From Aphrocallistes beatrix (lineage: Eukaryota > Porifera > Hexactinellida > Sceptrulophora > Aphrocallistidae), in NCBI GenBank assembly GCA_963281255.1, contig OY725490.1:682001-746000 (forward strand): 64,000 nucleotides of DNA, given 5' to 3'. A program made the position numbers and the translations under genes. Shown here in pieces: positions 1 through 64,000 of the stretch (the first letter of the stretch is position 1; each line of letters starts with the position of its first letter). The notes under the pieces were generated by a model. That model did not search any database, was not told the origin of the DNA, and saw nothing but the letters and a program-made list of their open reading frames with translations.

Positions 1-2050
1 AAGCGCTCTCTAACGAAGCTGAATGACTCCTTCTCTTCATAGCAGCACTACAAAAATATTTGAATGGAATACTTTCCCAATCATAATATTTAAACATCAA
101 TGTCGTATTATCTTACCGATAAGCGTTTTACTATTTTAAATTATGAATCAAATCTAGTCAAACCAAATCAATCAGTGCGAGTTTTGAACAAACAAACGTA
201 AAATTATATCAAATATTGTCTAAATAATCTTTAAAGTAATATAACAGAAGCGGCCTTGTATTACCCCGATTTCTCTCTGGAATTTAAAGTATGGCAAAAT
301 CACATACATGACTATGTTGAGAGTAACGATTCTATTCACGTTCACTATATTTCACGGGATTACCTTTATTAATTAATTAACCTGCGGTTGGCTAAGTGAT
401 TTTTTCTATTTATAGTCAGACCCCAAACTTGTATGGCTTCCCCACCCAAAATGGCTTAAACAAGAAATGACGCAACAAAACACCTCGCCAAGCGCTTATG
501 TTAATTAAGTTAATGGAGCTTTGTATATCTGTTTTTAAGGTTACTAACCCAAGCCACAACAACTTTAAACAATTTCAATTTATGGGGACTGGCAATTGCT
601 AAGTAAAACAAAGAGAACAGAACTTAAAGGCACATTGTAGCATAGTAATTCAAATCATATCGTTCATGACAAAAGTTCGCTTCTAACGAAGTAAATCCAT
701 GTCATAAGATATCCATTATAACAAGGATTTGGAATTGACTTTAAGCAAAACTATCAAACGCACTTTGAAGTATGTCATATCTCCCACACACAGATCTCAG
801 ATCTCATATTCTCCTTCCATCATAATTTCACCATGTTATGATATCGCATGTCTTTACACTGCTACCACTAACTCCTCCTATGCAACCTGATTAGTTACAC
901 ATAACAGCACTGTGCTGTATTACAATGCAATAGTTGAAGATAAGAGAGATTAAAAAATCTTATTTGTCTTAGACTCAGTGTCTGTTGTTGATAACTTTTG
1001 TTTATTTTGTTCACTGCATATAAACAACTACCATTGTGCAACTAAGTTCTAAGCTTTTGATAAACAAGTACTAGAAAATACTACATCATCTGCAGAGAAA
1101 ATTAAGTTTATCTGATGTTTGTGTGTATGTTATTGTTTCTGTCTGCAGTGTTTCTAAGTCGATTTAGGCTGACACACTTTCAAACCAAACAATCATAGAA
1201 TGAACTGTTTCATGAGAAGCCTATCAAGTTCAATAGCCTTGTTAATTTGTTAAAAATTTGAAAATATACGGACTCCTTTGTTGTCGAATCATTGATCATT
1301 AGACGAGTCTACTATTAGTGTGGAAACACAGTATTCGTTACATAGACACGGTGCATTAACTAGAATTTTGCATAAATTCAAAATCATTTCGATTCAATAA
1401 TGAACATTAATTAGAATTTATACATCCAAGTGTTAAGATTCTAACAAATGCTCTCTTATTCTAACGTTTTAATATATAAGATTCCACTTTGAAAATCAGT
1501 TTAGCCTGAGTATTTGATTTTGGAGGAATTTAGTGTATATTAAGGCTAGTTTCATTATCACATTCTTTTCGGTAGATAAGTCGCTATGAACAGTTTAAAG
1601 TAGACTAACACTATCAAATTGGTGAGGTTAATCTGAGGACTATTTTCTATCATAAAAGAATGTTCTATCTATGTGACTTTGACGTATGACTCCAACACAT
1701 TCCAGCAGAGAGAACTGACAAACTAGCTTGATTGATTAACCAATCAAGAGGCAGCGAACTCCATTTCGACCTTCTCCCCTCAGCCAATCAGAACACAGGG
1801 AAGGGATACAGAGCTTACAGAACTACAGCCACTCAACTCCTACTGTCAGTAACTGCTGATTGGTGGATAATTCAAATTGAAAAATGGTCTTAGAAAATTA
1901 TATTTGCCTAAATACTTTCATTCTAAATTGTTTATGCTGAAATGTAATCATATTTATATTCTGTTTTTCTCATGCACGTTATCAATATATCCTTACAATC
2001 TTGAAATAGTATGTCACTGGATAATACACAACATCAATGTATAGTGACAT
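1..2050. other. Gene-free duplicated upstream block of the NHL cluster
   Basis: No coding region is visible. Much of this stretch recurs elsewhere in the window. Bases about 130-400 and 590-790 match about 13170-13400 and 14170-14390. A conserved block at about 800-960 (CATGTTATGATATC, then TACCACTAACTCCTCCTATG) recurs near 8290, 10820, 14620, 20350 and 22920. This is the far-upstream part of a duplicated NHL-gene unit. Whether it contains enhancers or is simply carried along by duplication cannot be told from sequence alone. Confidence 0.6.
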
Positions 2051-2054
2051 AAAT

Positions 2055-2230
2055 TGAGTCGCTATACAGAAACACAATTCCAACATTGAAATGGAATATA
2101 CTTGTGAATTGTAACCATTCGTAACCTAATTCCTATTACTGGTGCACTGTACCAATATAAATAGCCTTGGTAGACTGACTACTGTTCATTCAAAATACTA
2201 TCCTATTATTAATATTACAAGTTGAGTAGA
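2055..2230 (+). promoter_or_regulatory. NHL-family core promoter, copy 1
   Basis: This is a block of about 115 bp containing GTAACCATTCGTAACC, GGTGCACTGTACC and the TATA box TATAAATA (2156-2163). It is followed by a conserved leader with GTTCATTC and ends at the ATG at 2231. The same order of elements precedes the genes at 9115, 11853 and 20775, and an orphan copy lies near 5575. Confidence 0.65.
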
Positions 2231-3374
2231 ATGGCAGTAGCTTTTCCCGCCCCACAGCCCATAGACCCAGTGGAGGTCCACATCAATCACTTCTTCGACC
2301 GCGTGGTCGCGTGTGCACAGCACAGAAGAGCGACACTCCTGAATACCGCACACGAGAAGAGACAAGAGATTGCAGCTAGAGTGACAGAGCGCGAAAACAG
2401 CGAGCAGCAGCTTCTGTCCGCGAGAGCTGAGATAGAGCGACACCTCAGAGAGAACTTCCTTCAAGAGACACAGGATCGCCTCCTAGCAGAGATAGAGCAG
2501 AAACTGGAAGTGTTACGTGCTCCTGTCCCCGGCACGTATCTGGTGTTTCATGAGGAGAGTGAACTGTTGGAGCAGCTGATTGAAGGTGTGGGAGAGATCT
2601 ACGAGGAAGAGGTATCAGTTGTCCCCCTCTACCACGATATGAGAGCAACAGTAGCAGTTGCGAAGAAAGGTCAAGCTCCTGGTGGACTCTGGTGCCCTCA
2701 TGGTGTTGCTATAGCCCCAGGCACTGACAACATACTGCAAGGGAGCCCGAAGAAACTATGTAAGCCCGCAGAAACCCCTAACCTAACTGCACATCTTCCT
2801 CTCCCCTCGGGCGTGCCCTGCTTCCCGGAGATTGACCTTGAGAAAGAGTACGGAAACAAGTTCGAGGCTACTCTCACTCACAGCTACAACCTGGCTTCGT
2901 TTTACATTCACAAGAAGTCAGCTGAGGACCAGGTTAACGATATGATGGATAAGCTATTGTCTTATTGTGGAGGTTTAGCGGACACGCCTCCACCGTCAGA
3001 TATTCTCCCTGGAATGACAGTTATTGCGATGCTGGACGAACAAGGCTCGTGGTATAGAGGTCAAATTGTTAGTAAACAGTGATGATACATACTCAGTTTT
3101 CTCTGTGGATTTTGGAAATATGGAGAAGATAACTTCAGACAAGATACTGCCAATATCTGCTGAATTCTTACAAGAGCCATTAGCCTACCCTTGTAAACTC
3201 TTTCTACCCAATGACAAGCCTCTCCCTGAGAGTGCATTCGACACTTTCACTAATCTAATGGATGACACGGCCTGCCAGGTAGAGGTAGCAGGTGTGGAGG
3301 ATTGTATGTTAGATGTGAAGATCAAGGTAAAGGAGGGAGACATGTTCTCTCTCCTCTCTATTAACTCCAGTTAA
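2231..3374 (+). pseudogene. Broken fusion: coiled-coil / NHL stub joined to a Tudor domain
   Basis: The ATG at 2231 is chosen because the paralogues start with the same MA-x-AFP-x-PQP sequence. Residues about 15-130 are a charged, heptad-like coiled-coil of the kind found between the B-box and NHL parts of TRIM proteins; no RING or B-box is present. About 15-20 residues of the first NHL blade follow (LWCPHGVAIAPGTD). The frame then runs without a stop into unrelated sequence that looks like an extended Tudor domain: an ATLTHSYNLASFYIH strand, a helix, then PGMTVIAML..GSWYRGQIV. The second half (DDTYSVFSVDFGNMEKI) continues one frame over, so there is a single frameshift near 3070-3085 and the first frame stops at 3082. 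Tudor domains bind methylated Arg or Lys, often in germline piRNA proteins. Fusion and break are read directly; origin by recombination or insertion is inferred. Confidence 0.7.
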
Positions 3375-3966
3375 ATCTTTAGACAGCTAGTGCAGTCATT
3401 GTAGCTTATTTCTTAGATCTCACAGGTACATTCCCTAACTAGAACCTCGACTAGATGTTTCAAGAATCCGTTTGCTGTCATAAGAAGAATTAGTTTTAAT
3501 CGCTTTTGTTGATTTATCTTTCTATTTTTCCTACTTAGAGTCCTTAGATTTATTTATTAATAATACTTAACATAAAATAATGATATTGTGTACCTTGTTG
3601 TGAGATCATCAGAGTTAGGGATTTTAATGGTGTTATTGTTTTGTGTGTTGGTATCATGAAATGTATGAGAGATTAATCTAATATGCAGTATATCAATTAA
3701 AGGGTCTATTATCAGAAGGTTTATTATATCTTCAGAGTCCTGTATTCTTTATTTATGGCAATTTAGGTTGGATAGAAATTTAAGCCTGGGAATATTGATC
3801 ACAAATACCAGCATTAATTAACTGTGGATGCCGAAAGTTTGTTTCGCTTCAGTGTGATAGAAAATTCCTAGGAAACATCTGAGATATTGCACACTAACCA
3901 GTCGGCATTATACGGCTATAGCTAAAGGTATTATGAATTAGACTATATAATACACATGCAGTGAGT
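3375..3966. other. Non-coding segment after the Tudor fragment
   Basis: AT-rich, with no coding frame. It may be the old 3' untranslated and flanking sequence that came with the Tudor piece. It ends where NHL homology resumes at about 3967. Confidence 0.4.
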
Positions 3967-4691
3967 GCCATTAATCCAGCCACTAACTACATATATGTCC
4001 CTGAGGGTGGGTTCAAATTCACGAGAGTTTCTATATTTTCAAATTCGAGTGAGTACCTAAAGAGATACACTTACGAGTACATGGGGACAATATGTATTTA
4101 ACTGACTGTAAAATACACGCAGTGTTGATACAGGCTGAGTTTCGTCTGGTGGCTATGCTAGGAAGCAGAGGTTCTGCCATCGGACAGCTTGATGAATCCC
4201 GCCAACTCTCTATATCTACTAATGGAGATATGTACATAGCTGATGCAGGCAACAACAGAATCCAAATCCTAGATTACTCTTTACATCCAATAATAGTGGT
4301 GATACAGCCATCTTTGCACATAACTTGTGATGTAAATTAACGACAAAAGAGATGTAGGTCCTTGTGATAAACTCTGCGTAGATGATTCTCTTTGCGTCCA
4401 TGTATTTAATCAAACCATAAGATGCGCTCCCTATAACACGTGGTGGAGGAATGCAAGTAGCAATGCCCTACTTCTTCTGTCTTGACATGAAAAATAATTT
4501 AATTATCAACGACTGCTGAGCTAACCAGATCAAGATATTCTCAAACGAAAGTGCCCTTGTCCACACGATAAGGGACCCTGGATATCAAGCAGGTAAGTTG
4601 CATAATTCTCAAGGATTAGCTCTGATTTCAAATCTAAACTTGGTTTATGTGTCTCAGAACGACAGCTAGAATTCAAATATTTTCTCCTTAG
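3967..4691 (+). pseudogene. NHL propeller pseudogene, 3' part of a disrupted gene
   Basis: Homology to the paralogues at 9115 and 11853 begins at the codons for INPATNYIY and runs to the end of the propeller. Recognisable blades include RLVAMLGSRGSAIGQ, STNGDMYIADAGNNRIQILD and LIINDC..NQIKIFSNES. There are several in-frame stops and at least one frame change, so no propeller can be made. It starts almost exactly where the coiled-coil/NHL stub at 2231 leaves off. The two look like halves of one TRIM-type NHL gene separated by about 1.2 kb that includes the Tudor fragment. Confidence 0.75.
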
Positions 4692-5461
4692 AAATGTTGT
4701 TTGTATCATTATTTGTTTTTCTCTTTGGTTCCCAATTAAACTTTGTGATCTTTATTTCTTTATAATTTTTACATAGCACAACTCCGCTGACCAATGTAAT
4801 TGTAATGTTTTAAAATTACAGTTGACTTTGATTTTATTGACCAATAAGGTTCACACTTTACTCAACGAACATAAACAAGTGAGAAAGACTGTAAACTTGA
4901 AATTTGATTGACTGAAATGGAAGAAATTGTTCAAAACTCAATTAAAAATGTCGATTATGTGAATATACTACGAGTCTGTTACTATAGCTGCATTATCTGT
5001 CTGTCGACCGACAATTTTTAAATTCTTTGATAATCAAGCTAGTGAATGTCTAAGTGGTACTATTTAGTAGAATGTACATAACCTCTGTAATTTCAGCTGA
5101 TCGACTACATTACCAAATGTACATTGAATCTTAATTATTCTCTTCTCGTTATAATATATCAGCATGTTCCAGGTGCATAATCAATATCTATATATTAACA
5201 CGTTCGCTGTAATTATGCAAGCGAATGCATTTCGTTGAGAAATATTCGAATGGAATTAGTGCGAGTCTTTAGAAGTTTAGTACTTTACTAATTGTATTTC
5301 GAATAATATCGTTTATAACAAAAGTTCGCTTCTAGCGACGGAAATCCGTGTCATTAGGTATCATAAATTTTCTTTTGATTAAATCAGTACTTTATTTTGT
5401 TTTCAAAAGACAAAGTATCAATTAATCATATCAATACTGATAATCTATATTAGTGTAAGGT
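4692..5461. other. Gene-free spacer
   Basis: AT-rich with no supportable gene. The part near 5290-5360 (AAAAGTTCGCTTCTAGCGA) repeats sequence seen near 670 and 14270, so it belongs to the duplicated NHL-cluster background. Confidence 0.5.
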
Positions 5462-5630
5462 AAACAAATTGTGTCGCGATACAGGGACAAAATTTTAATA
5501 TTGCAATGGTATAGGATTGTAAATTATTTTCATTCGTAACCTAATCCTTGTAATTACTAGCGCAGTATCCCAAAATAAATAGCCTTATGAGACTCCTGTT
5601 CATTCACAATACTATCCCATTATCAATCTT
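5462..5630 (+). promoter_or_regulatory. Orphan NHL-family promoter with no NHL gene behind it
   Basis: The block carries the family signature: GTCGCGATACAGGGAC, CATTCGTAACCTAATCC, CAGTATCCCAAAATAAATAG (TATA-like, about 5573-5582) and the leader TCATTCACAATACTATCCC. The expected start (ATGGCC.., MAxAFP) is absent. Only a 60-codon frame (5587-5769) overlaps the leader and has no recognisable domain. It is best read as a promoter left after loss of the coding part. Confidence 0.6.
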
Positions 5631-6002
5631 CGTGGCACTGTCCTGTCGAAAGCAAAACCTACTGAGTCCTTTAAGGATTTCGTTTCGCACTTATTGTCAT
5701 ACGTATAACAACAGTGAAATGAACGAGTTAGATGATAAAGTTGGTAGTATTCTGCCATATAAGTCATAGTATGTAACTCAGCGCGATGGCGTATTTGGAC
5801 CTACTTGATTTTTCCCTCTGGGATTACTGTATAGACTATGTTTACAAAAACAATCCTCAAACCTCGAAAGGATTGAAAACAGAGATTTAGGGCTTTATCT
5901 CGAAAATTCTACATTTTCATAAAAGTAAGGAACCTTGGCTTAAGCTTACACATATTAAATATTTAACTCCTAATCAAATTTAATTCTTAATCAGACTTAC
6001 AT

Positions 6003-6187
6003 AAGTCAGGGTCGCTTATTATGAACACCTTGGGGACCAAAAAAGCTGTTCATAATAGAGAGACTTCATATTAAGCGAACTCGACCTAATACAAATACAA
6101 TAGAACCTGTTGAATTGGGACCAGAGAGTTAGTTCATATTAAACGAATGTTCATATTAAGCGGGTTCATAATAAGCGAACGTGACTG
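6003..6187. repeat. MITE with pogo/Tc1-mariner-like ends (CAGGGTCGCTTATTATGAAC family)
   Basis: The ends are inverted copies of roughly CAGTCAGGGTCGCTTATTATG; the left end is worn and the right end reads CGAACGTGACTGTA. The inside carries repeats of TTCATATTAAGCGAA. It has no coding capacity. A better preserved copy of the same family lies at 29356-29524. Confidence 0.65.
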
Positions 6188-6456
6188 TATTTCCACATTT
6201 CACTTAATTCTAAATGTCTAAAAAATTTTAGCATATAACGAGATTCTTTAATGAATATGAAAAAGACAAGAATACAGAAATTGTGAAATTTTAGAAGGTT
6301 CTGAGTTGTATATGACCAAGATTTCACTTATACTATTCTAGATCTTTACGGCACACTTTATTAATTAAAATATAGTCCCTCGTGAATCAGCGTTCCTGGT
6401 GATGACAATATACATAACATACAAATAAACAGTGCAGACAATGAGGAGATATAAAA

Positions 6457-7389
6457 TCATAAAAATATATGCAAGCTTTTAGGTCCTTTAGACACAGTCA
6501 CTAATCTGAAGTCGTCAATTAAAGCTATTCCTTGTGGACTCTGAATCGATTCCACTTCATGATCTTTTATTAAAGTGTTGAGGAGTATTCCTTCTTTTGT
6601 AGTGAGTGTGATTTCGTTTGCACGAGAATCTCCAATGTATATATTTCCGGAACTGTCAAGAGAAAAGAAGTTTCCATTAGAAACAGATGTCATCAGAGAA
6701 CGTATTTTCACGCCAGCATACGAGAAAGCATGAATGCAAGATTCGCATGACCTACACAGAACATACACTTCTTCATGTGTCAGTTTAACATCCATGGGGA
6801 ATTGGATACAATCGTGTGATATTTCTCCCTTGAAATTTAGATTACTGCCGAGAATTTGAATTTGGTGATTCAAGCAATCAGCAATAAAGATATCTCCGTT
6901 GGGTGAGATGGCTAGCTGCCTAGGGCAATGGAACTTCCCAATAGTTCGTTCTGAGTTATGTCGTTCATAGTCTAGTTTCTTGAGCGAATGAAACTTCGGA
7001 ATATTCCATTTTGAATTTTCATGTTTATTGTATAAATAATCCTCACTTTTTGTAAATTGCAAGACGCAGTTCGCAAACGATTCTGTGATATAGATATTAC
7101 CTTTACTGATAGCAATGCCCCATGGACACCATAGAAAGTCAGATGTGAACATTTCAATGAACTTTCCAATTTCTGAAAATACTGATATAACAATCAAATT
7201 GAAACAAAATGTATGTACAACATATATTTCTCTAGTGGTTGAGTCAATAGCGACACTTTTAGGATTGGATAACTGTCCAGGGTATTCTCCTTGACTAGCC
7301 ACCTCAAATATGTGATCGAAAAGATGTAGTGAATGTATATCGGTTGATTTCATGAGTTGTGATGCATCAGGAAATCGATAACCTGCCAT
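6457..7389 (-). CDS. NHL-repeat beta-propeller protein, 310 aa
   Basis: This is an intact single-exon frame starting MAGYRFPDASQ. Six NHL-type blades can be followed: NPKSVAIDSTTREIYVV, WCPWGIAISKGNIYITES, CPRQLAISPNGDIFIADC, FPMDVKLTHEEVYVLC, NFFSLDSSGNIYIGDS and SPQGIALIDDFRLVTVS. About 20 extra residues (KHENSKWNIPKFHSLKK region) lie between blades 2 and 3, where paralogues have a short loop. There is no RING, B-box or coiled-coil, signal peptide or membrane segment, so the product should be cytosolic. NHL propellers of TRIM proteins bind RNA or protein; the ligand here is unknown. It is closest to the MLSRF subfamily at 16633 and 19322, and it runs opposite to its neighbours. Confidence 0.85.
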   Translation of the reverse strand: MAGYRFPDASQLMKSTDIHSLHLFDHIFEVASQGEYPGQLSNPKSVAIDSTTREIYVVHTFCFNLIVISVFSEIGKFIEMFTSDFLWCPWGIAISKGNIYITESFANCVLQFTKSEDYLYNKHENSKWNIPKFHSLKKLDYERHNSERTIGKFHCPRQLAISPNGDIFIADCLNHQIQILGSNLNFKGEISHDCIQFPMDVKLTHEEVYVLCRSCESCIHAFSYAGVKIRSLMTSVSNGNFFSLDSSGNIYIGDSRANEITLTTKEGILLNTLIKDHEVESIQSPQGIALIDDFRLVTVSKGPKSLHIFL

Positions 7390-7497
7390 GACTTCCTGGA
7401 GAATAGTTCTAGAAATTTACTGGAAAAGGATAGGAAGGAACTTGATTCTGAAAAATCTGAAAATCGAGCATCCTTTTATACTGTCATTAGACAATGC

Positions 7498-8275
7498 TAA
7501 TTTGTAATATAACTCAGCTAAAATGTTAAAAATAAGTAATATACTCGGAGTTAGCTAATTTAAAGTAATCAATGCAAATTTTACATTGATCAGCTATAAT
7601 GTTAGAAAATTGCATAGATGAGTCATATTTATTCTTAATCTATAAAATCCATCTATTCATAAATATGGATTATGATATCAGTAATGCTGTATTCAATAAT
7701 GCTCTGATATATGAGCTCATACTAGCTATGTATGCCCTACCATGATTAAGCAGGTGAGTTTTCTCTCAGATATTATTCTATCCTTGCAAACTGTCTTATT
7801 TTTAACAGTAGAATGGTTAAATCTTTTGTATTATTGAACGATTATGACAAGTCAAAGCATTATTTGATACTATATACATAGTAGTGTTTTTGGTTTATTT
7901 TAAAGATGTGCACCATGGAGAACTGTGATGAAGTAAAAATATGAGAAAATCATTTAATGGAAAGAACTGTAGCAATATATATTTGTTCCTGGTTAAATTA
8001 AGACTGAATTATTTTTATACAATAACAATGATATACTACTTGTTCTAGTGCAAATTTGTAATATAACTGAGCTAAAATGTTAAAGATATGTGATATACTC
8101 TGAGTTATTTAAAGTCATCGATGCAAATTTTACATTAATCAGCTATATTGTTAGAAAATTGTATAGATGAGTCATATTTATTCTTAATCTATAAAATGCA
8201 TCCATTCATAAATAGGGGTTATGATATCATCTATGTAATGTAGTATTCAAAAATGCTCTGATATATGAGCTCTTA
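7498..8275. repeat. Direct duplication in the upstream region of the minus-strand NHL gene
   Basis: Bases about 7498-7732 and about 8050-8275 are two copies of the same sequence. Shared landmarks are GCAAATTTTACATT.ATCAGC, GATGAGTCATATTTATTC and GCTCTGATATATGAGCTC. They sit upstream of the gene that starts at 7389 and between divergent NHL genes. No coding frame is present. The other DNA between 7390 and 9000 includes another copy of the CTACCACTAACTCC block (about 8290-8400). Confidence 0.65.
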
Positions 8276-9003
8276 TTAACTTGAATTATATTACATGTCT
8301 TTACACTGCTACCACTAACTCCTTCTATGCAACCTGATTAGTTACACGTAACAGCACTTTGCTGTATTACAATGCAATAGTTAAAGATAAGAGAGAGTAG
8401 AACATTTTATTTGTCTTGTCTGTGTTGAGAACTTAGTATATTTACGTCAGTGCGTATAAGCGACTAGCATTGAACAACTACTAAGTTCTATCTCTGTGTA
8501 GGTATATTGTTAGTTAAGATTAGTGTCTCATAGGTTTGTATTATTGCTTGATCAATTCTGGATGCCACTCAATGAACTGGAATAGGTACCTACATTTAAG
8601 ATGGACCCAACACCATGATCCCGGTCCGGCTGGATTGACATTTGCCTCCGGGAAATGCTACCAGTCGGGAACTACTCATAAAGTATTTACATCAAATCAT
8701 ATGTATATCTACAGCTAACTTGCACTGTATTCTGTTCACGTACTCAAATCAGATATCGTACAAACATAAATTATGAGGAAATAATAAAAAAGGTCAATTC
8801 ACCCACACTGAACTCCAATTCTACTTGATAGGGATTTTAGCACTTGTCATTATGAGACTAAAAGTAGTAATCATCCTCAAAATGCAGTGATTAGAATTTA
8901 TTGATAAAATATTTGTTGTTAGCCGGACCAACAGGACCAGTTTTCTAAAATCGGTGTGACTTTTGCCCTACCACTTTTGAAATGATGCTACGCCAGTGTA
9001 CTC

Positions 9004-9114
9004 ATTACCATTCGTAACCCAATCTCTGAATTACTGGTGCACTGTTCCAATATAAATAGCCTTACGAGACTCATTCACAGCACTATCTTATCATAAACTT
9101 CCAATTTGAGTAAA
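9004..9114 (+). promoter_or_regulatory. NHL-family core promoter, copy 3
   Basis: CATTCGTAACCCAATCTCTG, then TTACTGGTGCACTGTTCC, then the TATA box TATAAATA (9051-9058), the leader ACGAGACTCATTCAC and the ATG at 9115. The spacing of TATA to ATG (57 bp) is close to that of the sister genes. Confidence 0.65.
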
Positions 9115-9981
9115 ATGGCCATAGCATTTCCCGACCCACAACCCGTGGACCACTTAACAGTTGTTGCGAAGAAAGGGAAAGCTCCTGGTGAACTCTGGGT
9201 TCCTCATGGTGTCGCTATTGACCCAGCCACTAACCACATATATGTCGCTGAGGGAGGTTTTAATTTCGCGAGAGTATCTATATTTTCAGAATCTGGCGAG
9301 TATCTAAATAGCTACACTCACGAGCACATGGAATCATTATGGGGTATCGGCATAAATGTGAACAACGTGTATGTAACAGACACGAGGGTACACGCTGTGT
9401 TCCACTTGAAGATAGAGGCTGACTTCCGTCTGGTAGCTAGGTTAGGGAGCAGAGGGTCTGGTATCGGACAGTTTGATCAACCCCGCCAACTCTCCATCTC
9501 TACTAATGGAGATGTGTACATTACTGATAGAAACAACGACAGAATCCAAATACTAGATAGCTCTCTACACCCAATAAGAGAGGTAACACATCCATCCATG
9601 CACAGACCTTGTGACGTAAAATTAACGACAGAAGAGATGTACGTACTTTGTTCCAAAGATTATCCTTGCATGCATGTATTTGATTATACCGGACATAAGA
9701 TACGCTCTATAATCACATGTGGTCATGGTGAAGTAATGCAGGCAACTCAACCGTTCTTCTTCTGCTTCGACACCAAAAAGGATTTAATTATTAGCGACTG
9801 TTTCTCTCACCAGATCAAGATATTCTCAAATGAAGGATCCCTCCTCCACACTATAGGAGAACAAGGACAGAAAGTAGGAATGTTTCACTATCCTCGTGGA
9901 TTAGCTCTGATTTCAGATCAAAACTTAGTCACTGTGTCCCATAGCGATAACTACAGCCTTCAAATATTTTCTTCTTTATAG
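9115..9981 (+). CDS. NHL-repeat propeller protein lacking the coiled-coil, 288 aa
   Basis: An intact single exon; the ATG at 9115 is supported by the shared MAIAFPDPQPVD start and by the promoter spacing. After residue 14 the protein passes directly into the propeller (VVAKKGKAPGELWVPHGVAI). The full-length relatives at 2231 and 20775 have about 130 coiled-coil residues at this point, so this copy has lost that module in frame. Six blades follow, for example STNGDVYITDRNNDRIQIL and LIISDCFSHQIKIFSNEG, ending with the closing strand NYSLQIFSSL. It has no signal peptide or membrane segment. It is probably a cytosolic ligand-binding propeller, and the molecular partner cannot be predicted. Confidence 0.88.
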   Translation: MAIAFPDPQPVDHLTVVAKKGKAPGELWVPHGVAIDPATNHIYVAEGGFNFARVSIFSESGEYLNSYTHEHMESLWGIGINVNNVYVTDTRVHAVFHLKIEADFRLVARLGSRGSGIGQFDQPRQLSISTNGDVYITDRNNDRIQILDSSLHPIREVTHPSMHRPCDVKLTTEEMYVLCSKDYPCMHVFDYTGHKIRSIITCGHGEVMQATQPFFFCFDTKKDLIISDCFSHQIKIFSNEGSLLHTIGEQGQKVGMFHYPRGLALISDQNLVTVSHSDNYSLQIFSSL

Positions 9982-11683
9982 GTGTTGTTTGTGTCATTAT
10001 TTGTTTGTTTCTATTTGGTTCCTAATTAAATTTATATCTATCTCTTTCGATTTACGATGATTTGCCATTACTTCCATGTGTGGAACTAAGATCACATAAT
10101 ACATCTCACTTCTATCTCCAGGAATGGCAGAGTGTAGCACTGATATTTTTGTGTCACCTGATTTAATTTGAAATTATTTCTTTTTTAGTCAGGACAAGTC
10201 AAGAACTGACATTAAAGCAAAATTCAACTTGAGTTCGGAAGAACGAAAAACTTCACTCAAATACATTAAAGAGGTTAATTTAATTTTGAACAGTTTCTGG
10301 GAATTGTATCTCTATTTGCTTCCTCACGTATTATGTCCAATTGCATAACTACATTCCTTATCAACAGACACGTCGCTATCTTCAAGATGAACCTGTTTAG
10401 GCGTTGCTAAATCACAGAGATAATCTGTGTGACATATCTGGTCTCTGTGACACCAACACATTCCAGAGGAGACAGCTGACGAAATAGACGCATGCGTGAA
10501 CCAATCAGGAAGCAGAGAGCTTTCTAAACTCAGTCCTACCTTCTCTCTCAGCCGAATCAGAAGCAGTACAGGACTTGAATGAACTACAGCTGCTAACTCC
10601 TACTGTTAGCAGCAGTTGGAGACGGAGGCGTTCAGAGAGCACGCAATGGCTGTGACTCTAATTCCATCTCTCAGCCTCGAATCTCATACAAGATAGTGTC
10701 CGGTGTGAATGGAGAAAATATTAATTCATCTGTTTACTATTATCTCTAGTTACCATAGTTCAACGTTGTTAGCTTGCTATGGAAGATCTCATAGTTTCCT
10801 TCTTCCATCATAACTACAACATGTTAAAATATCACATGTCTTTACACGGCTACCACTAACTCCTCCTATGCAACCTGAGTAGTTACACGTAACAACACTG
10901 TGCTGTATTACAATGCAATAGTTGAAGATAAGAGATATTAGAGCATTTTATTCGTCTTAGACTCAGTGACTGTTGTTGAGAACTTTGTTCATTTACGTCA
11001 GCGCGTATAAGCGACTAGCATTATACAACTAAGTTCTATCTCTGTACGTATATTTTTAATCAAGATTAGTGTATCATATATTTGTATTATTGTTTGTCAA
11101 TTGTGGATGTTACTCACTGAATCCGGATAGGTGCGTACACTTAAGATGGACTCAATTCAGTACATGGCAGCCTTGAATTTCTATTTATTTCCTAATCAAA
11201 CTTTGTTTTCCATCTATTTGTATTTAAAACTAATTACCATTACTTCCTTATGGAACTAAGGCAGATAACTACACCACACTTATATCACTAGGAGCACTGA
11301 TAATATCGAATTCTCTATTCCTGATACTACGTACAGCACTCACATAGTAATAGTCTCCTACTCTGATACCGTATCTACAGACCTGAGGATACTGACAAGT
11401 GGTATCTGACGTCATCAGAGGAGCATGTGTCACTGTGTCACCTGTTCGTAGAAGAAATAGTCTTATGTGGCATCTATCGAACTAAATTTGACATTGAGAT
11501 TTCTTCAGAAGAACATATTGCTTATTATATAATTTTGGAGTGTGAAATCCAATATTTCTAGTCATTAGTTGCTAATTACTAATCTTCCAGGCTAGTATTT
11601 GGAAATATATGGAATATATTGTTTACAACATTCCGATATATAAATATTTCATTTCAGAGTGATTATGCCTGAATCTTTAAAAT
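9982..11683. other. Duplicated inter-gene block between two NHL genes
   Basis: It contains a shared 3' block (CTAATTAAATTT with an ATTAAA-type poly(A) signal, then CCATTACTTCCATGTGTGG and GGAATGGCAGAGTGTAGCAC), the upstream block with TACCACTAACTCCTCC (about 10830-10980), and an antisense FN3-like coding relic listed separately. It has no intact gene. Confidence 0.55.
11288..11450 (-). pseudogene. Antisense FN3-like exon relic, copy 1
   Basis: Read on the minus strand, one open stretch gives TGDTVTHAPLMTSDTTCQ, then YPQVCRYGIRVGDYYYVSAV and a tail ending SAPSDI. The GDYYYVSAV pattern is like the F strand of an FN3 domain, where the receptor genes of this window have DYTYSVSATN. A second copy lies at 15047-15240. 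There is no flanking exon structure, so it is probably a dead fragment carried with the NHL duplication unit. Confidence 0.4.
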
Positions 11684-11852
11684 TGTCGCGATACAGAGAC
11701 ACAATTATAGTATTGTAATGAAATAAATTGCTATTATTAGCATTTATAACCCAATCTCTGTATTAATGGTGCACTCTCCCAATATAAATAGCCTTAAGAG
11801 ACTCCAGTTCATTCACAATACTATCCAGTTAGAATCTTCCAAGTTGAGTAAA
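11684..11852 (+). promoter_or_regulatory. NHL-family core promoter, copy 4
   Basis: TTGTCGCGATACAGAGACAC, then ATAACCCAATCTCTG, TGGTGCACTCTCCC, the TATA box TATAAATA (11783-11790) and the leader GTTCATTCACAATACTATCC, 63 bp before the ATG at 11853. An upstream in-frame ATG at 11766 lies before the TATA box and is not credible as a start. Confidence 0.65.
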
Positions 11853-12719
11853 ATGGCCATAGCATTTCCCGACCCACAGCCCGTGGACCACTTAACAGCT
11901 GTTGCGAAGGAAGGTCCAGCTCCTGGTGAACTCTGGCGTCCTCATGGTGTCGCTATAGACCCAGCCACTAACCAAATATATGTCGCTGAGGGAAGGTTAT
12001 CTCCGAGTTTCACGAGAGTGTCTATATTTTCAGATTTGGGTGAGTACCTAAACAGCTACACTCACGAGGACATGGAATTTTTATGGGGTATCGCCATACA
12101 AGGAAGCAGCATGTATGTAACGGACCGGATGGTACACGCTGTGTTCCACGTGAAGATAGAAGCTGACTTCCGTCTGGTGGCTAGGCTAGGGAAGAGAGGG
12201 TCTGGTATCGGACAGTTTAATCATCCCTCCCAACTCTCTCTCTCTACTAATGGAGATGTGTATATAGCTGATGCAGTCAACAACAGAATCCAAATCTTAG
12301 ATAGCTCTCTGCATCCGAGAAGAGAGGTGACACATCCATCCATGCACAACCCTTGTGACGTAAAGTTAACGACTGAAGAGATGTATGTTCTTAGTTCTGA
12401 GGATTCTCCTTGCGTTCATGTATTTAATCATAGCGGACATAAGATACGCTCTTTAATCCCACGTGGTGAAGGGATGGAGGTAGATAACCCCAATTTCTTC
12501 TCTCTCGACACCAATAAGAATTTAATTATCAGCGATTACTGGGCTTACCAGATTAAGAAATTCTCAAACGAAGGAGCTCTCCTCCATACGATAGGGGAAT
12601 ATGGAGACCAAGTAGGAATGTTTCATTATACTCATGGATTAGCTCTGACTTCAAAGCTAACCTTAGTTGTTGTATCCTTTAACCCTAACTACGGACTTCA
12701 AATCCTCTCTCCTTTATAA
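11853..12719 (+). CDS. NHL-repeat propeller protein lacking the coiled-coil, 288 aa
   Basis: An intact single exon and the closest sister of the gene at 9115, with the same MAIAFPDPQPVDHLT start joined directly to AVAKEGPAPGELWRPHGVAI. Six blades are seen, including STNGDVYIADAVNNRIQIL and LIISDYWAYQIKKFSNEG, and it closes with NYGLQILSPL. Both sisters lack the coiled-coil at the same junction, so the loss happened once before the two copies separated. The frame stays open for 29 codons upstream, but that stretch covers the promoter and TATA box. An ATTAAA poly(A)-type signal follows the stop at about 12768. Function is unknown beyond a cytosolic propeller. Confidence 0.88.
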   Translation: MAIAFPDPQPVDHLTAVAKEGPAPGELWRPHGVAIDPATNQIYVAEGRLSPSFTRVSIFSDLGEYLNSYTHEDMEFLWGIAIQGSSMYVTDRMVHAVFHVKIEADFRLVARLGKRGSGIGQFNHPSQLSLSTNGDVYIADAVNNRIQILDSSLHPRREVTHPSMHNPCDVKLTTEEMYVLSSEDSPCVHVFNHSGHKIRSLIPRGEGMEVDNPNFFSLDTNKNLIISDYWAYQIKKFSNEGALLHTIGEYGDQVGMFHYTHGLALTSKLTLVVVSFNPNYGLQILSPL

Positions 12720-15046
12720 GCGTTGTTGTGTCATTTTTGTTTGTTTTTTGTTAGTTAACAATTAAACTTTGTGATCTCTATCTCTTCTACTTAAACCTAG
12801 TTTGCCATTACTACTACTTTAATATGGAACTAAGGTTACATAACTACATCCCACTTGTATCACTAGGAATGACAGTGTGCAGTACTGATATGATTTCACC
12901 TTGTTTAATTTGAAATTTTTTAGGTCTAGTCAAGAACCGACATTACAACAACCTGAAGAACGAAAAACCACCCAATCACTCAATTGAATTAAAAAGGTTA
13001 ATTTGATTTTTAAGTTTCTGAAATTTTAAAACTTTGTTTACTTCTCCACATATTATGTCATAGAGCATAATTACATTCCTTATCAACAGACACGTCTCTA
13101 TGAACCTGATCAACCTGATTAGGCGCTATTAAATCACAGAGATAATCTGTGTGACATATCTGATCTCTGTGACACTGTGGAATCAAATCTATCAGATCGA
13201 ACTTTGAGCAAATAAAATTAAGTCAATTAATCTCAAAACAATCCTTGAAGCAATATAACAGAAGTATCCTTGCGTTACCCCGCCTTCCCTCAGGAATTTA
13301 AAGTTAACGGTGCTCTCCCTTCCTAATATACTCCTGCACATAGCAGTAACGATTCCACGGGTAGCATGGAGCTCAATGCTTCCAAATAAAGCTATAAAGT
13401 TGCTTTCTACTTTTGTAATGATTCTCTGCATTGAAAGGTCTTGGATTTAAAACTTTATGGAAGGCAAGCTCCCTACTCCTATGGAGAGTAAGCTTGTTAG
13501 ATCTTGCTCGCTTCCCTCCTCCATGACCCCCAACTGAAACCTGGCTAGGTCCCTACATTAAAGCAGTTCTTCTGACTCTAGGATAGTAGAATTTAATATG
13601 TTCCCTAAATTATAATATCTGGAGTCCCCACTGCATATACGGGGTGTCTCGAATAGGAATTATTATTTTTAATCCTCTCTGAACCAATGAAAGTTGATCC
13701 TTTGCTTCATGTTGAGTTTTTTATTTCATTTTTGAATTAATTCAAGCAATTCCGTCATTCCAACGCTGTTATTAGTTATGACCTTATAAGGAGAGCTGCA
13801 CTATTGGTCTTTCGGCCGTTAGCTTTTGAATTGTTTGAGAATCAATGAAGGATCGTGCATTCGTTCTTTATTATTCTCTTCTCGTTATAATCTATCAGCA
13901 TGTGCCAGGTGAATAATCGATACCCACACATTAACGCGAGTACTGTAATTATGCAAACTAAAATTTAGTTCACAGATGTTCATATTAAATTGGTGCACGA
14001 CTTTGGATCAGAATTTATTTGAAAGATATTTGATCCGAAGTTTATTATGTAAAGACACTGTTTCTACCTCGGAACATGTTCACACGAGTGATGTAGTTAC
14101 CAGGTTCAGAGAAAATGTGCAAGGTAATTCATTGTTGAGTTAACCAGTTGGTCATTTGAAACACAATCTTTCAACTAATTGCAGACAAGCAATTGCTAAG
14201 TAAAACTAAGAGAATAGACTTCATATCGCATTGTAACATTGTAATTCAAATCATATCGTTTATAGCAAAAGTTCGCTTCGAACGAAGTAAATCCATTTCA
14301 CAATCCATTATAACCAAGATTTGGAATTGTCTTTAAGCAAAACTACCGAACACACTTCAAAGTATTTCATATCTCCTATATAAATCTATAATCTATATCT
14401 AGTATATGATCATTTGTAAATTTGTAATTATTCCATAATAGTAATCAAATCGTAGAGTACAGGTGTATCTACCTGGATGATTAGTCGTGTTTAACTCGAG
14501 AGCTACACAACTGTACTTCTTTATCTACGAACCTTAATCAAGAACTAAGAGCATGTTTACAGTTGAGAAGGTTTGAAGTGCAGATAATTATGCAACATTA
14601 TTTTTGAATTCGTTAAACGTAACACAGCAACCTGATTAGTTGAACGTAACAGCACTGTGCTGTAATACAATGCAATAGTTGAAGATAAGAGAGATTAGAA
14701 CATTTTATTTCTCTTAGAGTCAGTGTCTGTTGTTAAGAGCTTAGTTTATTTACGTCAGTGCGTATAAGCAACTAGCATTGAACAACTAAGTTATATCTCT
14801 GTGTGGATATATTGCTATTTAAAATTAGTGTGTCATTTGTCTGTATTATTATTTGATCAGTTCTGGATGTCACTCACTGAACTGGGATATGTACGTCACT
14901 TAAGATGGACCCAATTCCATAAGTGGCAGCAGTGCTATTGTATTTAGTTCCCAATTAAACGTTGATCTCCATCTATTTGTATTTAGACTTCACTACCATT
15001 ACTTCCATATATGGAACTAAAGTACATAGCTACATCACACTTCTAT
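12720..15046. other. Gene-free duplicated block
   Basis: It holds the shared 3' block after the gene at 11853. Segments near 13170-13400 and 14170-14390 repeat window positions 130-400 and 590-790. Another copy of the upstream block (GCACTGTGCTGTAATACAATG) lies at about 14620-14700. By analogy an NHL gene would be expected to follow, but none does. It has no supportable coding sequence. Confidence 0.5.
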
Positions 15047-15240
15047 CACTAGGAATGACATACATAGTTAGCACTGATAGTATCGACTTCTGTATTCCTG
15101 ATCCTACAGCACTCACAAACCAATAGTCTCCTACTCTGCTACCATGTCTACAGACCTGAGTATACTCACGAGTAGTCTCTGACGTCATCAGAAGAGCATG
15201 TGTCACTGTATCAGCTGTTCGTGGAGGGAGTGGTCTTGAT
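15047..15240 (-). pseudogene. Antisense FN3-like exon relic, copy 2
   Basis: The minus strand reads DTVTHALLMTSETTREYTQ, then VCRHGSRVGDYWFVSAVGSG, matching the copy at 11288-11450 with substitutions but staying open over the whole overlap. It sits next to a fragment of the GCGCTTCGCTTGC repeat (about 15240-15310). No neighbouring exons are seen. Confidence 0.4.
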
Positions 15241-15848
15241 ACGAATGATGACGTCATAACAGAGTGTTGAGTCATCATTTTTTATGATAATTGAATCATA
15301 TGTGAAATATATTAATATACACACTCTAATATATGTACACACAAGTCAGAACTTAGTGGATCCATAGCCCAAGTCAATTCAAAAAGTCAATGCAGTCAAT
15401 GCAGCTCTTCAATTAAGTAGAGAACACTTAGCCTTTCAGAAGAAAAAGTTTGAAGAACCCTGGATATATGAACCAATACTTTTCCAACTTAAATATTGCT
15501 TTGATTTTATTTACTGTACAGCATATGCTCCATTTTTGTCTTTGTTGTGGTAAAGTAAAGTATGACACTTGTATACCACCCAAATCCATTTATTTTTGTG
15601 TGTTGAATGATTGCATTGATGGCGTGATTGGATGAAACACCGCTCTTACAAATTCTCGGCTATCAGTAACAAGAAAGATAATACCTCGCTTACTTTTAGT
15701 GACATCCTTAGTGTTTTCAGTTCACTGAGGTTCTACAAGATTGTAGACTCAGACTACACTGGCAAGCAATATAATAGAGTATTAAAAGCAGTGATCACAG
15801 CAAGATGAGAACCAGGGATGTAAGTCCTCAGTTGAAACTCGCTAAGAC

Positions 15849-16114
15849 CTAAGTTGACTAATTCATGAATGATCAAGGAATTACTCAAAATTTGATACTA
15901 AATAATGAAAAAAATATTTGATATTTCGCTTAGGAACTGAGTAATGTACAATATATATAACATAGGAACTGAGCAATGTGCAATGTATATAACATGAGCA
16001 ACCTTGTAACCACTTTTGGGCATAGAATCTGCACTAATATTTGAGATTTTGAATAATTCATTAATTGAATAATTCATAATTCTTCATCATATTTTAATGA
16101 ATTAGTCAACTTAG
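15849..16114. repeat. hAT-type MITE with 8-bp target duplication GCTAAGAC
   Basis: The terminal inverted repeats begin CTAAGTTGACTAATTCATGA. Flanks at 15841-15848 and 16115-16122 are both GCTAAGAC, an exact 8-bp target-site duplication as made by hAT transposases. A second copy with its own 8-bp duplication is at 37806-38040. Confidence 0.85.
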
Positions 16115-16632
16115 GCTAAGACCTCTACTCTAATCAAGCCACAGCCTACTTAACTATAGCCTATTCACGGTATTTAACCAAGTCTTATGTACGAAATACA
16201 AACTGTATTGCATATCTATATTTTGCTGAAATTTAATGCTTCTCCTCCAGTTATTACAAATGATTTTTAGGATGTAATTCAGTATACGTACATTTAGAAG
16301 GAAAATAAGGCCTGAAATATCGTTGTTTGATAATAAATACAATTATTATGCTCTGCTAAATATTTGGGAAACAATCTTATATTTTGGAATTAGAAATTTA
16401 AAAAATTCATTAAATGAAATCAAATGCTAGTCCATTATTTATGAATACTTTATAAATAAGGAAATCTAAGTGTTTATTACTTGCACACTCTTATTTCATT
16501 TTCTGTTACTTGATAGCCATCACATAATTAATTCTATGAAAAGATACGATATTCTCTTATGCCTACAATTCATCATTAACAGTTCTTCTTTCGCTCTTTT
16601 CATAAATAAAATTCAAATTTATATTATAAGCA

Positions 16633-17496
16633 ATGTTAAGTAGGTTTCCGACTGCTCCACAGATCCTTGATTCATCTGAGACAGATTCCTACCCTATTTT
16701 CGACCACATGATAGAGATAGCAAAGCAAGGAAGTGATCCTGGAAAATTAAACTCTCCTAAAGCCATCGCTATCGATTCCAAGACTAAAGAAATATATGTG
16801 ATACAGGAGAATTGCGCTAACATATCAGTTTTTTCAGAGATCGGTAATCTTATCAAAATAATCAACTTTGAAAACATAAATCTTCCATGCGGAATTACTA
16901 TTCACGAAGACAATATTTACCTTACAGACTTTGCGAGTCACTACATCTTCCATTTTAAAAAAGATACGACAGACATTCATTTAGTCGCAAAGCATGGAGG
17001 GTGTGGACAGTCTATTGGTAAGTTCGTTCGTCCAAAGCAACTGACTATCTCATCAAACGGAGATATCTTCATTGCTGATTCATGGAACAATCGTATTCAA
17101 ATACTAGACAGCGACCTGCACTATCAACAACCAATATCGCATCATTGCATGAAGTTTCCTGAAGATGTTAAGCTGACAGCTGAAGAGGTTTTTGTACTCT
17201 GTTGGGGAGATTCTTATATCTATGTTTTCTCTCTTGCCGGCGAAAGAATACGCTCTCTAGCTATCCCCATTCATGGGCCATTCTTCTGCGTAGATAGTTT
17301 CGGGAATATTATTATTACAAATCGTGCTACTGACCGAATAAATATATTCACAAACAATGGAACAGTTCTTAGCACATTTGCGAAACCAGATTATGGAGTG
17401 GGATTTATTCAGAATGCAAAGGGAATGGCTCTAATTGACGATTTCAAATTGATTGTTGCTTCTAGCAGTACAAAAAGCTTGTGTTTGTTTTCCTAA
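16633..17496 (+). CDS. NHL-repeat propeller protein, MLSRF subfamily, 287 aa
   Basis: An intact single-exon gene. Blades in order (approximate residues) are SPKAIAIDSKTKEIYVIQ (41-58), LPCGITIHEDNIYLTDF (84-100), RPKQLTISSNGDIFIADS (133-150), FPEDVKLTAEEVFVLC (175-190), GPFFCVDSFGNIIITNR, and NAKGMALIDDFKLIVAS. There is no coiled-coil, RING, signal peptide or membrane segment. It forms a tail-to-tail inverted pair with the paralogue on the minus strand at 18453-19322, separated by about 950 bp that contains a MITE array. It does not carry the AATATAAATAG promoter of the MAxAFP subfamily; a CATAAATAAA stretch near 16600 could serve as its TATA element. Confidence 0.87.
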   Translation: MLSRFPTAPQILDSSETDSYPIFDHMIEIAKQGSDPGKLNSPKAIAIDSKTKEIYVIQENCANISVFSEIGNLIKIINFENINLPCGITIHEDNIYLTDFASHYIFHFKKDTTDIHLVAKHGGCGQSIGKFVRPKQLTISSNGDIFIADSWNNRIQILDSDLHYQQPISHHCMKFPEDVKLTAEEVFVLCWGDSYIYVFSLAGERIRSLAIPIHGPFFCVDSFGNIIITNRATDRINIFTNNGTVLSTFAKPDYGVGFIQNAKGMALIDDFKLIVASSSTKSLCLFS

Positions 17497-17751
17497 CTTT
17501 AGTGATTATCCAAAGTTCTTCATTGTTCGTTTTCAAAACTGATACATTCAAAAAATATGATTCTGGTGTCGACTCTGTCTAATATTCAGAATATTTGTCT
17601 GGGTATTGGATTCCATAATGGACCAGCATTTGATTTTCATATTGGTTTGTTGTGATATACAATTATTAGCATTGCTACATTCGATTCATGTAGTCCTCGG
17701 TTTAGGATACATACCAAAAGATGGGATTTCCCAATCGAAAATGCTAAAAAT

Positions 17752-18303
17752 GGGCATGCCTAATTTCCGGGACGGGACGGAACCATCAAGTAGCTAATTT
17801 TCTGAACGGGACGAGTCAAGATGCCTAATCTCCGGGACAGGACAGAAAAGGTACCTAATTTCTGGGACGGGATGGGTTAAGATGCCTAATCTCCGGGACG
17901 GGACAGAAAAGGTACCTAATTTCCGGGACGGGACGGAACCATCAAGTAGCTAATTTTCTGGACGGCACGAGTCAAGATGCCTAATCTCCGGGACAGGACA
18001 GAAAAGGTACCTAATTTCTGGGACGGGATGGGTTAAGATGCCTAATCTCCGGGACGGGACAGAAAAGGTACCTAATTTCCGGGACGGGACGGGTTAAGAT
18101 GCCTAATTTCAGGGACGGGACGGGTTAAGATACCTAATTTCAGGGACGGAACGGGTTAAGATGCCTAATTTCCGGGACGGAACGGGTTAAGATACCTAAT
18201 TTCCGGGACGGGGCGAGTCAAGATGCCTAATCTCCGGGACGGGACAGATAAGGTACCTATTTTCCGAGACGGTCCCGTCCCTTCCCGGAAATTAGGTATG
18301 CCC
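17752..18303. repeat. Internally expanded GGGCATGCC MITE with 9-bp target duplication
   Basis: The element starts GGGCATGCCTAATTTCC and ends with the inverted GGAAATTAGGTATGCCC. The flanking 9-mers at 17743-17751 and 18304-18312 are both GCTAAAAAT. Inside are about ten head-to-tail degenerate units of the form CCTAATTTCCGGGACGGGA alternating with CAAGATGCCTAATCTCC. A simple hairpin MITE has therefore grown into a short tandem array. The 9-bp duplication suggests a Mutator-like transposase. It has no coding capacity. Confidence 0.85.
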
Positions 18304-18452
18304 GCTAAAAATGAATTTGGTGTTTTACGACAATTTTGGTCTACTATATATTTAGAACAAATCAATATAAGAAATAATTGAACCTAGAATCAAATCATTG
18401 AATGTATGCCATTTTAATAGCAAAAGATAAAACAGAATTGAAGTATTCTAAA

Positions 18453-19322
18453 TTATGAAAATATACATAAGCTTCTAGTTCTTCTAGAAGCAATAACCAA
18501 TTTAGAATCGTCAATTAGAGCTATTCCTTCTGCATCCTTGACTAATCTCACTTCGCCACCTAGTTTCACTGTGCTAACAAGTGTTCCATTTTTTGTGAAT
18601 ATAATTATCTGGTCAGTATTACGATTTGCAATAAATATATTCCCGAGACTGTCCAGACAGAAGAATGTACTATGAATGGGGATAGCTAGAGAGCGTATTT
18701 TCTCTCCGGAAAGAGAGAAAACATGGACAAAAGGATCTGCCGAACATAGCACATATACCTCTTCAGCTGTCAGCTTATCGTCTTCAGGGTACCTCATAGA
18801 ATGATCCCATATTGGTTGTCCGAAGTACAGATAGCTATTCAGTATTTGAACACGATTGTTCCTATAATCAGCAATATAGACATCTCCGTTAGATGAGATA
18901 GTTAGTTGCTTTGGACGATGGAACTTACCAGTAGACTCTCCGTATCCTCCATGCTTCGTGGATAAATGAATGCCCCTTGTCTCTTTTTTGAAATGAAAGA
19001 TATAGTGGTTTGCAAAATCTGTGATGAGAATATTTCTTTCGCAGACAGCAATCCCGCATGGACAACTTATATATTCAAGGTTGGCTTTCTCGATAAAATT
19101 GCCGATATCCGAAAAAACTGATATGCTAGAATGTTTTAGAGCATTTTGTGCCACCACATAAATTTCTTTAGTCTTTGAGTCGATAGCGATCACTTTAGGA
19201 GAGCCTAACTGTCCTGGATCTCTTTCCCTGTTTACTATATATATCATGTGGTCGTAAATATGGCATGGATCTGTTTTAGATGAATCAAGGGGATAGAAAA
19301 CAGGAAGAAACCTAGATAACAT
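18453..19322 (-). CDS. NHL-repeat propeller protein, MLSRF subfamily, 289 aa
   Basis: An intact single-exon frame starting MLSRFLPVFYPLDSSKTD. Blades are SPKVIAIDSKTKEIYVVAQ, CPCGIAVCERNILITDF, RPKQLTISSNGDVYIADYR, YPEDDKLTAEEVYVLC, STFFCLDSLGNIFIANR, and DAEGIALIDDSKLVIAS. It aligns over its whole length with the gene at 16633-17496, from which it is inverted and convergent. The coding parts are similar while the flanks are not, so the inverted duplication is fairly old. The product is a predicted cytosolic propeller with unknown partner. Confidence 0.87.
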   Translation of the reverse strand: MLSRFLPVFYPLDSSKTDPCHIYDHMIYIVNRERDPGQLGSPKVIAIDSKTKEIYVVAQNALKHSSISVFSDIGNFIEKANLEYISCPCGIAVCERNILITDFANHYIFHFKKETRGIHLSTKHGGYGESTGKFHRPKQLTISSNGDVYIADYRNNRVQILNSYLYFGQPIWDHSMRYPEDDKLTAEEVYVLCSADPFVHVFSLSGEKIRSLAIPIHSTFFCLDSLGNIFIANRNTDQIIIFTKNGTLVSTVKLGGEVRLVKDAEGIALIDDSKLVIASRRTRSLCIFS

Positions 19323-20103
19323 TATTTATAGTTTAAGTTTGAATTTTAGGTCTTTGTAAAGGAGCGAGAGAGAGCTAATAATGGTGAAGATGTATACAAA
19401 AGTGAATATTGTATCTTTTATAGGATTAATTATGTGAAGTTGTAGGCTATCAAATAAATTAAAATGAGATAAGAGAACCCAAGCAATCAAATGAGATTTC
19501 CTTGTTTCTTGTTTAGAAAGTATTACATAAATGATTGTGCAAGCATTTGAGTTCATAGCTGTTATGCAATATATTGCACAGTAATCTCATCAATAGTTTT
19601 ATTGCATTATGATGTGATAATTATTGCTGGGCCAAATCATTATGAATTAAAAGGCACCTACGGAAAAGAATCATAAGAAAATTTGTTGACGTGAATATGG
19701 CGTTTAAGTGTAGTTAATTTAGTCATTTTTATAGGATTAATTACCATGTGTTTATAGAATATAATGTAACTGCACAAAAGAAGACATTCACTTAATCAAT
19801 TTAATGGTTTATCAAATTTCAATGTTTTAATTCAGAAATTATATTAACAAGTATCAAGTTACAATATGGAGACTTCAACCGATATACATATAAATTGCAA
19901 ATAGAACATTGTGAACCTATGAGTACGATAACAGAAAATCTGGGACACTCTTCATCGGAAAAACTCAAATATAGCTGGTGTCAGAAGTATTAATTGCCTG
20001 GGTAGGATAAATCGGAGTCTCCCAATATCTGTGTCTCTTTCTCCTCAAGATGCAAATCATACAAAACTTCCATTTAAGGGATATTATTTTGTGGATGTAG
20101 ATA
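19323..20103. other. Gene-free spacer
   Basis: AT-rich. Minus-strand frame 19326-19556 has no recognisable domain and directly abuts the NHL start, so it is not called a gene. Confidence 0.5.
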
Positions 20104-20620
20104 CAGCTGAACCTCTATAAGTGTGGGTGGTCCCAAATATTGTGATTCCAGAAACGCCAGGTATCATGGGCGCCAAAACTGGGTGCAGAGGAGGCTCGAA
20201 CCTTTCCTGGATTCGAAGATAGCCCATTGACGCAAAACAAAATTTCAAATCCTCAATCTTCTCTTTCTCTTTAGTTCATTATTCTAGCAATTGCATTTAC
20301 ATTCTTAGCTAGCTATGGAAGATCTCAAATTCTCCTTCCATCATAATTACAACATGTTATGATATCACATATCTTTACACTGCTACCACTAACTCCTCCT
20401 ATGCAACCTGATTAGTTACACGTAACAACACTGTGCTTGTACAATGCAATAGTCAATTATATACGACGAAATTTGATACCGAGAATTAAGAAAATATTTG
20501 TAAACCATAATTAGTATTCTCAGAAGAAACAACTAATTGGACGTTATCAATAAGAGCTATTCCGATACAAGGTTGCGTCATTGAGCGGTGTTGTGATACA
20601 CTATCTCACTGTATAGTGAC
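20104..20620. repeat. Partial copy of the block at 22676-23460, including a deleted NHL gene 3' end
   Basis: About 20104-20270 (ACAGCTGAACCTCTATAAGT and on) and about 20330-20570 are nearly identical to 22676-22850 and 22910-23140. The match includes the last codons, on the minus strand, of the NHL gene at 23067-23942. Near 20566 the match jumps to sequence homologous to about 23423 (CAAGGTTGCGTCATTGAG). So about 270-280 bp of coding sequence are missing and the rest of the gene is absent. Confidence 0.7.
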
Positions 20621-20774
20621 ACAAATCTAATATTGAAATGGGATATATTGTTAATTACAACTATTCGTAACCTGATCCCTTAACTGATGCACTATCCCAA
20701 TATAAAATAACGTCTTACGAGACTCCTGGTCATTCACAATACTATCCTGTTAACAATATTAACAGTTGAATAGA
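20610..20774 (+). promoter_or_regulatory. NHL-family core promoter, copy 5
   Basis: ACTATTCGTAACCTGATCCC, TGATGCACTATCCC, a slightly altered TATA (TATAAAATAA, 20701-20710), then ACGAGACTCCTGGTCATTC and CACAATACTATCC, and the ATG at 20775. It contains all the elements of the other copies. Confidence 0.6.
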
Positions 20775-22009
20775 ATGGCCGAAGCATTTCCCGCCCCACA
20801 GCTCGTGGACCCAGTGGAGGTCCACATCAACCATTTCTTCGACCGCGTGGTCGCGTGTGTACAGAACAGAAGAGCGACACTCCTGAATGCCGCGCACGAG
20901 AAGAGACAGGAAATGGCAGCAAGAGTGACAGAGCGCGAACACAGCGAGCAGCAGCTTCTGTCCGCGAGAGCTGACAGCTCAGAGAGAACTTCCTTCAAGA
21001 GACACAAATGCGCATTCTAGCAGAGATAGAGCAGAAACTGGAAGTGTTACGTGCTCCTGTCCCCGACACGTATCTGGTGTTCCGAGGCGAGTGTGAACAG
21101 CTGGAGCAGCAGATTGAAGGTGTGGGAGAGATCTATGAAGAAGTTGTACCAGTTGTCCCCCGCTACCACGATATGAGACCCATAGTAGCAGTTGCGAAGA
21201 TGGGGCAAGCTCCTAGTGAACTCTGGTTCCCTAGTGCTGTCACTATAGATCCACTCACTAACCACATATATGTCGCTGAGGGAGATACATTCCCTAATTT
21301 CGCGAGAGTGTCTATATTTTCAGAGTCGGGTGAGTACCTAAACAGCTACACTCACGGACACATGAAATCATTATGGGGTATCACCATACATGGAAACAAC
21401 CTCTATGTAACGGACTGGAAAGTACACGCTGTGTTCCACTTGAAGATAGAGGCTAACTTACGTCTGGTGGCTAGGCTAGGAAGCAGAGGGTCTGGTATCG
21501 GACAGTTTGATGAACCTCGCCAACTCTCCATCGCTACGAATGGAGATGTGTACGTAGCTGATAGAGACAACGACAGAATCCAAATCCTAGATGGTTCCCT
21601 GCACCCGATTAGAGTGGTAACTCATCCATCCATGCACAATCCTTGTGACATAAAATTAACCACAGAAAACATGTACCTGCTTAGTTCGGACGATTTTCAT
21701 TGTATCCATATATTTACTCATACCGGATATATAATACGCTCTATAATAACATGTGGTGATGGAATGCAGGTAACTGAACCCTGTTTCTTCTTCCTCGATG
21801 CCAAGAAGAATTTAATTATCAGCGATTACTGGGGTCACCAGATCATAATATTTTCAAATGAAGGAATTCTGCTCCACACGATTGGGGAATCTGGACACGA
21901 AGTAGGAATGTTTTATTATACACAAGGAGTAGCTCTAACTTCAAATCTAAAATTAGTTACTTTGTCGTGGAATAATAACTACAGGCTTCAAATATTTTCT
22001 TCTCTATAA
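20775..22009 (+). pseudogene. TRIM-type coiled-coil/NHL gene split by a 10-bp deletion; propeller frame intact
   Basis: The start at 20775 (MAEAFPAPQLVDPVEVH) gives the family coiled-coil for about 70 residues. Compared with the copy at 2231, 10 bp are missing near 20973, so this frame ends at 21020. A second frame opens at an ATG at 21008 and runs to 22009. It carries the rest of the coiled-coil (EIEQKLEVLRAPVPDTYLV) and a complete propeller (for example ATNGDVYVADRDNDRIQIL, LIISDYWGHQIIIFSNEG, closing YRLQIFSSL). A 333-aa protein could still be made from 21008 by leaky scanning or a downstream start. Otherwise this is a very young pseudogene: the propeller shows no other damage. It is the only copy here with both coiled-coil and full propeller. 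An assembly error at the 10-bp gap is possible. Confidence 0.75.
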
Positions 22010-22386
22010 CCGTTGTCCTGTGATATTATTTATTTGTTTGTTTCTATTTAGTTCCTAATTGAAATTCTACTTGTATTTAGGCCTAATTACAAGTCACTTC
22101 TTTATGGTGCTAAGATTAAATAATGGCATTACACCTCTGACAGTGTGTAGCACTGATGGTATCGACATCTCTATTCATGATGTGTCCCCTAGCCACGCAG
22201 TGTAAGCAAGCGAAGTGCTCTTGTAAGATTAATTATGTGATGTTGTGAACTATCAAATTAAAAAAAATGAAATAATAGAATCCATGTAATCAGCTTATGT
22301 AGAGTTCCTTGTTTGGAAAGTTTACAATAAATTATTGTGAAAGCACTTGATCACATAACACTAATCTGTTCACAAAATCAAGATTA

Positions 22387-22672
22387 CAAGCGCGCTTCGC
22401 TTGCTTGCGCTGCGCGGCTGGCGGACACTTTGTGTCCGCCAGAGGCTCCCTTCGGTCGCCTGGGGTCACATTGATTAATTATAAGGGCGATAATATCTTT
22501 AAATACGTCTGTCCTACTGTTGTAATCTATATCGCACGAAAAATCACCAAAATTAAATTTTTAAAAAATTATGATGAGTAATGATGACGTCATAACAAAG
22601 CGATGAGTAATCATTTTTTGATGATAGCTACATCATATGTGGGATATGTTAGTATACATATTCTATTAAAAT
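22387..22672 (-). repeat. GCGCTTCGCTTGC-tail repeat, Helitron-like, minus orientation
   Basis: It begins with CAAGCGCGCTTCGCTTGC followed by a GC-rich hairpin (GGCGGACACTTTGTGTCCGCC), then a run containing GACGTCATAAC and GATGAGTAATCATT. These landmarks recur in at least eight places in the window. The better copies start with TC, end in CTTG and sit between A and T, with a hairpin just before the 3' end, which is reminiscent of non-autonomous Helitrons. The terminal CTTG is not the canonical CTRR, so the class is uncertain. Confidence 0.6.
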
Positions 22673-23066
22673 TACATACAGCTGAACCTCTATAAGTGCG
22701 GGTGGTCCCAAATATTGTGATTCCCGAAACGCCAGGTATCATGGGAGCCAAAACTGGGTGCAGAGGAGGCTCGACCTCCCCTGGATTCGAAGATGGCCCA
22801 TTGGCGCAATACAAAATTTCAGATCCTCAGTCTTCTCTTTCTCCTTAGTTACATTATTCTAGCAATGGCATTTACATTCTTAGCTAGCTAGCTATAGAAG
22901 ATCTCATAGTCTCCTTCCATCATAATTACAACATGTTATGATATCACATATCTTTACACTGCTACCACTAACTCCTCCTATGCAACCTGATTAGTTACAC
23001 GTAACAACACTGTGCTGTATTACAATGCAATAGTCAATTATATACGGCGAAATTTGATACCGAGAA

Positions 23067-23942
23067 TTAAGAAAATATTTGTAAACCATAATTAGTATTC
23101 TCAGAAGAAACAACTAATTGGATGTTATTAATAAGAGCTATTCCGTATGGATAGTAGAGCTCCCCTACTCCATGTCCTGATTTCCCTATGGTGTAAAGAG
23201 AATTCGCTTCCTTTGAAATGATTTTTACTTGATCAGTTCCTAAATCGGAAATAATTATGTTCCCCGAATCATCCAAGCAGATGGAACCGGGATTAGTAAC
23301 CTGCATTCCAATCCCACAAGTAACTAAGGAACGTAATTTCTCTCCTCCTAGTGAGAAAATGTGAACACAGTGAGAATCCGTATCACTGAGTACGAACACT
23401 TCATCTGCTTTCAACTTGACATCACAAGGTTGCGTCATTGAGTGGTGTGAGATTGACTGGTTGTAGCGTAGATGGTTATCTAGGATCTGAACGCGATTAT
23501 TGCGATAATCAGTCACGAAGACATCTCCTTTGATAGAAACAGTGAGTTGCTGTGGATAATTGAACTCTCCAGGAAAGTTCCCATAACCACCTACTTTAGC
23601 CTTGAAATCAAAAGATTCTGATGCTCTGAAACGGAATACACTATGCTCTATCTGGTCTGTTATATAGATAGAGTTTCGATTGATGGCAATGCCATATGGG
23701 CACTTTAAGTGGATACTTGTGGATGTTCTTATGAATTCACCCGAATTTGAGAATATTGATACACGAACCACCATATAACCTTCTACAACATAGATCCATT
23801 TGGTTCGTGAATCAATAGCGATGCTTCTAGGAGTCTTGAGTTGTCCCTTATCGACTATTTTTAAATGTTCAAAAGGGTAGTTAGTATGTGCCTCAATGGG
23901 ATCCAAAGGTTGAGATGCTTTAGAGAATCGAACATTCGCCAT
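23067..23942 (-). CDS. NHL-repeat propeller protein, 291 aa
   Basis: An intact single exon. The frame is open for 19 more codons upstream (to 23999), but the start at 23942 (MANVRFSKASQPLDPIEAH) is preferred because it matches the family N-terminus MAxAFPxPQPxDPVEVH. After about residue 30 it enters the propeller, so the long coiled-coil is absent. Blades are TPRSIAIDSRTKWIYVVEG, CPYGIAINRNSIYITDQ, YPQQLTVSIKGDVFVTDYR, QPCDVKLKADEVFVLSD, NPGSICLDDSGNIIISDLG, and YPYGIALINNIQLVVSS. It is convergent with the gene ending at 22009. It is divergent enough from the MAIAF copies to be an older family member. Cytosolic; ligand unknown. Confidence 0.86.
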   Translation of the reverse strand: MANVRFSKASQPLDPIEAHTNYPFEHLKIVDKGQLKTPRSIAIDSRTKWIYVVEGYMVVRVSIFSNSGEFIRTSTSIHLKCPYGIAINRNSIYITDQIEHSVFRFRASESFDFKAKVGGYGNFPGEFNYPQQLTVSIKGDVFVTDYRNNRVQILDNHLRYNQSISHHSMTQPCDVKLKADEVFVLSDTDSHCVHIFSLGGEKLRSLVTCGIGMQVTNPGSICLDDSGNIIISDLGTDQVKIISKEANSLYTIGKSGHGVGELYYPYGIALINNIQLVVSSENTNYGLQIFS

Positions 23943-24353
23943 TTCTTCAATGAAGTTCCTAAATAATTGTTGCAAAGGTATAAGGACAATTTCTAGCAAA
24001 GAAATGGAAGAAGAAACTCTCTTTTCTTCTTATAATATTGTACATGGTTGTATCAGTAAGTGACTGGGCATACATTACTGAGAAGCTGTGATACTACAGC
24101 CTACTAACATAGTAAAGGTCTTAAATTTCCAATTATTTGCCCATCAACCACTAATAGGGATATCTACCCTGATAAGCGAACCATTTTATATAATGAAATG
24201 GTTCTTTTATAAGGTTAATATTGATTCTTTATTAATGAATTAAAATTGTATTTTATTAATTTTGTTTACATAATACAGATAATAAATAGCAAAATAGTAC
24301 CGTGCCTATATTAAGACATTCAACGTTCTAATTTTAGAATAATCCGGTTGTAA

Positions 24354-25680
24354 TCAATCATCTGGTGAAGCATTACCCCCTTCCTTGACGACAGTATCTG
24401 TAGTACCGAATGTGGCCTCTTGGACTGGGGACGGGGGTATATTAACATTCTGTAGCACTACAGCAGTGTTCTGGTACTGAGGATTCACAGCCTTGGTAGG
24501 GTCAGCTAGCTCAGCTGATTTTCTGCACTTGTAGATCAAGTATATCTTGACTACAGCTGTGAGAATTGGGTAGATTGAGAAACCGATAATGGTGATTATG
24601 ATCGGGATAACTATCGCAATAATAGACTCTCTGTTAACTTCCGAGCCTAAAAGAGAGGTGTGTCATTATATACATTGGGTTTAATAAGCACATACTCTTA
24701 TCACAGTCTTATCCGTGTTCTACTAACGACAGTCTAGTTTAGTGTATTTATTTCTATAAGGCGCATGCTTAATCAGAAAAGGTACCTAATTTCCGGGACG
24801 GGATCACGTCTCGTCCCGGAAATTAGGCATGCCCTCTATAAGGAATAGGAATAGACTCTGTTAGGATTGAAGTAAGTCAATGTGTGACCAAAGGCATAGC
24901 CAGCACAATTTAGGGTGCGGCAATTCCAGTCTATTCCGTGAGAGGGTTGCGGCACCCAATGCTAATTTGTGAAATTTTAGTGGGCACAGCCTTTGAAGTT
25001 GCGGTCTAGCCCCCATGTACCGCACATTGGGTACGCCTCTGTGTGTGACCAACGAATTCATTGAAACTATTAATTTTTAATGAATCCCAATACTACAATC
25101 GCTCTTGCTCAATCTAGAAGCTCTACGAAGCCTGGATCTTATCTCAAAAGCCTTGCAAAACCTAAACTCGGAATCTATATGACCCAAACTGTTAAGAATG
25201 TACAGTCGACTCGGGCATGCCTAATTTCCGGGATGGGACCGTCCCGGAAATTCTAGATACCTAATTTCCGGGACGGGACGGAGCGGAACCATCCAGAAAA
25301 TCTAGGTACCTAATTTCCGGACGGGACGAGTCAAGATGCCTAATCTCCGGGACTAGATCCCTTCCCGTCCCGGAAATTAGGCATGCCCAGTCGACTCCGC
25401 TTATTGGCATCACATCAGTTAAATGACATTTTGCCCCGATTAAGCGGAGAACCCTATTAACCGAAAACATTTTGTATCAGCTTCTATGTGTGAGAGCTAT
25501 TCCGGTCCTGAAAAGCGGTCAGATTAAGTGGTTGACCCGATTGAACAGTGACCCTATTAAGCGGAGTCGACTGTAGTATATGTCTATTTCATGACAAGTA
25601 TTCTCACCTTGTGCTCCGATTCCTCTAATACCGATCAGACCTGAAAGTATTAGAAAGAAGATTAGCCCCTCACATCCCAT
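24354..25680 (-). CDS. Small two-exon type I membrane protein with NPxY tail, about 121 aa (predicted)
   Basis: Exon 1 is 25608-25680 on the minus strand: MGCEGLIFFLILSGLIGIRG then IGAQ, a good signal peptide, ending in a GTGAGA donor with one base of a split codon. Exon 2 is 24354-24646, after a CTCTTTTAG acceptor. It restores Gly, gives a tiny ectodomain (GSEVNRES), one membrane span (IIAIVIPIIITIIGFSIY..) with a Lys near its inner end, and a tail of about 65 residues ending NASPDD. The tail holds a single Tyr in VNPQYQNT, which is at once NPxY (PTB-domain/endocytic signal) and YxN (Grb2-SH2-type). Phase joins exactly (phase 1). The intron is about 960 bp and full of MITEs. TTTATT at 24228 is a minus-strand AATAAA. 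Missing ectodomain exons cannot be excluded. It lies next to Ig/FN3 receptor genes and could be a signalling partner; that is inference. Confidence 0.6.
24762..24834. repeat. GGGCATGCC-family MITE (short hairpin) in the intron of the small membrane protein gene
   Basis: A hairpin of CCTAATTTCCGGGACGGG and its inverse ending GGCATGCCC. The 9-bp flanks TCTATAAGG occur on both sides (24753-24761 and 24835-24843). Confidence 0.75.
25203..25573. repeat. pogo-like MITE (CAGTCGACTCCGCTTA ends) carrying a nested GGGCATGCC MITE
   Basis: The outer element has ends CAGTCGACTC and GAGTCGACTG flanked by TA, as expected for pogo/Tc1-mariner relatives; a second copy is at 28525-28714. Inside its left end, a GGGCATGCC element (25213-25388) is bounded on both sides by the 9-mer AGTCGACTC (25204-25212, 25389-25397). 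That dates the GGGCATGCC insertion as the younger event. Confidence 0.85.
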
Positions 25681-26800
25681 TGGTTAGATATTCCGATAAA
25701 TATTCCAATATAGAAATAGATTCAATGTTATTTATGCTTATACATATTTCCAACCTGATAGCGTAGTTATGCTTAACTATTAATTCAAGGAATATTATAG
25801 CCACAATACAGTGCTAAGCCAGAAATATGATCTATTAAGTCTAATTAATTATTCTACGTAGTGAATCGTTGCATTTTGATTTCTTTAGAGTGAGAGTAGA
25901 CAAAATTCATTATCGGATACTCTCTCTCTCTCCAAATACCTGCATACGACATCTTTTCGAAGAACAGCTACTGGACTTTATTACCTCCCATAAAAAGATG
26001 TTGCAATGTTTTCATTCCTTAGAATAACTGTGCTTCATTGTTCAAACTATGTACATTTCTGTTGCAATAAATGCTCCAATCAACTCCTGCTTTAACTCAG
26101 TGGGTAAACCATTTAATTATAATCGCATTCTATTATGATTATAATATAATGCGATTATAATGAAATGGTTTTGGTCCAGGTGTAGCATTATTGCAAATGA
26201 GATCGTATATTTTGATCAGAAAATATGTAAAATTTTGAACATAAAAGCTATGTAGAACTTTGAACAGAATTGTAGAATTTCAATACAAATTAATACAAAT
26301 TCCGCATTTCTGATCAAAGTTCTACATTGTTTTTCTGATCAAAATATATAGTCTCTGCTTTGAATTCGTTTATAGCGAAACTCCGTTCATAGCGGAATAA
26401 AATCTGTATCCCGAGGACTTCGTTATATCAGGCGATGACTGTACTTTTTTCAATGATACATCCTTTAGAAAAGTTCTTACTATTTTTAAATATGGAGATC
26501 AAATCAATTCATGTTTCTTTTTCAGTAAATTTTATCTTTTCTCAACAGTTGGTGTGATGAGTGTGTCATCTGCGATACAGTGCTATTATCTGCAGCATCA
26601 CAACTTGTCAGAATTCTGAGAGAGATAAGTAGTGTCTCGGAATAAAGTTCAATGTCTTGGAAGTAAGCAGTGGCAACTGCACTGATGAACTATTACGGCT
26701 GCTGCACTTACTATAAATGCGACAGAAGTTTGAATAATTAGTCTCAAACTATTACATACTTTTATTATTGTTTGTGTTTGTATATTTGAAAGTTTTTGGA
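25681..26800. other. Intergenic region with two inverted-repeat elements
   Basis: Between the divergent receptor-like genes. A near-perfect 64-bp palindrome lies at 26107-26170 (AACCATTTAATTATAATCGC and its inverse). A second inverted repeat spans about 26205-26349 (ATATTTTGATCAGAAAA ... TTTTCTGATCAAAATAT). Both look like small MITEs. No gene was found. Confidence 0.5.
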
Positions 26801-29800
26801 ATGACTTGGAAGCTTGTTGTATTATTTATATTTTTAAAGATAAATATTCTAATTTATTGTAAGTTTTGCTTAATTTTTGATACTTTATTGAGAGTTCATC
26901 TTGTTTACTTTGATTTTGTAATTTGTAAACATCAATTGTTTACTAAATAGAGAAATAAACTGCATATTGACACCTTGCTTTAAACGAGCATATTTCTCCA
27001 TAATTCTCTTTCTAGAAGTGATTCAATTGACTATCCCTCTTGATTCAATTGACGAACGTATAGATCAATAATTAATTCTAAAACTGTATTTTTTCAATGT
27101 ACTCACGTTTATTAGTGTAGGAATCCAGGCGATTTTTCGATCACTTAGTTTAGAATGAATATCAGATGGAAAACCATAAAACCAACTTATTGACTTCAAA
27201 ATACAAATACTACAACCAAATTATCAGATAACTCAATTATTCTATTACAATTAAAAACAGGATAATATATTTCTTTATTCAGAAATTTAATTGACTAAGC
27301 TGGATAATAATTAATTGACAAACTTGGCATTATTCAACTGAATTGGAAAATTTATCGCCCGAATATGACAGTTTGTAAACATTTTAAGAAAGAAACTATT
27401 ATAAAAATACTGTAGAACAAGAAAATAATAGAAACGAGAAATTTGCTATACATACATGTCAATATTAATTGATCTGCAATTAACTCTAACTCTCTAAGCA
27501 AATTCTCTGCACCTCATTAGAATGTCAACTAACTGACTAACTATTCAAATTTTAGGATTTTCAGCACAATTAAGATGTATCTTAACAGTAACTAGGGACT
27601 ATAAATTGAGGAATGTACAGAATTACAGTTATTATGACTGTGGTAATTAGTTTTAGAGTAAGCAAATGTGATTATTAACGATTTCAAGTTGTTAAAATAC
27701 TGCATTTGATTGGAATCAATCTTTAAAACCATTCTAATGCAGATATTCTCAAATCTCTGCTATTGTAAGTCTTTCCACTCAAATTCAATATATTTCAAGT
27801 TTTAATCGGATTAAACAAAGAAACCATCCAAAACGCCACTCTTACTGGCAGCTATATCGATCGATTCCATTTTGCTTTGTAATTCTTCCTTCTCTGCCAC
27901 TAAACCTCAGATCAAGATCACACAAAATCACACATCTGATATCTACTTCCAGATTTTTAAATTCCAGAATTTATAAGTCTTTGGAAGTTATTAGCTGAGT
28001 TTAAGAGAATACACTAAGTTGATATCTCAAGTGTCAGTAGTGTAGTTAGAATCTATCTTTGATTATATCTTCAAATGTGTCATTGTAATGATTCCGAATT
28101 TCTATGAAGTTTCGGGAAAAATTTAAGTAATTCTGGCCTATGCGTAATATCGTGATGCAACACTTTAATTTATGTTTCTATCAATGAAATATGTTATATC
28201 ATAGGCACTTCAACAAAAATGTCATTTAAGTAAAGGGCATTGAAAGATTCAAATAAATCTCCTTAAAATCTATTCAGAATTGTCACAGAAATATTCTGTT
28301 CAATTAGAACAATACACTCATCATAGTACTGTGTGTTGAACTAGAGATTGAGTTTATAGTGGGAGTCGTTTTGTTTTTTCCAATTGATTTAATTGCCTAG
28401 ACGACAGGAGAAAATAGTGAAAAACCCCTCGATTATTTTGTAATGGAGTTTCTACTACTAATGAAACAATGTTTACAGGGACCTAGCAATTAAAATGATG
28501 AGCAATGGGCAACAATTTCGACTACAGTCGACTCTGCTTAATAGGGTCACTGTTTAATCAGGTCAACCGCTTAATCGGGTCCCTTTTGGCAGGACCGGAA
28601 TAGCTCTCACACATAGGAGCTAATACAAAATATTTTCGGTTAATAGGGTTCTCCGCTTAACCGGGGCAAAATGTACTCTGACCGATGTGACCCTATTGAG
28701 CGAAGTCGACTCTGTATATTTATTATCATTCTAATATCAGTACTGAACAGCTAGAACTAGAACATATACACTAATGCTAGAATGTTGACAGAATAATATA
28801 ATGACCAATTGAATACAAGCTTAAAACCCTCCAATGACCATGGATTTTGCTAACTCATTCCGATTAACTCATTTTGGGCGGGAAACCGTAGAAATGTGTT
28901 GTCCAAACTATAAATAGAAAAACCATGTCAACCGAATTTAAAATGATTCCCACCTCCAATAGGCAACCAGCTGTACTTCACTCCTGATCACCCACTATGC
29001 GCTGGTGAGATTGTACGAATGGTGTGTCTGGTTATTGTTCCTCCATCTTCTCCATTCAATGGAGTATTCGATGCAGCGCAAATATCCTTCAATGGCTCTG
29101 ACTCAACATTCCCAACAACACTCTACTTGCTACCAGAGGTGGACACCAGCAGATACACCGGTGGTACTAAAGGGTTAAATATAACTATCGATCGACCTGG
29201 GGCATTTCTAGACATCTCGTATCTGCCTATTGATAGCACCATTACGTTTGGATGCCACGCTTTTCTGGATAATGTCATGCCGACTGAAGCTCTAGTCACA
29301 GGGAAGATAGTGGCACCAGCAAGTAAGTTTGTATGATGGCTTAGGTTACCAATTACAGTCAGGGTCGCTTATTGTGAACCACCAGAGAACCAAAAATCTG
29401 CTCATAATATAGATACTTCATATTAAGCGAAATCGATTCAATACAAATCCCATCTGAAAAATGAAATTGGGACCAGGAGGTTAGTTCATAATAAACGAAT
29501 GTTCATAATAAGCGACCCTGACTGTATGACTTAAGTTACCAATAAATGTGGTAAGTATACAGTAGATAGGACAGGATTGTACAGTATACTAGGCAGAATA
29601 TCCTCGAATAGTACCCGTAATGATACTAATTTTAGCCTTATTTGATATTTGATACAAGTTATACGGTATATTGGAAGTAAGTGAGTTTGTAATTATAATA
29701 ATGTTCCAGAGAATTTGATTAATGAAAACTTACAATTTGCTATAAAATATCGCTCTAAGAGGTAACAAAATTTAGGTATACAAATTATAATATATACCTA

Positions 29801-32799
29801 AAAGATTCTATGAAAAACTCCCAAAATCACTTCAATTTATCAAAGTAGGTTTGTCATATAATCAATATTAGATCAAAGTCAGTGACTTATTATCATTTAA
29901 ATAATTTATATTAAAATTGTAATACATTTAAACAGAACATACTTTTAGATGTACAATCTGCATATGAGAGAGTAACGTCAGTTCTTTTCTTTGCTAAATT
30001 TAACCTGATTATTCCTATAGTTCATCCAGGCACACCTGAACCACAAATATCTCTGTCAAGCCTAGAAGCTGACACGTGCAGCCATGCAGTGGTGGAATGG
30101 GATTCAGTGGAGAGTGATAGAGAAGTGGACTACTACTTGTACAGGAATGGCCTCTACATCTCACAGATAGACTCAGTTAGCACGAGATACATCGACACTA
30201 CTCAACTACTGCTAAGCACAGATTACCAGTACTCAGTTGTAGCAGCTAACTGTGCTGGAAACTCTTCAATGGGATACTCCAGTGTGATTCATATCGGTGG
30301 TAGGTTGTGTTACTATATCAGGACCGTATCCATCGGTCCGGTTTTAAACTGACCACTTTTGATCAATTTAGCCTCAAAAGGGACCATTTTGTATAATCAA
30401 CCTGACCACTTTTTATTCTCAACCGGACCACTTCACACCTTGTGACTACGGTCTTGTATATATACTCGAATAGTAACCAGGAGTTTGCTAATTTTTAGCT
30501 TCATTGACCACCTGAAATAATTATTATTTCAGAATTAGGAAAGTTTTCAATGAATATTACCGAATGAGTGAATCAAGAAATAGCAGAAGGGAAGAATATA
30601 CCGTTAGATATTTTTCATGACAGGCACAAACAAGAATTCAGTTATCAGGGCATACCTAATTTACGGGACGGGATGCCGTCCCGTCCGGTAAATTAGGCAT
30701 GCCCAGTAATCCCTTTGGGAGGCGATTATTCGAGTATATTCAGTATATGTTTCTTTTAGTTTATTTTTGTTGTTAATTATTTATTTATAGCTTATGCAAT
30801 TGCAAACGAGTCAGTACAGCTTAAGTATGAACATCAGGAAGAGATCTTAAGAATCAATTGGGTACGTAAACACCTTAAACTGAAACTATTACTACAGTGC
30901 TATAGAACATCCACCACGACATTATTTCTGAATTAAAGCAGAAATAAACTAGATTATTCATGAATATAAACGTGCTAGTCTAAACTAACTCTTTCTGTAG
31001 GCTCTCTCTAACACAGTAGAGTCCACTCCTAGTCTAACACTAACCTATTCTCTCCAAATCAACTCAACCTACACACAATCAAACGGATTCGAAATTCTAG
31101 AAGAGAACACTATCATTTTCTCTCAGATCTCTACCAAAACCTATCTCGAGATGAAGATATCAGCTCCAGTCCTTGAGTCAGTACAGAACTCTGCTCCCAG
31201 CAAAATAGAGGCAAATATAAGAATTGTAGGACAATGCGGACAATTTAAAGGTACATACATAGTACATAAATACATGCATACATTCTAACCGCAGACGAAA
31301 ATGCCGATTCATCATGGAATTATGACGTCATTGTCACCTTTTTATAATTAAAAATTTCCGTTTTTCGACTATACCTCATTTTAAGTGATAGAAGGCTGAA
31401 ATTTTAATAAAATGTGTATACAGTACACCCTCGCTAATCCGAACCTCGCTAGTCCGAACCCTCGCTAATCCGAACACTTCATTCTTACAATCCGAACACC
31501 CAAAATATAATATTATCCGCCTCTATGCTTTGAATCAACGTTTATAACATTATATCTTTCATGATTCAGAAACCTCGTTAAAAAAAGAATTATAGCAAGA
31601 TCTTATTCTTAATATTCTAACAATACAAATTTATTATAGTTAATACCCCATTGAATTAGTGTTATTTCACTGATCGGAACAAATTCACCAATCCGAACGA
31701 TTTTTTCGATCATTGGCATAGAGCTGTTCGGATTAGCGAGGGTGTACTGTATTGATATATTTCATATATGATACAACTATCATCAGAAAATAATGACTTA
31801 TCATTCTGTTATTACGTCTCATTACGAATCAAACATTGATATATTGACATATTTTGTGATTTTTCGAGTGATATTGATTATAACAGTGAGACAGAGGTAT
31901 TTAGAGATGTTATCTACCTTATAATTAATCACGGCGGCTATAAAGTGTCCGCAAGCCGCGCAGCGCAAGCAAGCGAAGCGCGTTTGTACATGATAATTAT
32001 AGATGTGTGTTTACTTAGATCAACAATACTTCGCTACAACAACAACCACAACAACAACTATTACTCCTTTTAGTTCGAAAGGTGTCAATAGTATTTTCAC
32101 AACAAAACCACCTGTCAAAGGTTCTAATTCAGGTATATCAAATATGTTCATATGAGTAATAATTCATTTATTTACACACCTTGATTCATTTATTTTTACA
32201 TCAAAACTCCGAAAGTTACATGGTGATCGAATATAATCGTTATTTTAGCTGTAAGGACGCTCCATTTATCTTCACTAAAATATCTTCCTATTAGTTCCTA
32301 TATCAGTGGATGCATATGATATAATTTTGCACCACAGGATAATTACAAAAGCTTCACAAAATGTAGAATAAGTGTACACTAAATCCTCTCTAATTGTCCA
32401 CCATTGGGTAATGGGATCCTAAGTAGACAATTTTTAGAACCCTGGATAATTAGAGAATTCGAAGTGTGTGTGCACATAGTACTCTTATTCTGGCAGGTGG
32501 AATAATTGAGAACCTGGACAATTACAGAAGTGGACAATTAGAGAGGACTGACTGTAGTAGGTAGACACAGAATATCGAAGTCTATTAATCTACAGTATGT
32601 GGCGTGTCCTCCCAAAGTATTCCGACCCCATTAACATACTTCAGTGATAGCGACCAAAACGTAATGACTCACAACTCTTCTGCAACTAATTGCTAGATTA
32701 TGATGTGTTATTCTTCTAGGTAACTCTGTGGCGTCATCTACAACACTGCTGTTCGCCTTATTATTGGCTCTAGGCGTCATTCACACTGTTTTATATTGA
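26801..32799 (+). CDS. Ig - FN3 - FN3 surface protein with Thr-rich stalk and GPI-type C-terminus, about 403 aa (predicted, 7 exons)
   Basis: Exons were assembled from splice sites and paralogy: 26801-26858, 28963-29322, 30021-30299, 30791-30861, 31001-31250, 32019-32132, 32720-32799. Every junction is in phase (1,1,1,0,1,1). Exon 1 (MTWKLVVLFIFLKINILIY, GTAAGT donor) is a plausible signal peptide but the least certain part. Exon 2 is Ig-like: VRMVCLVIV is the B-strand Cys and IDSTITFGCHAFL the F-strand Cys. Exon 3 is an FN3 domain (AVVEWDSVE..DYYLYRNGLYI..DYQYSVVAANC). Exons 4+5 form a second FN3, split after the conserved Trp (EEILRINW). Exon 6 is a Thr run (ATTTTTTTTITPF), probably O-glycosylated. 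Exon 7 ends in SSTTLLFALLLALGVIHTVLY with no following charged residue, which is typical of a GPI-anchor signal. It is a one-module relative of the four-module gene at 45978-61645. Confidence 0.65.
28525..28714. repeat. pogo-like MITE, CAGTCGACTC ends
   Basis: The ends CAGTCGACTCTGCTTAATAG and GCGAAGTCGACTCTG are flanked by TA on both sides. It lies in the first intron of the Ig/FN3/GPI gene. Confidence 0.75.
29356..29524. repeat. MITE with CAGTCAGGGTCGCTTATT ends
   Basis: Near-perfect terminal inverted repeats (CAGTCAGGGTCGCTTATT and GCGACCCTGACTG) flanked by TA. It lies in the intron after the Ig-like exon. Same family as 6003-6187. Confidence 0.8.
30648..30704. repeat. Minimal GGGCATGCC-family hairpin MITE
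   Basis: A 57-bp element, almost wholly two inverted arms (GGGCATACCTAATTTACGG and its inverse). The flanks AGTTATCA and AGTAATCC look like a worn target duplication. It is intronic. Confidence 0.7.
31290..31987 (+). repeat. Helitron-like repeat with a nested CAGTACACCCTCGC MITE
   Basis: The host repeat runs from CAGACGAAAATGCCGATTC through GACGTCATTGTCACC to the GCGCAGCGCAAGCAAGCG tail. It is split at 31421-31749 by a pogo-like MITE whose ends are CAGTACACCCTCGCTAATCC and its inverse, inserted at TA. The sequence on either side joins as in intact copies (for example 44690-44830). It lies in the intron before the Thr-rich stalk exon. Confidence 0.75.
32373..32553. repeat. MITE with CCTCTCTAATTGTCCAC inverted ends
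   Basis: TAAATCCTCTCTAATTGTCC at the left and GGACAATTAGAGAGGACTGA at the right are inverted copies. It lies in the last intron of the Ig/FN3/GPI gene. Confidence 0.65.
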
Positions 32800-33393
32800 T
32801 TCCATTATGAATACTTATCATTATTTAAATTTGGTAATTGTAAATTTTTCTGTGAAATATGAATGAATGATCTGAAGTTAATCCTTGGAATTTGTTGGAG
32901 ACTCTTTTTTGATAGGATTTGGGATCTTAAGAATGAGATAATAGAATCTTTTGAATATTTCCTATCACTGAATGAAATATTGAAAATATTTCCAGTGAAA
33001 ACTAAGAAATTGATCTTGTAATGTTACACGATGTGAAATCTTACCTGAGACTGATTAGATTCTAAAACACTCAGAGTAGAGTGAATCCTATTGCTTCAAT
33101 TCTCGATTATAAATATGATTTCGATATCCTAAAAGGTGCCTCGTATGAGTTCTGATAACAATAAGACATGAATCGAAACTAAGAATATCGACATTTCTCA
33201 TTCCAATGGATTACACCATAGCAGTGCTCGATAAATCTGGTAATTTGGTGGCAATAGCAACCAAAGTTAACGATAAAACATCAAATTCCTGAGCATGGTA
33301 GCTAACTAAACCAAAAATTTATGGTTTATTTATATCACATAATTAGAATTTGATTGATATTAGCGACCAGGATAAGTAAAATGGTGGTTAAGA

Positions 33394-33677
33394 CAGTGTT
33401 TCCCGCCGACCGCGTTAAGCGCTCTATTTAGGACGCTTAGCTTGTCGAATAACGTGATTTTGTTGTTAATAGTTATCCCATAAATACCTGGGGTCATTTC
33501 TATTTATAGCAAAAACCCCACACTTCTAAGGTTTACCCGCCCAAATGATTTAATCGGAAATAAGTCAGCAAAATCTAGAGCCATTTAAGAGTTAATTAAA
33601 TAATGCAATTTATCCGAATAAACCGCACACAAATTGCAAACTTAACGCGCTTTCCAATAATCTCGAAGGAAACACTG
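33394..33677. repeat. hAT-type MITE with 8-bp target duplication GGTTAAGA
   Basis: The ends are CAGTGTTTCCCGCC and its partner GGAAACACTG. The flanks at 33386-33393 and 33678-33685 are both GGTTAAGA. Fragments related to its inside (CCCACACTTCTAAGGTTTAC) also occur near 52890. Confidence 0.85.
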
Positions 33678-35051
33678 GGTTAAGATAGCTTATCGCTACT
33701 ACCAAATTTTTATTTTCTCGAGCACTCCGTAATAGCCGCCTATAGATTCTAATTAAAAGTCAACTTGTGATCCAATACTTAAGCACCACATGCCTAGCAA
33801 CAAGCTCAAATATGCTACCTCAATCTGATCATAGTACATGGTACTACCATGTAGTCTGCAGTAATGGTACGTAATGGTCACAAGTAGAGACAAACTCTAA
33901 TCATTGTTAAAATAAAGCACTTGCTACTGATGCAATCTATGCACTAATCCAAACCATAGATACAGACTACAACAGTACGGGAACCCTTACATGAGGTAAC
34001 ATTAGCAGAAGCATTCCTTTGATGCATAGAATCAATAAAACCTGAGATAACAGTCACTCTGTTGAGGATGGCTTGCACATAATGGCTATTATGGGTCAGG
34101 CTATGAACAGACATGTTTTAATGTAACCAATTATCAGAGAATTCTTTGCTGTACACATCTCTATCTAATTAAATATAGAGTGTTTAGATTATATAATTAT
34201 TCACAAATACCATTGCCTAAAATTCATAACTCTTCCCATATCAATATTATAATTTATCACGCAGATTATTCCTGAGACAGGAGATCCTGCATAGCAATAT
34301 CCACGATGGATAAATATATGTAATTGCAACTACGTATTAGACTATGTTTTATAATCAAACTACTGCTAACACCTTTCTTAGATTCTTGAACAACGATGTT
34401 CTTACAATCGGTATCCAATGTATATCAAAGTTTGATAACCTAAATTGTCTGCTTCAGTACATAGTTTGCTCATATTGTAGGTGGAGATAGTTGTATGTAG
34501 AGATGGAACAGATTACGATCTACTAAGTACTTGATCGACCAGCCGGTTGATTGGTTCTGACACAATTTCAAATCTTATCTCCATCAACACTGAACTAAAT
34601 CTTAGCTGTTCCCAATAATTATATGTGAAAGAGTCAGTTGTCAATATATATATATTTTTTAAGAGTTAGAATCTAGATTTTCCCTCGATTCGTAAATAAA
34701 TATATCATCAATCCCATTCCTATCTCAAGAAGCTACGAATCAAGATTGAGTAAAATAACCAATAATATTTTAGGAGATTTTATGCATTAAATTGTGCGAG
34801 CAAACAACATGAAATTCTATGCTACATTATGTAATGGCTAGTAATTTATTTTGACCACATAGGAGAAATTATTATTTCAATCTACCTTTGTATTATGTAG
34901 CATTAGGTAATATGCTAAGATACATTACACACTATCCTGCCCTAATTATGCAATACTATCAATACAAAGTTCAGGAATAACTACTACATCCGTTGAATCC
35001 ATATTTAGAGTTATAATAATAGACTAACAGAGATATGTACTAGCTCGAAAG
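33678..35051. other. Gene-free intergenic region
   Basis: AT-rich, with no coding frame or recognised repeat beyond short A/T tracts. It forms the upstream region of the first carboxypeptidase gene. Confidence 0.5.
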
Positions 35052-35059
35052 TATAAATA
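35052..35059 (+). promoter_or_regulatory. TATA box of carboxypeptidase gene 1
   Basis: TATAAATA, 38 bp before the ATG at 35097, giving a very short leader. Confidence 0.6.
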
Positions 35060-35096
35060 GCTGAGAAACTCAAAGTGAGTCATTTCTTATTCAAGC

Positions 35097-36437
35097 ATGA
35101 ATTACTTTGTTTTGTTTGTCATTTGCATTGTCGCACTCATTTCCGGTGGATCAGCCGACGTCAACAGCTACCCATGGCCAGATAACGTGACCCAGTACTC
35201 TGGGTACATCACTGTCAATAAGACATATGGAAACCAGTTCTTCTATTGGTTTTTCGAGAGCCGTTCCAAGCCTTCACAGGATCCTCTGCTCCTGTGGTTG
35301 ACTGGTGGACCAGGTTGTTCAAGTTCCTTGGCGTTGCTGGCGGAAAATGGACCGTTCACGATGCTGAACGGAGTCAAGACTCCCGTTTACAATAAGAACA
35401 GCTGGAACAGTTTCTCCAACTTGCTCTATGTGGACCAGCCAGTAGGCACTGGGTTCTCCTATCCTGAGAATCCCCTCGGTATCGAGACAAACGAAAAGAC
35501 AATCTCCCGTGAACTGACCGTGTTTTTAGAGGAATTCTACGAGAAATATCCCAAATACGCTAAACTTCCACTGTACATAATCGGAGAATCATATGCTGGA
35601 CACTATGTACCCGCATTTTCCGCGTATATTCTCAAAAACAGCTCCACAGTGACACAGAATTTGAAAGGAATCGGAATAGGAAACGGCTGGGTGGATCCCA
35701 AACAGCAGTACCCAGCATACACTCAATTCATGCTAGATATTGGGTACATAACTCAAACTGAATACGAAGGACTTAACATATTGAAAGACGCTTGTGAAGC
35801 TTTGATAGAAATGCATTCACTCGTGCTCGCTACGGATACCTGCGGCGCTTATACAGAAGCTGTGCTAGCTGCAGCTGAACTCAACGAAGGGCGGACTATC
35901 AACGTGTATGATGTGAGGATTCCGTGTAAAGTCCCGCCTCTCTGCTACGATTTCAGTAATGTGGACAGTTTCCTGAACCAACCTGATGTCCAGGCTGCAC
36001 TCGGAGTGAATAGGACGTGGGAGGAGTGCAATATGGGAGTGCATGTAGCGTTGCTAGGGGATTGGATGAAGGAATTTGAAACGGATGTGGCGTTGACACT
36101 TGAGAAAGGTGTGAAAGTGCTGGTGTATAGCGGGAAAGTTGATTACATTTGCAACTACAAAGGCGGCTTGGCTTGGACTTCAGCAATGAACTGGCCGGGC
36201 AAGTCACAGTTCAATGCGAAAAATTTTACTGACTGGAATTTCAACGGAAAAAAAGTTGGAGCGTCTCGGTCATATTCAAACTTCACTTTCCTGGAAGTTG
36301 AGAACGCAGGACACATGGTGCCACACGACCAACCAGAAGTGGCGTTAGAGATGGTGCGGCTGTTCATGACTGACAAACCATTTAGTAATGTTGAAGAGAA
36401 GCGTTTCCAGAAATTGAAAAATCTTGTCTTCTTCTAA
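35097..36437 (+). CDS. Secreted serine carboxypeptidase, peptidase family S10, 446 aa
   Basis: An intact single exon. Residues 1-20 (MNYFVLFVICIVALISGGSA) are a signal peptide; the mature part begins DVNSYPWPDNVTQYSGYI. Family landmarks: LTGGPGCSS (69-76, oxyanion and substrate loop), YVDQPVGTGFSY, GESYAGHYVP with nucleophile Ser165, YSGKVDYICN with Asp349, and ENAGHMVPHDQP with His406, so the catalytic triad is complete. Several N-glycosylation sites are seen. The length fits the family (about 400-480). S10 enzymes remove C-terminal residues at acidic pH in lysosome-like compartments or outside the cell; for a filter feeder, intracellular digestion is a plausible but inferred role. It has a tandem paralogue at 39136-40428 with long nearly identical tracts. 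The C-terminus extends 16 residues beyond the paralogue. Confidence 0.93.
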   Translation: MNYFVLFVICIVALISGGSADVNSYPWPDNVTQYSGYITVNKTYGNQFFYWFFESRSKPSQDPLLLWLTGGPGCSSSLALLAENGPFTMLNGVKTPVYNKNSWNSFSNLLYVDQPVGTGFSYPENPLGIETNEKTISRELTVFLEEFYEKYPKYAKLPLYIIGESYAGHYVPAFSAYILKNSSTVTQNLKGIGIGNGWVDPKQQYPAYTQFMLDIGYITQTEYEGLNILKDACEALIEMHSLVLATDTCGAYTEAVLAAAELNEGRTINVYDVRIPCKVPPLCYDFSNVDSFLNQPDVQAALGVNRTWEECNMGVHVALLGDWMKEFETDVALTLEKGVKVLVYSGKVDYICNYKGGLAWTSAMNWPGKSQFNAKNFTDWNFNGKKVGASRSYSNFTFLEVENAGHMVPHDQPEVALEMVRLFMTDKPFSNVEEKRFQKLKNLVFF

Positions 36438-36665
36438 AGTACTGTTATTATCATGCATGCTACCCTACACCCCATGTTACTACTATGTTACTGTAAAGTT
36501 TGAATTGCAACTGTAATGTTCAATTTTAGAACTTATTAACTGAATATTGAATTTATGAATGTTTCCCAAACTACTAGTTTCCTAGTTCTCCCAAATTGGA
36601 CTCTCCGGTAACGATATCTTAAGTTCAGCACACATCATCACGGTGATCCTAGGATAATACAGTAC

Positions 36666-36838
36666 CATACTTGCCAACTGTCCCGTTTTTTGCGAGACGT
36701 CCCGCTTTTACATGATATTTCTCCATTATGTCCCGCTTTTTTTTAAATTATATGTATAATACTTTTCTATTGCGTCCCGCCATGTCCCGCGAAATTCAAC
36801 GCTGCGTCCCGCTTTTAGCATGGCTCAGGTTGGCATGC
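36666..36838. repeat. MITE with CATACTTGCCAAC ends
   Basis: CATACTTGCCAACTGTCCCG at the left and CTCAGGTTGGCATGCAT at the right are inverted. The inside holds repeats of GTCCCGCTTTT. A second copy is at 42417-42630. Confidence 0.65.
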
Positions 36839-36841
36839 ATG

Positions 36842-37143
36842 CAGTACACCCTCGTTAATCCGAACAGCTCTGTGCCAATGATCGAAAAAATCGTTCGGAT
36901 TAGTGAATTTGTTCCGATTAGTGAAATAACACTAATTCAATGGGGTATTAACTATAAAAAAATTTGAATTGTTAGAATATTAAGGATAATATTTTGTTAT
37001 GATTGCTTCTTTAATGAGGTTTCTCAATCTTATTGAAATATATAATTTTATAAACGTTGATTTAAAGCATAGAGGCGAATAATATTATATTTTGGGTGTT
37101 CGGATTGTAAGAATAAAGTGTTCGGATTAGCGAGGGTGTACTG
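36842..37143. repeat. pogo-like MITE, CAGTACACCCTCG ends
   Basis: CAGTACACCCTCGTTAATCC and its inverse GGATTAGCGAGGGTGTACTG. It is the same family as the MITE nested at 31421-31749. Confidence 0.8.
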
Positions 37144-37490
37144 TAATATAATAATTTGATACCGTGGATAAGAAACATCAATTTGAGAAACGTACTCATT
37201 GCTTCAAAATTGGAGGTTGATTTTTAGTCAAAATATTATACTCAAGGAATTTTATCCAATGGATATTAGTATTCAAAATGGTGTGATATTTAAGCGTATA
37301 TCTTTAAAAATAGTCGAGTCCCTGGTGTAGGCATCAATTTTTGAAAAGTGATGTACGACCTGAACCATAGAACGTAACGATAAGCACGAAATAATGTGTA
37401 TTTTGCATTCTACATGAGTTAAACACTAAAATAAAAACAGAGATTTTGGGGATCTCCTTAGCTCCAAACCTAAGAACCACACCCTACCCA

Positions 37491-37662
37491 CACTGGCGTA
37501 GCTTACACCTATGTCGCCCGGGGCGGATGTATTTCATGCCGCCCCTCAGCACAGATTTCTGGAAAAATTCTGAGTTTACCAATATATATTTTATGAAACA
37601 CAAGGTCAAGTGCCGCCCCCTATTAAGCGCCGCCCTCCTCGCCCCCCCTAGCTACGCCACTG
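37491..37662. repeat. hAT-type MITE with 8-bp target duplication CCTACCCA
   Basis: The ends are CACTGGCGTAGCT and AGCTACGCCACTG. The flanks at 37483-37490 and 37663-37670 are both CCTACCCA. Confidence 0.85.
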
Positions 37663-37805
37663 CCTACCCAGGTCTTCATCATCGACTCCTATGGACTCTG
37701 GTATCAAATCATTGAGTGCTCGAGGGCATTGCTCTAGGAAGATTGATCCAATTTCATGAATTATTCGAATTATTCATGATTCTTTAATTGATATTCAATT
37801 TCAAT

Positions 37806-38040
37806 CTAAGTTGACTAATTCATTGAAAGATGATGAATAATTATGAATTATTCAATTAATGAATTATTCAAAATCTCAAACATTAGTGCAGATTCTATGC
37901 ACAAAAGTGGTTAAAAGGTTGCTCATGTTATATACCTCTAACATTGCTCAGTCCCTAAGCGAAATATCAAATATTTTTTTCATTATTTTAGTTTCAAATT
38001 TTGAGCAATTCATTGATAATTCATGAATTAGTCAACTTAG
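37806..38040. repeat. hAT-type MITE with 8-bp target duplication ATTTCAAT
   Basis: The ends are CTAAGTTGACTAATTCATTG and TTCATGAATTAGTCAACTTAG's equivalent on the other strand. The flanks at 37798-37805 and 38041-38048 are both ATTTCAAT. It is the same family as 15849-16114. Confidence 0.85.
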
Positions 38041-38461
38041 ATTTCAATTGTTTACTGACGTATTTCAATAATAGAAAGTTCATGAATTGTAAAATGTGAT
38101 CTGCTGGCTTCCCGTTCTGGGAGGCCAGATCCACCAAGTAAGTTGAAGGTGTCTCAGCTAAAGGGGTAGAATACATAGGGGCCAAGTGTGGGTACCTGGG
38201 GGGGCCGTGGTGCCGGACAGTGGAGCAGTGGAGGAAGCTGTGGTATGGCAGGAATTCATGCAAACTTATAGGTTATTACTAAACCCCAAATTATGTCAAT
38301 TGAGTCCAGATATATATCTCAATAACATTTTTATTCCACTATAGTCCGAGATTTATTTTCCCTAGGTGACAACAATAGCTATAAATCGATATTTGAGCGT
38401 CTAAGATTTAAATTTTTTTGCTTCATTCCTGTAGAGAATGTTTATAAACTGTCAGAGATAC

Positions 38462-38596
38462 GGGCATGCCTAATTTCCGGGACGGGACGGGTTAAAAGAT
38501 GCCTAATTTCCGGGACGGAATACCGTCCCGTCCCGGAAATTAGGTATCTAGATTTTCCGGGACGGTCCCGTCCCGTCCCGGAAATTAGGCATGCCC
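38462..38596. repeat. GGGCATGCC-family MITE with 9-bp target duplication CAGAGATAC
   Basis: Inverted ends GGGCATGCCTAATTTCC / GGAAATTAGGCATGCCC. Exact 9-bp flanks CAGAGATAC at 38453-38461 and 38597-38605. Confidence 0.88.
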
Positions 38597-39091
38597 CAGA
38601 GATACTCTCTATTTGAATTCACATTTGAATTCTACACATTCGAATAACTCATTTTAGAAGAATTCAACTCGTTTAATATTGCCATTTTCAAAACATAGAT
38701 ACATTAGTAATTACTCTACTCATATTTAGATCAGCAATTATTCAATTTAATAGAAGGGTGAAGAATCTGACACCTTTTATCCATCACAGATACCAATCTA
38801 CTCTATATTTGTGTAACAAGATTATACATTTCTAAATCAGTTTTAAACGTAGTGACAAATACGCAGGATATTTAAAGAATTCCTTTTATCTAAAATACCT
38901 CGTGAAATATTATGACTTTTATGAAGCGTAATATAGCATATGCACATTCTATTGAATACATTCTATTGTATTGAATCCACGTCTAATATAATATATGAAT
39001 AACTGTAGTGATAATGTACTGTTTTACATGCTATTTCAACCTCTACAGTGTTAACAATAGACTCTAACAGACGTAACACGTACAATCGTTC

Positions 39092-39099
39092 TATATAAA
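39092..39099 (+). promoter_or_regulatory. TATA box of carboxypeptidase gene 2
   Basis: TATATAAA, 37 bp before the ATG at 39136, closely matching the spacing in gene 1. Confidence 0.6.
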
Positions 39100-39135
39100 C
39101 TCCGAGGAACCTAACTCAAATAATCCAATATAAGC

Positions 39136-40428
39136 ATGATTTACTTTATTCTTGTTACTATTTATTCTTTTGCATTAATATCCGTTGGATCAGCTGATAT
39201 AAACAGCTACCCTTGGCCAGATAAAGTGACCCAGTACTCTGGGTACATCACAGTCAATAAGATATTACGAAATCAGTTCTTCTATTGGTTTTTCGAGAGC
39301 CGTTCCAAGCCTTCACAGGATCCTCTGCTCCTGTGGTTGACTGGTGGACCAGGTTGTTCAAGTTCCTTGGCGTTGCTGGCGGAAAATGGACCATTCACGA
39401 TGCCGAACGGAGTCAAGACTCCCGTCTACAATAAGAACAGCTGGAACAGTTTCTCGAACTTGCTCTATGTGGACCAGCCAGTAGGCACTGGGTTCTCCTA
39501 TCCTGAGAATCCTCTCGGTATCGAGACAAACGAAAAGACAATCTCCCGTGAACTGACCGTGTTTTTAGAGGAATTCTACGAGAAATATCCTAAATACGCT
39601 AAACTGCCATTATACATAATGGGTGAGTCATATGCCGGTCACTTTATACCGGCATTTTCAGCATGCATTCTCAATAATAGCCCCACAGTGACACATAATT
39701 TGAAAGGAATTGGAATTGGAAATGGCTGGGTGGATCCCAAACAGCAGTACCCAGCATACACTGAATTCATGCTAGATATTGGGTACATAACTCAAACTGA
39801 ATACGAAAGACTTAACAAAGCGAGAGATGATTGCGAAGCCTTGATAGACAGAAATGATGTCGTTATAGCAGCCATCGTATGTAATAATTACAGGAATGCT
39901 GTACTTGCTACCGCTGAACATAACTTAGGACGAACTATCTGCAATTATGATGTACGAATTCCCTGTGCTGTTCCTCCTCTATGTTATAATTTTAGTAACA
40001 TCAACACCTTCATGAACACCCCAGAGGTTCAGACTTCGCTAGGTGTAAACAGACCATGGACAGTATGCAACCATACAGTACATGCTGCTTTGTTAGGTGA
40101 TGTTAATAAGGAGTTTGAAACGGATGTGGCGTTGACACTTGAGAAAGGTGTGAAAGTGCTGGTGTATAGCGGGAAAGTTGATTACATTTGCAACTACAAA
40201 GGCGGCTTGGCTTGGACTTCAGCAATGAACTGGCCGGGCAAGTCACAGTTCAATGCGAAAAGTTTTATCGACTGGAATTTCAACGGAAAAAAAGTTGGAG
40301 CGTCTCGGTCATATTCAAACTTGACATTTTTAGAAGTTGAAAACGCAGGACATTTAGTGCCACACGACCAACCAGAAGTAGCGTTAGAGATGTTACAGCA
40401 GTTTTTAAGTGGAAAACTATTTTCATAG
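39136..40428 (+). CDS. Secreted serine carboxypeptidase, peptidase family S10, 430 aa
   Basis: An intact single-exon paralogue of the gene at 35097. The signal peptide is residues 1-20 (MIYFILVTIYSFALISVGSA). LTGGPGCSS, GESYAGHFIP (Ser165), YSGKVDYICN (Asp349) and ENAGHLVPHDQP (His406) are all present, so the enzyme should be active. It differs from gene 1 mainly in residues about 225-325, the region that shapes the substrate pocket and cap in S10 enzymes. The first third and residues about 326-390 are almost identical at DNA level. This mixture suggests gene conversion around a diversified specificity segment. Both genes point the same way, about 2.7 kb apart, with MITEs between them. Confidence 0.93.
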   Translation: MIYFILVTIYSFALISVGSADINSYPWPDKVTQYSGYITVNKILRNQFFYWFFESRSKPSQDPLLLWLTGGPGCSSSLALLAENGPFTMPNGVKTPVYNKNSWNSFSNLLYVDQPVGTGFSYPENPLGIETNEKTISRELTVFLEEFYEKYPKYAKLPLYIMGESYAGHFIPAFSACILNNSPTVTHNLKGIGIGNGWVDPKQQYPAYTEFMLDIGYITQTEYERLNKARDDCEALIDRNDVVIAAIVCNNYRNAVLATAEHNLGRTICNYDVRIPCAVPPLCYNFSNINTFMNTPEVQTSLGVNRPWTVCNHTVHAALLGDVNKEFETDVALTLEKGVKVLVYSGKVDYICNYKGGLAWTSAMNWPGKSQFNAKSFIDWNFNGKKVGASRSYSNLTFLEVENAGHLVPHDQPEVALEMLQQFLSGKLFS

Positions 40429-41455
40429 GATGTGCCGAAGCGTTCCAGAAAGTGAATCACTTAAATATCTCCTAAAGTACCATTATTACCAACCAGATGT
40501 AATAGCTCAAGTAAATTTGTAAAGTAATGTTTCAATTTTTAAATTAACTGCTGTTATGGGAGATTCTCTTATTGGTGTTCATGGTATATGTGATGTACAC
40601 TCACCAACCATTTCTAAAATATCCATTTGACCGATTTAATGGAACTGACATTCCCTATACAAGGTACTATATATTTTTATATACATAATTGGTCTATTCT
40701 AGGATAATAATTCATATTATCGCACCTACGCTAAAAATATGACATATTACGCTGACCAAAGAAACTGTAGTAGAACCTCTATAATTGGGGAAGGTTGGAC
40801 GGCTAATATTATGATATTCAGCGGCGATCCCAAGGGGCATCCGGGGCATTTGCCCAATTATGATTCTGCGCCCGAATTTCATTCAGTCACCTAAGCTAAT
40901 TCATAGTAAGGGTCCCGGAAGTTTTCTCTTTGGCCTCGCCTCGCCTCGCCCCGGGCTTGGAATCCCTGTGACCGCCCCTGTTCCCATTCTTCAGTTATAA
41001 TTCTGACAAAAGGTTATAATTAACCACATTTTCATTTACATAGTATGACCACAATCTCGACTCTCAATTCTCTCTTACATTATATTTTATTTTGTCATAC
41101 AAGAATCTCATGACCTTTCATTTTCCAAAATAGGATGATTTCTTCTGCGAAATCTTAACTTCGTCTGATCGTACCTATAATTATAAGAAACCTTCCCTAA
41201 ATTAAGTATTAAAATGATCGAATTCCAATATATTAAAAACAAGCGCGCTATAGTTGAAAAATTGAACGGGTTATACCCTAGGGCTAGAGCTTGGTTCTCA
41301 AATACATAGAAATACCCGGTTCCAAATTATCCGATACCCAGGTGTTAGATAATGAATACAAAACAAATGGCCTTACTTGTATCGTTGAAACTGTAAACCT
41401 GACCCAAATACAATGCAACAGTAGTCTTTAATATACACAAGTATATATACATATA

Positions 41456-41916
41456 CAGTCGAACCTGCTATAACGGCCACTCTATATAACGGCCACCTGT
41501 CTATAGCGGCCACCAATGAACAGTCCCGTCCGAAATTCCATAATGTTGAACCTGTGTATAGCGGTCACCTGCTCAACGCGGCCAGCGGCCACCCTTTTAT
41601 AGTCCCTTACTGACCCTAAAACTGTGTATAACGGCCATCACCTGTCTATAACGGCCACTACCTGTCTATAACGGCCACTACCTGTCTATAACGGCCATCA
41701 TTTGTAACTTTTTGTGTGTTTATTACAGGACCTGTCAAGAACGATAAACAGGTTTATGTAATTACATCAAGTAATAGATTTCTAAAAACTTATATTTATT
41801 GCACTATTTTGATATCTTTTGGGGATTAAGACAATCACCTGTATATAACGGTCACCTGTGTATAACGGCCAATTTTGTCCAGTCCCTTCGGTGGCCGTTA
41901 TATACAGGTTCCACTG
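41456..41916. repeat. pogo-like MITE, CAGTCGAACCTGCTATAACGG ends
   Basis: The ends are CAGTCGAACCTGCTATAACG and a near-inverse (CCGTTATATACAGGTTCCACTG), flanked by TA. Internal short tandem repeats read ACCTGTCTATAACGGCCA. A second copy is at 51667-52660. Confidence 0.8.
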
Positions 41917-42416
41917 TATACTATATACTACATTAATTTCTCAATGAAATTTAATTGTAGTATTTTATACCTACCAATATCTTCATTCCTCTTCCTCTAT
42001 AGAATTTTGAATTATCTCTCTGATATAGTAATAACAGTTACAACAGAATTTGATTAAACAGGTTAAGAACATCCATAATGTGTAGAGTACCTTTTTAATT
42101 ATCAAAGATATATCATTTGTTTAGTTTGCAATACATAGTATTAATGGAGAACCGGGTACCTCACCTGGTGTAAACATCGATTTAGTAATATTATTTCTTT
42201 TTATCTCGTCAACATTATTAAATTGATGTTGGCCTACATTAATCCTGTCACGATTTGTCGGTCACGAATTGTAATGTCACGAATTGCACGCATTCCAACA
42301 GAGCTGTAGTACATCCCAGGATGTGGAAATTATGCACATACTGCATAAGTACTATATACACTTGTTAATTTCGAATGCAAATGTTTATTACTTTTCAAAT
42401 ACCCACTTTACCATCA

Positions 42417-42630
42417 CATACTTGCCAACTGTCCCCGTTTTTGGTGGGACGTCCCGCTTTTTTCACTCTTCTATTGAGCTATTTTTACGAGTGTCCCGCT
42501 TTTACATGATATTTCCCCATTATGTTCCGCTTTTTTAATTATATATATAGTACATTTCTATTGCGTCCCGCCATGTCCCGCCAAATTCAACGCTGAGTCC
42601 CGCTTTTATCATGGCTCAGGTTGGCATGTA
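42417..42630. repeat. MITE with CATACTTGCCAAC ends, copy 2
   Basis: CATACTTGCCAACTGTCCCC at the left and CTCAGGTTGGCATGTAT at the right. It is the same family as 36666-36838. Confidence 0.65.
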
Positions 42631-44391
42631 TACTATCATAAAAGCAAAAATTATGATTATACGTACATAGTGCATAGTGAAAAGCCTATATAGCTGTGAG
42701 ATCTTTCTAATTCGAATTTACAACTCAAAAGTTATTTAGCGGATAATTATACATACAATCAATCCATAATCATATTCGCTCTCTAAACCTTGAAATTTGA
42801 TTGGCTAAGATAAGAAAAATATTTATAAAACAAAACTCTGCATATCATTGAATTTGAGGTTATAGGCACACTTTGATATATCTGTTTGATTGATAGTGAT
42901 TAAACAAAACTCATTGCATCTATACAGGTCATGTTCACTCTATAAACTTGAAATTCGAGCTAAGATGGAAGCAATATTAAACCACTATAGGAAAATATGG
43001 TTTTTTGAACCATTACTTTCCAGCTGTTTATGCGAGATCAGTGCTGTTTCAGAAAGTAGTGTACATCTGGTGAAGATACAATAGAAAACTCTATAAGTTT
43101 GTTATTCATGATACTTTTTGTATAGTCAGTCTCATCAAATTGTTAAATACCCATTTTCCAACTGAATGCCCATAATTCAGCTAACTCCACACAACATATT
43201 TGAAAAATGCTGAAGAGCCAAAATTTGTTAATTATGAGAATTGATAGTAAAGTAATCGATCTTACCAAGTCGCTAATTTATGCAGCGATTCTGTTTGTTA
43301 CTCTCATTCAAATTAAAAATTAGGTGGAACCATCTGATTCTATTGTATTCGAATAATTCCACTTCCTTTGGATGCATAGTAATGTTAATTCGGGAAATTC
43401 AAATGTTAACAACAACTAAGTTGTCGTAATTGCTTAACTGTAAGTCTCAGCACGTAACCGATAGTGATATAATGAATTAGTAGTAATGCTTACACACACA
43501 ACTTAACATCGAGAACATACCTATATAGTCTAAATATGCTATTTCACTCCCTGATAGGAAGCTCTATAAGGAGCTACAATCTAGTTGGGTTACCTAAGAA
43601 CATTCTAGAATCCATGCTAATAGATTCCTAATCAGTGTTACAATAAAAGTTAACAAATGTCTTCCCTGCACCACATCATCTCACAATCTCTTCTATTCTC
43701 TCTTCTAAATTATAGCAAACCTTAAACAGATTTGATGTCAAAAACGACAACATATTAACTGCTAAAATAAATATGACTTTATGCTAAGCACTAAACAATC
43801 ACAGTATCTTATCTATTAATATGCTAGGATTTTGGGTTTTTGTTTACATAAAATCGAAGAGGCTATTTGTGGTTGAAAATCATGATTCAAGCGAGAACCA
43901 ATCTATTATATGGCTTTTATAATGCGATTCACATACTATTTCATATAAATAATTGGATACAGCTGTTTTGAGTCTATTATTTGGTTGTTAAAAGTTCTTT
44001 CATGATCAAATTTATTCATTATAGTACATAACACATACCTCGAATGTTGTGTTTTCGTTACTCGACTGAAGTTGTTTGAGTCGTTCAAATATAATAATCT
44101 TTTGATGAACTTGGAGGTTTCAAATTGACTTTACATTCAGGATTAGTTTTAATATAAAAATAAATTCCTTTGATCATGAACCTAATCTCCTCCAGTTCTC
44201 AATTCATGATTAAACGTAGATAAATGACATTTCTTAGTAGAGAATTAGAAAGCAATCGACCGTTTCTTTGATATCCCCACGGAGGCCGACTCTGCGGACA
44301 CAGTATCCACAAACCGCGCAGCGCAAGCAAGCGAAGCGCGCTTGTTCATATTAAACAGTAATGCTTGTAAAGGTCTTTGGAGATACTAGAG

Positions 44392-44520
44392 CAGTGTTTC
44401 TTAACCTTTTTAGACTTCCGCACCCCTTCAGCTTTCGAAATCAAATCTCGCACCCCTTTTTAATTAAGGTAGCATCATTACGTATCCTTACTATTAAAAC
44501 TCGATTATTGTTTGTTTGTT

Positions 44521-44567
<47 letters not shown>

Positions 44568-45279
44568 GTAACGAATTGATTGAAGAAACTGCCAGGCATA
44601 GAAGGCTAATTTTTGGCATGTGGGAGTCTTTTGGCTATGGCTCCAGTAAGTTCTGAGCTCAGAGCAAAATGTCGACTCATCATGGAATTATGACGTCATT
44701 GTCACATTTTAAAAAGTTAAGCAACACAGTTAGAGCATAACTCAGCCATTATAGGAGATATAAGGCTGAAATTTTAATAGAATATGTATACTAACATACC
44801 TCACATATGATGCAACTAAAAAATGATGACTCATCACTTTGTTATGACGTCATCATTACGCATCTAAAATTTTAAATTTGACAAAGTTGGTGATTTTTCG
44901 AGTGATATCGATTTTACAACTAAGATGGACATATTTAGAGATGATATCTCCCTTATAATTAACCAATGTCACCTCCAGGCGACCGAAGGGAGCCTCCGGC
45001 GGACACGAAGTGTCCGCCAGCCGCGCAGCGCAAGCAAGCGAAGCGCGCTTGTATTCAATAAAATGCATTGATTTACACATTATATGATTTTGAAAAAGCA
45101 CTTTCAAGAATACAATAACATGTGCTAATGCTAAACAATGCACTTCATTGAGTAGACAAAATGGAACAAATTTGTTATTACTTAGTAAATATTAATCAAG
45201 TGGCTATAATTTCTCGCACCCCCCAGAATCGTCTCTCACACCCCCAGGGGGTGCGTGCACTCCCGGTTGAGAACCACTG
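44392..45279. repeat. hAT-type element split by a Helitron-like repeat
   Basis: The outer ends are CAGTGTTTCTTAACC and GGTTGAGAACCACTG with the exact 8-bp duplication TACTAGAG (44384-44391 and 45280-45287). Within it, from TCCTTACTATTAAAACTCG (about 44497) to GCGCGCTTG (45052), lies a full-length Helitron-like repeat including a TA microsatellite (about 44528-44564). It is bounded by A on the left and T on the right, so the Helitron-like copy is younger than the hAT copy. Confidence 0.85.
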
Positions 45280-45361
45280 TACTAGAGTATCATTAAATAT
45301 CTGACATTGCAAGTAGCAAATCTAATTCGTAAAATGATAATATTTCAACAAGAAGCTTCTG

Positions 45362-45463
45362 GGGCATGCCTAATTTCCGGGACGGGACGGGACCGTCCCG
45401 GAAAATCTAGATACCTAATTTCCGGGATGAAATCCCGTCCCGTCCCGGAAATTAGGCATGCCC
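45362..45463. repeat. GGGCATGCC-family MITE
   Basis: Inverted ends GGGCATGCCTAATTTCC / GGAAATTAGGCATGCCC, flanked by AGCTTCTG on both sides (45354-45361, 45464-45471). This is an 8-bp rather than 9-bp duplication. Confidence 0.8.
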
Positions 45464-45749
45464 AGCTTCTGTATCAAACAGTACGTTACAAATCATTGAA
45501 GAAAAGTGGTTTGGCCATTGCCGGCCCACCTTTTTGCTCTGTTACTAGATATGATGACCGACGGATCCATTCTTTAGTCTAGGATTTCTATATGAAGGGT
45601 TGGATCAGTTTTTGGCTTGATACCTATTTTATCCTAAATTACTGCTATATTTTCTTAATTATTTACAAGCACGCTGACAAGCAAGTGAAATATTAGAATA
45701 TGTAAAACTTTAAACACAATCAAACAAAAGGCTCAAACATACTGAGTCG

Positions 45750-45977
45750 CTTCGTATCGGTGGTAGTATCACTCAATGGTTTAGCATCTATATGCAAGTG
45801 CTGAATTGGTGCTGATTTGTCTACAATCTTTATACGGTAAATGAGTTGTAGCAAAGTTTTCAAATTCTTAGAGTCCGTATAAAAGAATCAATTGCAGCAT
45901 GAAAGTCATCAATTTAAAAAAGTCACAATATTTTATATGATCCATTAACAATATTATTTTTGAAAATGTTGTTAATA
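45750..45977 (+). promoter_or_regulatory. Promoter and leader of the four-module receptor gene
   Basis: The TATA box TATAAAAG is at 45878-45885, in CCGTATAAAAGAATC. It precedes ATTGCAGCATG, whose ATG opens a 13-codon upstream frame that closes before the signal-peptide start at 45978. The same sequence, including the upstream ATG, recurs at 63690-64000, which supports a functional promoter duplicated with a paralogue. Confidence 0.6.
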
Positions 45978-48900
45978 ATGGACAAATTGTTTCCAATTTT
46001 TTATATTTTTGTCATACATACTTGGATTTTATTATTCTGCATACAATATGCAGTACTAACTGCTTCAGGTATTTTGACTTCATTTAACAATGAATTACAG
46101 TGAATTTGGATATATCATTCAACAAAATTACTGGGTTTTATTAAGTTTAAAAATCTTACAGTGATGTGGACAATCATTGGATAGATTCGACGCTCATGGT
46201 TGTTCAAACACAGGAAGAATGGGATTTGTTATAATATTAAAACTTAATTTTAAGTAGACATAGCAGTTTGAAACCATAGAATGGCCAAGCTTAAGAGAAA
46301 AATATAGTAAGATCCTAGCAGGAGCATAATCGTGTCTATTTTTAAAAATTTTGACTAATTCAGCATTAAAATAAATAATTTATAACCAATGTTTTAATTC
46401 ACTTTTTGCTTTAAATTTATTAAGTTCGATCATCAAAATGTTAGGGAATTGAAAATATTAATTTTGAGTTCCTATCCTTACATTTACAGGTGCCCAAATA
46501 CAACAATTTCCAGAATATGCGTGTCCCGGAGAAAGAATTGACGTTATCTGCAACTTGACTGTTCCTCATCTCATTTTCACTCAGTTTAGTAATCCTCAAT
46601 CTGATCAATTCATTGTTGGTAATCTAAATAATTTGGTCCTACAAACGGATTTTGGTTCAAACCAAGAAAGTGGTGGCATTAACCTGAAACGCTTATCTGC
46701 AACTTCGGATTCAGTTTCACAGACAAACTTTATCGGAAACATCTCTCTTCTCAACTTCACTCTCTCTGATTCTGGATTATTCCTAGGGTGTACTCGGCTC
46801 TATTATGAAGTTGCTGATATTGAGTACCCTATAACAGAGGCAGTAAACATTCAATCTGTCGGTACGTTCTTTACTTTACAGATTAACAAGGCAATTCGGT
46901 TAACTAATAGTGTTAAAGTACGTGTATCATGCATCAATCTTCGATAAGATCTAACATTATGAACTATAGCATTTTAGAGGTAGAAGATTCTAATTTAAAA
47001 AAATATCGGTCGACAGACCGATAGTGCAGCTCCAGGAAGTGATTCAAAGGAACATGAATTGTGAATACCGGAATACATCGGAAAATATTCATTTTAGGAC
47101 ATTCTAAGTGTGAAATTTGGAAACTAAGTATTAAAATATTCGATAATAGCCGTTGAGAACCCGCTTTTAGCTCAAACTAAAATAATTTTCAATAGGTGTA
47201 AAATATGAATTTATAAAAATTTAATAGTTCATTAAATATTCGCATTATTTCCTTCAAAGTGTGAAAATCTAAATCTACATATTCAAATATCCTATATTTG
47301 TAGTTGAGAGCTAGCGAGCTTAGGACCTAAGTCTTTGTTTTCAAATGTCCTCACCACCGCACCACCCAAGCAGATAAATGAGATCACATCTGTTTGTCTA
47401 ACGACAGCTATTGTTGAAGTATCTTTTCTGTTGCATTTGTGCATTTGAATTTAGTTGCTCCAGCTCCTGTTTGAGTACAAATTCTTCAATCACGGAACTT
47501 AACTCTACAACCTGCATGAGTAGAGTAAATGTAACCCGGAGGATTACGGAAAGTACGGGATCCGAAGCTGCAACTAGTCATATCATATACTTGGATGGGA
47601 TTGAAGTTAACAGAATCGATGTTGCAGAGAGTTTTATTCAGGATAGAGAGATCCTACTCGATACGGACTATACATACTCTGCATCTGCTACTAACTGCAA
47701 CAGCACATCTTCTCGAGTTGCTGCACTTGCATTGAGGATTTCAAGTGAGTTCAGAAATATAATATATACGTACAAGCGCGCTTCGCTTGCTTGCGCTGCG
47801 CGGCTTGCAGACACTGCGGGTGTGTCCGCAGATTTACACAGTGGGCGTTTGGGGATATTAGAGAAACAATACGTCGCTTTCTTGTTTTATACTAAATACG
47901 CTGGATTGTCATTTGTCTGCGGGTACATTAATGAAATCAGAACTGGAGCAGAAATTTTGTTTCGTGATAAATATAATTTACTTCGTATTAAGTCAACTAA
48001 TCCTAAATGTAAGATCAATTTGAATACACAAAGTTCACATTGCTAAAGATTATTATACTTAAATAATCAACTCCAGTCCATGTCGTTAAAAGTTATTTTA
48101 TGATTGAATTGATTGATCGTAGCATATAACACACTTTAATTGTTGTTAACTCACATAAACCAATGAATTTCAATAACAAATAGTTCTTTTGATTGTATAC
48201 ATAAGTCACTACTATTTTATTCCAATGTATTTGCATTATAAAATAATCCAATTTGATTGGTCAGCATATTTGTCACCTATCTCGGCGAGGTGTGAAAATT
48301 TCGCTTAGATTTTCGAACTTAATCCTAGATTCATCATTTGACACCTGCCTCTAGAAATTATGGATACTGGGCAGTGTTTTATTATTTTATTATTTTTCGA
48401 ATATTTTCGAGATAATCTATAATATATGTGGTTCAAAATAATCAAATCATTGAATGAACAAGTGAAAATAGGGAAAATGAAACTTTTGAATTAGCAAACT
48501 CAATATTAATATTGGCAAGTTGTGCAAAATCAAAAGTAGACTATAATTTGGATGATAAACTTTCCTGACGACAGCGAAATTTTTGACAAGTATGGATGGC
48601 AGACAATGATATACTTTGCCTAATATCCCAAATACAACTGCATGAATCTTTGCTATTCATTAGACCATTTGTAATGTTTGAAGATAATTTTTATCTTTGC
48701 TATAGGTCATAGAATTACTAGCTCTTTCATCAGAATCGACTACAATCAATTAAATAATGAAGCAATTATTAAATGGGTTAGTTTCTTCAATTTCTAAGCA
48801 ATTTCTCAATCGGTAATGTAGATTATTTCCTTATAATTTGTAATTAGGAAAATAGCATGGAAATGATTCCAACACTTCTTCTCATTGATTACTCCCTCAA

Positions 48901-51900
48901 AGTCAACTATACCTACACTCGAGATAGTATTACGCAGTCATTCTATGAAGATTCTATGCTCAGTCTCATGTCTGATGTAGAAATCCACACAATTCAACTA
49001 ACACCTCACTACTTCTTAACGAACAGTGGAGTTTCTGTTGAGATAACACTGAGCTTGAAAGTAGTACAGCAGTGTGGGCAATCAGTGGATGGATTAGTCG
49101 TTCCTGGTTCTCTAAACACAGGTAGAAATGGAATGTATTTTAATATTTAAACTTGACACTAAACTACTAATAACAGTTTGAAACCGTAATTGTCTAAACT
49201 TATAGAAGAATATTATATAGACCCAGGTAGTAACTTATGTGGATTTTTGCGAAATTTTGTCAAGTTTATTATAGACAATAATTCTTGTGATATTCATCAA
49301 AGTTGTCGTCTTCTATTAAATTTATTAAGCCATCAAAACGCCACTAAATTGAAAATATTAGTTCTGACTTCTTATTCCTACATTTATAGGTGTCCTGATA
49401 CAACAATTTCCAGAATACGCTTGTCCTGGAGACAGAGTTGACATTATATGTAACTTTGCTGTCCCTAATGCTTCTATTTATACGTTTGATGGCAATCAGA
49501 ATCTTTTCATTGTTGGTAGTCGGGGAAATTTAGTCCTGCAAACGGTGATTGGTTCAAACCAGGAAAGTGGTGGCATCAACCTACAACGCTTGTCTGCAAC
49601 TTCGGATCCAGTTTCCCAAACAGAATTTATCGGAAACATCTCTCTTCTCGAATTCACTGCCTCTGATTCTGGATTACTTCTAGGATGTACTCGACTTTAT
49701 ACAGAAACAGGTTCTACGAAAGCTGGAAATATATCTGCAGCAGTGAATATTCAATATATCGGTATGTTATTTGTCATCCAAACTGTGCAGGAAATTTGCT
49801 CAAATAATAACGTTCAAGTATCACATGTCCATCTTCTACAATATTGAACATTTTGAACTATATCACCTTATAAGTGAAGGATTATTTTATAGATATCCTG
49901 AGACTTCTTAATAGTTGTGAAATTCTTATATATTAAAACGCTGGGATTTTTGTTTGTTTGTTTGCTTGTCCGAATTGAAAAAAGAATTGGCAAGTCATAG
50001 AGATATAAAAATTGGCATGTAGGTGTCAAATGATATGACTATGATTAAGTTCTAAGATCTAAGCGAAATTTTCATACCTCTACAAAAGAAAATGGAAAAA
50101 AAATTTCACACCTTTTCTATACTAAATATATGATTACACTATAACAATGGAAATCATTGTACGACACTACAATATATTGTAATTGTTATTAAAATACTTG
50201 TCCTTCAAAGCCACAACTTAAGTTTGATAACCTAAATGTATTAGAGTGTATAGCAATAAAAAAGATTATGTGCATATTTTCCCACCATTTGACGGATTTT
50301 GAAAAATATACTAGAGACTAGCTTCCACGGTTGATATGGGGTATTTAGGCGTGTAGATATTATATTTTCAGTTCGATATGATAAATTAATTGTTTAATTT
50401 TGTTTACATTAGATACACAAAGTAAACAAATTACAAAAGTAAGCTAGAGACTAGCTTCCAACGGTTGACATGGGGTTTTTAGGGATGTAGATTCTAAATA
50501 CATGTAGTAAATTTTCAGGTCGATATGAACAATTATTCGTTAAATTTTGTTTACAATATTTACATAAAGTAAAAAATTCCCAAATAGGTTAGATTGAGTA
50601 ACTCCAGTCGCCCGCAGTGCGACTCTGCGGATACGCAGTGTCTGCAAACCGCGTAGCACAAGCAAGCGAGCGTGCTTGTCTCTAATAAAATAGGAACCAA
50701 AAATAATGACTTGGACTATCTCCTCATGAACCATTTGTTTCGCTAATATGAATCTGGGCACAAAATTTTCATTCGAATAACCAACTAATTATTTGTTTGC
50801 AAATTTATACCAAATGTTTTAATTATTTGTAGAGTTAACTGCACATTTTCCCGATTTTGGCAATAATTAAGACTAAATATCTAACAATGGATCATAGTAA
50901 CTGTTTCATTTGGACATCATTCCACTACCTATTCGGAGTTAGCAGGGCCGGCGGAACTGATCCGGCTGGCCCGGCTTTGGCCAGACCAATTTTATGCCAT
51001 TATGGCTTATTTTCATATGCAAATTTGCTTTTGGCCGGAGCAACTTTCGCTTTGGACGGACCAATAAAAAGTTGCTTCCGCCGGGCCTGGTTAGGATCAC
51101 ATTTGTTTGTCTAATGACTGTAATTGCAATTGAGTTAACACTCATCTATTTTTTCATTTCTACATTTGAATTTTAGTTGCTCCAGTTGCTGTTTTGAGTG
51201 CAACTTCCTCAATCACGCAGCTTAACTCTACAACCTGTATGAGTACAGTGGATGTATCTTGGATAGATATTTCTACTTTGACAGACTCAGCTCCGACAAG
51301 TCATATTATATACCTGGATCGAATGGAGATTGACAGAATTGACGTTCCAACTACTACTTTTCACGATAGAAGGATCGTATACCTGGATACGGACTATGAA
51401 TATGCTATATTTGCTGCTAACTGTAGAGACAGATCTTCCGAATTTATACCAAATAGATTAAGGATTTCAAGTGAGTTGTGAGTTATAGTCGAAAAACTGA
51501 AATTTCTAATTATAAAAAGGTGACAATGACGTCATATTTTCATGATGAGTCGATATTTTGGTCTGTTCTCCGAACTTACTGGAGCCATAGCCAAAAGACT
51601 CCCACATGCCAAAAATCAGATTTCCATGCCCGTCAGTTTCTTCAATCAATTCGTTACAGATATATACAGTCGAACCTGCTATAACGGCCACTCTATATAA
51701 CGGTCACTTGTCTATAGCGATCACCAATGAACAGTCCCTTCCAAAGTTCCATAGTATTGAACCTGTGTATAGCGATCACCAGCTCAACGCGGCTAGCGGC
51801 CACCCGTTTGTAGTCCCTTACTGATCCTAAAACTGTGTATAACGGCCACTACCTGTCTATAACGGCCATCACCCTTTTCACCTCTTTATGTGTTTATTGG

Positions 51901-54900
51901 GAACCGGACACTTCCCCCCCGGACACTTCCCCCCCGTTAATGAATAACACTAAATCGCGGACATTTCCCCCCCAAAGTGTTGACATTGATCTATGTTGAT
52001 TATTAACAGTTAATAGAATCCACTGAAATTTGTGGTGTTAACAATAACAATGCTGCGATCCTTTCATTTCATCCAAATATTTGGACTTTTCTTAAGGTCT
52101 TGAAGAAGGAGGAAGCGTTAAAGAGGTTGCAGCTCCTCCTCAAAAAATACGTTACCGCGAATGTAGTAGCAGAATACAAGCAATTGTTAAGGACTATGAC
52201 AATAGAAATACCCTTAGTTTTCTCAGAGGTATTGCCCATAATTTATCTTTCTGAAATTTCTAGATTATCGTTTGTCGCATAAATTATATTTTAGTTGATC
52301 TATTTATTCTAATACTAATGTTAATCAAATAATTAATACATTATTTATAAAGACAGCTGAATATATAAGCAAATACTAGTAACGGGGGGAAATGTCCTAG
52401 GGGAAGTATCATTCATTAACTGGGGGGAAGTGTCCGGGGGGGAAGTGTCCTAGACCCGTGTTTATTGCAGGACCTGTTACGAACGATAAACAAATTTCAT
52501 GTAATTACTTCAAGTAATGGATTTCTAAAAACTTGATATTTATTGCACTACGTCGATACCTTTTGGGGATTAAGGCAAACACCTGTATATAACAGTCACC
52601 TGTGTATAACGGCAAATTTTGTCTAGTCCCTTGGGTGGCCGTTATATACAGGTTCGACAATATATGTATATATATACGTATATATATATACAGGGTGTTT
52701 CAGCGATTGTATCACGAAAATAATTTGAAATTACTAGGTAAATATTTTACTAATCATCTTCCCCTTTTACGATGTTGTTTAACACCCTCTGAGATTTGTG
52801 TGACAACAAAATGGACAAGCTAGATGACAAACAAAAGAAGATCAAGATGGTGGAATTCTACCATAAAAATCAGTCCTATTCAAGATTACCCCACACTTCT
52901 AAGGTTTACCCTGCCCAAAATGACTAAATCGGAAATGAGTTATCCCACATTAATGATGTTTTGAAATAATTTACTTTTATTCCAACGGTTTGCTTCATTG
53001 TTTTTCATAAATGTCAAAGGATTTCCTTTCAAAAGCAGCCAAAATAACTAAATTATCTCAATCACAAATGAAATGATAGCAAATTACTTTTGTGTGTAAT
53101 CAATGAAACACCCTGTATTAATCGAGTTTTAATAGTAAGGATACAGTGTTGGATATAAAAATTTAGTCAATCAGTAATCATGATCTGCAAATGCACGTTC
53201 ATCACTAAGGTGTACAGTCGTGACACTACGTAGTTAATTTTATTTAGCACATTATCTACGTTTTTAATCTCTATACTGAAAAATGTCATTCATCTACGTT
53301 TAATCATGAATTCCTTGCTGGAGAAGAAAATCAATTTTATGAGAAAAGGAATTTGTTTAATATTGAGCTAACTAATCCTGGATTTAATGTTAATTCGAAT
53401 CTAAGTTCGCATTATAAATATTATTATATTTAAACGACTCAAAAAACTTCAGTCGAGTAACCTTAACAACAATCGAGGTGTGTTATGTGCTAATCAATCA
53501 ATTTGATCATGAAATAACTTTAAATGATTAAAACATAGACTCAAAACAGCCGAATTCAGTCATTTAAGTGAAATAGAATAATGTACGTAAATCGCATCAC
53601 AAAAACATGATAATTGATTGGTTTCTACATGAACCAATAAATTTCAATCACAAATACTCCCTTCGATTGTATGTATTGTAAATGTAAGTCACTATTGTTT
53701 AGATCCCAATGGATTAGTTTTTAAAATAATCAAATTTGATTTGTCAGCACAATTTGTCAACTATCTCAGCGGGGTGTGAAAATTTCGGTTAGATCTTCGA
53801 ATTTAATCGTAGATTCATCATTCGATACATGCTACATGCCAATTTTTATATCTCTACGGCTGCCCAATTCTTCAATCAATTCGGACAAACAAACAGCCTA
53901 GCGTTTTGATATCAGATTTTCAGTAGCTGTCGGGAGTTTAATGAATTGACCTAAATGGAGAGACCTATTTATTATGCAAAGCAATATGGTGTTCCAATAC
54001 TTTTGGCCAGCAGTGTATACGTATATTAAAGAAAGTTTCAAATGGATTGGTGAAAGTAGTCAATATAAAGATATTATTTAATAGTCTCAAGCTCTCGCAG
54101 GGCGACTCTGCGGACAAGAAGTGTTTGCTAGTCGCGCAACGAAAATGCACAAAGAGCACTTATCCCGAATAAAGTGCTAAATTAAAAAACTGTACAAAAT
54201 CTGGATTGAAATATAATATTACGAAAGTATAACTGCATAACTCTCTCTATATACACATTTATGTGTCTGTAAATTTGAAAATATTAAATCTTACTTTTGC
54301 TGCAGGTCATACCATTGACAGCTCCTTCATCTCAATCAACTACAATCAATTAAATAATGAAGCTAACATTGAATGGGTTAGTTTCTTCAATTTATTTTCT
54401 AAGAGTCACATCATAAAATTATTTATTCACAATTTGCAACTTAGAATAATAGCTTGGAGCTGAATCTAGCTCCTCTTCTCATTGATTATTCTCTCAAAGT
54501 CAACTATACCTACACTCGAGAAGATATAGCGCAGTCATTCTCTGAAGATTCTATACTCAGTCTCCTGTCTGATGTAGAAACCCATACAATTCAACTAACA
54601 CCTCACAACTTCTTTACGAGCAGTGGAGTTTCTGTTGAGATAATACTGAGCTTGGAAATAGTACAGCAGTGTGGACAATCAGTGGTTGGATCCGTCGTCC
54701 ATGGTTCTCTGAACACAGGTAGAAATGGAATCTATTTTAATATTAAACTTGACCCTAAAAACGAATAGCAATTTGAAACCGTAGAATGCCTAAACTTTGG
54801 AGAAGAAAATGATCTAGACCCATAAAATAACTTGTGTGTACATTTTGACTAGTTTGTTATACAGAGTATAAGTAATTAGCATGATATTCATCAAAGTTGT

Positions 54901-57900
54901 CGTCTTATATCAAATCTATCGAACTAGGTCATCGAAACGTCCCTGGTTTGAAAACATTTGTATAATATCTTACATTTATAGGTGTCCTGATACAACAATT
55001 TCCAGAATACGCTTGTCCTGGAGACAGAGTTGACATTATATGTAACTTTACTGTCCCTAATGCTTCTATTTATACGTTTGATGACAATCAGAATCTTTTC
55101 ATTGTTGGTAGTCAGGGAAATTTAGTACTGCAAACGGTGATTGGTTCAAACCAGGAAAGTGGTGGAATCAACCTACAACGCTTGTCTGGATCTTCAGTTC
55201 CAATATCCCAAACAGAATTTATCGGAAACATCTCTCTTCTCAATTTCACTTCCTCTCATTCTGGATTACTGCTAGGATGTACTCGAAATTATATTGAAAC
55301 AGGTTCTAACGAAGTTAGAATATTATCTGCAGCAGTAAATGTTCAATCTATCGGTACGTTTTTTGCTTTTCAGACAGTACAAGGAAATTCGCATAAATAA
55401 TAGCGTTCAAGTATCATAAGTCTATCTTCGACAATATTTAACATTTTGATCTATAGCACTTTAGAGGTGAAGGATTCTTTTATAGCATAGATATCCTGAA
55501 CCTTGTTAATACGTAGTTGTGAAATCCCTAATAAAATGGGGAGCAAAATGTTGACATGGATTATCTCCTCAAAAAGCATTTGTTTCGTTCATATGAATCT
55601 GCACACAATATTCTCATTTGAATACACGAATAATTATTTGTGAGATCAATCAGGTGATGTATGCCAATTTACGACAAAATGCTTTTAATATGTAAATTTT
55701 CAATAAATTAGACTAAATATCTAATAATGGCTCAATGTAATTGTTTCATTTGAATAGCATTCCACTCCCTATTCGGAGTTAGGATTACATTTGTTTGTCT
55801 AATAACTGTTATTTCAATTGAATGAGGTCTCTTCTTTTTTTTCATTTCCACATTTGAATTTTAGTTGCTCCAGCTGCTGTTGTGAATGCAACTTCCTCAG
55901 TCACGCAGCTTAACTCTACAACCTGTATGAGTACAGTGGATGTAACTTGGATGGACACTCCAAGTATGCCAGATGCAGTTGCAACTAGTCATATCATATA
56001 CCTGGATGGAAATGAAGTTAATAGAATCGATGCTCCAGACAATTTTGCTCAGAATGCAACGATCCTACTCCTCGATAGGAACTACACATACTCTGTATCT
56101 GCTACTAACTGTAACGGCACAACTTCTAAAGTTACAGCTGACGAATTGAGGATTTCAAGTGAGTTTGCAAATATAACATTTACAGTGTTGGATTTAATAT
56201 ATCATTTTAGTGAATGACCATGGTCTGTAAATGCAAGTCCATCACTAAGTTATGCAGCCATGTTACTAGTTAATTTTACATAGCACATTATCCATGTGTT
56301 TAATCATATATTCGCATCTCAACTACTGTCTGACTGGTACTCTAAGCATTATACCGTATTTTCCGTATTTTATATTTATACCGTATTCTGTTCTTGCTGA
56401 AGGAACGGAGGTATTCTTGTTCTATTATTTTCTAAATAAGGTGCTGTAAATATATCACTTGTTCATCATCCATTTCTTTCTAGAAGTTTGTGATGAGAAG
56501 TGCGTTTCATTTTTATGCATTTTATCGAATACAAGCGCGCTTCGCTTGCTTGCACTGCGCGGCTTGCGGGCACTATGTGTCCGCAGAGTCGCCCTGCGGG
56601 CGCCTGGAGTTACTCAATCTAACCTACTTTGGGATTTTTTTAAATTTATATAAATATTGTATCCAAAATTTAACGAATAATTTTTCAAATGGATCCGAAA
56701 ATAATATTATATGTAATGTACTAAGTCTACACTCCTGAAAACCCCATGTCACCCGTTGTAAGATAGTCTCTAGCCTATTTTTATTTTACACCTATTTTCT
56801 TTGACAGCTACATACCCATTTTCATATCTCTATGACTTGCCAATTCTTCAATCAATTCTGGAAAACACAAAAAAAAATCCTAGCGTTATAATATATAAGA
56901 TTTACAAAACCTTCCATTATAATTTACAAAAATATCAAAAATAGTGAATGTAGGAGTTAAATTGGTTAAGTTGAAAACTTTGAATCACCAAACTTAATAT
57001 CGAAAGTTGTGCATAATAAAAAGTGGGCTACAATATAGAAGATAAATTGTCCAGACGAGAGCAAAGATTCGGGGCGAGTAGGAATTGAGATCAAGCAATT
57101 TATTTAATTAACTTAAGTATATAATTGCATGACTCTCTGTGTATTCATTAATACGTTTGTAGACGTGAAAATAATCCTCATTTTTTAAAAGGTTATAGTA
57201 TTAATCGCAGCTTCATCTCTATCAAATACAATCAACTGAATAATGAAGCAATCATTGAATGGGTTAGTTTCTTTGATGTATTTTCCATGAATGTGCATTA
57301 TAAAAGTATTCCTTTGCGACATGTAACTTAGGTTAATAGCATGGAAATGAATCCAGCACCTCTCCTCATTGATTATTCCCTCAAAGTCAACTATACCTAC
57401 ACTCGAGACAATATAACGCAGTCATTCAATGGAGATTCTATGCTCAGTCTCTTGTCAGATGTAGAAACCCACACAATTCAACTAACACCTCACAACTTCT
57501 CTACGAACAGTGGAGTTTGCATTAAGATAATACTGAGCTTGAAAATGGAACAGCAGTGTGGACAATCAGTAAATGGAATAATTGTCCCTGGTTCTCTGGA
57601 CACAGGTAGAAATGAATCTATTTATGATATAAAACTTAATTTTAAAATATGACAGGTGTTTGAAACCATAGAATGTCCAAACTTTATAGAAGAATATTGA
57701 CAAGTTTCGAGCAGTAACCTATGTGTATCCCTGCGAAATCTTGCCAGTTCAGCAAAATAAATAATTGTCATGGAATGCAATCATCGTTATAATTAGTCGT
57801 CTGCTAACAAATATATTAATTTTATTCAATCAAAACGTCACAGAATTGAAATTTTTTGCTTTGACTTCCTATCCTACATTTATAGGTGTCCTGATACAAC

Positions 57901-60900
57901 AATTTCCAGAATACGCTTGTCCCGGAGACAGAGTTGACATTATTTGCAACTTTACTGTCCCTAATGCTTCTATTTATACGTTTGATGGCAATCAGAATCT
58001 TTTCATTGTTGGTAGTCAGGGAAATTTAGTCCTGCAAACGGTGATTGGTTCAAACCAGGAAAGTGGTCAACCTACAACGCTTGTCTGGATCTTCAGATCA
58101 AATATCCCAAACAGAATATATAAGAAACATCTCTCTTCTCAATTTCACTGCTTCTGATTCTGGATTACTCCTAGGATGTACTCGAGATTATACAGAAACA
58201 GGTTCTAGCGAAGTTAGAAATATATCTGCAGCAGTAAATGTTCTATCTATTGGTATGTTAATTGCTTTTCTTATTTTAGGAAGAAATTTGTTTAAATAAG
58301 TTTTCTCGTATCATAAGTCTATCTTCGATAAGATCTAACATTGTGATCTACATACGAGGATAGTATTTTAGAGCTGAAAGATTATTTCATGGTAAAGTAT
58401 ATTTGTACATTATACTTCACGATTTTAATATATTTACTTAGCTCTGTTGCGTGATATCCTGAGATCGTGATATCTTGAGATCCTAGTATTAAGTAACCAT
58501 GGATGATTTAGTACCGTGATATCTTGAGATCGTAATATTTTGAGATATCGTGAGCATTCTGAGATTTTGTTAGGCTTACTCAAATGGCCTTGTGGTTCAA
58601 TCGGTTTCATTGTGGCACTAAATTGTGGCACATGACAAAATTTGATGGCACGCGACACAATTTACTATGGTAAAACCCATATGGACCATGGATCAATTAT
58701 ATTTTAATAATTTATGGTCCATATGGGTTTTACCATAGTAAATTGTGTCGCGTGCCACTAAATTGTGACGCGTGCCATCAAATTTTGTCATGTGCCACAA
58801 TTTAGTGCCACAATGAAACCGATTGAACCACAAGGCCATTTGAGTAAGCCAAACAAAATCTCAGAATGCTACTATATCTCAAAATATTACGATCTCAAGA
58901 TATCACGGTACTAAATCATCCATGGTTACTTAATACTAGGATCTCAAGATATCACGCAACAGCTCTATGTGTTGGATGTTTGTTCCCAACATGTGTACCA
59001 TAAACCTAATAGAAAAGAGCTACGTATATACAGACATACATATTTGTTGTGCTTCTTATTTCAAACAACTCTGTTTCAGTTATAATTGAGGTTTTAAAAG
59101 GTTCATTTATGTCGCTAATAGCACTTTCTAAAATGAATTTCTGCGATGGTAGCACAGACTAACTTACTAGAAATGTACAATCAGTCTATAAACCAATCAT
59201 TATTTAGAAATTTAAACATTGATTCCAATTCTTCTCCAAATTATTCATTGTATTTATGACGCTGTATCCAATTTGATTTTTTATCAGTAATTACACTGTT
59301 CAGGTTCTTCCCTCACTCCTACGTCATTATCAATATCTAACTCTGTAATAAACCCATCAACTTGTAATGGTGCAGTTACTGTACGCTGGGTAGCTGCTCC
59401 TTCCAATCCTCCGAGCTCACACATCTTGTATCAGAATGGGATAGAGATTGCCACCATTAATTATCCACTAACATCATACACTCACACTACAACGCTACTA
59501 CTCAATACAGAGTACAGTTACTCTGTAGCAGCCACCAACTGCAATGGAACTTCTCTACACTCTCAAAGTGCTCCTACTCTTCCTTCTATTGCAAGTTAGT
59601 CTAGAAAATAATTATGTTTGAGTAGGAATTAGATTAGAATATCACTTGCTTGTACACGCTGCTCATAATAGTTCACGGTCCATAGAAATGCAGAGTTGGA
59701 GCTAAAGACACTTTAATTATTTTTACATATAATCTTGAGACTAGAGGCTCTGGGATCAAAATGATCATGCATCACTCTGTTATGACGTCATCAATACTCA
59801 CCATAAATATTGAGCTCAGACGAAAATGTCTACTCATCATGGAATTATGATGTCATTGTCATACTTTTAATGTTGAGCAATACAGTTATTCGACCATAAT
59901 TCAGCCATTATAGGAAATAGAAGGCTGAAATTTTAAAAGATTATGTATATTAATATATCTCACATATGGTACAACTATCATCAAAAAATAATGGCTCATC
60001 ACCCTGTTATGACGTCATCATTACGCATCAAAATTTTGAAAAATTGACAAATTTGGTGATTTTTCGTGCGATATCGATTATAACAGTGGGACAGCCGTAT
60101 TTAGGGATGTTATCTCCCTCATAATTAATCAATGTGACCCCAGGCTCCCACAGGGCGCCTCCAGCGGACACAAAGTGTCCGCCAGCCGCGCAGCGCAAGC
60201 AAGCGAAGCGCGCTTGAATACATATATATATAGTATAGATTAATCGAGTTTTAATAGTAAGGATATATGTATATATATATATATATACATATATCTGTAA
60301 CGAATTGATTGAAGAAACTGCAAGGTGCAGAAAGCTGATTTTTGGCATGTAGGAGTCTTTTGACTATGGCTCCACCAAGTTCTGAGCTCAGACGAAGATG
60401 TCGACTCATCATGGAATTATAACGTCATTGTCACCTTTTTTATAATTAGAAATTTCAGTTTTTCAACCATAACTCAGCCATCTTCGTGATAGAAGGCTGA
60501 AATTTTAATAGAAGGAGTATATTAATATACCACACATATGATGCAACTATCATCAAATAATGATGACTCATCACTCTATTATGACGTCATCAATACGTAT
60601 CAAAAATTTAAAAATTGACAAATTTGACGATTTTTCGAGTAATATCGATTTCAATAGTAAGACAGACGTATTTAGAGATATTATCTACCTTATAATTAAT
60701 CAATGTGAGCCCAGGCGCCCTCAGGGCGCATCTGGCGAACACAAAGTGTCTGCCAGCCGCGCAGCGCAAGCAAGCGAAGCGAGCTTGTATTTTATTAAAT
60801 CTCCTATTCTCTCGCTCAGGCTACGATGTTACAAGCACTAGTGTCAGTGTTTCTTACAATCAGAGTACCAACATTGCGAATCTCTACTGGGTTAGTTAGT

Positions 60901-61645
60901 CAACTAAACAATACTATACTAGTATGAGTTTATTGCAGACGTATCTCTTCAATAGATTCGATGCATGCAAGTGAGAAGAATATTACAGAGTAAGTGTATC
61001 ATGCAAAGTACAGCACTAAGAATTCTAAAAAATCACTTCCTATTCACCTTAATAATATGTACTAACTTCGAAAGCCATGTTGTCTTCTCTACTGCAAATA
61101 AATGCAGAATAATTAATTTTTCAACAAGAGCGCTTCGCTTGCTTGAATTGCGGCATTTTTTTAGCAGATGCATGAAAATTTTGATTAGATCTTCGAACTT
61201 AGCTGTGAAATGCCCAGCATTTATAGGGCTTCAGTGCCATAGAAAATGGCTGGGAGACATCCGCGATATCAGGGACACTGTGTCCCCTCTGGGCATTCTA
61301 TGGTTAATCTTAGATTCATCATTTGACACCTACATACCAATTTTCGTATCTCTACGACTTGCCAATTCTTCAATCAATTCAGACAAATAAAAAGAAAATC
61401 ATAGCGTTTTATTATATAAGATACACACACATATATTTTAATAGTAAGGATTTTGTAGCATTGAGATGAAGCAGAGAGAAGACGCAACTAATGGAAAGCC
61501 TTCAATCGAGAAAGTAAGTCTCCAGAGATAGACCAATTCTCTCTTGGTAATAAATATACACTATATTTACTTAAGTACATATTAATCCCTTCCACAGGCT
61601 CCTAATGAAGATACTGTCTATGCGAATGTAACAGTTCAGGACTGA
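45978..61645 (+). CDS. Large Ig/FN3 repeat receptor with ITSM-like tail (predicted multi-exon gene, partly damaged)
   Basis: Exon 1 (45978-46068) encodes MDKLFPIFYIFVIHTWILLF.., a signal peptide, with a phase-1 donor. Then come four tandem modules, each of four exons: Ig (a), FN3-1 (b), and FN3-2 split into c (71 nt, ending in TGG then GTTAGT) and d (274 nt). Exons: a 46490-46861, 49390-49761, 54982-55353, 57886-58252; b 47455-47744, 51177-51470, 55865-56158, 59304-59594; c 48706-48776, 54306-54376, 57192-57262, 60820-60890; d 48848-49121, 54445-54718, 57332-57605. Phases are 1-1 for a and b, 1-0 for c, 0-1 for d. Tail exons are 61459-61513 and 61598-61645, the last reading APNEDTVYANVTVQD. 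Exon b1 and exon a4 are out of frame, and d4 and a transmembrane exon were not found. Either those exons are skipped or the gene is decaying. It resembles an animal immune-type cell-surface receptor. Confidence 0.7.
46490..49121 (+). other. Receptor module 1 (Ig, FN3-1, FN3-2) with a damaged FN3-1 exon
   Basis: The Ig exon (46490-46861) has the paired Cys in DVICNLTV and SDSGLFLGCTR. It is the most divergent Ig exon of the four. The FN3-1 exon (47455-47744) is 290 nt, not a multiple of three, because one T is missing near its start relative to modules 2 and 3. Its core Trp is also replaced (VNVTRR for VDVTWM). FN3-2 (48706-48776 + 48848-49121) is intact and contains EAIIKW, LLIDYSLKVNYTYTRD and VVQQCGQSVDG. 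A GCGCTTCGCTTGC repeat fragment lies just behind the damaged exon at 47773. Confidence 0.7.
49924..50680 (+). repeat. Helitron-like repeat in the intron of receptor module 2
   Basis: It starts TCTTATATATTAAAACGCTG followed by GGATTTTTGTTTGTTTG. It carries an internal direct duplication (GAGACTAGCTTCCA, about 50319 and 50448). It ends with a GC-rich hairpin and AGCAAGCGAGCGTGCTTG. The same start (inverted) and tail occur at 56531-56901. Confidence 0.6.
51667..52660. repeat. pogo-like MITE (CAGTCGAACC) with a nested GGGAACCGGACAC element
   Basis: The outer copy matches 41456-41916. At 51899-52457 a different element is inserted. Its ends are GGGAACCGGACACTTCC and GGAAGTGTCCTAGACCC, each with a second copy of the GGACACTTCCCCCCC motif. 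The flanking 9-mers GTGTTTATT (51890-51898, 52458-52466) match exactly and occur once in the undisturbed copy. It is intronic. Confidence 0.85.
52691..53115. repeat. Non-autonomous mariner-type element (CAGGGTGTTTCA ends)
   Basis: CAGGGTGTTTCAGCGATTG and TCAATGAAACACCCTG are inverted and flanked by TA. Inside, a short stretch reads KIKMVEFYHKNQSYSR, which resembles the helix-turn-helix start of a Tc1/mariner-type transposase, so this is probably a deletion derivative. It lies in the intron between FN3-1 and FN3-2 of module 2. Confidence 0.7.
54982..57605 (+). other. Receptor module 3 (Ig, FN3-1, FN3-2), intact exons
   Basis: Ig 54982-55353 (SHSGLLLGCTR) is nearly identical in its first half to modules 2 and 4. 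FN3-1 55865-56158 (VDVTWMDTPSMPDAVATSH, DRNYTYSVSATNC). FN3-2 57192-57262 + 57332-57605 (EAIIEW, LLIDYSLKVNYTYTRD, EQQCGQSVNG). All phases fit. Many NxS/T sites suggest heavy N-glycosylation. Confidence 0.75.
56531..56901 (-). repeat. Helitron-like repeat, minus orientation, in the module 3 intron
   Basis: It reads CAAGCGCGCTTCGCTTGC at the left and ends at the right with the inverse of ATCTTATATATTATAACGCT. It is a shorter version of the copy at 49924-50680. Confidence 0.6.
58446..58960. repeat. Long foldback (near-palindromic) element with 6-bp target duplication AGCTCT
   Basis: A 515-bp inverted repeat whose arms (about 250 bp each) match almost base for base around a centre near 58697. 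Examples: TTGTGGTTCAATCGGTTTC in the left arm and its inverse in the right arm; ATGGTAAAACCCATATGGAC and its inverse near the centre. The ends are GTTGCGTGATATC / GATATCACGCAAC, and AGCTCT flanks both (58440-58445, 58961-58966). Sub-terminal repeats of ATCTTGAGATC occur. No coding frame. It lies in a sense intron and would form a long RNA hairpin. Confidence 0.85.
59810..60216 (+). repeat. Helitron-like repeat copy
   Basis: GACGAAAATGTCTACTCATC through GACGTCATCATTACGCATC to GCGCAGCGCAAGCAAGCG and CGCTTG. The tail has the GGACACAAAGTGTCCGCC hairpin. It abuts a further copy at 60237. Confidence 0.65.
60237..60787 (+). repeat. Helitron-like repeat copy ending 33 bp before a receptor exon
   Basis: It starts in a TATA-rich run after the inverse of TCCTTACTATTAAAACTCG and ends in CAAGCGAAGCGAGCTTG. 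Exon c4 of the receptor begins at 60820, so the element sits directly against the acceptor's polypyrimidine tract. Confidence 0.65.
61129..61421 (-). repeat. Worn Helitron-like repeat where exon d4 and a membrane exon are expected
   Basis: It has the tail GAGCGCTTCGCTTGCTTG at the left and the inverse of ATCTTATATAATAAAACGCT at the right. It lies between exon c4 and the cytoplasmic-tail exon, exactly where the second half of FN3-2 and a transmembrane exon should be. Confidence 0.5.
61459..61645 (+). other. Cytoplasmic-tail exons with ITSM-like motif TVYANV
   Basis: Two short exons, 61459-61513 (IEMKQREDATNGKPSIEK, GTAAGT donor) and 61598-61645 (APNEDTVYANVTVQD then stop), joined in phase 0. 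TVYANV fits TxYxxV, the immunoreceptor tyrosine-based switch motif bound by SH2 proteins in animal immune receptors. The charged, Pro-poor sequence before it suits a juxtamembrane tail. The link to the modules upstream is inferred from position and orientation. Confidence 0.55.
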
Positions 61646-61892
61646 CTATTTTAGTCCTTTTGAACTCATACATTGATCTTCTCATCCTCTACTTCTGTAT
61701 TCAATCTGTATTTATCCATTGCTTACCAGTATTTGTTTCTAATTTGGACAATTTGCACATATTTATCCTCTTAGTGTATTGATTACATTCTTTTCTTGTT
61801 TGTATTTGTGGTTTTTGATTGGAATTTGATAATACTCACTAGGTTCCTTCAAATTTATTCAAACTTAGGGTCTATACATATACATTGTGGAT

Positions 61893-61898
61893 AATAAA
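61893..61898 (+). terminator. Poly(A) signal AATAAA of the receptor gene
   Basis: AATAAA about 250 bp after the stop at 61645, with no closer canonical signal. Confidence 0.5.
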
Positions 61899-61899
61899 T

Positions 61900-63689
61900 G
61901 GGATTCATTAGTACTTTATCCATTCCTCAAGATTCGTAGAATTGTAGCACGACAGGAGTAGAAGAATCCAAGTCCCGATTCATGAGAATAAGGCGTCAAA
62001 GTAAGATATACTCATTAACTTCTATTACATATATAGATGTGAATGCGAAAAGCTTTTGAATTTCTGACTTGAAACTGAACAGATAGACTATAATTGATGT
62101 TATTTCTCTAAATATGAGTAACTTTATACTCGCAAAGAAAAATGCAATCCAAAGATATAACAGCATGATATTAGGAATTGCTTGTCTAAGAGTAGTAGGT
62201 GATTATTGTATTTTGGTTTAGCATCTTGTTCATACTTATATGTTAGATCTGATTCATGTCCAATCTTTATAAGAAAGACTTGATTGTCATTTTCAAATAT
62301 GTATGTTCCGTAAGTAGATTTCGTATAGGGTCTGTATTCTACTACTAGATTTCTGTTACATTTCTAATCTATTATTTCAGATCCATAACCATCTGATTTA
62401 AAGTGGTTTAGCTAAGACAAAAATTCAAATCAAGGAGTGATTCGGCTGAAATCACAGAAATCCCCCACCATTCGCGAGGCTAAGTTCCTGGAAAATGCCG
62501 CGATACACATTTGAACTATTAATAGTTAACATTTCAATTTCATTATTCAACCCAATAAGTAAAATATCAACTGTGGCACAAGAGGTAGTTCATCGTTATC
62601 ATGTATAGTAGTAAATAGTGCCATATGTGTCACATGGTGGCAGTGATTGATCATTTGAAAACTTTGAGAATTAATAATTGATTATTAATATTCTACGAAT
62701 GCGCAGATTTCGAATCTGAAATCAGATTAGTTGTATTATCACGAAAACTTTGGTCCAGGGGACCATTTTTTTCAGGAAAAATTGTCCGGGAGACTAATTC
62801 TTTCATGGAAAATTAGATTCTATCAATCATTTGACATCCTCGATTTTTTGATACTTTTCAATTGTCGAACAACCAAGCTGTTTGACTGACAATTCATATT
62901 CTGAACTCTCTTCCTATTGAGTGCCTACCTATTCCAACTATAATAACTAGACCAAATAACAGCTACCGTTTGCCACTGGGGCTTGACATCCTTTCCAAAT
63001 GGTGATGCATTTTTCATTGAAATATTGATTAGGGCGGACCAAAATTTCTTATGGAAAACTGGTCCCCCGGACCAAAATTTTCGCGGACCAATTTTCCAGC
63101 GACAGTTGTCACTTAGCGTTTAGGAGTTTTGATCTTCAGTAAGACCCATTAAGTATTAAATGCTCGTGAAATAATGAAGTGTAGAAATATTTTTGTCCGG
63201 GAAGTTTATTAGTTCAGCCATGCCGGACCAAATTGACTAGTCAAAAATTGGTCCTGCCAAAACCGGACTAGCCATATTTAAAATTAAACCCGTCATAAGT
63301 GATCTAGATGAAATCGAACCAATCGTATCTGTGACTACGGCCTGATAATTGTGAATAGACTGTTAGTAACAAACAATTGGAGCTTTGAATAATGAATTCT
63401 CTTTTGAATTAAAATTCAATTTTAAAAAGCTGTTTTCTGGAATATACATTAATATTCTCAATGACTAATATAATATATTTAATCTAATCTTCTTACTTAC
63501 AAGGTTAGAATGTAAATATTTCACAGACTAATTATCAAAAGGGCATGCTTAATTTCCGGAACAGACGAGTCAAGATGCCTAATTTCTAAAAAACTTTATC
63601 CTATCTCAATTTAGGTATCAATTTAGGTGGCTTTCAAGATGAAAAATATAATCGTAGACTAATTGTCGCTAAAACAGTCAATTCCACAC
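61900..63689. other. Intergenic region with an inverted-repeat element
   Basis: No gene. About 62743-63090 is bounded by GAAAACTTTGGTCCAGGGGA and the near-inverse CCCCCGGACCAAAATTTTC, a probable MITE. A truncated GGGCATGCTTAATTTCC copy lies at about 63541-63600. Confidence 0.5.
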
Positions 63690-64000
63690 AAAGGATATTA
63701 CAATAGAATATTAGTATCCAGTCTTCGTGTGTTACCAGTGATAGTATTTCTCATTGGTTTAGCATCTAGATGATAAGTCGGCAGTGATTTGTGTCCAATA
63801 TATACAATTACATATTGATCATCATTGTCAATTGTGTTGTGGGTAGACGATCAAGTAACACTGTATTCTGATATCTGCCACATGTTCAATCTTCAAACGA
63901 ACTCTCAACTTGTGAAAGTTTTCAAATTCTTAGAATCTGTATAAAAGAATAGATTGCAGCATGGAAAACATCATTTCAAAAAAACTTTACAATACTTTAT
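63690..64000 (+). promoter_or_regulatory. Second copy of the receptor promoter; a further paralogue probably starts here
   Basis: GTTTAGCATCTA, TTTTCAAATTCTTAGA and TATAAAAG (63940-63947), then GATTGCAGCATGGAAA, repeat the order seen at 45780-45905 upstream of the four-module receptor. The ATG at 63961 corresponds to that gene's upstream ATG. The signal-peptide exon would lie just beyond the window. Confidence 0.6.

Follow-up and report, generated by a model that had tools for sequence, protein, structure and literature searches.

The window (the whole 64,000-nucleotide stretch of DNA that was analysed) carries on its plus strand a gene, W1, whose predicted exons encode a signal peptide, four Ig domains, four copies of a first FN3-type domain (FN3a), four b1 and three b2 half-exons of a second beta-sandwich domain, two short 3′ exons and a terminal exon. 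Splice sites are AG at 18 of 18 internal acceptors and GT at 18 of 18 donors. The Ig, FN3a and combined b1+b2 units each are of phase 1-1, and direct repeats comprise four copies of Ig, three of FN3a and three of b2. The signal-peptide exon described in the earlier note was confirmed, and has a 66% identical counterpart at C3:746030 in the next-door paralogue P1. Intron 1 of W1 includes a decayed b2 remnant (44% identity over 27 residues, E 0.009 in tblastn) that contains a stop. A second, more divergent family member also is present in the window with its matches in the correct order and strand; FN3a of this member gave an E value of 1.7e-14, and the Ig, b1 and b2 matches were weak (E 0.001-0.11). 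The features are:

28983..31264, plus strand: second, more divergent family member (Ig 28983-29261, FN3a 30047-30265, b1 30793-30864, b2 31016-31264)
45978..46068, plus strand: W1 signal-peptide exon MDKLFPIFYIFVIHTWILLFCIQYAVLTAS, donor GT, phase 1; further ATG upstream at 45966
46135..46215, plus strand: decayed b2 half-exon remnant within W1 intron 1
46490..46861, plus strand: W1 Ig exon 1, V-type Ig domain, open
47455..47744, plus strand: W1 FN3a exon 1, broken (1-bp deletion, in-frame TGA), aligned with three homologous exons
48706..48776, plus strand: W1 b1 half-exon, module 1 (first part of second beta-sandwich domain)
48848..49121, plus strand: W1 b2 half-exon, module 1
49390..49761, plus strand: W1 Ig exon 2, open
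51177..51470, plus strand: W1 FN3a exon 2, open
54306..54376, plus strand: W1 b1 half-exon, module 2
54445..54718, plus strand: W1 b2 half-exon, module 2
54982..55353, plus strand: W1 Ig exon 3, open, predicted structure a V-type Ig fold
55865..56158, plus strand: W1 FN3a exon 3, open
57192..57262, plus strand: W1 b1 half-exon, module 3
57332..57605, plus strand: W1 b2 half-exon, module 3, predicted structure a partial beta-sandwich
57886..58252, plus strand: W1 Ig exon 4, broken by a frameshifting 5-bp deletion near 58066
59304..59594, plus strand: W1 FN3a exon 4, open, fn3 E=0.0042, under the curated cut-off
60820..60890, plus strand: W1 b1 half-exon, module 4 (b1_4), without b2 partner
60956..60989, plus strand: W1 post-transmembrane (juxtamembrane) exon, homologues in P1 and P2
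61459..61513, plus strand: W1 cytoplasmic exon IEMKQREDATNGKPSIEK, homologues in P1, P2 and P3
61598..61645, plus strand: W1 terminal exon APNEDTVYANVTVQD-stop, reads EDTVYANV

AlphaFold confidently predicted the Ig domain to be a beta-sandwich with a V-type Ig fold. The B- and F-strand cysteines C21 and C100 are kept in at least 90% of 27 Ig exons; the Ig exon of the paralogue P3 is without C100, and Ig exon 3 of W1 has no tryptophan. The profile (A1) was built from 27 of the 30 loci L009-L038, leaving out L013 and L016 (broken Ig exon 4 pieces) and L028 (near L026). The earlier note had proposed searches with Ig, FN3 and transmembrane (TM) models: FN3a exons matched fn3 and TM exons were found in paralogues, but W1 yielded no TM exon and the Pfam animal Ig models matched 0 of 27 Ig exons at E≤1. 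As those models are blind to all 27 exons, ordinary annotation could miss the receptor family. Weak Pfam names for the Ig exons include the bacterial Big_7 (0.084) and Big_3_5 (0.37). The top match of the Ig profile among PDB sequences was a bacterial nisin immunity protein (5.3e-4), which counts against the Ig reading, and antibody chains reached E values of 0.03-0.96 only.

By profile comparison the first of the two remaining domains, FN3a, is FN3. Pfam fn3 matched 15 of 21 FN3a exons at E≤0.1 (best 6.3e-6), and the FN3a profile matched the solved titin, Dscam and neogenin sequences. FN3a exon 3 of W1 gave no fn3 match when searched alone, and other Pfam names also were matched, e.g., RGI_lyase by 4 of 21 exons (best 2.1e-6), which counts against the FN3 reading. 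The set A3 comprised 21 rows chosen from FN3a matches with the broken FN3a exon 1 left out; A2 comprised 20 rows, leaving out L037:2553-2792 (two stops) and partial or duplicate copies. The second domain, split across b1 and b2, is an Ig-like beta-sandwich for which assignment to FN3 is putative, so that of the FN3-FN3 arrangement originally proposed the first half is confirmed. Foldseek with the b2 half-exon returned nothing at E≤0.001.

At least 82 Ig-exon matches were detected genome-wide, 76 of them within 1.32 Mb of one contig, an interval that represents 1.3% of the genome. The neighboring P1 has 13 predicted exons that span 792 codons with no stop (acceptors AG 12, donors GT 13), and encodes a signal peptide, two Ig-FN3-beta modules, TM and a partial tail; its terminal exon was not found. 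Neither an Ig exon nor a good signal peptide was detected in P2. An arrangement that runs from signal peptide through TVYANV was assembled in neither paralogue (P1, P2). The broken state was seen in W1 and P2 only, with one neighbor (P1) modelled. A protein database search with the 792-residue P1 gave no match at E≤0.01 among 7991 candidates scored. The Ig profile matched 17 ENA proteins, 11 of which are 94-100% identical to exons of the present genome, so that this search reveals little on other species.

The last exon of W1 does read DTVYANV, as had been noted. A degenerate DNA pattern encoding [DE]-T-[VIM]-Y-A-N-[VIM] occurred three times in 100.5 Mb, each time in a terminal exon of the receptor family, and reversed-pattern controls gave none. 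TVYANV is present in the terminal exons of W1, P2 and P3 and fits TxYxx(V/I). In a fourth, more distant gene near 898 kb the tail is NTVYANP, with YxN retained and V lost. As likeness to the motif guided the search for tail exons, and V/I/M at +3 is a requirement of the DNA pattern, this agreement is partly built in. A 12-bp piece that bears the stop in P2 and P3 is absent from the W1 terminal exon. A genome-wide TM-exon search identified seven sites; TVYAN tails, seen in four genes in all, lie behind three of these sites only. No TVYAN exon was found behind the others, namely P1 and the sites at 801, 1849 and 516 kb, the sequence behind each of the latter three being read for about 1.5 kb only. 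TxYxxV/I is the ITSM consensus and pYxN is the consensus of Grb2-type SH2 domains. The ITSM reading of TVYANV is uncertain, as the Grb2-type pYxN fits too and NTVYANP conforms to YxN only.

The earlier note presented W1 as a receptor gene with four tandem modules in matching phases. Order, phases and splice sites agree with that description, but the modules consist of three complete layouts and one truncated, with frameshifts in modules 1 and 4, and the gene is not intact. FN3a exon 1 is 1 bp short, which generates an in-frame TGA at codon 161 (counted from the second ATG), and Ig exon 4 lacks 5 bp. Compared with neighboring paralogues, ~700 bp with the b2 half-exon, stalk and TM exon are gone from module 4: the deletion junction is located between 60896 and 60909, where matching stretches are separated by 12 bp versus 705 bp in P2. 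None of the seven TM-exon sites is in W1, and no other TM segment was apparent on the plus strand at 59594-61598 (19-residue hydropathy threshold 1.9 or more). Five exon combinations were read and the tail was in frame in two, both of which skip FN3a exon 1, Ig exon 4 and either b1_4 or the post-transmembrane and cytoplasmic exons. An acceptor that might bypass the 1-bp deletion was sought by hand; none in phase was seen. Without TM segment and with two frameshifts, TVYANV of W1 is not a cytoplasmic switch motif as assembled. The proposed ITSM-like tail fits the consensus in W1, P2 and P3, but in W1 it is out of frame without exon skipping and has no TM exon ahead of it. As there is no membrane anchor and the tail is out of frame unless exons are skipped, W1 cannot signal as assembled. 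It takes more than a motif and exons in matching phases to demonstrate a working receptor; comparison with paralogues reveals the missing parts.

Given three independent lesions relative to intact homologues, W1 is probably a degraded copy within a large family of type I membrane receptors that has grown by tandem duplication and evolves by birth and death. The receptor class suggested in the earlier note applies to the family, whose clustered Ig/FN3 type I members in some cases have a tail tyrosine motif, but not to W1 itself. Relatives of W1, as read from predicted exon joins, possess a signal peptide, at least one module of V-type Ig, FN3 and second beta-sandwich domains, a stalk, one TM helix and a short tail that in some members ends with D/N-T-V-Y-A-N-V/P. 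The ectodomain would bind a ligand, either the receptor of another cell or a microbe, and an SH2 protein would dock on the phosphorylated tail tyrosine. The family may have an immune or allorecognition role.

The chances are nearly even that the family instead serves adhesion or microbe binding and that its clustering reflects ordinary tandem duplication. This concerns the role of the family and is compatible with W1 being a broken copy. Adhesion proteins commonly contain Ig/FN3 domains. Nei-Gojobori dN/dS values also accord with this proposal: these were 0.38-0.92 for six pairs among W1 Ig exons 1-3 and P1 Ig2 (21 Ig pairs were computed in all, including two broken Ig exon 4 pieces and one undefined value), 0.11-0.80 for 15 b2 pairs and 0.33-1.12 for 15 FN3a pairs, three of which were ≥0.9. 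As values mostly are <1, constraint predominates and diversifying selection was not convincingly seen. Conversely, the many copies, the gained and lost parts, the V-type fold and tyrosine tails in some members resemble recognition families, as does the strong divergence of one exon in another assembly; adhesion still is compatible with all of these features. A bolder and rather unlikely proposal is that the 1.3-Mb cluster serves an early-branching animal, perhaps a sponge, as a polymorphic complex for telling self from non-self. Its germline V-type Ig/FN3 receptors would number in the dozens, a part of them with SH2-docking tyrosine tails, and would have converged with the Hydractinia and Botryllus complexes, W1 being one of the genes discarded.

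It is improbable that W1 yields a soluble decoy, or a secreted protein that serves recognition, through splicing that skips the broken phase 1-1 exons, the lack of TM leading to secretion. Skipping of the symmetric exons would allow such a product: without FN3a exon 1, Ig exon 4 and b1_4, the reading frame runs uninterrupted for 1085 codons up to the final stop and includes no TM-like segment (top 19-residue hydropathy past residue 45 of 1.66 in the one combination scanned, versus 3.26 for the P1 TM), and the FcoR loci of Botryllus are reported to be alternatively spliced (PMC12065747). However, at least three skips are required, and the decayed half-exon and lost old tail stop resemble drift. 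Still less probably, the lesions are consensus errors or haplotype-specific and an intact allele exists. A frameshift in a single assembly could be a consensus error and the other haplotype may be intact. In ENA contigs apparently from the same species, nine of 11 compared Ig exons were 98-100% identical to the reference, one was 95% and P0007 was at most 83% identical, so haplotypes may differ at the cluster. Identity was scored genome-wide for P0001, P0004, P0006, P0007, P0010 and P0013, and against selected loci only for P0002, P0003, P0005, P0008 and P0009; the count leaves out P0011, P0012 (94% against selected loci only) and P0014-P0017. Nevertheless, no Ns are present, and the 5-bp deletion and ~700-bp junction are unlike homopolymer errors. 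An intact W1, with four modules, a membrane anchor and an ITSM tail, would fit exon order, phases and motif, but is contradicted by the assembly, in which two frameshifts occur, the TM exon is absent and joining b1_4 to the post-transmembrane and cytoplasmic exons meets a stop.

With W1 regarded as a degraded member of a receptor family, the family can be compared with known systems. Vertebrate SLAM, Siglec and CEACAM receptors carry the ITSM, and some W1 paralogues similarly have a TxYxxV-type tail motif. However, the W1 motif is not behind a TM segment and has the alternative YxN reading, and the vertebrate ITSM receptors are not known to contain FN3 modules. Should the cluster prove to be a recognition complex, it would provide a mapped, testable candidate self/non-self locus in an early animal. 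No description of a sponge Ig-FN3 cluster was found among the titles and abstract openings listed, although one may have been published. A review describes allorecognition candidates of sponges, cnidarians and ascidians as not conserved, and ITAM/ITIM motifs as spanning cnidarians to mammals (PMC12065747). The Hydractinia Alr complex consists of IgSF genes clustered within one interval, many of them presumed pseudogenes, whose products cross the membrane once and have polymorphic ectodomains; mutual identity is low and structures were predicted with AlphaFold (PMC11067881). Alr proteins have V-set and I-set domains (PMC11999971), and Hydractinia allorecognition candidates carry ITIM/ITAM motifs (PMC12065747). 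No Alr structure was among the structural matches listed for the Ig fold, which is not evidence of absence. The W1 family is likened to Alr by layout, as a cluster of type I membrane receptors with V-type Ig domains in which some copies are broken, but differs in its repeat unit of Ig, FN3 and split beta-sandwich and in the single short tyrosine tail of some members. Botryllus FcoR proteins, encoded at a histocompatibility locus, are type I and combine a variable-type Ig domain and TM with a tail that bears ITIM, hemITAM or core Y-x-x-I/L/V motifs (PMC12065747). The W1 family shares the type I layout, variable-type Ig, TM and, in some members, a tail tyrosine motif, with no homology claimed; FcoRs differ from the W1 family in containing sushi and C2-type Ig domains instead of FN3.

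The exon layout that the earlier note proposed for the window gene (45978..61645, plus strand), in a window spanning C3:682001-746000 of a genome of 100.5 Mb in 28 contigs, was re-derived with GT/AG ends at all 18 predicted introns. The module runs in the order Ig, first FN3-type domain (FN3a) and second, split beta-sandwich domain (half-exons b1 and b2), with every unit in phase 1-1.

Exons of the window gene (re-derived layout, positions from the window start) and adjoining paralogues on contig C3 (from alignment with the window gene)
45978-46068, +, signal-peptide exon
Starts 46490, 49390, 54982, 57886, +, Ig exons 1-4
Starts 47455, 51177, 55865, 59304, +, FN3a exons 1-4
Starts 48706, 54306, 57192, 60820, +, b1 half-exons of modules 1-4
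Starts 48848, 54445, 57332, +, b2 half-exons of modules 1-3
Stop at 61645, +, three short 3' exons, the final one reading APNEDTVYANVTVQD
C3:746-754 kb, plus strand, paralogue P1
C3:757.5-760 kb, minus strand, paralogue P2

Repeats that share the core CCGCGCAGCGCAAGCAAGCGAAGCGCGCTTG and probably represent a short mobile element lie in introns and flanks of the gene (44268-44357, 44975-45064, 60140-60229 and 60711-60800, with an inverted copy near 47770).

When the four modules and the neighboring paralogue were aligned, FN3a of module 1 proved to have a 1-bp deletion, which puts a TGA in frame, and Ig exon 4 a 5-bp deletion. Alignment with P1 and P2 showed that module 4 is devoid of its b2 half-exon, the stalk exon and the transmembrane (TM) exon; the matching stretches are separated by 12 bp in the window gene compared to 705 bp in P2. 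When the entire genome was searched with the TM exon, matches came from P1, from P2 and, more weakly (E up to 0.64), from five other sites, with none in the window, and the assembly of the window gene contains no Ns. A decayed b2 remnant is located inside intron 1. When all exons were joined a stop arose at codon 161; omission of FN3a1 left a frame ending within Ig4, and omission of both exons placed the stop in the cytoplasmic exon. The terminal TVYANV is in frame only if FN3a1 and Ig4 are omitted together with either b1 of module 4 or the post-transmembrane and cytoplasmic exons. The first of these two products, in which b1 is skipped, had a peak 19-residue hydropathy beyond the signal peptide of 1.66 compared to 3.26 for the P1 TM segment. 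The early stop, the Ig4 deletion and the missing TM exon argue against the intact membrane receptor envisaged initially. A soluble product is conceivable, but the window gene is most likely one of the broken copies of its family.

The P1 and P2 genes form an inverted duplication in which the head persists in one copy and the tail in the other. P1 comprises 13 exons with AG/GT ends and 792 stop-free codons that specify a signal peptide, two Ig-FN3-b modules, a stalk, a TM segment and a cytoplasmic part as far as KSSTKK; the terminal exon was searched for and not found. P2 retains FN3a through the tail, its signal peptide is reduced to a remnant, and no Ig exon was detected. In the 10 kb read, a further relative near 898 kb shows a single Ig exon and multiple FN3 exons ahead of the TM exon, and thus module number varies in the family. 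P1 and P2 are arranged tail to tail (C3:746-760 kb) and their FN3a exons are nearly identical (dN 0.019, dS 0.054).

The top match of the Ig profile among PDB sequences was a nisin immunity protein. The AlphaFold model of the Ig domain, whose input included 27 family members, had a pLDDT of 93.8 and grouped with variable-type Ig domains among solved structures. The Ig exons are predicted from this model to encode a V-type Ig domain, although none of the 27 matched Pfam animal Ig models. The FN3-FN3 arrangement proposed previously holds in part: FN3a is an FN3 domain as judged by sequence, whereas b2 is confidently predicted as part of a beta-sandwich and has no clear match to FN3. An invariant third Ig cysteine (in YAC, position 12 in the alignment of 27 family Ig exons) has no obvious partner within the domain, and the b2 half-exons bear a conserved QCGQ cysteine immediately upstream of the following Ig. 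An inter-domain disulfide between the two is possible.

The pattern [DE]-T-[VIM]-Y-A-N-[VIM] occurs three times in the genome, in the window gene, P2 and the paralogue P3, compared to no matches for the reversed-pattern control. A fourth tail, NTVYANPEN, is downstream of the 898-kb TM exon. Agreement among the tail exons is partly built in because the motif itself served to find them. TVYAN-type tails follow three of seven TM exons (P2, P3, 898 kb) in a survey spanning a minority of the cluster's tails; no such tail was found for P1 or for the sites at 516, 801 and 1849 kb, the last three of which were read for ~1.5 kb each. When set against the ITSM and pYxN consensuses, the TVYAN tails fit both. 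The ITSM assignment made earlier is compatible with TVYANV but is not exclusive, and the fourth tail favors YxN.

Searching the genome with an Ig exon yielded 79 matches at 78 places, as two are fragments of the broken Ig4, and four more from two of six further queries gave a total of 82, which is a lower bound that counts matches and not working genes. Seventy-six are on C3 between 518,284 and 1,833,863, an interval equivalent to 1.3% of the genome, on both strands with same-strand runs; the others are on C4 (three), C6, C21 and C1. The C4 exons (C4:2024440-2033053) score identically, in inverted order, to three at C3:1686702-1695315, and apparently duplicate that stretch, either by recent segmental duplication or as a duplicated haplotype in the assembly. 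Seventeen ENA proteins resembled the Ig profile. Eleven were compared with this genome: nine were 98-100% identical, one was 95% identical and P0007 was at most 83% identical. P0007, the 95% protein and two 100% proteins are each listed on a contig 417,141 long. The divergence of P0007, in a single exon, is a hint that alleles may be specific to a haplotype or differ strongly.

The window also contains, at 28983-31264 (plus strand), another Ig-FN3-b member of the family, which is far more divergent and falls outside the earlier finding. Eight open frames of 288-344 aa occupy 2213-24029 on both strands, at least seven of which look NHL-repeat (TRIM-NHL-like) by eye. Two highly alike, apparently intronless frames of 452 and 434 aa (35079-36437 and 39124-40428, plus strand) presumably resemble serine carboxypeptidases (GESYAGH motif).

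Intact members of the family are most likely germline-encoded receptors at the cell surface. Their V-type Ig domains would bind a ligand, and in members with a tail tyrosine this residue would recruit an SH2 protein. Copies would be continually created and broken through tandem duplication, inversion and loss. Among the systems compared, the nearest layout is that of the Hydractinia allorecognition complex, a clustered IgSF family of single-pass membrane proteins characterized with AlphaFold-based predictions, for which a further 19 full-length genes are reported along with 44 models regarded as pseudogenes (PMC11067881). Allorecognition candidates in Hydractinia and Botryllus are reported to carry ITIM/ITAM motifs (PMC12065747), and a review portrays work on sponge IgSF proteins as concerned chiefly with cell adhesion and recognition (PMC11999971). 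Without membership being claimed, the family would at most be analogous to Hydractinia/Botryllus-type systems in its manner of working.
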